Assembly: GCA_028696075.1 (NCBI GenBank)
Contig: JAQVHS010000015.1
Span: 1 to 36,222 of the forward strand
Source of the DNA: Candidatus Gastranaerophilales bacterium
GTDB lineage: Bacteria > Cyanobacteriota > Vampirovibrionia > Gastranaerophilales > JAILCC01
Reading direction: 5' to 3'
Length of the DNA: 36,222 bases
The notes beneath the pieces were generated by a model. That model saw nothing but the letters and a program-made list of their open reading frames with translations, did not search any database and was not told the origin of the DNA. The position numbers and the translations under genes were made by a program. Shown here piece after piece: positions 1 through 36,222 of this stretch; the stretch's first letter is position 1; the number at the start of each line of letters is the position of its first letter.

Positions 1-94
1 TCCCCTTAAAGTAGGAAGTGTTTACAAAGCTTTTAAAATGCCCTTTTCCGCTTTTAAACGAGGAAGTAACTTCCCTCTTGTTTCGATTACCTAA

Positions 95-110
95 AATGAG
101 AATTCTCATT
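95..110. repeat. 16-bp perfect palindrome, possible operator
   Basis: AATGAGAATTCTCATT equals its own reverse complement. A perfect 16-base palindrome is compatible with a dimeric repressor site, but the gene it would control lies outside the window or is not evident. It lacks the central spacing of a standard Fur box, so no regulator is assigned. Confidence 0.45.
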
Positions 111-187
111 CTGTCTGTTATTTATATTCTGAATGTCTGACAATCAGTTTGGAAAAACTTCCGACTTGATTTTCTCAAAATTAAAAT

Positions 188-229
188 TTTTCCATTCTAC
201 TTGTCACATTTTCCATTCTGTCTGTCAAA
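188..229. repeat. 21-bp imperfect tandem repeat (2 units)
   Basis: Two adjacent 21-base units both begin TTTTCCATTCT and both contain TGTCA in their second half. A related block, ATTCTGTCTGT, also occurs at 108-118 and recurs at 216-226. Its function is unknown. It could be binding-site repetition or a decayed repeat. Confidence 0.45.
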
Positions 230-314
230 TTATAGCTGTTTGTATTATAAACAGGATAAAATTAAAAATAATCCGCAGAAAGTTTAATAGAAATTATAAG
301 TAGAACTATTTTAA

Positions 315-390
315 TGGTGGGCTTGGTGGGGCTCGAACCCACGACCAATTGATTAAGAGTCAACTGCGCTACCAGCTGCGCTACAAGCCC
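315..390 (-). tRNA. tRNA-Lys(CTT)
   Basis: The reverse strand folds as a cloverleaf. The acceptor stem is GGGCTTG/CAAGCCC, the D arm lies near AGCGCAGCTGG, the anticodon loop is CTCTTAA giving anticodon CTT (bases 357-355), and the T arm is GTGGG-TTCGAGC-CCCAC. The 3' end carries an encoded ACCA (318-315). It starts 17 bases after the 3' end of tmRNA on the same strand, so the two are probably processed from one transcript. Confidence 0.95.
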
Positions 391-407
391 TTTTGTAACT
401 ATAATAA

Positions 408-810
408 TGGTGGAGACGGAGAGATTCGAACTCTCGTCCAAAACGGAAATCATCAAACATCTACGAACGTAGTGTTTTAGTTAATCTCATCTTAATCCGG
501 TGAAAACACGTACACCTTAGACTAAGACAAAGCATATTTTACGCCATGCCTGACTTTAGCAATAGGCTTAGCTTAGTTTATTGCTATCCGCTAAGCGCAT
601 CCGGCGTAAGTGACCCAATAAATCGGCCGGCAGGACCTATTGAGTGGTTGACTGTTGTTACGCAGCTACTGCAGCTGGTGCAAAGTGAGATGCGAAGTCA
701 ACTTTTCTGACATTGTTGCCATTTGTGTTTTTGCTCGTTGATAACGGAGAACAGCGCTCCGATTCGCAGTCTGAGTCAATCGATCGCCTTGTCAAATCCA
801 AAACGTCCCC
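408..810 (-). ncRNA. ssrA: transfer-messenger RNA (tmRNA), one-piece
   Basis: tmRNA rescues stalled ribosomes by trans-translation with SmpB. The 5' end reads GGGGACG then TTTTGGATTTGAC, and the 3' end reads GAGAGTTCGAATCTCTC, CGTCTCC and encoded ACCA. The two ends pair over 7 bp (one G-U). The tag frame is 720-658: resume codon GGC, then residues NNVRKVDFASHFAPAAVAA and TAA, giving a 20-codon tag with the usual hydrophobic AVAA-type degron end. The order 5' tRNA half, tag, 3' tRNA half is uninterrupted, so this is the standard rather than the permuted form. The NN-V start of the tag recalls cyanobacterial tags. birA is divergent across a 128-base gap. Confidence 0.96.
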
Positions 811-881
811 ATATAAACTTTTCAATGTTCTAATAGTATTATGTACCAAAAATATTTTTTTTAAACAGCATATTTGTTTGG

Positions 882-911
882 TTCATACAAGGTTATTTAT
901 GATATTATACT
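882..911 (+). promoter_or_regulatory. putative promoter of birA
   Basis: TTCATA (882-887), 18-base spacer, TATACT (906-911). This predicts a start near 918 and a roughly 21-base leader that contains AAGG before the birA ATG. Confidence 0.45.
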
Positions 912-938
912 AAGTTAGATGGAATTAATAAGGCAGAT

Positions 939-1655
939 ATGTACGAACTTATTAACTTTGAAACTCTTAATTCAACAAACACCTATGCTTTGGCACACCT
1001 CAAAGAATTGGCTCATAAAAGCGTTATATCGGCGCAAAAGCAGACCCACGCTCAAGGCAGGTTTAAACGAAAATGGATATCTTATAAACCCGAGAATGCA
1101 TATTTTTCAATAGTGCTAAAACCAAAACCGGAAAATCTTCAAAACCTGCAAAATTTAACCCAGCTAATGTGTATTGTACTATGCGAAGAATTTGAAAAAT
1201 ATCCTCTGCAGCCTTTTATAAAATGGCCGAATGATATTCTCATAAACGGCAAAAAAATATCAGGAATTTTGGCGCAATCGTCTTTTAAAGGTACCCAAAT
1301 AGAAGGTTTTGTTTTGGGCGTGGGTGTAAATCTTAATTTTGATAAAGAGGATTTGTTAAATATAGACCAACCTGCAACGGCTTTAAATTTAGAAATCAAC
1401 AAAGCTGTTGACAGAAATGAATTTATAGAAAATGTTCTTACAAACTTCTTTGCTAAATACGACGAGTTTATGCAAACCGGATTTGTGATGATAAAAGAAG
1501 ATTATGAAAAAAGGACAGATATACTTGATAAAGAAATAACCGTAAAAAACATGGACAAAAAAATAACGGGGATTGTAAAAAACATAAATCTTGACGGAAC
1601 TTTAACTATACAAGACGGCACTAATAATGTTAAAGTAACTGTTGGAGATATATAA
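939..1655 (+). CDS. birA: biotin--[acetyl-CoA-carboxylase] ligase
   Basis: Activates biotin with ATP and transfers it to the lysine of biotin carboxyl carrier protein. The 238-residue protein is a class I ligase: the catalytic domain starts at once (NSTNTYA near residue 12), with no N-terminal helix-turn-helix, so it should not be a repressor. KWPNDI, the catalytic-lysine segment GKKISGIL and GVGVNLN are present, and a small C-terminal SH3-like domain follows. The biotinyl-AMP loop is altered: the family pattern GRGRRGRKW reads AQGRFKRKW, keeping one Gly-Arg, the following Arg and KW but losing glycines. AAGG five bases before the ATG supports the start. pckA follows 35 bases downstream; bioB lies elsewhere in the window. 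Confidence 0.9.
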   Translation: MYELINFETLNSTNTYALAHLKELAHKSVISAQKQTHAQGRFKRKWISYKPENAYFSIVLKPKPENLQNLQNLTQLMCIVLCEEFEKYPLQPFIKWPNDILINGKKISGILAQSSFKGTQIEGFVLGVGVNLNFDKEDLLNIDQPATALNLEINKAVDRNEFIENVLTNFFAKYDEFMQTGFVMIKEDYEKRTDILDKEITVKNMDKKITGIVKNINLDGTLTIQDGTNNVKVTVGDI

Positions 1656-1690
1656 AAAACGATAGAAATATTTAATAAAAAGGAGAAAAA

Positions 1691-3349
1691 ATGGCGACAA
1701 TAGAATTTTTTAGAAATTCGCAAGAGTTGAAGAATATTACTTCTGCCGCACGCGCTACTATTATGGCGCCTTTCTACGGCAACAATACAGAACATATACA
1801 AACAGTAAGTGAAGCTTATAAGTTGGCTCAAAGCAGCCTAGGTACAGTTGAGTTAACCGGCATGCCTGTGTTTGAACCTCAAAAAATAGGTTTGCCCCAA
1901 GGCGCAAATCAACTGTTATTTAATGACGGTACAGTAGTAGGCAGGTGTTCTGCCGCAAGAAAAATAGTCGGAGAGCCGGACTGTGATTTGAGTTATTTAA
2001 TGCCTATAATCAGAGAAGCTGTTTATAATACAAGATTCAAATTAATGTACAAAACAGAGGTTGTTGTCGGTTTAGATGAAGATTTTATGGTAAAAGCTCA
2101 TCTTTTAATTCCCGAAGGCTTTGAAAATGTAATGTACAGCTGGATGTTGAATTTCCAATATTTTAACGAAGAATACGGCAAAATGTACAAAAACTCCAGA
2201 GAGATTCCAGAGGGCGACATCTTCGTATTCTCTGACCCTGACTGGACCCATCCTGATTTTCCGTACGGGTTAACTTTCTTTGACCCTAAACACAACGTAG
2301 CGGCTATTTTAGGTATGAGATACTTTGGCGAACATAAAAAAGGCACCTTAACATTAGCTTGGGGTGCTGCAGCAAGAAACGGTTACGCCTCTTGCCACGG
2401 CGGGTTGAAAAGATACAACCTTGAAAACGGTAAGAAGTACTCTGTAGCTGTATTCGGACTATCAGGCAGCGGCAAGTCCACAATTACCCATGCGCGCCAC
2501 AATAACAAGTATGATATTACGGTACTGCACGATGATGCGTTAATAGTAAATGTTAAAGACAAATACTCTATCGCACTTGAACCTGCTTATTTTGACAAAA
2601 CTCAGGACTATCCGATGGGCTGTGAAGATAATAAATATATCATTACACAGCAAAATAACGGTGTAATTTTAGGCGAAGACGGCAAACTTTACTCAATAAC
2701 GGAGGATATCAGAAACGGTAACGGAAGAGCCGTTAAATCAAAACTTTGGTCGCCAAACAGAGAAGACAGGATTGATGAACCTATTAACGCTATTTTTTGG
2801 CTGATGCAAGACCCTACTATCCCTCCGGTATTAAAATTAAGCGGCGCTTCTTTAGGTTCGGCAATGGGCGCTACCCTTGCAACAAAGCGCTCCAGTGCGG
2901 AAAGACTGGCGGCAGGTGTTGACCCGAATGCTTTAGTTGTTGAACCTTATGCCAACCCGTTTAGAACTTACCCTTTAGAGATGGATTATACAAGATTTAA
3001 ACAACTTATTGATGACGGGGTTGATTGCTACATCTTAAATACCGGCGATTTTATGGGTAAAAAAGTTCAGCCTAAACATACGTTGGGTATTATTGAAGCT
3101 ATTGTTGAAGGTGCGGCAAAATTTGAAAAATGGGAAAACTTCTCTGACATTGAAATTATGAGATTGGACGACTTTGATGTTTCCTTTAAAGATACAGACT
3201 ATGCTGACCAATTTATTAAAAGGATGAACGACAGAATTGAATTCGTAAAATCAAGAGCAACCGAAAAAGCAGGTCTGGATAAACTTCCTTCCGATGCATT
3301 GGAGGCTTTGGAGAATGTGATTAAACAAGCGCAAAGTGTGGTTGTTTAA
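1691..3349 (+). CDS. pckA: phosphoenolpyruvate carboxykinase (ATP)
   Basis: Interconverts oxaloacetate plus ATP with phosphoenolpyruvate, CO2 and ADP, serving gluconeogenesis or, in fermenters, anaplerotic CO2 fixation. At 552 residues it is close to the family size. The signature YFGEHKKG (211-218; YAGEMKKG in Escherichia coli) is present. So are the P-loop GLSGSGKST (256-264) and the HDD pair (280-282) that supplies the metal-binding aspartates. It is divergent in detail: the segment after HDD lacks the usual tryptophan-rich motif, which resembles the clostridial-type branch. A strong Shine-Dalgarno (AAAGGAG) precedes the ATG. Cytosolic; probably in one operon with birA. Confidence 0.87.
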   Translation: MATIEFFRNSQELKNITSAARATIMAPFYGNNTEHIQTVSEAYKLAQSSLGTVELTGMPVFEPQKIGLPQGANQLLFNDGTVVGRCSAARKIVGEPDCDLSYLMPIIREAVYNTRFKLMYKTEVVVGLDEDFMVKAHLLIPEGFENVMYSWMLNFQYFNEEYGKMYKNSREIPEGDIFVFSDPDWTHPDFPYGLTFFDPKHNVAAILGMRYFGEHKKGTLTLAWGAAARNGYASCHGGLKRYNLENGKKYSVAVFGLSGSGKSTITHARHNNKYDITVLHDDALIVNVKDKYSIALEPAYFDKTQDYPMGCEDNKYIITQQNNGVILGEDGKLYSITEDIRNGNGRAVKSKLWSPNREDRIDEPINAIFWLMQDPTIPPVLKLSGASLGSAMGATLATKRSSAERLAAGVDPNALVVEPYANPFRTYPLEMDYTRFKQLIDDGVDCYILNTGDFMGKKVQPKHTLGIIEAIVEGAAKFEKWENFSDIEIMRLDDFDVSFKDTDYADQFIKRMNDRIEFVKSRATEKAGLDKLPSDALEALENVIKQAQSVVV

Positions 3350-3379
3350 TACTGAACCATAATTAAAATAAAATATTTT

Positions 3380-3394
3380 TGCTATAATGTGTTT
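3380..3394 (+). promoter_or_regulatory. extended -10 promoter, leaderless start
   Basis: TGC directly followed by the perfect -10 TATAAT (3383-3388), then six bases, then ATG at 3395. The predicted transcription start is the A of the start codon. No convincing -35 is visible, as is usual for extended -10 promoters. Confidence 0.6.
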
Positions 3395-4927
3395 ATGAAA
3401 AAGATACTATATAGCTTAATATTAACCTTTTTATTTTGTGCAATAAGTTTTGCTAAAGAAATAACCATTTATACAACAAACGACTTGCACGGCAGATTAG
3501 AACCCGTAGATTATAAAAATTTGACAGATGTAGGCGGCGCAGCAAGGCGGGCGGCGGTTTTTGTAAAAGATAATAAGACTTTAATCCTTGATGCAGGCGA
3601 TTTTGCACAGGGAACGCTGTACTATAAGGTTTTTAAAGATGATATAAATCTGGAAGTTTTAAAAAAACAAAACTATGATGCTATTACATTAGGAAACCAC
3701 GAATTTGACCATGGGCTTGAAAGCCTTAAGTATTCAATTTCTACTTCAAATGTCCCTTTTTTATCCGCGAATATAAAATTTAAAGACAGGCAGTTAAATA
3801 AACTTGTAAAAGATTACATTATAAAAGATGTTAACGGTATAAAAGCGGGAATTATCGGAGTTACTACACAATCAATAAAGGCGACAACAGACAGTAACCC
3901 TGAAGAATATGAAGTCCTTGATGAAATAAAAACAATAAAAAAAATAGTAAAAAAAATCGATAAAAGCACTGATATAATTATTGTTTTATCCCATAGCGGA
4001 ATTAACAAAGATATTGAAATAGCAAAAAACACAGATAATATTGATTTAATTATAGGGGGACACTCTCATACTCTTCTGAGAAAGCCCGTTGTTATTGAAA
4101 AAAAGAAAGGAAATGTATACATCACACAAAATGGCGAATTTGGTGTATATGCAGGCAAAATTGTTGCGAATGTTGAAAATGATAAAATCACTGATTTTGA
4201 TTTTCAGCTTATCCCGATAGATGCCTCAATAAATACAAACAAAGAAATAGAAGATTATATATCAATATACACAAAGCAGCTTGAAATTTACCAAAATGAA
4301 ACAGCCGGTACTACAACCCTTCCCATAAATTCAAAGAAAGACTTTATAAGAACAAATTTAACCACCGCAGGCAGTTTACTCAACAAGGCGGAACTGGCAG
4401 CTTTCCCCGAAGCGGAATGCGCAATAAGCGTTTCGGGTTGTTTAAGACAGGGCGGGATTATTCCTGCAGGGGAAATCTCTTACAAAGATATATTTGAACT
4501 TTTGCCGTTTGAAAATTACGTAGTCATTTCACAGGTTAAGGGCAAAGATATTTTATCTGTACTTGAAAATAGTGCAAGGCTTTATCCGAAACCTTCCAAC
4601 TCTTTTCTTCAGGTGTATAATATAGATTATACGATTGACTTAAAAAAAGAACCGATGGTGATGAATGAAAACCTGACACAAATTCTGAAAAAAGGCTCAA
4701 GGGTAAAAAACGTCTTTATAAATTCTGAACCTTTGGACCTTCAACGTTATTACAGCGTTGCAACGGATTCTTTTTTGTTTAACGGCGGAGACGGATACAT
4801 TCAATTTAAAAACTCAAAAAATCCAAAACATACATATTATTTTCTTGATAGAATGTTGATAGATTATTTGAAAAACAATTCGCCGATAACGCCGGAAGTT
4901 AAAAATACAGTGAGAATAGAGGAATAA
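3395..4927 (+). CDS. secreted 5'-nucleotidase / UshA-type metallophosphoesterase
   Basis: Predicted extracytoplasmic hydrolase of nucleotides or related phosphoesters. A typical signal peptide (MKK, hydrophobic core, AISFA then cleavage) covers about residues 1-20. The N-terminal calcineurin-like domain has the dinuclear metal motifs in order: TNDLHG, DAGDF, GNHEFDHG, SHSG and GGHSH. The C-terminal 5'-nucleotidase domain carries the NGGDGY-type substrate motif near its end. A GTG two codons upstream (3389) is possible, but the ATG at 3395 sits exactly at the predicted transcription start, so a leaderless message is likely. The lytic transglycosylase gene begins two bases after the stop. Confidence 0.88.
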   Translation: MKKILYSLILTFLFCAISFAKEITIYTTNDLHGRLEPVDYKNLTDVGGAARRAAVFVKDNKTLILDAGDFAQGTLYYKVFKDDINLEVLKKQNYDAITLGNHEFDHGLESLKYSISTSNVPFLSANIKFKDRQLNKLVKDYIIKDVNGIKAGIIGVTTQSIKATTDSNPEEYEVLDEIKTIKKIVKKIDKSTDIIIVLSHSGINKDIEIAKNTDNIDLIIGGHSHTLLRKPVVIEKKKGNVYITQNGEFGVYAGKIVANVENDKITDFDFQLIPIDASINTNKEIEDYISIYTKQLEIYQNETAGTTTLPINSKKDFIRTNLTTAGSLLNKAELAAFPEAECAISVSGCLRQGGIIPAGEISYKDIFELLPFENYVVISQVKGKDILSVLENSARLYPKPSNSFLQVYNIDYTIDLKKEPMVMNENLTQILKKGSRVKNVFINSEPLDLQRYYSVATDSFLFNGGDGYIQFKNSKNPKHTYYFLDRMLIDYLKNNSPITPEVKNTVRIEE

Positions 4928-4929
4928 CA

Positions 4930-6954
4930 TTGGCAAAACAACAATCTAATACTGTAATAAAATTTTTAATAATAGCATTTCTCATATTTTTTGCCGGTGT
5001 AGCAGGATATGAGTATTTTCAGTACGGAAGTATATTTAACAACGCCGAACATTACAGGAAAATATACAAAACCGCAATGGAACAAAAAGAAAACGAGGAA
5101 TATTCTCAAGCTTTCTCCACCTTAATGACCATTTCGCCGCGATATGAAGCTTACGATGCGGTATTGTTTTTACAAGCTCAATGTGCGGCTAAAACGGGCG
5201 ATGAAGCATCTGTGCAAAAAAATCTCAAAGCATTGATATCTAAATATCCGGGAAGTTATTTGTATCTGCAGGCAAAATATGATTTGGCAAAATCTTATTT
5301 GCGCTCAAAAAATATTGATTTGGCAAAAGGTGAATTTGAGAATATTATTAATGCTCATAAAGATACTGACTTTGAAACAGGCAGTTATTATTACCTGGCA
5401 GAAATGTACAGTCAAAAGGATAAAGAAACTGCAATAAAGTACTGGAAAAAATATATTTCCCAAAGCTCAGACGGAAGATTTTCTCAAGACTGCGTAAACA
5501 ACCTGATTACAAATAAAGCAAATCTCTCCAATGATGAGCGGTATAATATCGGGTTAGTTTATTATAATGCCCAAAAATTCAGCGAAGCAATTTTTTTCCT
5601 CAAAGATATAAGTATTTCAAAGAGCTGGTACTATCTTGCCAAGTCTTATCAGGCTGTTAACAATTATAAAAATGCTAAAGATATAATCAGGCAGGGGCTT
5701 CAAAATTATTCGACAAGTTCTGATTTGCAGCAGGTGGAAAACGCCATGTACGCTTATGCTGCTATGTCAGCCTCTAAATCATTGGCCTGGGATGAATTAA
5801 CAGACATTGTACTGGCACAAAAAAATATTGAAGATATAGCGCTTTATAACAAGGCAAATTATTTGGATAAAGGCCGGGCTTTAGTATTGTATAAAAAAAT
5901 TATGGATAACCATTTAAAGGGTAATTATTCATCAGAAGCTTTATGGCAGCTTATATGGAATGCCTATCAGAATAAAAATTATGAGGAAGCCAAACAATAT
6001 GCCCTAAAACATTTGAATAATTTCACCAATACAAAATCCGCGCCAAAAGTTAATTTTTGGCTTGGGAAAATTTACGAAAAAGAACATAACAAAGATATGG
6101 CAAAAAAAATCTATACAAGAATTCTTAACAAATACCCCGATGATTATTATGCGTTTAGGGCTTTTGGAAGATTGAACGAACTTGACGGCGGAAAAGACCC
6201 TAAGTGGTCTGCAAATAAGAAAAATCGTATAGAAAATATTGATTTTGAGCTTGAACTGCCATATTCTTACAGCGAAATTAAAAACAAGTTTACTGCAACA
6301 ACGGCAGAACTCTTACTGGTAGAAGATTTTGATACTATAGATATATTCCATGATTTTAAAGAGCCGTTCATAGAAAGTTGGATTTTGTACAGAAAAGGCT
6401 TAAAATCAAAAGCCGCAACTACAGCAAGGGATGCCGTGGAAGAAATGAACGATAAACCCGTTCGTACAGACAAAAGATGGCATTTTGTATACCCGGTTTA
6501 TTTCGGTGAGCTGATAAATAAATATTCGGCAAGAAACAGTTTAGATGCGTATTTGCTTCTTGCGTTGATAAGGGAAGAGAGTTATTTTAACAATCTTGCG
6601 CTAAGTTCATCAAATGCCGTAGGGCTTATGCAGCTAATGCCCTCTACTGCAAGAGAAATCGCCTTGAATAACGGATTTGGTCAGATAAATGAATTTTTGC
6701 TATTCAACCCCGAAACTAACATAAAATATGGAACACGGTATTTAAAACAGCTTAGAAATCAGCTTGATAATAAACCTATGCTTGAGGTTTGTGCTTATAA
6801 CGGCGGGGCGGGGTCTGTTAACAAATGGGCAAAATCCTTAACCTATGAAGATGGGGATGAATTTATAGAAAATATCCCGTACCCTGAAACACAAAATTAT
6901 GTAAAAAAAGTTTTCAGAAGCTATTGGAATTATATGAGAATTTATGCTAACTAA
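4930..6954 (+). CDS. membrane-anchored TPR / soluble-type lytic transglycosylase
   Basis: Cleaves the MurNAc-GlcNAc bond of peptidoglycan, leaving 1,6-anhydro ends. It has 674 residues. An N-terminal membrane anchor (about 9-30) is followed by a long run of TPR-like helices (about 40-520), as in Slt70-type enzymes. The C-terminal SLT domain (about 535-665) carries ALIREESYF with catalytic Glu near 550, then GLMQLMPSTA and AYNGGAGSVNKW. The start is TTG at 4930, chosen because GAGG lies eight bases upstream and the frame opens just after the preceding stop; the two genes form an operon. Peptidoglycan recycling beside an extracytoplasmic nucleotidase suggests a periplasmic salvage theme, which is inference. 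Confidence 0.9.
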   Translation: MAKQQSNTVIKFLIIAFLIFFAGVAGYEYFQYGSIFNNAEHYRKIYKTAMEQKENEEYSQAFSTLMTISPRYEAYDAVLFLQAQCAAKTGDEASVQKNLKALISKYPGSYLYLQAKYDLAKSYLRSKNIDLAKGEFENIINAHKDTDFETGSYYYLAEMYSQKDKETAIKYWKKYISQSSDGRFSQDCVNNLITNKANLSNDERYNIGLVYYNAQKFSEAIFFLKDISISKSWYYLAKSYQAVNNYKNAKDIIRQGLQNYSTSSDLQQVENAMYAYAAMSASKSLAWDELTDIVLAQKNIEDIALYNKANYLDKGRALVLYKKIMDNHLKGNYSSEALWQLIWNAYQNKNYEEAKQYALKHLNNFTNTKSAPKVNFWLGKIYEKEHNKDMAKKIYTRILNKYPDDYYAFRAFGRLNELDGGKDPKWSANKKNRIENIDFELELPYSYSEIKNKFTATTAELLLVEDFDTIDIFHDFKEPFIESWILYRKGLKSKAATTARDAVEEMNDKPVRTDKRWHFVYPVYFGELINKYSARNSLDAYLLLALIREESYFNNLALSSSNAVGLMQLMPSTAREIALNNGFGQINEFLLFNPETNIKYGTRYLKQLRNQLDNKPMLEVCAYNGGAGSVNKWAKSLTYEDGDEFIENIPYPETQNYVKKVFRSYWNYMRIYAN

Positions 6955-6957
6955 AAT

Positions 6958-6986
6958 TTAACAAAAACATAATAATAGTATATAAT
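6958..6986 (+). promoter_or_regulatory. sigma70-type promoter of the pilin-like gene
   Basis: TTAACA (6958-6963), 17-base spacer, TATAAT (6981-6986), just downstream of the preceding stop codon. The predicted start is near 6993, giving a 26-base leader with AGAGG at 7001-7005. Confidence 0.65.
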
Positions 6987-7018
6987 TAGAATAATAATAA
7001 AGAGGATAATAAAGTATA

Positions 7019-7630
7019 ATGGAAAACAAGAACCGTGAAGCATTATCGGCAATAGAAATATCATTCATAGTTTTTATGTTTTTCTTTGGCTACGTATTAA
7101 TTATAAAACCGATGTTAGCTGATATCCGTTTTACGGATTTAAAGAGAAGCTGCGGGTCTATGTATAATAAGATTGATTATGCGTCTAAAAATATTGCAGG
7201 CAACAGTAATTTTGTAAACAGGTTTAACAACGAAAAGGAAATAATAAACGCATATTCGCAGCTTTTGCAAATAGATTTGATTTGTGATGATGCCAAAGAA
7301 GAAGGATGCTGGTCTTCAAATTGGCTTTGGGAAGGGCTTAAAAAACCCGGGCTTAAAACCAATGAAGGTGAGTTTATAATGGCAGAGTTGATTTCTCCGG
7401 GCTGCTCGAATGATTCTAATATAATAGGTACCTGTGCGGCTTTGTATATAGATACAAACGGCGGTAAACCACCTAACATCATTGGTCAGGATATTTTAAA
7501 AGTTTACATAATTAAAAACGGTATTGCCCCTGCCGGTATAAGAGAAGATATATTAAACCCCCAAAAGAAATGTGATATGATAAAAAGATTTAATTGGGGC
7601 TGTACAGCCAGATATCTCGGTATTAAGTAA
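7019..7630 (+). CDS. type IV pilin-like protein, divergent
   Basis: 203 residues, not assignable to a named pilin. The N-terminus fits a degenerate prepilin signal: a short polar leader, possible cleavage after Ala8, and Glu13 at +5 of the mature chain. A hydrophobic helix (about 14-29) follows, and then a roughly 170-residue exported domain with seven cysteines. The segment CAALYIDTNGGKPPNIIGQD looks like the D-x-NG-x-K-PN-x-x-G-x-D element I associate with pilin-like proteins of this lineage (recollection, not a search). A clear promoter lies upstream. The Shine-Dalgarno spacing (AGAGG, 13 bases) is long. radA starts three bases after the stop. No pilus assembly gene is nearby, so it may be a minor pilin. 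Confidence 0.6.
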   Translation: MENKNREALSAIEISFIVFMFFFGYVLIIKPMLADIRFTDLKRSCGSMYNKIDYASKNIAGNSNFVNRFNNEKEIINAYSQLLQIDLICDDAKEEGCWSSNWLWEGLKKPGLKTNEGEFIMAELISPGCSNDSNIIGTCAALYIDTNGGKPPNIIGQDILKVYIIKNGIAPAGIREDILNPQKKCDMIKRFNWGCTARYLGIK

Positions 7631-7633
7631 TTT

Positions 7634-9019
7634 ATGTCAAAAGTTAAAACAAAATGGGTATGTCAAGTTTGCGGATACGAATCACCTGCGTATTTGGGGA
7701 AATGCCATGAGTGTAATTCCTGGTCCAGTTTTGTCGAAGAAAAAGTTTCCATTGCCAAGGTGAAAACCGCTACAATATCATCATCCGTGCAGGAGAACAA
7801 AATTCAAAAAATACATGAGATTTCTATAGATGAAAACACAAGGTTTTCAACCGGTTTAAGCGAATTCGACAGAGTTTTGGGCGGAGGTCTGGTAGAAGGT
7901 TCACTTGTGCTTATAGCAGGTGACCCCGGTATCGGAAAGTCAACCCTTATTCTTCAATCTTCCGCTAGCCTGGCTAAAAATATACCCGTGCTTTATATTT
8001 CAGCTGAGGAATCCGCAAAACAAATAAAGCTTAGAGCTCAAAGGTTAAACATAAACACTGATAATCTTGATGTTTTAATACAAACAAACATAAATGAAAT
8101 AAAAAAGGCGATTGAAACCGCAAACCCTAAAGTTGTAATTATAGACAGTATACAAGCTGTTTATTCCGATGAAATTTCAAGCTCGCCCGCCAGTGTATCA
8201 CAGGTCCGTGAATGCTGCTGTACACTCATTGAAATAGCAAAAACAACGGGAACAACGATTATTATAGTAGGACATGTAACAAAAGACGGAACGATTGCAG
8301 GTCCAAAAGTGCTTGAACATATGGTAGATACAGTGATTTATTTTGAAGGCGAAAGATATAAATTTTACAGAATTTTGCGCTCTATTAAAAACCGTTTCGG
8401 CTCGACAAATGAAGTGGGTATCTTTAATATGGAGGACCACGGGCTTGTTGAGGTCAAAAACCCGAGCGAATTATTCCTCTCTCACAGGCAGGACAACACT
8501 ATATCAGGAAGTGTTGTAATAGCAACAAATGAAGGCTCAAGAACCTTGCTTGTAGAGGTGCAGGCTCTTGCAGGTCCGACATCCTACCCTTCACCAAGAC
8601 GTGTGGCAACGGGGCTGGAGTATAACAGAATGCTGCAAATTTTGGCTGTACTTGAGCGCAGATTAGGATTAAATCTCAGTAAACATGATATTTATGTATC
8701 TGTTGTAGGCGGAATAGAAATCAATGAACCTGCCGCTGATTTAGGAGTTGCAATGGCGATTGCATCCTGTGCAAGAAATGTATGTATTGACCCTGAAACC
8801 GTTATAATAGGAGAGCTTAGCCTGTCGGGGGAAATAAGACCGGTTAATCAGATTGAACCCAGAATAAAAGAAGCCGCCAAGCTGGGATTTAAAAAAGCTA
8901 TTATACCTAAGTATACAAATGAACTTAAAACCGAAAAAAATATATCGGTGATACAAGTTTCTAAAATTACAGAAGCTATTACCGCTTCATTATCAAAAGC
9001 AAACGCTTTAAGCAAATAA
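7634..9019 (+). CDS. radA: DNA repair protein RadA
   Basis: RecA-family ATPase that promotes branch migration during recombinational repair. All family marks are present in 461 residues: an N-terminal zinc finger (Cys10, Cys13, Cys24, Cys27), Walker A GDPGIGKST, the RadA-specific KNRFGSTNE, and a C-terminal Lon-protease-like domain (GGIEINEPAADLGVA). No good Shine-Dalgarno precedes the ATG; TATTAA ends seven bases before it, so either coupling to the pilin-like gene or a near-leaderless start is possible. The last 12 bases overlap the 3' end of convergent speB. Confidence 0.96.
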   Translation: MSKVKTKWVCQVCGYESPAYLGKCHECNSWSSFVEEKVSIAKVKTATISSSVQENKIQKIHEISIDENTRFSTGLSEFDRVLGGGLVEGSLVLIAGDPGIGKSTLILQSSASLAKNIPVLYISAEESAKQIKLRAQRLNINTDNLDVLIQTNINEIKKAIETANPKVVIIDSIQAVYSDEISSSPASVSQVRECCCTLIEIAKTTGTTIIIVGHVTKDGTIAGPKVLEHMVDTVIYFEGERYKFYRILRSIKNRFGSTNEVGIFNMEDHGLVEVKNPSELFLSHRQDNTISGSVVIATNEGSRTLLVEVQALAGPTSYPSPRRVATGLEYNRMLQILAVLERRLGLNLSKHDIYVSVVGGIEINEPAADLGVAMAIASCARNVCIDPETVIIGELSLSGEIRPVNQIEPRIKEAAKLGFKKAIIPKYTNELKTEKNISVIQVSKITEAITASLSKANALSK

Positions 9020-9859
9020 CAGGAGCATTTCTCTGATTAATTTTGCGCCAACAGCGACAGAAGCGCCTGACGGGTCATAATCGGGAGATACTTCAAGTAA
9101 ATCCATACCCACCACATTTTGACCTTTAATTAAGTTCAGCCAGGATATAAGCTCATTATAAAACATTCCGCCTGCCTCCTGAGTTCCTGTTCCGGGAACC
9201 AGCGAAGAATCCAAAACATCAATATCCAAGGTTATAAAAACCGGACATCCTTTGAATTCGCCCAAGCGGGTTTTGAAATCTTCCTGAGATGATATCAGGG
9301 TCTTATTAGCTTTCATCCATTCAAATTCAGCTTTTTCGCCCGAGCGGACACCTATTTGCACAAGATTTGAAGCAGGCAAAAATTCTAAAATCCTGCGTAT
9401 AACCGTAGAGTGAGAGAGCGCTTCGCCTAAATATTCCTCACGCAAGTCTGCATGGGCATCAAAGTGTATTAATACAAGGTCATTATATTTTTTAAAATAG
9501 GACTTTAGCGTTCCTAAAGTAACAAGATGCTCTCCGCCAACTCCAAACACCTTTTTACCGTCATCAAGCGCAGATGTTACATTAGTTTCTATAATATCAA
9601 GGGTTTTAGGTACACCCCAGATTGGAAATTCTAAATCACCCGCATCAAAAAAACTTACCTCGCTCAGTTCTCTTTCAGCATTGAGCGAATACTCCTCAAG
9701 CCCCCAGGATGCGCTTCTTATAGCAGCAGGGGCGAACCTTGTTCCATTTTTGTTAGAACATGTAGCATCAAAAGGCATTCCTAATAAAACCCAATCAGAT
9801 GAATTATAATCAGGGTTAGCACACATCCAGTCTTTTGATAAAAAAGGACCTGTTAACAT
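9008..9859 (-). CDS. speB: agmatinase / arginase-family ureohydrolase
   Basis: Hydrolyses agmatine to putrescine and urea (assignment by family and context). In 283 residues the binuclear manganese ligands are all visible: His111 (GGEH), Asp134, His136 and Asp138 (DAHAD), Asp212 and Asp214 (LDIDVLD), with PGTGTQEAGG after them and Glu256. It overlaps upstream speE by seven bases (ATGTTAA), so the two are translationally coupled. Together they make putrescine and convert it to spermidine. No arginine decarboxylase is in the window. The gene end overlaps radA tail-to-tail. Another ureohydrolase specificity cannot be ruled out from sequence alone. Confidence 0.88.
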   Translation of the reverse strand: MLTGPFLSKDWMCANPDYNSSDWVLLGMPFDATCSNKNGTRFAPAAIRSASWGLEEYSLNAERELSEVSFFDAGDLEFPIWGVPKTLDIIETNVTSALDDGKKVFGVGGEHLVTLGTLKSYFKKYNDLVLIHFDAHADLREEYLGEALSHSTVIRRILEFLPASNLVQIGVRSGEKAEFEWMKANKTLISSQEDFKTRLGEFKGCPVFITLDIDVLDSSLVPGTGTQEAGGMFYNELISWLNLIKGQNVVGMDLLEVSPDYDPSGASVAVGAKLIREMLLLFA

Positions 9860-10704
9860 TTTTCAACCAGTTCTTTAACAAAGTTAGGTAATACAAAAGC
9901 GCTTGAATGTAGGTCTTTATTGTATAATTTACAAGACTTGGAAACTTCATCCGCATTAGCTTCATTAATATATGAAAGAGGTTCTGAATCCACCGAACAA
10001 AACGCCCATGACCAATATCCTCCGGGATATGCAGGAATAGGACCTACAAAGGTTTTAACTATAGGGAACACTTTTTTTAAAAGAGGATACATTAAACGGA
10101 TTTCTTTTTTATCCGCAAAAGGCGATTCTGATTGTGCCGCCATTATACCGCCTTTTTTTAACGCTAACTTAACGTTGGTATAAAAATCCTCGGTAAATAA
10201 CCCTACCCCGGGTCCCAGCGGATCGGTCGAATCAATTAATATAATATCAAATTGGTCTTTTTGTGATTTTATATATTCAACCCCATCCCTGATTTGCAGC
10301 TCAACTTTAGGGTTATCAAGCTCACCTGCTATAGTCGGCAGGTATTTTTTGCAAACTTCTATAACTTCACCGTCTATCTCACATAAAACAATTCTCTCTA
10401 CACTTTTGTGCTTCAAAACTTCTCTGACGGTTCCGCCGTCGCCTCCGCCTATTACAAGAACCTGTCCGGGGTTTGGATGTGAATTTAAAGGAATGTGGGA
10501 TATCATTTCATGGTAAAAAAATTCATCTTTTTCACTGGTCATCACTAAACCGTCTAATATAAGCATTCTTCCCAGTGGTTTGGTATCAATAATATCAATA
10601 GTCTGAAAATCAGACTCCCCATGATACAAGGTAGAATTCACTTCTATGCTGATTCCCAAGCCTGTCTCGGACATTTCTGTATATCTTAGTTCACAATTAG
10701 TCAT
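9853..10704 (-). CDS. speE: spermidine synthase (polyamine aminopropyltransferase)
   Basis: Transfers the aminopropyl group of decarboxylated S-adenosylmethionine to putrescine. The 283-residue protein has an N-terminal beta domain and a Rossmann domain with GGGDGGTVRE (near 85-95), the acidic CEIDGEV, and DSTDPLGPG, plus the upstream YHEM; these are standard SpeE motifs. I place the start at 10704 (MTNCELR) rather than 42 bases upstream, because AGAGGGG sits six bases before this ATG. First gene of the speE-speB pair. Confidence 0.94.
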   Translation of the reverse strand: MTNCELRYTEMSETGLGISIEVNSTLYHGESDFQTIDIIDTKPLGRMLILDGLVMTSEKDEFFYHEMISHIPLNSHPNPGQVLVIGGGDGGTVREVLKHKSVERIVLCEIDGEVIEVCKKYLPTIAGELDNPKVELQIRDGVEYIKSQKDQFDIILIDSTDPLGPGVGLFTEDFYTNVKLALKKGGIMAAQSESPFADKKEIRLMYPLLKKVFPIVKTFVGPIPAYPGGYWSWAFCSVDSEPLSYINEANADEVSKSCKLYNKDLHSSAFVLPNFVKELVEKC

Positions 10705-10761
10705 CTTTCCCCTCTTAAATGTTATCAAGCAAAAATAGTATATCAAAAAAATAAATAAAAA

Positions 10762-10986
10762 TTATTTCGGCTCACAAATACCGTTTTTATAATCCCATTC
10801 CCCGCCTACGGAAGAGCAGTTCTCTTCGCTCTGCCGGCTTTCTTTGGAAGCAGGAACATGTATGTCATTTTCGGAAGAAGTCCTTACAAAAAGAGCCTTG
10901 AAAAATATCAATATAATTGAAGATAAAAGCATTATAATAATCAGTATAATAAAGTATTCAATTAGGCTCTGTGCTTGACGTTTCAC
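10762..10986 (-). CDS. small class III-signal (pilin-like) membrane protein
   Basis: 74 residues, no named family. The N-terminus MKRQAQSLIEYFIILI matches the QSLIEY class III/Flp-type prepilin signal: cleavage after Ala5 would put Glu10 at +5 of the mature chain, followed by a strong hydrophobic helix (about 12-34). The exported tail is polar with two cysteines (57, 71) that could form a disulfide. The start is GTG, supported by AGGAGAG six bases upstream and an extended -10 further up. It sits alone between speE and a divergent Q/N-rich gene. It may be a Tad-like or T4-like minor pilin, or just a small anchored protein. Confidence 0.6.
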   Translation of the reverse strand: MKRQAQSLIEYFIILIIIMLLSSIILIFFKALFVRTSSENDIHVPASKESRQSEENCSSVGGEWDYKNGICEPK

Positions 10987-11010
10987 AAATTCTCTCCTGT
11001 CTTAAAACTT

Positions 11011-11019
11011 ATTATAACA
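11011..11019 (-). promoter_or_regulatory. extended -10 promoter of the small pilin-like gene
   Basis: On the minus strand TGT directly precedes a perfect TATAAT (11016-11011). The predicted start is near 11004, giving an 18-base leader holding AGGAGAG before the GTG codon. Confidence 0.6.
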
Positions 11020-11097
11020 TAAATTTTTTTTAAAAAAGGCAATTTTCTATCGTATATATTTTTTATATATACAGTATAGCATAAAAATGAGCATGGC

Positions 11098-13260
11098 ATG
11101 GCAATTGGATTAAAACAACAACAAAATAGCCAACAAATCGCCGAACTTCTTAAAAAGAAGCAAGGTGAAAACGGGAATGTTAATGTTTCAGGTCAGCAGC
11201 CTGACCAGTTGAACAGTATTATGTCGGCCGATGCAAAGAATATGAAACTATCTTCATCGGGTTCGGGTATAGAAGCAGGGCTTTCATTAAAAGCATCAAA
11301 CAATAATAACACTTCAGGAATAAATTCTGCAGGTTCTACAAATCCTTTTAACTCAACAAGCAATATTAATCCTTTTGATACTTCAAAATCTATCAACGCC
11401 AATAATGATAATAGTATTTTTGGACAAAAACAAGAATCTAACCAAAACGGTGGCGTAGATTTAGCTAAACTTGACGAAAATTATCAAGACGGCTTAGGCT
11501 TAAGCTTCAGCAATTCAAAAGCCAACGACCTGCAACCTGAAGAAGAAGAAGGATTTATGGCAAAAATGAAAAATATGTTTAAAACGGATAAATCACAAGA
11601 TGTTTCTTCAGGCACTTCCCCAAAAAACAATTCCGCTAAAGTTGAAGATGAAGATGGTAGAGGAAACAGAGACCAGGAATATGCCAGTCTTGCACAAAAA
11701 TTCAATACACTTGAAAGTACGGCAGGCTCGGCAGAAAACTCGGCTAAATCCACAGAGTCAAGAGGAAATGGAGAAAAAAGTAAAATCGGAGGCTTAAAGA
11801 GTAAGGTCAAAGCCGGAGATAAAAGTGTACTTAAAGCTGATACAAATAAAACAGACAATAAAACACAAGGACAGACAGGTGTTAAGGGCGAACAAACTAC
11901 AGTGGATACAAATGTAGAAAAATCTGACAGTAAGGATATTTCCGGCGTTAAATCAGAAACAAGCGCAATAATGAGTGATTCAAATATGTCTGACGGTGAA
12001 AAATCAAAAGTTGACGGCAGCTTTGACAAAATGATAACAGGTCAGGAAGGTAACAAAGATTCGCAAAAAGCCGGTGAAGAAAGTGCAGCACAGGCAGCAG
12101 TATCTCAGCAGCTGATTCAGGCTCAAACACAATCACAAGAAATAGCAGCCCAGCAGGCACAAACACAGGTAGCTAAGGGTGAGCAACAAGCCGCTCAGGC
12201 TACAAAAGCGACCCAAGCGGCAAATAACTTTAAACAACAGGCAGATACTCAGTCGGCAGGGGCTAAAGAAGATGCCGCAACATCCCAGGCACTGCAAACA
12301 ACCTCTCAAAGTTTATCAACTGCAGGCGGTGCTCTTACCGCATTGGGGGATACTCAGGTAGCTACAGGTCAAACACAACAAGCAACAGGAGAAAATACAA
12401 GTTTGCTTGGAAAACTTGACCAAGCATTAGGGAAAAGTTTTATGGCAACGCCATATACATATGCAAAAGGATTAGCTTTGGATATCAAAGGAACTGTACA
12501 AGACGGCATCGGAATAGCACAAAAAGCTGTAGGTGTTGTAACAGGCGCCTTAGGTGTAACAAATAAAGAGGCGGGGGCTGTAATGACAATAGCAGGACAA
12601 GCGGCAGGTGTCGCAAGCAGTGCTGCTCAACAAAGCAGTAACCAAAAACAAGCGGCAAGTGACCAAAACAGGGGTCAACAAACCACGCAACAAAACCTTG
12701 CAACTAATTTTAATAACCAAAGCAAAACAAACAAAACCCAAGGCACAAATAATTTTAACAAAGCTCAAAATACACTCGCAGGATTGAATACCGACCAGCA
12801 AAAAATCAATCAAAACTCGGAAGAAACCAAAGATTCTTCAAGCAAAGCTACAGATAATAATAATGATATTTACACACAAGCAGAAGCCTTGAAAAAATCA
12901 GTAGAAGCAGGCAAAGCTGACGATAACGATAATGTAAACACAGCCAACGCCGATAACAAGGATAATTCTATCGGCTCATCAGGAAACGGAGCAGGGCTTG
13001 GTATGGCAGGCTTAAACGGCAAAGCTTCTACAGTTTTTGGCGCACAAAATAAAAATGCCAGCAAAACTAATCAAAAACAACAAAATAACCAAACCGAAAA
13101 TAAACAAAACAATACAGAAACAAAAACAGAAACTCAAAACACTCAAGCAACTGCAACAAATAATACTACAGCACAAACATCAACTCCCGCAGCAACAGCT
13201 CAAGCAGATACGCCACCTACAATAGGTTCAAATGTTGATGTTAAACCTAAGATGTTATAA
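11098..13260 (+). CDS. 720-residue low-complexity Q/N/S/T/A-rich protein, unknown
   Basis: I do not recognise this protein. I see no signal peptide, and no Cys, Trp or His. Residues 1-130 are Ser/Asn-rich with two NPF tripeptides. Residues about 190-340 are Lys/Ser/Thr/Gly-rich, and about 335-470 form a Gln/Ala-rich probably helical region. The only hydrophobic patch (about 480-515) is Gly/Ala/Val-rich (GIAQKAVGVVTGALGV, GAVMTIAGQAAGVASSAA). The end is Asn/Gln/Thr-rich. The bias runs the full length without stops, so it is a real gene. There is no clear Shine-Dalgarno; an 8-codon frame beginning at 11087 overlaps the start. It ends two bases from convergent GGDEF/HD-GYP. A structural, matrix or prion-like role is possible but unproven. 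Confidence 0.75.
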   Translation: MAIGLKQQQNSQQIAELLKKKQGENGNVNVSGQQPDQLNSIMSADAKNMKLSSSGSGIEAGLSLKASNNNNTSGINSAGSTNPFNSTSNINPFDTSKSINANNDNSIFGQKQESNQNGGVDLAKLDENYQDGLGLSFSNSKANDLQPEEEEGFMAKMKNMFKTDKSQDVSSGTSPKNNSAKVEDEDGRGNRDQEYASLAQKFNTLESTAGSAENSAKSTESRGNGEKSKIGGLKSKVKAGDKSVLKADTNKTDNKTQGQTGVKGEQTTVDTNVEKSDSKDISGVKSETSAIMSDSNMSDGEKSKVDGSFDKMITGQEGNKDSQKAGEESAAQAAVSQQLIQAQTQSQEIAAQQAQTQVAKGEQQAAQATKATQAANNFKQQADTQSAGAKEDAATSQALQTTSQSLSTAGGALTALGDTQVATGQTQQATGENTSLLGKLDQALGKSFMATPYTYAKGLALDIKGTVQDGIGIAQKAVGVVTGALGVTNKEAGAVMTIAGQAAGVASSAAQQSSNQKQAASDQNRGQQTTQQNLATNFNNQSKTNKTQGTNNFNKAQNTLAGLNTDQQKINQNSEETKDSSSKATDNNNDIYTQAEALKKSVEAGKADDNDNVNTANADNKDNSIGSSGNGAGLGMAGLNGKASTVFGAQNKNASKTNQKQQNNQTENKQNNTETKTETQNTQATATNNTTAQTSTPAATAQADTPPTIGSNVDVKPKML

Positions 13261-13262
13261 TT

Positions 13263-15155
13263 TTAAATAGTTGTAATTAATGACGGTGCAATAGTTATGA
13301 ACTTTCTGACGAGTTCTTTATCCCATTGAATTCCTGAACCGACCCTTAGGATTTCTACAGCTTTTTCAATAGGTAACCCTTTTCTGTAAGGTCTGTCGCT
13401 GATAAGAGCATGGAAGGTGTCTGCCACGGCAACAATCCTTGCTGCCAAAGGTATTTCTTCACCTTTCAAGTTGGAAGGATAGCCTGAACCGTCCCAATGT
13501 TCATGGTGATGTTTTACTATGGGGATTAAATCTCTTAACGCTTCAACAGGGGCGAGTACTTTTTCAGCACCGATAACAGGATGCTGCCGCATTATTTCCC
13601 ATTCGTCGTCTTCAAGCTTGCCTTGTCTGCCTAAAACATTTTCAGGAATGCCGATTTTGCCTACATCATGCAATAAAGCGCCTAACTTAATTCTTTCGAC
13701 TTCTTCATCCGGTAAATTTAATGCCCTTGCCAACGCTTCGGAATACCTTGAAACAGATTGTGAGTGACCTTTTGTATAAGTATCTTTAGCATCAATTGCG
13801 CCTGCAAGTGATGTTACAACGTCTAAAATATGATTATTCGAATTTGTAGAGTCATTATGGAACTTATTAACAAGTTCTTCTTCAAAATTTAAACCTAATT
13901 GGCTGTGTCTTTTTGCAATAACAGCCGCAAAAGAGTCTAACGCTGCATCATTCCAGAAATTTATATCCTGAGCATTAACAACTACCGATATTCCGTTCTT
14001 GTAGCCTTTGTTTTTCGAGATTATCATTGCTTGTTCAGCCAGGATTAATAATTTTTCCTGTTCTTTGGCACAAGTCGGATAAGTAGCAAGACCGACACTA
14101 ACCTTTAAAGTACCAACGTCATCAACAAGACAGCAGGATAAACTGTAGTTTAAATACTCTGTGATGTAACTTGCTTCTGAATTATCCGTATCAGGCAGAA
14201 TAAGCGCTATTTCATCACCGCCGTATCTTCCTGCTACGTCTACACTGCGTATATTTTGTTTGATTTTCTCTGATACAAGTTTGATAATTTCATCGCCCTT
14301 GGCATGCCCGAATTCTCTGTTAATTTGTGAAATGTTATTAACGTCAAAAATTACTACAGAAACAGGTTTGCCGGTTTCTTGCACTTTTTTAAGTTCAAGA
14401 GATAGTTTTTCCTGGAATGAACGATGGGTAGCAAGCCCTGTTAAGATATCAACATCACTTGTTAAGCTTGTTTTTTCCGCTAATTGTGAATTAACAATAT
14501 GCAGTGTTAAATAATCTACCAAAACCTGCAATAAATCGCTGCAAGGCTGTGATAACTCACTGTAGCCTAAAATAAGCACGCCATGACAATTACCTTGATA
14601 TATCATAGGTAAAATAAGAGTCTTGGAGTCAGATAAATAATCGATATTCAGGAAGGTATTATTCGGAATAGTTTGGGGTATTTTATCATTGAAAGCTTTT
14701 ACAATAGGATTATGCAGCTGGTTTAACAATACCCTTGAATTATAGCAATTTGCTATTCTGTCAAGCAATTTAATGTTAATACAATTCGATTGTGAGTTTA
14801 AAATACCTAATGCACTGAATGACAAACCCATTCTTGAAACTATAAGATTGTGGAGCAAATAATAAACATCTTCGGATGATTGTTTGGATTTCGCAATAGA
14901 CGAAAAATCATACAATACATCCATAGGATCCATTGTATTTTGAATGGAGAAAAGACTCTGGGAAGAATTTTTTTGGTTAAAGCCGCCGAAAAGCCTGTTA
15001 GATGTCTTCTTGGGGGAGTACACCTGCTTCTGCACAGACCTTATCGGGCTGGCATGCCCTAATCTTGTTGCTTCCTTAGTCTTATTGTTATTCGCTCCAA
15101 AAGTTAATTCGGGATTATCCTGACTATAATTCAACCGACACTTCCTTACTACCAT
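13263..15155 (-). CDS. GAF-GGDEF-HD-GYP cyclic-di-GMP enzyme
   Basis: Predicted to make and/or degrade c-di-GMP. In 630 residues (start at 15155), a disordered basic N-terminus with ELTFGA (16-21) leads to a probable GAF sensor (about 80-228). A GGDEF domain (about 232-390) has GGDEI at 312-316 and the inhibitory-site RxxD (RSVD, 303-306) five residues before it. An HD-GYP domain (about 445-620) has HD at 496-497 and HHEHWDGSGYP (550-560). Both active sites look intact, though the GGDEF motif ends in Ile. A longer GTG start at 15200 is possible. I prefer the ATG at 15155, because a 15-codon leader frame ends in TGA overlapping it. No transmembrane helix is visible, so it is cytosolic. Confidence 0.88.
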   Translation of the reverse strand: MVVRKCRLNYSQDNPELTFGANNNKTKEATRLGHASPIRSVQKQVYSPKKTSNRLFGGFNQKNSSQSLFSIQNTMDPMDVLYDFSSIAKSKQSSEDVYYLLHNLIVSRMGLSFSALGILNSQSNCINIKLLDRIANCYNSRVLLNQLHNPIVKAFNDKIPQTIPNNTFLNIDYLSDSKTLILPMIYQGNCHGVLILGYSELSQPCSDLLQVLVDYLTLHIVNSQLAEKTSLTSDVDILTGLATHRSFQEKLSLELKKVQETGKPVSVVIFDVNNISQINREFGHAKGDEIIKLVSEKIKQNIRSVDVAGRYGGDEIALILPDTDNSEASYITEYLNYSLSCCLVDDVGTLKVSVGLATYPTCAKEQEKLLILAEQAMIISKNKGYKNGISVVVNAQDINFWNDAALDSFAAVIAKRHSQLGLNFEEELVNKFHNDSTNSNNHILDVVTSLAGAIDAKDTYTKGHSQSVSRYSEALARALNLPDEEVERIKLGALLHDVGKIGIPENVLGRQGKLEDDEWEIMRQHPVIGAEKVLAPVEALRDLIPIVKHHHEHWDGSGYPSNLKGEEIPLAARIVAVADTFHALISDRPYRKGLPIEKAVEILRVGSGIQWDKELVRKFITIAPSLITTI

Positions 15156-15202
15156 CACCTGATAAATAGAGAAAAACAAATCATGCTCAAAAATTGACAC
15201 AT
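15155..15202 (-). CDS. possible 15-residue leader peptide upstream of GGDEF/HD-GYP
   Basis: ATG at 15202 opens MCQFLSMICFSLFIR and closes with TGA whose A is the first base of the ATG at 15155 (TGATG coupling). The ATG lies at about +3 of the transcription start predicted from the extended -10 at 15211-15219. It may be a coupling or attenuation leader, or chance. The alternative is that translation starts at GTG 15200 in the long frame. Confidence 0.3.
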   Translation of the reverse strand: MCQFLSMICFSLFIR

Positions 15203-15210
15203 GTTCCCAT

Positions 15211-15219
15211 ATTTTAGCA
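15211..15219 (-). promoter_or_regulatory. extended -10 promoter of GGDEF/HD-GYP gene
   Basis: The minus strand reads TGC then TAAAAT (15219-15211). The predicted start is 15204, two bases before an ATG and four before a GTG. It is the same motif as before tsaE. Confidence 0.5.
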
Positions 15220-15270
15220 GTTTTTTAAAGTTTTGTAACTATTTTTTTTTAAAGATACTCTGTTCAAAGT

Positions 15271-15300
15271 AAAAGAAGACCGGTGAAAAGGTCTCCTTTT
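15271..15300 (-). terminator. intrinsic terminator, probably of the Lys/Ala-rich protein gene
   Basis: Stem AAAAGGAGACC / GGTCTTCTTTT, 11 bp with one G-T wobble and an 8-base loop. The T-rich arm serves as the U-tract. It lies 21 bases after the stop of the minus-strand gene at 15322. Confidence 0.6.
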
Positions 15301-15321
15301 AGCTAATTAGTTTTTTATTAA

Positions 15322-15780
15322 CTATATATAGTCAAAACCGCGTTCTTCAGCATCACGTTTAGACAATAATTTAGTTGTAGCAATAGTAGCAGCAGCAACA
15401 GCAGCAGCTGTAACGGCAACACCGACTACAAACGGCTTTTTAGCAACATTGTAAACAGCTTTAGCCGAGGACTTGGTTTTAGTTCCAATGGTTTCAAAGA
15501 AGCCTACTAATTTTTTAGGCGTATGTTCTTGGATATATTTACCCGTTTTAATAGCAGCACCTTCAACTCTAGCTTTAACTTTAGCTGCTACATCTTTAAC
15601 CGCCTTCACGCCATTGCTCATTTTTTGTCTAAGGGTAGTTTTGGCTGCACCCTCTGCACCAATATTTACCACATCTGCAGCAGCTTTTGGTGCCTTAGGT
15701 TTAGGGGTAGAGCTAGCCTTAGGTTTAACTGCTCTTTTAGCGCCCTCAAATGAAACTGAAGAATTGTTGTTTACTTGCAT
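15322..15780 (-). CDS. Lys/Ala/Pro-rich C-terminally anchored membrane protein, unknown
   Basis: 152 residues, not recognised. Near the N-terminus is VSFEGA (9-14), then a Lys/Pro/Ala-rich histone-H1-like stretch (15-35), amphipathic Lys/Ala helices (45-112), and one Ala/Val transmembrane helix (about 116-139). The tail KRDAEERGFDYI is short, so the basic part may face the cytoplasm, where it could touch nucleic acid or membrane (inference). I use the second ATG (15780), because AAAGGAG lies eight bases before it. A consensus-like promoter and a terminator make it a single-gene, probably well-expressed unit. It shares the N-terminal F-G motif with other proteins of this window. Confidence 0.7.
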   Translation of the reverse strand: MQVNNNSSVSFEGAKRAVKPKASSTPKPKAPKAAADVVNIGAEGAAKTTLRQKMSNGVKAVKDVAAKVKARVEGAAIKTGKYIQEHTPKKLVGFFETIGTKTKSSAKAVYNVAKKPFVVGVAVTAAAVAAATIATTKLLSKRDAEERGFDYI

Positions 15781-15804
15781 AATAAATATCTCCTTTAGAA
15801 AATT

Positions 15805-15833
15805 ATTATATAACATGAAATTCGTACTTACAA
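15805..15833 (-). promoter_or_regulatory. sigma70-type promoter of the Lys/Ala-rich protein gene
   Basis: TTGTAA (15833-15828), 17-base spacer, perfect TATAAT (15810-15805). The predicted start is 15798, giving a short leader that contains the Shine-Dalgarno. This is one of the best promoters in the window. Confidence 0.7.
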
Positions 15834-15892
15834 GTGCTTTAACAAATATAAAAAAATAATTTGCTATTATTGACGAAAACTTTTAACAATTC

Positions 15893-16543
15893 TTAATAAA
15901 TGCTCATTTTTTTTTGATGGATTGGCGGAGGCTGCAAATAAAGAGGCTTCAAATCCCACCAATTAACAAGTTTATGCCTGTTAATTTTTTCTTCGGTTAT
16001 TTCAAGCAAAATTCTTCCAAAATCCGCTTCAGACGTTTCAAAATTAATATATTCAATTCCTTCTTTGATAAAAATCCCACCTAAAGAACTGTCTGATATA
16101 ACTTTACAATTTTTAGATTTGATAAGAGATAAAAGCCCGGAAAGTTCAATCATTGATACTGTGTTGTCATTACTTTGCTTGACATAAGCCATATTTTTCC
16201 TGGCGTCTAATGCACATATAGAAGGCTCTGAAATAATTCTGCTTAAAATTTCCGCTGAATTTATTGGAACACAAGAAATATCAAGAGTCTGCGCTATTGT
16301 TTTTGCGATACTTACTCCTACTCTAATTCCTGTAAAGCTCCCCGGTCCTATATTTGTAGCAACCAAATTAATGTCTTTTAATGTAAGATTATTTTCTTTA
16401 AGCAGTTTTACGATTGTATCAAGCAAATATGCACTGTGGTAGTTTTTTTCATCGCTTAGTATTGTTTTTGTTGTTATATCGTCATTTATTTTAAGGCCTA
16501 TACAGGTTTTGTGAAGGCTCGTATCAAACGCCAGTATATTCAT
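15893..16543 (-). CDS. tsaB: tRNA threonylcarbamoyladenosine biosynthesis protein TsaB
   Basis: Scaffold partner of TsaD in making t6A37 of ANN-decoding tRNAs. At 216 residues it has the ASKHA-type N-terminus (ILAFDTSLHKTCIGL) and GPGSFTGIRVGV (near 67-78), the diagnostic TsaB segment. The C-terminal half is divergent, as is common. It overlaps tsaE by 21 bases, so the two are coupled. TsaD and TsaC are not in the window. Confidence 0.92.
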   Translation of the reverse strand: MNILAFDTSLHKTCIGLKINDDITTKTILSDEKNYHSAYLLDTIVKLLKENNLTLKDINLVATNIGPGSFTGIRVGVSIAKTIAQTLDISCVPINSAEILSRIISEPSICALDARKNMAYVKQSNDNTVSMIELSGLLSLIKSKNCKVISDSSLGGIFIKEGIEYINFETSEADFGRILLEITEEKINRHKLVNWWDLKPLYLQPPPIHQKKMSIY

Positions 16544-17024
16544 AGTTCTTGAACCTTTCTTTCAAAGCCTTTATAAGGGCTGCCTCTTCGCAGGTCAATT
16601 CCAAAGCCCTTGTGTCTTCATCAATGTATTTTATGTTAAGATTCAACCTTTTTGGGGGTAGTCTGTTATCGGAAAATTCTGCCCATTCAACAATCGTAAG
16701 AGTATCAGGCTGCTCACAGTAAGTTTCTATTTCATCAATCATTGAGCTCACTCCCTCTTTTTCAAGACGGTAGAAATCAAAGTGATAAAGAGGGATTTTA
16801 CCCGAGTGATATTCATTAAGGATAACAAAGCTCGGGCTTGTAACTTTTTCGACGACTCCCGTGCGTTTTGCAATAAATCTTGTCAGTGCTGTTTTTCCGC
16901 TCCCTATATCACCATAAAGACAAATCAGTCCGCCATTATTTTCGATATAAAAATCAGCTAAAATTTCTGCGATTTTTTGCGTATCTTTAAGGTTGTTTGA
17001 AGTTATTTTTATTGAGTTAGCCAT
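16524..17024 (-). CDS. tsaE: tRNA threonylcarbamoyladenosine biosynthesis ATPase TsaE
   Basis: ATPase that resets the TsaB-TsaD complex in t6A synthesis. In 166 residues the Walker A GDIGSGKTAL (near 39-48), TSPSFVILNEY (switch) and VEWAEF (Walker B-like/W motif) all fit. No normal Shine-Dalgarno spacing exists. Instead an extended -10 ends exactly six bases before the ATG, so the gene can be read from a leaderless transcript as well as from the upstream asmA-like gene 24 bases away. TsaB follows by overlap. Confidence 0.94.
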   Translation of the reverse strand: MANSIKITSNNLKDTQKIAEILADFYIENNGGLICLYGDIGSGKTALTRFIAKRTGVVEKVTSPSFVILNEYHSGKIPLYHFDFYRLEKEGVSSMIDEIETYCEQPDTLTIVEWAEFSDNRLPPKRLNLNIKYIDEDTRALELTCEEAALIKALKERFKNYEYTGV

Positions 17025-17030
17025 ACCTTG

Positions 17031-17039
17031 ATTTTAGCA
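17031..17039 (-). promoter_or_regulatory. extended -10 promoter for a leaderless tsaE transcript
   Basis: The minus strand reads TGC then TAAAAT (17039-17031), then CAAGGT, then ATG at 17024. The predicted transcription start is the A of the start codon. It lies in the 24-base gap after the asmA-like stop. Confidence 0.55.
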
Positions 17040-17048
17040 TGAAAAATT

Positions 17049-20000
17049 TTATTCTTCCTTGGGCTTTAAGAATAATTTGCCGAAGTTCTGCAGAGTTTTG
17101 ACAGTTTCATTTTCTTGCAGCTGTTTAATTTGGGGGATTTCTTTAACTTGTTCAATAATTTCTTCTTTTGTTTTAGGGATTTTTATTTGCAATTGCGAAG
17201 ACAATGACTCTTCGGTCTTTTCCTGTGCTTCTTCCGTATTAAGCCACTGGAAAGACTTAACGGAAGACGGGTTCATGGTATTGCCGTCTATAACCACCTT
17301 GAAGGTTTTAGAGCTTGCTTTTGGGGTAAGCTGCGGAATGTTATTTATAGTGTTATCGGGAGCAACAGCGTTAAATGCTTTTAGCATGCCGGAGAGTACC
17401 GAACCGAATTTAGGAATATAATTTAAGATTTTATCCAGACTCATATCTGCCAAAGGCCCGAGAAGGCTTGTCAGTTTTTGGTTTAAACGTCCGTATATTT
17501 TTATATCCCCGTTGCTGTTAAGCATATTAAGCTTGCCGTCAAGCAATAATGCCATATATTCACCGCTTGATGTCACAGGCTTAAGGTGGACATATCCGTT
17601 GTTAAAGGACAAAGCCCCTTCCATAACTGCAAATTTACCTGTATTATACGGTGCAACGGTATTAACGACGGAATAAATATTTGATTTTAAAAAACTGTTA
17701 TTGAGAATGTTGCCCGCTTTAAGGTAGAAGTCAAGACGCCCTAAACTGCCCATCTGCCCGTCCTTTACCTTGAACGAAGCATTTCCGCTCATTGTCTTCA
17801 ACTGTTTTTCCATAGTATCACCCGACATGGCAATTTTTGCAGTAAAATCCAATGTGCCTTGCAGCTGGTCTTTTATTGCAATCAGAGCTGTAACTGCTTT
17901 ATTAGCGTTCATATCGCTTCCGTTTAAATCCGCCGTCATATGAAGGTTTTTAAGATTATACTTAATCATGCCTGAAACATTACCGTCAAAAGCGTTCGCT
18001 TTCATAGGGCTTATCGTAAGCAAATCGTTATGAAGCTTAAAATCGGAAGTAATGTTAGAAGCTTCTATCGTGCCTGTTTTAAACTTGGCAATTTTCGCAC
18101 TGCCGTTTAAAATAGTTACAGGTATCATAGGAGCGTTAGAAACAACCGTTCCGGCAGGTGCTTGCGGGAATTTGGTTGTTGCATAGATAATTTTGTCCAA
18201 ATCAATATCAGATGATACTAATTTCATATTGTGAACCACAAAAGGCATTGTGATTTTTGATGAAGCACTAAAGTCGATATCCATAGGGTTGCCGTTAACA
18301 TTCAAACCTAATATCTCACCTGTAATAGACGAAGAATTCAGATTTATATTGATTATTTGGGCTCTTATTAGATAGTCGGGAATGCTGACGCTTGAAAGGT
18401 TTATATTTCCTCTCAAAGCCGGTGAAGCCATATTGCCGTCAATGTTAATATTCGCTTTCAGATTTACGTTTGACTTTGGCAGCGCATCGTTTGTTATGCT
18501 TAATTCTTGCGGAATTGTTAATTTTATACCTTTAAGTTTGTTGCCGTTTATATGACCGTTTAACTTTATGACTTCATTTGCTGTTTTTAGAGAAGCAAAA
18601 TCATTGCCCAAAATTTCTGCAGCCATGTATAAACCGGCATCCGTTATATTAATATTAGACCCTTCTATTAAGGTATCTATATTTAATATGCTGTCTTTTT
18701 GGGCGAGTTTTTTGATGGTAGCTACCGTAAAATGATTTTGGGCATCTGCCATGATTTGTGCTTTTACGTTTATTTTTTTATCGTTACCGCTTATTTTCAC
18801 CAGCAAAGGAAGAGAGCCTTTGGCTGTTACGTAGGGGTAAAGGCTCTTATCTACAAATGCTTTAATATCCAAAGAGTTAATTTTGCCTTTTGCGCTTAAG
18901 TTTATATCAGGTTTTGTACTGTATTCTTTAATAATACCCTCAAAGGCTAAATTTGAGTTATTTAAAGAGAGTGTAGATGGTTTAACGGTTATTACTTTAG
19001 GTGTAATGCTTACCGCAACTGCCGGCAGAACAGCGGTCATGTTAAGGTCATTTAATATGGCTTTGGAATCATTTAAAGCTATATCCCCTGAAAAATCCTT
19101 ACCGTTTGTTTTTATATCGGCATTAAGGGATTTATTGATAAATGTAATGTTGTTCAGTTTATCTTTTGCTTTTAAATTTGCAAGCTGCATATTAACAGCA
19201 GGCTTAATATCCTCCAGCTTGCCTTTGATAACTATTGATAAATCCAGTATACCGCTTTGGACTTCATAGGATTTTCTTAAGTCTGCTGGCATAAGTGTAT
19301 TGGCAAGCTGCGCGATTTTAAGGTTTTTGGTCGTAACAGAAATATCCGCTACAGCATCAGAAGTGATTTTGCCTGTTATATTAAAAGGAGTTCCGTTAAT
19401 CAATGCAGTGGTTTTATTTATTTTAAACTCGTTGCCTGACATATCTACTAAAGAGTTGATAGCAGTTACATTAAGCCCCAGCAGGTTATATCTGATTTCG
19501 CCGTTTACTACCTCAAATTTGCCTTTCGACTCAAATTTTTTAAGGTTTGTTTTTAAATCAAAGTCAGAAGTTATATAACCTTTTGTTTGAATTTTGTTCA
19601 AATCGTTAGGAATATTCAAAGAGCTGAAAACAGCTATAGCGATTTTTTGAAGATTATTAATGCTTATTTTTTCTGTCAAAACATTCAATGCAATATCAGG
19701 GTGTTTGGAATTATTTATAACCCCTTTTATAGCCGCTTTTTCGTTATCACATAATGCAAGCAAGGCATCAAAAGATATCTTTTCATTTTTAAATACGGCA
19801 TGAATATTGCTTTGAGGGAGTGTCTTCTTATCTATAACAAAGCTTATATTATCCGCATCAAATTTGCCGTTAATTCTTAAATTATCTTTCTTTTGAGTTA
19901 TCTTAAGGTCAGATTTAATATTGGCTTTGAAGTCATATTTGATAAACTCGTCTACAAAATCAAAATATATTGCTTCTGCTTCTTTTTTAACCTCCTGATT

Positions 20001-20672
20001 AGTCATATCCGGCAGAAATGTATCAATATTTAGGTCATAAACCATATTTTCTTTGTCATTGGCAACTACTTTGCCTGTCAGCGCTATGCGGGCATGCTTA
20101 TTCAAAATTGTTTTATCAATAAGTATTTTATCGTTCATTAGTTTAATATTGTTTTTTGTTTTAAGGTCAGTAAAGCTGACTTCGCCGCCTTGAATCATAA
20201 CCTTTGGCATTTTATCGGAAATTTTGAACGGTATTGCTACAGGTTCTTGATTAGCGGCAGTATTTTGCATATTATCGGCAAAATATTTTTCGATTTTGAG
20301 CCTGCCGTTATCATACACTTCAATATTAAATTGAGGGTTGTTTACAGTTACATCGCTTATTTGAACAGTTTTGAAAATAAGAGGGAGCAAATTTATTTTC
20401 ACTTCCGCCTTTTGGGTATTAAGCAGCTGCGTATTGTCGGGGTAGGAAACTTTTAAATCATCAATTCTAAGCCCTGCTTTTAAATTAGGGGTTGTGATGA
20501 TTTTTATATTTGACAAATCAACATTTAACTTTGCATTTTCAAATGCTGCCCTTTTAATATCATTTGTATAGTGATTCAGATTAATAGCATTTGGAATAAC
20601 AAATAAAAATGCCAGATACGCCAAAGCAATGATAGCAGCTAATACAATTATTGTGATTTTTAAAGCCTTCAT
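17049..20672 (-). CDS. large AsmA-like (AsmA/TamB superfamily) envelope protein
   Basis: Family members bridge inner and outer membranes and influence lipid transport or outer-membrane assembly; this role is by family. 1207 residues: an N-terminal transmembrane anchor (about 4-24), then a long repetitive beta-rich periplasmic part dominated by Asn, Lys, Leu and Ile. The C-terminal AsmA region has SFKVKDGQMGSLGRLDF and a DGKLN...GDIKIYGR element, and a charged coiled tail follows. I start at 20672, because GGGAG sits nine bases before that ATG; the frame extends nine codons further up. It heads an operon with tsaE and tsaB and is evidence for a double-membrane envelope. Confidence 0.83.
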   Translation of the reverse strand: MKALKITIIVLAAIIALAYLAFLFVIPNAINLNHYTNDIKRAAFENAKLNVDLSNIKIITTPNLKAGLRIDDLKVSYPDNTQLLNTQKAEVKINLLPLIFKTVQISDVTVNNPQFNIEVYDNGRLKIEKYFADNMQNTAANQEPVAIPFKISDKMPKVMIQGGEVSFTDLKTKNNIKLMNDKILIDKTILNKHARIALTGKVVANDKENMVYDLNIDTFLPDMTNQEVKKEAEAIYFDFVDEFIKYDFKANIKSDLKITQKKDNLRINGKFDADNISFVIDKKTLPQSNIHAVFKNEKISFDALLALCDNEKAAIKGVINNSKHPDIALNVLTEKISINNLQKIAIAVFSSLNIPNDLNKIQTKGYITSDFDLKTNLKKFESKGKFEVVNGEIRYNLLGLNVTAINSLVDMSGNEFKINKTTALINGTPFNITGKITSDAVADISVTTKNLKIAQLANTLMPADLRKSYEVQSGILDLSIVIKGKLEDIKPAVNMQLANLKAKDKLNNITFINKSLNADIKTNGKDFSGDIALNDSKAILNDLNMTAVLPAVAVSITPKVITVKPSTLSLNNSNLAFEGIIKEYSTKPDINLSAKGKINSLDIKAFVDKSLYPYVTAKGSLPLLVKISGNDKKINVKAQIMADAQNHFTVATIKKLAQKDSILNIDTLIEGSNINITDAGLYMAAEILGNDFASLKTANEVIKLNGHINGNKLKGIKLTIPQELSITNDALPKSNVNLKANINIDGNMASPALRGNINLSSVSIPDYLIRAQIININLNSSSITGEILGLNVNGNPMDIDFSASSKITMPFVVHNMKLVSSDIDLDKIIYATTKFPQAPAGTVVSNAPMIPVTILNGSAKIAKFKTGTIEASNITSDFKLHNDLLTISPMKANAFDGNVSGMIKYNLKNLHMTADLNGSDMNANKAVTALIAIKDQLQGTLDFTAKIAMSGDTMEKQLKTMSGNASFKVKDGQMGSLGRLDFYLKAGNILNNSFLKSNIYSVVNTVAPYNTGKFAVMEGALSFNNGYVHLKPVTSSGEYMALLLDGKLNMLNSNGDIKIYGRLNQKLTSLLGPLADMSLDKILNYIPKFGSVLSGMLKAFNAVAPDNTINNIPQLTPKASSKTFKVVIDGNTMNPSSVKSFQWLNTEEAQEKTEESLSSQLQIKIPKTKEEIIEQVKEIPQIKQLQENETVKTLQNFGKLFLKPKEE

Positions 20673-20706
20673 GTATAAAACTCCCTGTCTGTTCTTCATG
20701 TATTTA

Positions 20707-20734
20707 ATTTTAGTATTTCATATAATAATTGCAA
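20707..20734 (-). promoter_or_regulatory. promoter of the asmA-like operon
   Basis: TTGCAA (20734-20729), 16-base spacer, TAAAAT (20712-20707). The predicted start is near 20700, 28 bases before the chosen ATG. Confidence 0.5.
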
Positions 20735-20843
20735 TATAACAGGTGGGTATAACCTTCAAAAAATATTTAACATTAACTTGACCTTGATGTATGCTTTTGA
20801 TATTTTGTATGTATTGGAAATCAAATAACAATAAAACGTGTGC

Positions 20844-20886
20844 GTGTGGCACTCTGCCAAAAAATATTGGTGTGTGGCACTCTGCC
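20844..20886 (+). repeat. 15-bp direct repeat upstream of tRNA-Leu
   Basis: GTGTGGCACTCTGCC occurs twice (20844-20858 and 20872-20886), 28 bases apart. Its first seven bases occur a third time at 20899-20905, inside the 5' end of tRNA-Leu, at nearly the same period. This looks like tandem copying of the tRNA 5' flank. Confidence 0.6.
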
Positions 20887-20894
20887 GAAGATAC

Positions 20895-20976
<82 letters not shown>

Positions 20977-20982
20977 ATCTTG

Positions 20983-21013
20983 AAAAAGGATACTCTTTAG
21001 AGTGTCCTTTTTT
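20983..21013 (+). terminator. intrinsic terminator after tRNA-Leu
   Basis: A 13-bp stem, AAAAAGGATACTC / GAGTGTCCTTTTT with one T-G wobble and a TTTA loop, ends in a T-run. It lies seven bases after the tRNA. Confidence 0.8.
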
Positions 21014-21047
21014 GTTATATAGAAAGGTTAAAAAGAGATTCAAGTTT

Positions 21048-21116
21048 ATGGGAAAATTCCTACCTCATATAACCGTAATAATTGCTATTGGGGGTTTTAT
21101 TTTTATCCGGCGGTAA
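21048..21116 (+). CDS. possible 22-residue membrane peptide
   Basis: ATG at 21048 opens MGKFLPHITVIIAIGGFIFIRR then TAA: one hydrophobic span capped by basic residues. It is 34 bases after the tRNA-Leu terminator and seven bases from the end of the minus-strand PHP gene. AAGAGA lies about 11 bases upstream, a weak ribosome site. No promoter is evident. It could be chance. Confidence 0.3.
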   Translation: MGKFLPHITVIIAIGGFIFIRR

Positions 21117-21123
21117 TAAAGCA

Positions 21124-22890
21124 TTATTCCGTTAAAAAAATGTTTTTTCCGTGGGTATCAAGACTACCCGATGGCAGCAAAGAATGCCTTTTTGCCGCTT
21201 TGTCTATAAAATCAAGCAAATCATCTTCAACTTTAACATAATTACCTGCTCCGCCTTGAAAATACGGGTAATTTTTTTCATAAAAAAGTGTTTTATCCCC
21301 TGCGTTTTCTTTGAAGAATTTAAAAAGATTTTCTATAGTTTCCTTTATCAGGCTATCTGTAGGCTCTTTAGTATAATCGTACTTATGTCTTAAAGCAGGA
21401 TGAGCTATTGCGGGTATGATATCATTGTCATGCTTTAAAATTTCTAATATTTTGCCAAATTCAAAAATCAAAGAAGAATCTTTTATACCTGTTTGATATA
21501 CTTGATTTTCTACTGATTGCAAACTCTCTTTAACACTGTCATTGAGAGGCTTAAATAAATCATCCACTTCTTTAAAGAGTCCTTTGTAGTTTTCCGCATT
21601 AATCTTCATGTCTTTGCCGTGTAACCGTTGAAGCAGTTCCATTTTTATTGAAGCAATATATTTTTCCCAATAAGGAACAGGGGCGTTTGGCATCAAATTT
21701 TTATGTACAAAAGTAACATGAGAAGCTGTAGATGGGAAATCCAACGTTTGGGTTGCAAGTTTTTTGCCTAAAAATTCTTTTAAAGGTTCATTATATTTCA
21801 CAAGTTCATGATAGATTTTGCGAAATTGCAAGTAATCTTTAACAGGATTTATTATGGTATTAAGCCCTTCTTTTATACACCAGCTTGTAGTTTTGGCTTC
21901 GTCCAAATTATAATCGATTTCTTTAAAATCCCATGCGTCTTTAAACTTATCCTTCATTTTAGCAATAATGTGCCTTGCCATATTGATAGTATTTTTTTGC
22001 TTCTGTTCAACCATTGATGCAAAATCGCCTTTAAAAGGATTAACACAGTACGCCAGAAGATGGGTGGAAAAATTCTCATTAACGTTTGGCAGATTGGAAT
22101 GGTAAGTAGAAAGTTCTGCACCCAAAACCAACCTCAAATTCTTATATTTTTCAGGCGCAGCAGCAATGATTTTCAGCGCATCAATACAACCTTTTGTGGT
22201 GTCATGGTCTGTTATTGCGATGGTGAAAGGAGCATTTGAAACTAAGGAAGGGTTAGAAGCAGCCACTTTATCGGCATAAGCCGCCGCATCGTCAAGCAGT
22301 TTCTGTACAGACATAGCGCCGTCTGAGGCCTGAGTGTGCATGTGCAAATTTGCCCTATAGAGAAGATTATTTATGTTATCAAAATTTTCGCTGTCCTGTA
22401 CCCATTTTTGTGCTCTTTGACCTTGTTTATAGCAGGCGGGGTTCCCATCTAAACCTTTTACTACGGCGGTAAGCTCCTGTTTGCCGATAATCGAGCGCAA
22501 AACAGCATAATCCTCAACCTTTAACCCGGCTTGAGCAGATATTTCCTGCATAAGGCTTTTTCTGTAAGTAATGTCATCGGCAAAATTAGCCATTTGCTCT
22601 TCAAAAACTTTTTTGACAGAGCTTTTTAAAACAACTTCTTTAGCGTTGTTAATAATAGCCCCTGCTGCCTCAGAGGCCTTGCTAATATTTCTTTTGTGAA
22701 TAATTACCCCTGCTGTAATAATGGCAAGCCCTGCAGCACCTGTTAAAAGATAATTTTTCAATTTTTTGTTTTCCTGCACTTCCTGTTTGGGGATATATGA
22801 AGCAGGGGCAACGTTAACCGGAGCGTAATTCCGACTTACGGCAGGATATGAATTAAATTGTTTGAAAATAACAGGATTAATTTGTGTCAT
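21124..22890 (-). CDS. membrane-anchored PHP-domain phosphoesterase
   Basis: 588 residues. An N-terminal polar stretch (with NPVIFKQ at 6-11), one transmembrane helix (about 47-64) and basic residues precede a PHP metal-hydrolase domain. Metal motifs in order: HMHTQASD (His183, His185, Asp190), TDHD (Asp228, His229, Asp230), GAE (Glu259), a His near 277, AHP in the later half, and LDTHG (Asp578, His580) at the very end. The domain is long, with a helical insertion of roughly 200 residues in the middle. Substrate unknown; PHP relatives cleave phosphate esters. Its ATG overlaps the stop of the cupin-like gene (ATGA), so the two are coupled and probably act together. Confidence 0.75.
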   Translation of the reverse strand: MTQINPVIFKQFNSYPAVSRNYAPVNVAPASYIPKQEVQENKKLKNYLLTGAAGLAIITAGVIIHKRNISKASEAAGAIINNAKEVVLKSSVKKVFEEQMANFADDITYRKSLMQEISAQAGLKVEDYAVLRSIIGKQELTAVVKGLDGNPACYKQGQRAQKWVQDSENFDNINNLLYRANLHMHTQASDGAMSVQKLLDDAAAYADKVAASNPSLVSNAPFTIAITDHDTTKGCIDALKIIAAAPEKYKNLRLVLGAELSTYHSNLPNVNENFSTHLLAYCVNPFKGDFASMVEQKQKNTINMARHIIAKMKDKFKDAWDFKEIDYNLDEAKTTSWCIKEGLNTIINPVKDYLQFRKIYHELVKYNEPLKEFLGKKLATQTLDFPSTASHVTFVHKNLMPNAPVPYWEKYIASIKMELLQRLHGKDMKINAENYKGLFKEVDDLFKPLNDSVKESLQSVENQVYQTGIKDSSLIFEFGKILEILKHDNDIIPAIAHPALRHKYDYTKEPTDSLIKETIENLFKFFKENAGDKTLFYEKNYPYFQGGAGNYVKVEDDLLDFIDKAAKRHSLLPSGSLDTHGKNIFLTE

Positions 22891-24527
22891 TGGTTACCCT
22901 TATTTATTATGTTTGGAAACAAAAGGCGAACAAGGAAGAGAGGAGGGCTTAACATAAAGTCAGGCTCTTTTAGGATGCTTGAATTGTTTAGCATATGTTT
23001 TGCCTTTGTCTTTAATTCTTCGTTAAACGGTTCAACTATGTTTTTAAATTTAAGACCGTAGTGAAAAGAAGATGGCGCCTGCGTACATAAATGTTCGTAT
23101 TTCCCTTTTATAGCCACAATACCATGCTCAAGACCGGATGGGACTACTGCACAATCACCTTTTTTTAATACTTTGATTGATTTTTGCCCGTTAACTATCG
23201 CGCACATAGCTGCTTCACCTTGTGTTACCACGTATACTTCCGTCATTTTTTCATTCAAGTTACTGGCATTTTGATGCTTATGAATCTCTTCTTCCGGTCT
23301 GATTATATTAAAATCTTTGACTGTAGTATCAAACTCGTCATTTCCGTCATAAACTCTGGATACCCCGTTAATAAAAGTTCCCTTTCTTGTCCATGCCGTA
23401 GAATTAGTAATCCATTCCGTGGGCATTGAATTATGCTGGTTAATTTTGTCTTTATGCAAATATACAGTTACGTCGTTATTTTCATTGGCAAGACCGGAGA
23501 TATCAAATCCTGATTTGGTTGTACCAAGCCATACCGCTAATATTTCATTCTTAACATCACCATATATTTGAACCTTATCCCATAACTCTTTTTGTAATTC
23601 ATCTATTGTATAAAAAGAATTCCATACAATTTTATCATTTTGGCGCTTTAAAATTTCGCGAGCTAAAAGTTTATCGTAAACCCAATCAGGACAACTGCAA
23701 AAATATTCACGCTTTACCTCACCTTCATTCTGTAGAGTGAATATATTTCTCCTTTTATATTGTGAGTATATTTGAACAATTCGGTTAGCCGATTTTTCAT
23801 CTATGTTTAATGAAGTTAAATGATTTTTAAGCTTATCGGTTTCCGTATTAAATCTAAAAGAAGTATAACCCTCGCTGTCAACCGGATAAATGAAGCCACA
23901 ATCTTCTAATTGTTTTACATAAGGTATAAAGACTTTTTTATGTACTTTATCTGCAAATATTTTTTTATTCTTATCCGTCAAAAGCTCAAAAAATTCTCTA
24001 TGAGTTGTTTCAAAAGGTGACATCTTAGAATACCAGTAGGGCATTTTACCGGTAATAACAACCATAGGGTTACCTTCAATAACATTCACTTTTGCATATG
24101 TTTTAGCGGGGATTAAAATAGCACCGGGTTCGTTGAGATACATTTCATTGCGATTGGGAGAGTTGGCGCTCAATCTGCAATCAGATTGAGCTATTACTTG
24201 TGTTTCTTTATCGTAGTAAGTTGTGCTTCTGAGATAATTTTTAGCGGCTTCGCCATAATATAATACTGTATCGGTTTCATTATCAACATCATAACCGCCA
24301 TCGTAACGGGGTTGAAGTAATTTATCTTCACAGCCTAAAATAAACGCACTTTTAATATCAGTGGCAGTAGCACCAAAGGATATAAGATTATAATAATTAC
24401 AGGGGCAAGCGCTCAAAGAGCTGCCTTGTAATCTATCCCTTGAAAAATTTTTTTTATCGGAACGATTGGCTAAACTGCTACCCGTAGTACGGATAAGATT
24501 GTATGGTTTTACTTGTGATACATTCAT
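22887..24527 (-). CDS. protein with C-terminal cupin domain, otherwise unknown
   Basis: 546 residues, not recognised overall. The N-terminal 60 residues look disordered and include LISFGA (48-53). A segment near 130-165 (PGAILIPAKTYAKV, MVVITGKMPYW) may be a first, degenerate beta barrel. The C-terminal cupin is clearer: His416, His418, Glu430 with EVYVVTQG, then GDCAVVPSGLEHG with His468 fit the 3-His/1-Glu metal pattern with a lengthened first spacing. Two Cys-x-Cys pairs (ACPC, CSCP) are visible. A strong promoter lies 28 bases upstream; the PHP gene follows by 4-base overlap. It may act on a sugar or sugar phosphate, but this is not shown. Confidence 0.65.
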   Translation of the reverse strand: MNVSQVKPYNLIRTTGSSLANRSDKKNFSRDRLQGSSLSACPCNYYNLISFGATATDIKSAFILGCEDKLLQPRYDGGYDVDNETDTVLYYGEAAKNYLRSTTYYDKETQVIAQSDCRLSANSPNRNEMYLNEPGAILIPAKTYAKVNVIEGNPMVVITGKMPYWYSKMSPFETTHREFFELLTDKNKKIFADKVHKKVFIPYVKQLEDCGFIYPVDSEGYTSFRFNTETDKLKNHLTSLNIDEKSANRIVQIYSQYKRRNIFTLQNEGEVKREYFCSCPDWVYDKLLAREILKRQNDKIVWNSFYTIDELQKELWDKVQIYGDVKNEILAVWLGTTKSGFDISGLANENNDVTVYLHKDKINQHNSMPTEWITNSTAWTRKGTFINGVSRVYDGNDEFDTTVKDFNIIRPEEEIHKHQNASNLNEKMTEVYVVTQGEAAMCAIVNGQKSIKVLKKGDCAVVPSGLEHGIVAIKGKYEHLCTQAPSSFHYGLKFKNIVEPFNEELKTKAKHMLNNSSILKEPDFMLSPPLFLVRLLFPNIINKGNQ

Positions 24528-24561
24528 GTGGAAACTTCATCGGGTGAAATAATTAATATTA

Positions 24562-24590
24562 ATTCTAGCAAACTATCCGGTTTGTGACAA
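24562..24590 (-). promoter_or_regulatory. strong promoter of the cupin-PHP operon
   Basis: TTGTCA (24590-24585), 17-base spacer ending in TGC, then TAGAAT (24567-24562): a near-consensus -35 plus an extended -10. The predicted start is 24555, with a 28-base leader lacking an obvious Shine-Dalgarno. Confidence 0.7.
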
Positions 24591-24629
24591 TAAAATATAT
24601 ACATTTATTAAGTAAATTATGGCAGCTTT

Positions 24630-25748
24630 TTAGTTTAGCAGTTCCTCTGCAATCTTCCTGTATTCTTTAGCGCCGTCAAAGTCTTTAATATCATCGCTTA
24701 ATTTAGCCAGTGCCATATAAATCTTAGGTTCACTTTGATTGTACTTGAGCGCTTCAAACAGACTGTCAAAAGCCTTATCAAATTTTCGCTCCAGGCTCAA
24801 TTCTTCACAATAGGCTATGCAAGCGTCAATAATCATAGTTACTATAGTTTGCTCTGTTTTCTCATCAATAGGGTCATAGTAAAATTCCCTCAAAAAATCG
24901 ATACTTTCAAGATATTTTTTTTGTTCCAAATAACATTTCACCATCAAAAACTTGGCAGGTGAATGAAAAGTATTTTCTTTTATCACCTCGTTACATTTTT
25001 CAAGCGCTTCGTCGTACTTTTTTTCTAATATAAAAATTTCGGCTGTTTTTGTTAAGAGTTCTTGTTTTTCTTCAGGGTTAGATTCGATAAGCAGTCCAAG
25101 AATAGATTTTGCTTCTTCGAACCTTTCTGTTACGGCATAAAAATGCGCCAGTTTTTTAATAAACTCTTTTTCTATAGTGCCTAAAAGCAACAATTTTTCA
25201 AGCAATTCAACGGCTTTGGGGATATTGTTTTGTTTTTCGCTGATTAAGGCAAGCTGCTGGGCATATTGAGATTTTTCTTCCATAGCAAGAAGCTTCTCGT
25301 ACATTGAAGCGGATTTTGTAAATTCCCCGTTTTTCAAAAGTGTATCGGCTAATTGTTCCATCAAAGGCTGATTGCCGGGTTCTATTTTCAGCAAACCTTC
25401 AAGGATGGTTACTTTGCTTTCAAGGTCTGTATCAGCATCCCGGAGCGAAAATAAAAGTTCTGTTGCCTGTTTATCAAGCGGCATTAACTCTTTAAGGCTT
25501 AAAAGTGTATCAAAGGCATATAAATATCTAAAACTACCTTTTAGGCTCTGCGCAAGTTTCAAATAAGCGGGAAGATAGGTTTTGTCCAATTCTATTATAT
25601 TTTGGAAAATTTCTGCAGCATTTTTATACTGTTTATTTTGCAAATATAAATTACCTAAGATATCCAGTTTTAAGATATTTTCAGGCTGATTTGCCACGGC
25701 TTTTTGTGCAAGCTTTATTTCTCTGTTGGTGAAAAACTGTTTAAACAT
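24630..25748 (-). CDS. TPR-repeat protein
   Basis: 372 residues built almost wholly of tetratricopeptide-like helix pairs, e.g. ILGNLYLQNKQYKNAAEIFQNIIELD near 30-56, and repeated units to the end. No signal peptide or membrane helix is visible, so a cytosolic scaffold for protein-protein contacts is likely. The partner is unknown. There is no Shine-Dalgarno; TAAAAT ends six bases before the ATG, so a leaderless message is predicted. It lies 51 bases downstream of ruvA and could also be read from that operon. Confidence 0.82.
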   Translation of the reverse strand: MFKQFFTNREIKLAQKAVANQPENILKLDILGNLYLQNKQYKNAAEIFQNIIELDKTYLPAYLKLAQSLKGSFRYLYAFDTLLSLKELMPLDKQATELLFSLRDADTDLESKVTILEGLLKIEPGNQPLMEQLADTLLKNGEFTKSASMYEKLLAMEEKSQYAQQLALISEKQNNIPKAVELLEKLLLLGTIEKEFIKKLAHFYAVTERFEEAKSILGLLIESNPEEKQELLTKTAEIFILEKKYDEALEKCNEVIKENTFHSPAKFLMVKCYLEQKKYLESIDFLREFYYDPIDEKTEQTIVTMIIDACIAYCEELSLERKFDKAFDSLFEALKYNQSEPKIYMALAKLSDDIKDFDGAKEYRKIAEELLN

Positions 25749-25754
25749 AGTTGT

Positions 25755-25760
25755 ATTTTA
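25755..25760 (-). promoter_or_regulatory. -10 element for a leaderless TPR-gene transcript
   Basis: The minus strand reads TAAAAT (25760-25755), then ACAACT, then ATG at 25748. The spacing is six bases, as before tsaE and the nucleotidase. It lacks the TGC extension, and no clear -35 is seen. Confidence 0.4.
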
Positions 25761-25799
25761 AGCTATTAAAATATTTCATACATCTATTGATTAGCGTAT

Positions 25800-26438
25800 T
25801 TACGATTTAGAAATTATTTCAAGCGCTATAGTAAGGATTTCTTGAGTATCATTCTCATTTGATACTTTGGTTTTCGCTTCATTCAAGCCTTTTGATATTT
25901 CTTCTTTTGAATAACCTAACGATAACAGCACTGCTTCTGCCTCGCTAAATCCTTGTGAAATAAGGGCATAATTTTCAAAGCTTTCTTTTTTATCATTGAA
26001 GTTGAAATCCACCATTTCTTTATAATTAACCATTTTGTCTTTTAGTTCTAAAATTAACCTTTTAGCAAGTTTTGGACCTATGCCTTTTATTTGTGTAAGG
26101 AGTTTCACATCTTCTTGAAGGACAGAACTAACAATTTCTTGCAATGATAACTCTAAAATAAGAAGAGCAACTTTTGCCCCGACTCCTGAAACGGTTTGAA
26201 GCATTGAAAACATATCTCTTTGCTCTCTTGAGGCAAAGCCGTAAAGAGTCATCGCATCTTCTTTGTGGCTTAGATAAGTGTATATAGTTACTTCGCTTGT
26301 AATATCAGGCAGTTCTTTAAGCGTTTTTTTATTTACAAAAATGCTGTAGCCTATGTTGTTCACTTCCAGTACCAAATGACAGCCCGCAAGACTATTTTCG
26401 ATTTTGGCTATAAGAGTTCCTTTTAAATAGCTGAACAT
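25800..26438 (-). CDS. ruvA: Holliday junction branch migration protein RuvA
   Basis: Binds Holliday junctions and loads the RuvB motor. 212 residues with the three expected domains: an N-terminal OB fold (FSYLKGTLIAKIENSLAGCHLVLEV), two helix-hairpin-helix motifs (TVSGVGAKVALLIL, and KGIGPKLAKRLILELK), and a C-terminal RuvB-contact domain (EAEAVLLSLGYSKEEI). It overlaps bioB by 16 bases, so its start depends on bioB translation. RuvB and RuvC are not in the window. Confidence 0.95.
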   Translation of the reverse strand: MFSYLKGTLIAKIENSLAGCHLVLEVNNIGYSIFVNKKTLKELPDITSEVTIYTYLSHKEDAMTLYGFASREQRDMFSMLQTVSGVGAKVALLILELSLQEIVSSVLQEDVKLLTQIKGIGPKLAKRLILELKDKMVNYKEMVDFNFNDKKESFENYALISQGFSEAEAVLLSLGYSKEEISKGLNEAKTKVSNENDTQEILTIALEIISKS

Positions 26439-27355
26439 ATTTTTTTCCCCAGTTCTTTTAATGTAATCAAATCATCTTGAGGTTTTATGCCTGTAGTTGT
26501 AAGCATATTACCTATTAAAACAGCGTTTATTCCTGCTTTTATCCCGAGTCTTCTGTTTTCTTCCGATAGCCTGTCCATCCTTCCGCCTGCGTAGCGCAAA
26601 ACTATCTTGGGCATAATCAGCCTGAATGTTGCTATAGTTCTTATTATATCTTCTTCGGTAATTTTATCCCCGTAATGTTCAAGCGGCGTATGCCTTATAG
26701 GTGTAAGAATATTAATCGGCGCGCATTCAACCCCTAAATCTCTTATTTCAATAGCGGCTTCTATACGCTGCTCGAGGCTTTCCCCCATACCTATAATAAC
26801 TCCGCAGCAAACTTCCATACCGTATTTTTGGACAAGTTTGACTGTGTTTATTCGGTCTTGATAAGAGTGTGTCGTGCAGATATTGGCATAATTCGACTCT
26901 GACGTATTTATATTGTGGTGAAACCTTGTTAACCCTGCTTCTTTAAGCGCTTTTGCCTGGGCTTCGTTTATTATCCCTATGGATGCACAGCTTGTCAGCC
27001 CTTCTATTTTATTGATTTCTTTTATCATCGTGAGAAGTTTATCAAAATCTTTGTCGGGTGATTTGCCCGAAGTTACTATTGCAAACCTTGTCGCGCCACT
27101 CTCTCTTGCATGTTTTGCTGCCGCAATAACCTCTTCAATACTTACCAACGGATGTGTATGGATATCGGTCAGATAGTGTGAACTTTGGGAGCAGTATTTG
27201 CAGTTTTCTTCACATCTACCCGTTTTTGCACTTATTAGAGAACACAGTTCTATCCTGCTGCCAAAATTTTCTATTGTACATTTTTCCGCCTTGTCAAGAA
27301 GTTCAGCCAAAGGCATATTATAGTACTTTAAATATTTTTTTATTTCGTTTACCAT
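26423..27355 (-). CDS. bioB: biotin synthase
   Basis: Radical-SAM enzyme inserting sulfur into dethiobiotin. 310 residues; the [4Fe-4S] cysteines are Cys48, Cys52 and Cys55 (CEENCKYCSQS). Further landmarks are TSGKSPDKD, HHNINTSESNY, GVIIGMGES and the RYAGGR element near the end that carries the auxiliary-cluster arginine. There is no ordinary Shine-Dalgarno distance: AAGGT abuts the ATG, and TTAAAT ends six bases before it, so the message may be leaderless. Other bio genes are absent nearby. Partner in cofactor supply to birA at the other end of the window. Confidence 0.95.
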   Translation of the reverse strand: MVNEIKKYLKYYNMPLAELLDKAEKCTIENFGSRIELCSLISAKTGRCEENCKYCSQSSHYLTDIHTHPLVSIEEVIAAAKHARESGATRFAIVTSGKSPDKDFDKLLTMIKEINKIEGLTSCASIGIINEAQAKALKEAGLTRFHHNINTSESNYANICTTHSYQDRINTVKLVQKYGMEVCCGVIIGMGESLEQRIEAAIEIRDLGVECAPINILTPIRHTPLEHYGDKITEEDIIRTIATFRLIMPKIVLRYAGGRMDRLSEENRRLGIKAGINAVLIGNMLTTTGIKPQDDLITLKELGKKICSAI

Positions 27356-27469
27356 ACCTTAATTTAACTAATAAAATGATTATTTTACAAGGTTTTATAA
27401 TTATCCCGGGCAATTTTTTTTGTCAAAAATTTTTTATATATACAACAGGTAATAAACGAGGTATAAGGC

Positions 27470-27862
27470 ATGGTCAACTCAGTTCAATCATTAAACAATA
27501 TTAACTCTCAAAGAATAGCATTTAACGGTGAAGCAGGATACGCTAAGACTAGTCCGTATCCGAATGATTCTTACGAAAAAAAATCAGGCAGTGGCAAAAC
27601 ATTATTATTGCTGGCATCATTGGTAGCAGCTTTTGCCTTTAGGAAAAATATAGCAAAGGTTATTCCTAATTGTGTTAAAGAATTTACGACAAAGTGGATA
27701 AAAAATCCTGTGAAGAATTTTATTTCGGATCATGAAGCATTGAGAAAAGTTGTAAATGGCTCAAAAAATAAATATAACGGATTTATAGATAAGTTACGGG
27801 TTGCTTCTAAAGATATTTTAGGAAGTGGCGGTCAACGTCAACCTAATTTACCCGGATTTTAG
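27470..27862 (+). CDS. small single-pass membrane protein with N-terminal F-x-G motif, unknown
   Basis: 130 residues, not recognised. A polar N-terminus of about 43 residues contains RIAFNG (15-20). A short hydrophobic helix (about 44-57, TLLLLASLVAAFAF) is followed by a basic, Lys/Asn-rich C-terminal part with two or three helices and a Pro/Gly end. This architecture matches the Lys/Ala-rich protein at 15322 in kind, though not in sequence. GAGG eight to nine bases upstream supports the ATG. It is divergent from bioB and followed by an acetyltransferase-like gene with its own -10. Confidence 0.65.
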   Translation: MVNSVQSLNNINSQRIAFNGEAGYAKTSPYPNDSYEKKSGSGKTLLLLASLVAAFAFRKNIAKVIPNCVKEFTTKWIKNPVKNFISDHEALRKVVNGSKNKYNGFIDKLRVASKDILGSGGQRQPNLPGF

Positions 27863-27898
27863 TTAATAACTTGTTAAAACACCGCTTTTTTGCTTAAA

Positions 27899-27904
27899 TA
27901 TAAT
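27899..27904 (+). promoter_or_regulatory. -10 element of the acetyltransferase-like gene
   Basis: Perfect TATAAT at 27899-27904. The predicted start is 27911, giving a 21-base leader with AAGG seven bases before the GTG at 27932. No convincing -35 at normal spacing. Confidence 0.45.
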
Positions 27905-27931
27905 CATTGGGATTGTGTTTAAGGTGTGAAA

Positions 27932-28957
27932 GTGGCTAATATTGTAATAAAAGTTTTTGATAATTTTAACGATGAGCTAAAAGCTAAATGGGATGAGTTG
28001 TATAATCCCGGCGCAGCGTATAACCTTTCTTTTGACTGGTGCAGGTTGTGGTGGGAGAATTTTTGTGAATACAGAAAACTCAGTATTATCGCCATATATG
28101 ACAAGAGGGATGATATAAAGTTAATTGCGCCTTTTTACAAAAATAAAAATGTCCTTTCCCTTATAGGGACACGCCCTTTATACTTTGATGAATGTAATAT
28201 ACTTTATAAAGATAAAGAATTCATCCCTGTTTTATTGGATTATATTTTTGAGAATAAGCTTGATATAAACTTGGAGCATGTAAATGCCCGGACAGATTTT
28301 GCAAATATTTTAACCCGCTATTTGTGCGATAAAAAGATAAGGCATCAAGCTTTGGTGAGTGAAACAAAACAGATTATAAATACAGAATTCAACCCTAAAC
28401 ACGGGGAACTGAAAAATATCAACCGCCAAAAACGCTACGTAGAAAACAACCTGCAAGACAGCGTTGTTTTTGAATATGATGTTAATAAAAACAGCAAGGT
28501 AATAAATGAATTTATTGAACTGCATAAATCAAGATGGGGCTTGTTCAACAGAAAAGATAATACGCAAAAATACTTTGAAGACTTAATGCGAAATTTTGAG
28601 AATGTGAAACTATCAAGATTGTCGTTGAAAAATGATGATATAACGATTGCTTATGAGCTTGGTATTATTGACAGCGGTGGGAAATATTGGTTTTTAATGT
28701 CAGCTTATGACAGGAATTACAATAAAATTTCACCCGGCAAGGTTCTTATGTATGAACTTACAAAATATTTGCTCGAAAACTCTGTTTTAGAACTGGACCT
28801 TGGCAGGGGCTGCGAAGAATACAAGGGTGGATATTCCAACGAGGAAAACGTTCTGCTGTTCTTTAATTCACAGCAATTTAACTCTATAGCAAATGTTTAT
28901 GTACAGATAGTGAACCTTTTTGACAAAATCGTTAAACACTTGCGAGGCACGTATTAA
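27932..28957 (+). CDS. GNAT/FemAB-type acetyltransferase (CelD/BioF2-like)
   Basis: Predicted acyl- or aminoacyl-transferase of the CelD/BioF2 GNAT-like family; the acceptor is unknown, possibly an envelope polysaccharide. About 341 residues. The second half shows the family core: a long substrate-arm helix (FIELHKSRWG), a strand pair with YWFLMSAYDRNYNKISPGKVLMYEL, and LDLGRGCEEYKGGYSNE, equivalent to the usual D-F-L-R-G-x-E-x-YK segment. I start at GTG 27932, since AAGG is seven bases upstream; GTG 27926 would be too close. The last 26 bases overlap convergent purA. Confidence 0.72.
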   Translation: MANIVIKVFDNFNDELKAKWDELYNPGAAYNLSFDWCRLWWENFCEYRKLSIIAIYDKRDDIKLIAPFYKNKNVLSLIGTRPLYFDECNILYKDKEFIPVLLDYIFENKLDINLEHVNARTDFANILTRYLCDKKIRHQALVSETKQIINTEFNPKHGELKNINRQKRYVENNLQDSVVFEYDVNKNSKVINEFIELHKSRWGLFNRKDNTQKYFEDLMRNFENVKLSRLSLKNDDITIAYELGIIDSGGKYWFLMSAYDRNYNKISPGKVLMYELTKYLLENSVLELDLGRGCEEYKGGYSNEENVLLFFNSQQFNSIANVYVQIVNLFDKIVKHLRGTY

Positions 28958-30230
28958 ATATAGTTTGTTCTCTGTCAGGTCCTACGCTTATGATTTTGAT
29001 AGGAGTCCGGACAAGTGTTTCAAGCTCTTTAAGGTAAATTTTTGCATTCAGCGGCAAATCTTCAAAGGTTTTTGCTTTCGTTGTGTCTTCGCACCAGCCT
29101 TCAAACACCTGATAAACAGGTTCTAAATATTTGTGGGTATTGATGTTTGTTTGATAAGAGGTATAAGTTTCGCCGTTTCTTTTATCTATGTAAGCTGTAC
29201 ATAGTTTGATTTTTTCAAAACCGTCAAATACATCAAGTTTGGTAAGAGCAATTCCTGTCATACCGTTGATTTGCGCGCTGTATTTTGCTAAGGGAACATC
29301 GAACCATCCGCAGCGGCGTTTTCTGCCTGTGGTTACCCCGAATTCTTGTCCTATCTCTTGTATTTTGGCACCTTCCTCGTCTTCAAGCTCGGTAACAAAG
29401 GGTCCTTCCCCTACTCTTGTAATATAGGCTTTAAACACGCCTATGATTTCTTCCACCACGGTAGCACCCAGCCCCGTGCCTGTAAAAGCTCCTCCTGCAA
29501 CAGGGTTTGAGCTTGTAACATACGGATATGTACCAAAGTCTATATCAAGCAAAGCGCCTTGTGCGCCTTCGAAAAGAATGGTTTTACCTGCTTTATAATC
29601 GTCATGCAGTTTGTCTAAAAGCTCAAAATCAACATAAGGTTTGAGAAGTTCTGCATATTTGGAGCAAAATTCTTTTATTTCTTCTTTACTATAAGGCTTT
29701 AGCCCGTAATTTTGCTCGAGCTGCTGGTTTTTTATCGGCAAAATCTTATTTATTTTTTCATCTAAAAGTTCTTCGTCGTATAAATCTTCTATTCTAAAAC
29801 CTATTCTAGCCATTTTATCGGTATAGGTAGGTCCGATTCCCCGTTTGGTAGTGCCGATTTTATTTTTGCCGAGTTTGGCTTCATCCGCACCGTCTAAATC
29901 TATATGATAAGGCATTGTTAAATGTGCAAGATGACTGATTTTAAGGGCTTGAGTGTCAATACCTTTTGCTATCAGGTCGTTGATTTCATCCATTAAAACA
30001 GCAGGATGTATAACGGTTCCCGCCCCTATCACGCACATTTTATCGTCGTATAAAATTCCTGAAGGGATAAGGTGGAATTTGTATGTTTTGCCGTTTGCAA
30101 CAACAGTATGACCTGCGTTACATCCGCCTTGATACCTTATAATAACATCGGCTTGTTTTGCCAGCAAGTCTGTTATTTTTGCTTTTCCTTCATCTCCCCA
30201 CTGGGCACCTACTACAACGGTATTTTTCAT
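28932..30230 (-). CDS. purA: adenylosuccinate synthetase
   Basis: First committed step of AMP synthesis: IMP plus aspartate plus GTP to adenylosuccinate. 432 residues, normal length. The N-terminus VVVGAQWGDEGKAKITDLL contains the GTP/IMP phosphate loop, but the normally invariant GDEGKGK reads GDEGKAK (Ala17). RYQGGCNAGHTVV, the catalytic His in GHTV, GTTKRGIGP, TTGRKRRCGWFD and the TKLDVFDG guanine site follow. The start is at 30230 because AAAAGGAG lies eight bases upstream; the frame runs 14 codons further. It is 72 bases after the SIMPL gene and overlaps convergent acetyltransferase by 26 bases. Confidence 0.95.
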   Translation of the reverse strand: MKNTVVVGAQWGDEGKAKITDLLAKQADVIIRYQGGCNAGHTVVANGKTYKFHLIPSGILYDDKMCVIGAGTVIHPAVLMDEINDLIAKGIDTQALKISHLAHLTMPYHIDLDGADEAKLGKNKIGTTKRGIGPTYTDKMARIGFRIEDLYDEELLDEKINKILPIKNQQLEQNYGLKPYSKEEIKEFCSKYAELLKPYVDFELLDKLHDDYKAGKTILFEGAQGALLDIDFGTYPYVTSSNPVAGGAFTGTGLGATVVEEIIGVFKAYITRVGEGPFVTELEDEEGAKIQEIGQEFGVTTGRKRRCGWFDVPLAKYSAQINGMTGIALTKLDVFDGFEKIKLCTAYIDKRNGETYTSYQTNINTHKYLEPVYQVFEGWCEDTTKAKTFEDLPLNAKIYLKELETLVRTPIKIISVGPDREQTIFNTCLASV

Positions 30231-30302
30231 AGCGAGCTCCTTTTGCCTCTTCTCATCTTTATAGAATAGCAAAAATATCGGTTAAGGTGTGTAAATTATT
30301 TT

Positions 30303-31031
30303 TTATTTTATTGAAAAAACTACATTTGCAACAGCTGTAATCTTTTTATCTATTGAGCTTGTATCGCTTATGCCAAGGTCGCTTACCATAGTAGAATCAA
30401 CGGGAGTTACCTGAAAGACGCCCATTTTTACCGATTGTATTTTACCCACCTTGTTGTTAGTGGCGGATAGCATGCCTGCCGCTCTTTGTTTTGCATCAAT
30501 AGTTGCTTCTTTTAAAAGTTGAACTTTGATGTCGTTCAATTCGGAGCAGTAGTACTCGGGAGGATTGACAGTCAAATCAATTCCTTTGTCCAACAAAGAT
30601 TGGGCTGCCGTTGATAATATTTTAACTGTTTCTACATTGTTAGTCTTAATCTGTATAGTCTGATTGAAGTTGTAAAATTCAACTATATTGGTAGTGTAGC
30701 CGTTTTGAGGGTTTATTTTGTAATTGGGATAGCTGTCTGCGGGCATGATTGTTATTTCATTTTCTTTTATGCCTTGTGATATAAGGTAGTCTTTTAGCTC
30801 GGGAAGTTGACTTCTGATTTTGTTATAAGCAGCGGCTTTGCTTATATTTTGCGCTTTTATATCAAGGTTCAAAATAGCCACATCCGATTTTACCACTTTA
30901 AATGCAGACCCTGTAACGCCTACGCCTTCTCTTTTAATTGCATCGGCAGCATAATTTGAGCAAATAATCAACGCAATACCTATAATTATGGCAACAATAG
31001 TAAGCTGGAAATCCTTCAATTTTTCGTACAT
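30303..31031 (-). CDS. SIMPL-domain (DUF541) exported protein
   Basis: 242 residues. An N-terminal signal anchor (about 10-28) is followed by a SIMPL domain: the GVGVTGSAFKVVKSDVAILNLDI start, the N-x-x-Q motif strand (NFNQTIQIKT) and the EATIDAKQRAAGMLSATNNKVGKIQSV helix-strand unit typical of the family. The biochemical role of SIMPL proteins is poorly defined; they are usually envelope-located. AAGGAG before the ATG and a 10-base gap to pdxJ place it in the serS-to-pdxJ operon. Confidence 0.82.
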   Translation of the reverse strand: MYEKLKDFQLTIVAIIIGIALIICSNYAADAIKREGVGVTGSAFKVVKSDVAILNLDIKAQNISKAAAYNKIRSQLPELKDYLISQGIKENEITIMPADSYPNYKINPQNGYTTNIVEFYNFNQTIQIKTNNVETVKILSTAAQSLLDKGIDLTVNPPEYYCSELNDIKVQLLKEATIDAKQRAAGMLSATNNKVGKIQSVKMGVFQVTPVDSTMVSDLGISDTSSIDKKITAVANVVFSIK

Positions 31032-31041
31032 AATTATCTCC

Positions 31042-31764
31042 TTATGAATTTAAGTCAATCAGTTGTTTCATTTCTTTGACGGCATTGTCTAATCCTACGA
31101 AGACCGCTTTTGATATTATACCGTGGCCGATGTTAAGCTCTTCAAATCCTTTGATTTCAAGTAATTTTGCTACGTTATGGTAGTTAATACCATGACCCGC
31201 ATTAACGCTAAGCCCCAGTTCTTTTGCTATTATAAATGCCTGTTTCAGGTTTTCAAGCGCCAGGTGTTCATTCGGGGTATTATAATCAAGCGAAAATTGT
31301 CCGGTATGAAGTTCAATATATTGAGCGCCGGCTTTTGCCGCAGCTTCTACCTGTTTTTCATCCGGATTTATAAAAAGACTTACGATGATACCTTTGTTTT
31401 TTAATACTGCAATGTAATCTGTTAAATATTCAAGGTTGTTTTCAACATCCAACCCGCCTTCCGTTGTTATTTCTCTGCGGTTTTCGGGTACTATACAGCA
31501 GCTGTGAGACAAAATCTCAAGCGCAATTTCCTGCATTTCTTTAGTGGCTGCCATCTCAAGGTTCATTCTTGTTCTTAACGTGTGTTTTAGCGCTCTTACG
31601 TTAGCGTCTTTTATATGCCTGCGGTCTTCTCTTAAATGTACCGTTATGGAATCAGCGCCCGCAAGCTCACAAATTCCCGCAGCTAAAACAGGTTCAGGCT
31701 CCTGCTGCCCTCTTGCGTTTCTCAACGTTGCTATATGGTCTATGTTTACACCTAATTTAACCAT
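31042..31764 (-). CDS. pdxJ: pyridoxine 5'-phosphate synthase
   Basis: Condenses 3-amino-1-hydroxyacetone phosphate with deoxyxylulose 5-phosphate to pyridoxine 5'-phosphate. 240 residues, TIM barrel. The family start LGVNIDHIATLRNARG, TVHLREDRRHI with the active-site acid/His, ELHTG, VNAGHGINYHN and ELNIGHGIISKAVF are all present and intact. GAGG upstream of the ATG and a 3-base gap to the dgkA-like stop show operon membership. PdxJ implies a DXP-dependent B6 pathway. Confidence 0.96.
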   Translation of the reverse strand: MVKLGVNIDHIATLRNARGQQEPEPVLAAGICELAGADSITVHLREDRRHIKDANVRALKHTLRTRMNLEMAATKEMQEIALEILSHSCCIVPENRREITTEGGLDVENNLEYLTDYIAVLKNKGIIVSLFINPDEKQVEAAAKAGAQYIELHTGQFSLDYNTPNEHLALENLKQAFIIAKELGLSVNAGHGINYHNVAKLLEIKGFEELNIGHGIISKAVFVGLDNAVKEMKQLIDLNS

Positions 31765-31767
31765 TTT

Positions 31768-32157
31768 TTACCTCAGTTTAAATACTAATATTGAATATAT
31801 CTTTGGCGCGAAAAGAAGCATTCCTATAACAATAGACAGGCATGAGATTAAAAACACCGCTCCTGCGCAAATATCTTTTCCCATTTTTGCAAGCATAGAG
31901 TATTTGTTGCCAAAATAGGCATCAATAATAAATTCATTGACAGTGTTCATCATTTCCGCAAACAGCATCAATGCCACAGTAAAAGTAAAAATGGCAAGTT
32001 CTACATAAGTAAAACGCAAGTAAAGCGCTAAAATAAAGCCCATTATAGCAAAGATAACCTCTACTCTGAAATTCAGCTGTGATTTAAGGCAAATGAACAC
32101 GCCCCTAAGAGCAAAGCCCATACTTTCAGTTACTCCCGAAGCCTTATATTTTGACAT
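31768..32157 (-). CDS. dgkA: diacylglycerol/undecaprenol kinase family protein
   Basis: Small integral-membrane lipid kinase. 129 residues with an N-terminal amphipathic segment and three membrane helices (about 33-50, 53-70, 95-118). The catalytic region EMMNTVNEFIID (Glu68, Asn71, Glu75) and KDICAGAVF (Lys94, Asp95) match the family pattern E-x-x-N-T-x-x-E ... KD-x-x-AG-A. The neighbourhood ybeY-dgkA is the one known from Gram-positive and cyanobacterial genomes, where the substrate is usually undecaprenol; substrate here is inferred. It overlaps ybeY by 14 bases. Confidence 0.85.
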   Translation of the reverse strand: MSKYKASGVTESMGFALRGVFICLKSQLNFRVEVIFAIMGFILALYLRFTYVELAIFTFTVALMLFAEMMNTVNEFIIDAYFGNKYSMLAKMGKDICAGAVFLISCLSIVIGMLLFAPKIYSILVFKLR

Positions 32158-32653
32158 TTTTAATTCTTTCTATCATAACCTGTTGTAATTCTAACATAAA
32201 TGTCAAATTTTTATTATCAGGGTGGTCAATGCCGATAAGATGCAAAACCCCATGTGCTAATAAGTTCATAAACTCATCAATTTCAGTTACATTATTTTCG
32301 CAGGCTTGTTCTTTTGATTTTTCAAGCGAAATAATAATTTGTCCAAGGCTTATGGTTAAGTTGTTGATGAATTTATGTTCACTGTCGGCAAAAAGTGCGA
32401 AGGTGATTACATCTGTAGGCTCGTCAATCTTCCTGTATTCCTTGTTTATTTTACGGATTTTATCGTTGTCACAAAGCAAAATTTCAAATTCAACATCAAG
32501 TTTGTTATGGTCTAACTCTTTGAAACAGGACTTTTCTACAATAATATCTTCCGATAATGCAAGGTTTAAAAGCTCTTTTGCATAAACTTCCACTTCTGCG
32601 TTATTTAATTGGAATTGTGTTTTTGAAATATTTTCACAAAAGGCATTAAGCAT
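32144..32653 (-). CDS. ybeY: endoribonuclease / rRNA maturation factor YbeY
   Basis: Metal-dependent RNase involved in 16S rRNA 3'-end processing and ribosome quality control. From the ATG at 32653 it has 169 residues: NKEYRKIDEPTDVITFAL (near 70-87), then the zinc motif HGVLHLIGIDH (His134, His138, His144). The upstream frame continues 19 codons inside pgpH; I chose 32653 because it overlaps the pgpH stop by 8 bases, a typical coupled start. It overlaps dgkA at the other end. Confidence 0.93.
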   Translation of the reverse strand: MLNAFCENISKTQFQLNNAEVEVYAKELLNLALSEDIIVEKSCFKELDHNKLDVEFEILLCDNDKIRKINKEYRKIDEPTDVITFALFADSEHKFINNLTISLGQIIISLEKSKEQACENNVTEIDEFMNLLAHGVLHLIGIDHPDNKNLTFMLELQQVMIERIKNVKI

Positions 32654-34766
32654 TTTTGTTATCTTCTTTCTTTTGGTTTTTAGCTTCAATCTCATCAAGG
32701 ATATCTTCATGATATTTGATTCTATGGTGCTGCATACCTCTTAAAATACGGTTAAAAGTAGCTGCAATGGTCTTCAAATCCCTTAATGTCAAAGGACTCT
32801 CGGATAGTTGATTATCTGCTAATCTGTCGTTTACTATTTTTGTAATCATACTGTCAATTTCTTCAGGGGTAGGGGTTTTCATTGAACGAACCGCTGACTC
32901 TACCGCGTCGGCAAGCATCAATATAGCCGTTTCTTTTGTATTGGGTTTTGGAGCATTGTATCTGAATTGTTCTTCACTGACATTTTCGCTGCCCTCTTCT
33001 TTTACTGCCTGATTGTAAAAATAGGATGCTACGCTGTCGCCATGGTGCTGTAGTATAAACGGATATATGGCAGGTGAAATATTATATTCTTTAGCGTACT
33101 CCAAACCATCTCTCGGGTGGGTTGTAATAACCATTTTGCTGTATCTTGGATTGTATTTTTCATGAGGGTTTTCAATCCCGAAGTAAGATTGGTTTTCAAT
33201 AAAGAACAATGGTCTTTTAAGTTTGCCGACATCGTGATAAAAAGCTCCGATTTTAACCAAAGCGGGGTTAGCGCCTACCGCTTCCGCCGCAGCTTCTGCA
33301 AGACTTGCAACCATTAAGCTGTGATGGTACGTTCCTGGAGCTTCAAATTGTAATTTTTTTAAAAGCGGCTGGTTATGGTTAGCCAATTCTGCAAGACCAT
33401 AGGGAGTTGCCAGTTTAAAAGTTGATTCAAGCACGGGTAATAGTCCTAAAGCAATAATAGAGCTTATTATACCGTTTATAAAGGCAGCGCTTACATAAGA
33501 CAAGTATATAGGCAGTGTTATCTCACTTAAGTTATATTCAAGGAAAAATGTACCTGTTATCGCAGCCACTAATATCAAGCCTATGCCCATACCTATCCTT
33601 ATGAGGTCTATTCTTCTTGTATAGTCTACTCTTCCTATAGTAAAGGACGTAAATATAATACCGAATATAAATATTATAGAGACATCAACATCATATTGAA
33701 GCGCAATTGAAAGCGCACAAAGCGCCGCTATTGAAGAAATCATTGCGGTTCTGGGGTTTGTAAATACTGATACCAGCATCGTAAAAGCAGGTATCGGCAA
33801 TAAATAAATAATATTGCTCGGCATCAGCGTTGCTGCGGCTGATATCATTATCATTAATACTGCTATTAAAGTGTAGTAAGAGTTTTTGGCATATCTAAGA
33901 TCAAAATTACGCAAATGGGTAGCTATAACAATAAGAGAAAGCGCAACAAGCAGATAAATACCCAAAATCCCGCTAAAGTTAAGCTGAACTACATTATATC
34001 CGCATTTTTTAATTGCATCCTTTTGTACCTTTGTAACTATTTGACCTGCCGCTACAATTTGATCGCCTCTATTGAAGAAAACTTCTACAGGTCTTACCGA
34101 CTGCGCTGCATTTTTTCTTGAGGTTTCGGTTGCTATTTCATCTACTACAATATTTGGCGCTATTACTTTTTTTATTAAAAATTCTATGGTCAGTGTATCA
34201 AGATTTGAGGCATAGCCGGTAATATTATCCTGTACTATTTTATCAACGTTAAGTTCAATATCACTTTCACTAATACCTTTTTCCAAAATATTGCGCAAAG
34301 TTGCCTTAGTAATTTTGGTCATCCTTTGAAAGTGGTCATCAGACATCGTTATCAGATTTTCTACAATAGCAATATCATCGCCTTTATTCTCATTAATATC
34401 AAAATATCCGGTTAAATCAACGGTTTTTGAACTGAAAGGGATTGACATACTGCGCTCAAGTTTAATCTTGTCAATGTTTTTATCAAGTTTTTTTCTTATA
34501 AATTCATCCTGAACAGGAACTAAAGTCGGAGCTACTTTTTTAACCATTTCCGCTTTTAACTTTTCGGTTTTTTCAGTGTCTGTTACCTTTATGTTTTTAG
34601 TTGCATAAATATCCTTTTTACTCACACTGTTTTGAATAATATTGCGGTGAAGGTAGTATTGACCGGACAATATAAACGTAAGCAGTATTGATGTTATTAA
34701 AAAGATTAAAACGCTTAAACCGTTTGATGAGAAAATAAAAGAGTATGTTTTTTTCAATATATTCAT
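32646..34766 (-). CDS. pgpH: 7TM-HD phosphohydrolase (PgpH-like, c-di-AMP phosphodiesterase family)
   Basis: Predicted to hydrolyse cyclic di-AMP; members such as PgpH do so. 706 residues: an N-terminal membrane helix (about 12-32), an extracytoplasmic 7TMR-HDED sensor (about 50-270), a block of seven membrane helices (about 275-455), and a cytosolic HD domain with GTYHHSLMVASL, YHDVGKLKRP (His511, Asp512), QHHGD (His574-575) and ADAVESA. All HD ligands look intact. AAAGGTG precedes the ATG. It is flanked by serS (9 bases) and ybeY (overlap); pgpH-ybeY-dgkA is a conserved order, here without phoH. Confidence 0.9.
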   Translation of the reverse strand: MNILKKTYSFIFSSNGLSVLIFLITSILLTFILSGQYYLHRNIIQNSVSKKDIYATKNIKVTDTEKTEKLKAEMVKKVAPTLVPVQDEFIRKKLDKNIDKIKLERSMSIPFSSKTVDLTGYFDINENKGDDIAIVENLITMSDDHFQRMTKITKATLRNILEKGISESDIELNVDKIVQDNITGYASNLDTLTIEFLIKKVIAPNIVVDEIATETSRKNAAQSVRPVEVFFNRGDQIVAAGQIVTKVQKDAIKKCGYNVVQLNFSGILGIYLLVALSLIVIATHLRNFDLRYAKNSYYTLIAVLMIMISAAATLMPSNIIYLLPIPAFTMLVSVFTNPRTAMISSIAALCALSIALQYDVDVSIIFIFGIIFTSFTIGRVDYTRRIDLIRIGMGIGLILVAAITGTFFLEYNLSEITLPIYLSYVSAAFINGIISSIIALGLLPVLESTFKLATPYGLAELANHNQPLLKKLQFEAPGTYHHSLMVASLAEAAAEAVGANPALVKIGAFYHDVGKLKRPLFFIENQSYFGIENPHEKYNPRYSKMVITTHPRDGLEYAKEYNISPAIYPFILQHHGDSVASYFYNQAVKEEGSENVSEEQFRYNAPKPNTKETAILMLADAVESAVRSMKTPTPEEIDSMITKIVNDRLADNQLSESPLTLRDLKTIAATFNRILRGMQHHRIKYHEDILDEIEAKNQKKEDNKNA

Positions 34767-34775
34767 TTTGCACCT

Positions 34776-36044
34776 TTATTCAATAATATCAAAGCCGCAA
34801 TAAGATTGCAGTACCTTTGGAATATGGACAGAACCGTTTTTGTCCTGAAAGTTTTCCATTATAGCTGCAACAGTTCTGCCTACAGCCAAACCCGAACCGT
34901 TTATTGTATGGACAAATTCGTTTTTTTGCGTCTTGTGATTTTTATATTTTAAATTAGCTCTTCTTGCCTGAAAATCACCGAAGTTACTACAACTTGAAAT
35001 TTCCTTGTAGTTGTTATAGGAAGGCATCCATACTTCAAGGTCATAGCATTTTTTAGCGCTGAAACCTATATCAGCAGAGCATAATGCAACTCTTCTATAG
35101 GGCAGACCCAGCAATTCGAGAGCCTTTTGTGCATCTTTGGTAAGTTTTTCATGTTCTTCAGGGCTTTGCTCGGGGGTAGTTAATTTTACAAGTTCGACTT
35201 TGTTAAATTGATGAACTCTTATCAACCCTCTTGTATCTTTTCCCGCACTTCCCGCTTCTCTTCTGAAACAAGGGGTATAAGCCGTCATATAAAGCGGTAA
35301 ATCTTCTTCTTTTAAAACCTCTTGCGCATACATATTTGTAACCGGAACTTCTGCCGTTGGTATCAGATAGAGGTCTTCTTCTTCGCATTTGTACATATCT
35401 TCTGCAAATTTAGGAAGCTGCCCAGTACCGGTCATTGTAGCTGCATTAGCCAAAAACGGTGGTAATATTTCCGTATAGCCGTGTTCTTGCGTATGTAAGT
35501 CAAGAAAGAAGTTGATAATAGCACGTTCTAACTTTGCACCGCGTCCTTTTAAAAGGGAAAATCTTGTTTGTGCAAGTTTCACCCCTCTGTCAAAATCTAT
35601 AATTCCAAGCTCAACACCTAAGTCCCAGTGCGCCTTTGGTTCAAAATCAAATTTTGCAGGTTCTGCGTATGTATCAACAACTACATTATCCTCTTCGCTT
35701 GTACCTATAGGTGTGGTTTCATCAGGAGTATTAGGGATATTCAGAAGTAAATCGTTTTGTTTTTTGTTTAATTCACGTTCTTTTTCCTCAAGCGCTGTAA
35801 TTTCCGAGCCGATATTTCGCACATTTTCCTGAAGCTGCACTGCATCTTCACCGTTTTTCATTAGAATGCCGATTTCTTTTGAAAGATTTTTCCTTTTTGC
35901 CCTAAGTTCGTCCGCGGAGGCTTGTACTTCTCTTCTTTCGACATCTACGGCTATAACTTCATCAATTGATAAATCAGGGTTTCTTCTCTTTAAAAGTTCG
36001 TTAATTTTATCAGGCTCACTTCTTATTATTTTTATGTCCAGCAT
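34776..36044 (-). CDS. serS: seryl-tRNA synthetase
   Basis: Charges tRNA-Ser. 422 residues. An N-terminal antiparallel coiled-coil arm (about 30-100) is followed by a class II catalytic core: motif 2 region [25 protein letters not shown] and motif 3 near the end ([19 protein letters not shown]), then [19 protein letters not shown] lies upstream of the ATG. First visible gene of the minus-strand operon continuing into pgpH. Its upstream region is divergent to a truncated frame at the right edge. Confidence 0.97.
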
Positions 36045-36089
36045 ATTTTTCTCCTTTTATTCTTTATATTATCCTATAAAAAAATAAAA

Positions 36090-36117
36090 TGGACATTATT
36101 ATTCTAATCATTATAAT
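36090..36117 (+). promoter_or_regulatory. promoter of the right-edge gene
   Basis: TGGACA (36090-36095), 16-base spacer, TATAAT (36112-36117). The predicted start is near 36124 and the leader contains GGGAAG before the ATG at 36148. Confidence 0.6.
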
Positions 36118-36147
36118 CTTTGATAACAAGTCAGGGAAGATTGGTGT

Positions 36148-36222
36148 ATGAATACAAGTTTTCAATACGATATTTTGAGCAAACCGCAAACAAACTTGAA
36201 GTATTTGCAGAATAATTTATTC
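36148..36222 (+). CDS. partial CDS running off the window, unknown
   Basis: ATG at 36148 opens 25 codons (MNTSFQYDILSKPQTNLKYL...) with no stop before the window edge. A good promoter and a weak ribosome site (GGGAAG, 9-10 bases) precede it. Too short to assign. Confidence 0.5.
   Translation, partial: MNTSFQYDILSKPQTNLKYLQNNLF

What the first reader, a model, noticed from the sequence alone, without database searches (positions are those of the whole stretch)
13263..27862. Shared short N-terminal F-G motif on unrelated proteins
Four proteins of different kinds have, within their first 20-55 residues, a hydrophobic-(S/T/A)-F-(G/E/N)-(A/G) motif in a polar, disordered context: VSFEGA (gene 15322-15780), RIAFNG (27470-27862), LISFGA (22887-24527) and ELTFGA (13263-15155). 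A fifth, NPVIFKQ (21124-22890), is weaker. Downstream parts are unrelated: small membrane proteins, a cupin-like protein, a c-di-GMP enzyme and a PHP hydrolase. A motif kept while the cargo changes suggests a lineage-specific sorting, anchoring or adaptor-binding tag. I recall similar starts in Gastranaerophilales proteins, but no search was run. The motif is short, so chance is a real alternative.
Basis: partly seen in the sequence, partly recalled or inferred. Interest (0 to 1): 0.68.

Follow-up and report, generated by a model that had tools for sequence, protein, structure and literature searches.

The report
Order-specific disordered N-terminal protein tag
Gut bacteria of the order Gastranaerophilales put a short, floppy start sequence (M-x-I/V-x-x-I/V, a polar spacer of variable length, then a conserved F-x-G or F-x-R) on many unrelated proteins; it is kept by selection although it lies outside the folded protein, so it is probably an address or docking label whose reader is still unknown.

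Summary
All five quoted stretches exist, but the ELTFGA of the GGDEF-HD protein is not kept even in 79%-identical orthologues and is probably chance; NPVIFKQ is weak. The motif as written is only 2.5-fold enriched at other N-termini (10 seen, 3.9 expected). The real signature has two parts: M-x-[IV]-x-x-[IV], a polar linker of variable length, then x-[STN]-F-x-[GASR]. It is 5.5-fold enriched in three Gastranaerophilales genomes (29 against 5.3) and close to background in four outgroup genomes (7 against 2.3). Strongest evidence: a second, divergent GH77 enzyme keeps the F in 79 of 79 orthologues across a linker of varying length, while the housekeeping GH77 shows the signature in 0 of 28; AlphaFold gives pLDDT 92 overall but below 50 for residues 1-12. 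A second family (F and G invariant in 12 of 12) behaves alike. So it is a conserved, disordered short linear motif on enzymes and small membrane proteins. The receptor is unproven. Leading candidate: the order's flagellar-type export machinery, kept even without flagellin, with a stand-alone FlhA-C-like protein found in 26 of 27 order genomes and no outgroup. Intracellular anchoring is a near-equal rival.

The parts
15739..15780 (-). Tag of P0001 (MQVNNNSSVSFEGA), gene 15322-15780; fits the two-part signature
   Evidence: translation; composite hit; no homologue in 39 relatives
27470..27529 (+). Tag of P0002 (MVNSVQSLNNINSQRIAFNG), gene 27470-27862; I/V at residue 5 rather than 3
   Evidence: translation; F kept at the same place in L130 and L131
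27563..27586 (+). Second element of P0002, NDSYEKKS (D-[ST]-[FY]), between tag and membrane segment
   Evidence: D-S-[FY] kept in both homologues; D-T-F-x-K-[ST] also best kept in tagged GalM
27599..27640 (+). Probable membrane segment of P0002 (TLLLLASLVAAFAF)
   Evidence: read from the translation and kept in homologues
24510..24527 (-). Start element of P0003 (MNVSQV), gene 22887-24527
   Evidence: translation
24369..24386 (-). F element of P0003 (LISFGA, residues 48-53)
   Evidence: translation; no homologue in 29 relatives
22858..22890 (-). Weak instance, P0005 (MTQINPVIFKQ), PHP-related protein 21124-22890
   Evidence: translation; PHP relatives carry related N-termini
15093..15110 (-). 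ELTFGA of the GGDEF-HD protein 13263-15155: judged a chance match, not part of the tag set
   Evidence: absent from orthologues with 77-79% identity

Best explanation
A fraction of Gastranaerophilales proteins starts with a two-part short linear motif: M-x-[IV]-x-x-[IV], a polar linker, then x-[STN]-F-x-[GASR] with the F somewhere between residue 10 and 60. The segment is disordered and outside the fold of its cargo, yet its I/V anchors and its F are conserved, so it most likely works as a docking or targeting tag read by a dedicated receptor. Shown: enrichment, order restriction, conservation, predicted disorder. Inferred: receptor and destination. The confidence given is for a conserved docking or targeting tag, not for that particular reader.
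For: Enrichment: composite signature 17, 6 and 6 hits against 3.1, 1.3 and 0.95 in shuffles; strict pattern 41 against 15.2 in the order and 5 against 5.9 in outgroups. Residue 3 is I/V in 52, 38 and 50% of proteins chosen by the F motif alone, against 14-17% of all proteins. Conservation: F in 79/79 second-copy GH77 orthologues, I/V at residue 3 in 76/79, housekeeping GH77 0/28; F12 invariant in 38 sequences; F17 and G19 invariant in a 12-member family; orthologue pairs keep F-x-[GAS] while the linker changes. Disorder: pLDDT below 50 for residues 1-12 of an enzyme with mean 92.4 and for residues 1-15 of the small family. Address logic: tagged and untagged copies of GalM and GH77 in the same genomes. 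Candidate reader: flagellin-less genomes keep FlhA and FlhB; stand-alone FlhA-C-like protein in 26/27 order genomes and 0/19 class outgroups, 1-81 bases before the tagged GH77 in 63 of 64 loci.
Against: No receptor, binding or localisation data. Outgroups with the export apparatus lack the tag enrichment. Some bearers have membrane helices (7 of 26) or a lipobox-like stretch, odd for export substrates. In a 51-member membrane-protein family only 33 have an F before the membrane segment, so the F can be lost. In the own genome the FlhA-C-like gene is not next to the tagged GH77. Composite counts are slightly raised in outgroups too (7 against 2.3).
Confidence: 0.7

Rival explanations
1. The tag is an intracellular anchoring or scaffold signal: it docks cytosolic enzymes and small membrane proteins onto one hub, membrane site or condensate inside the cell, with no export.
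For: Most bearers are soluble with cytosol-type domains (AAA, CheR-type, dGTPase-type HD, GH77, GalM); others have a membrane segment soon after the tag. Outgroups have the export apparatus but not the tag.
Against: No hub identified; the extreme N-terminal position is not needed for a scaffold motif; flagellin-less genomes keep an export apparatus that must serve something.
Confidence: 0.33
2. The tag is a type III (flagellar-type) export signal, read by FlhA2/FlhB and the stand-alone FlhA-C-like protein, and tagged proteins leave the cytoplasm.
For: Extreme N-terminal, disordered, polar with small hydrophobic anchors; two-part logic resembles early flagellar subunits, which have a hydrophobic N-terminal signal plus a docking motif (PMC8983047). 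Export set kept in flagellin-less genomes. Order-exclusive FlhA-C-like protein upstream of a tagged enzyme.
Against: Spacing of anchors to F in GH77 is far shorter than in early subunits, and F-x-x-x-hydrophobic is not met there. Rod, hook and flagellin proteins of the own genome that were read do not carry the tag. Link to FlhA-C-like is association only.
Confidence: 0.35
3. It is a translation-start effect: AT-rich codons favoured near the start give M-K/Q/N-I-N type beginnings and polar N-termini, and the F motif is chance on top.
For: The M-x-[IV] start is the most widely kept part in the 51-member family (46 of 51), and proteins of the order have I/V at residue 3 more often than outgroup proteins.
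Against: F is invariant at protein level while its distance from the start varies; shuffles that keep N-terminal composition give 5.5-fold fewer composites; outgroup G093 with similar GC (0.34) shows no excess in the strict pattern.
Confidence: 0.08
4. All instances are chance matches of a short motif.
For: ELTFGA is one; about a third of strict-pattern hits are expected by chance (15 of 41).
Against: Order-wide excess and 79/79 and 12/12 conservation.
Confidence: 0.04

Closest known systems
Export signals of early flagellar rod and hook subunits (N-terminal hydrophobic signal plus gate recognition motif; PMC8983047)
   Same: Two elements at the N-terminus of unchaperoned proteins: small hydrophobic residues near residue 2-6, then an F-containing motif after a disordered spacer
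   Different: F-to-anchor spacing is 6-14 residues in GH77 against about 30 in FlgD; F-x-x-x-hydrophobic form not general; cargo is enzymes and membrane proteins; export not shown
Short linear motifs (docking and sorting motifs as a class)
   Same: Conserved core in a disordered, otherwise variable tail, shared by unrelated proteins
   Different: Restricted to one bacterial order and to protein starts; receptor unknown; no NCBIfam or Pfam family shown for 53 bearers is a tag family
N-terminal encapsulation peptides of bacterial microcompartments (from general knowledge)
   Same: N-terminal extension joined by a linker to varied enzymes
   Different: Those are amphipathic helices; no helix is predicted here

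Membership tests
Short linear motif (docking or sorting tag) | Lies in a disordered segment outside the folded domain | tested here: met
   pLDDT below 50 for residues 1-12 and 1-15; two families only
Short linear motif (docking or sorting tag) | Core residues conserved while flanks and spacing vary | tested here: met
   F in 79/79 GH77 orthologues with varying linker; 12/12 in the small family
Short linear motif (docking or sorting tag) | Shared by unrelated proteins more often than chance | tested here: met
   29 against 5.3
Short linear motif (docking or sorting tag) | Binds a defined receptor | not testable with these tools
   no binding data and no complex prediction
Early flagellar (type III) export signal | Small hydrophobic residues at the extreme N-terminus | tested here: met
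   I/V at residue 3 in 38-52% of the F set against 14-17%; 76/79 in GH77
Early flagellar (type III) export signal | Gate recognition motif of F-x-x-x-hydrophobic form | tested here: not met
   GH77 mostly has F-x-R-R-P; window instances have K, A or A four residues after F; only the small family fits, F-[QN]-G-[KR]-[VILT]. The form of the motif is from general knowledge
Early flagellar (type III) export signal | Long spacing between hydrophobic signal and docking motif | tested here: not met
   6-14 residues in GH77 against residues 2-5 and 36-40 in FlgD, where shortening stalls export
Early flagellar (type III) export signal | Export depends on the FlhA/FlhB gate | not testable with these tools
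   gate genes are present; dependence needs an experiment
Sec or lipoprotein signal peptide | Hydrophobic stretch within about the first 35 residues | tested here: not met
   0 of 26 composite bearers against 242 of 1186 others; the polar filter contributes to this
Microcompartment encapsulation peptide | Amphipathic N-terminal helix | tested here: not met
   no helix in the tag in either model

The most novel reading that the evidence does not exclude
Gastranaerophilales run an undescribed protein-addressing system: an N-terminal two-part tag on roughly 2-5% of proteins, read by a flagellar-type export apparatus that in many members has lost its filament and has gained a stand-alone FlhA-C-like docking protein, which sends second copies of sugar- and nucleotide-acting enzymes to or through the cell envelope.
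Probability: 0.25. Interest if true: 0.85.

Novelty: new variant of a known kind. Interest (0 to 1): 0.62.

Why it matters
If the tag is an address, it gives a sequence handle on where dozens of unannotated proteins go in a little-cultured order of animal-gut bacteria. It would also bear on why flagellin-less members keep part of a flagellar export apparatus, an incompleteness that earlier papers read as ongoing genome reduction or as lack of motility (PMC3787301 and PMC5877343).

Tried and rejected
Unguided EM motif discovery on N-termini found only low-complexity patterns and was dropped. The second element D-[ST]-F-x-K is not enriched at N-termini on its own; it is supported only inside families (P0002, tagged GalM). 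ELTFGA was rejected by orthologues. Flagellar proteins as bearers: FlgE, flagellin, FlgB and FlgC read in the own genome lack the signature; FliD starts MSISFSG, a start I recall as common in FliD. A genome-contig scan with P0005 found no relative. Pfam and NCBIfam name cargo, not a tag. Paper searches on type III secretion or N-terminal features in this group found no description of such a tag in the open-access library searched. Gene starts come from a simple Shine-Dalgarno rule, not a trained gene finder.

Full report
What was checked. The window is contig 15 (36 kb) of a 1.84 Mb, 21-contig genome, 99.6% complete. Titles of records holding relatives of an order-wide family name the order as Candidatus Gastranaerophilales. 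All five quoted stretches were confirmed by translation. Pfam sees GGDEF and HD in P0004 and a cupin end in P0003, and nothing in P0001, P0002 or P0005.

Is it more than chance? Genes were called in 40 stretches of the own genome (about 45% with the window), 20 of G018 and 14 of G030 (same order, another family), and stretches of four outgroup genomes of the class. A broader pattern, fixed before the second own sample and G018 were read, gives 14/307 in G018 against 4.3 in shuffles (0 of 300 reach it) and 11 of 1332 internal windows. Pooled over the order it gives 41 against 15.2 (window and first sample included); pooled over the outgroups, 5 against 5.9. Reading the hits showed that the convincing bearers begin M-x-[IV]-x-x-[IV]. 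The composite of that start, a polar linker and the F motif gives 17, 6 and 6 hits against 3.1, 1.3 and 0.95. In the set chosen by the F motif alone, residue 3 is I/V about three times more often than in all proteins, so the second element was not put in by the selection. Limits: the composite was shaped on these samples, and outgroups are weakly raised (7 against 2.3).

Orthologues of the five genes. P0004 has relatives in 77 of 79 order genomes, and its ELTFGA is absent even from 77-79% identical ones. P0002 has two homologues in other genera of its family with hydrophobic-x-F at the same place, then D-[ST]-[FY], then the membrane segment. P0001 and P0003 have no homologue in 39 and 29 relatives. 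P0005 belongs to a PHP group with several members in this genome whose N-termini often carry h-[ST]-F-[KSR]-[NSGA].

The strong cases lie outside the window. A second, divergent GH77 has F in 79/79 complete orthologues, I/V at residue 3 in 76 and I/V/M at residue 6 in 75; with secure starts the F sits between residues 12 and 20. F12 is invariant and R14 over 90% among 38 sequences of 43-75% identity. The housekeeping GH77 of these genomes shows the signature in 0/28. A 12-member small family has F17 and G19 invariant. In a 51-member membrane-protein family the M-x-[IV] start is kept in 46 and an F before the membrane segment in 33. GalM comes as tagged (398-411 aa) and untagged copies in G018, G030 and G024; D-T-F-x-K-[ST] is the best kept part of the tagged ones. 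Orthologue pairs of G018 and G030 keep F-x-[GAS] while the linker changes. Neighbouring housekeeping families (Skp-like, uridine phosphorylase, FlhA-C-like) show the signature in none of 42, 58 and 64.

Structure. AlphaFold2 on the tagged GH77 gives mean pLDDT 92.4, but residues 1-12 are below 50; Foldseek matches the body to amylomaltases at E about 1e-17. The small family gives a folded domain from about residue 21, with residues 1-15 below 50. A conserved segment that does not fold with its own protein is what a linear docking motif looks like.

Who carries it. Bearers with known domains are a CDC48-like AAA ATPase, two CheR-type methyltransferases, GalM, GH77, a dGTPase-type HD protein, an exonuclease, PHP proteins and an HNH protein; most others have no family. 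Of 26 composite bearers 7 have a predicted membrane helix, none at the very N-terminus (the polar filter contributes).

Who could read it. FHIPEP (FlhA-type) proteins occur in every order genome and FlhB in every order genome tested. The seven f2-family genomes tested have no flagellin, yet keep FlhA and FlhB, and G018 has a FliE, FliF, unknown, FliH, FlhA run. A stand-alone protein with only the C-terminal part of FlhA is near full-length in 26 of 27 order genomes and in none of 19 class outgroups. In 63 of the 64 loci that hold it, it ends 1-81 bases before the tagged GH77; in the own genome the two genes are apart. [quoted passage not shown] This makes the export machinery the best single candidate reader, but the link is association only. 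The tag fails two features of the known early-subunit signals, spacing and F-x-x-x-hydrophobic form, and outgroups with the apparatus lack the enrichment.

Verdict. The finding points to something real: an order-specific, two-part, disordered N-terminal tag, seen in the window on P0001, P0002 and P0003, weakly on P0005, and not on P0004. That it is a docking or targeting tag: about 0.7. Within that, flagellar-type export about 0.35 and intracellular anchoring about 0.33. Estimated load, by extrapolation, is 2-5% of proteins (composite excess as lower bound, eye count as upper).

Noticed in passing
L256:2477-3955 (+); own genome L021:4264-5745 (+): A stand-alone protein that matches only the C-terminal (321-655) part of the FHIPEP/FlhA model; near full-length in 26 of 27 order genomes and none of 19 class outgroups.
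   Followed up: partly
L148:11158-17136 (+); own genome L147:13096 onward: FliE, FliF, unknown, FliH, FlhA run in genomes without flagellin; the own genome has both a flagellar FlhA (L150:8452-10554) and this second set.
   Followed up: partly
L148:2560-3819, L149:830-1969, L052:8640-9536: A repeated family starting MG(M/L)(A/S)ASQ(A/T)R(F/Y)L..LTAR(K/Q)TNVE(Y/F)(E/Q)GQQ, one copy near the second FlhA and one about 7 kb from the FlhA-C-like gene; function unknown.
   Followed up: no
window 15132-15134 (-): Probable true TTG start of the GGDEF-HD gene, after AAGGAAG and matching orthologues.
   Followed up: yes
window 21124-22890 (-): PHP-related protein with several diverged relatives in the same genome and a membrane segment before the PHP part.
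   Followed up: partly
L220, L221, L217, L225: Tagged GalM carries a second element D-T-F-x-K-[STN] after the F element, better kept than the F element itself; a D-[ST]-[FY] element is also in P0002 and its homologues.
   Followed up: partly
window 11098-13260 (+): A 720-aa protein mostly of N, Q, S, T, K and A with no Pfam hit; a similar start is at L024:4286-6565.
   Followed up: no
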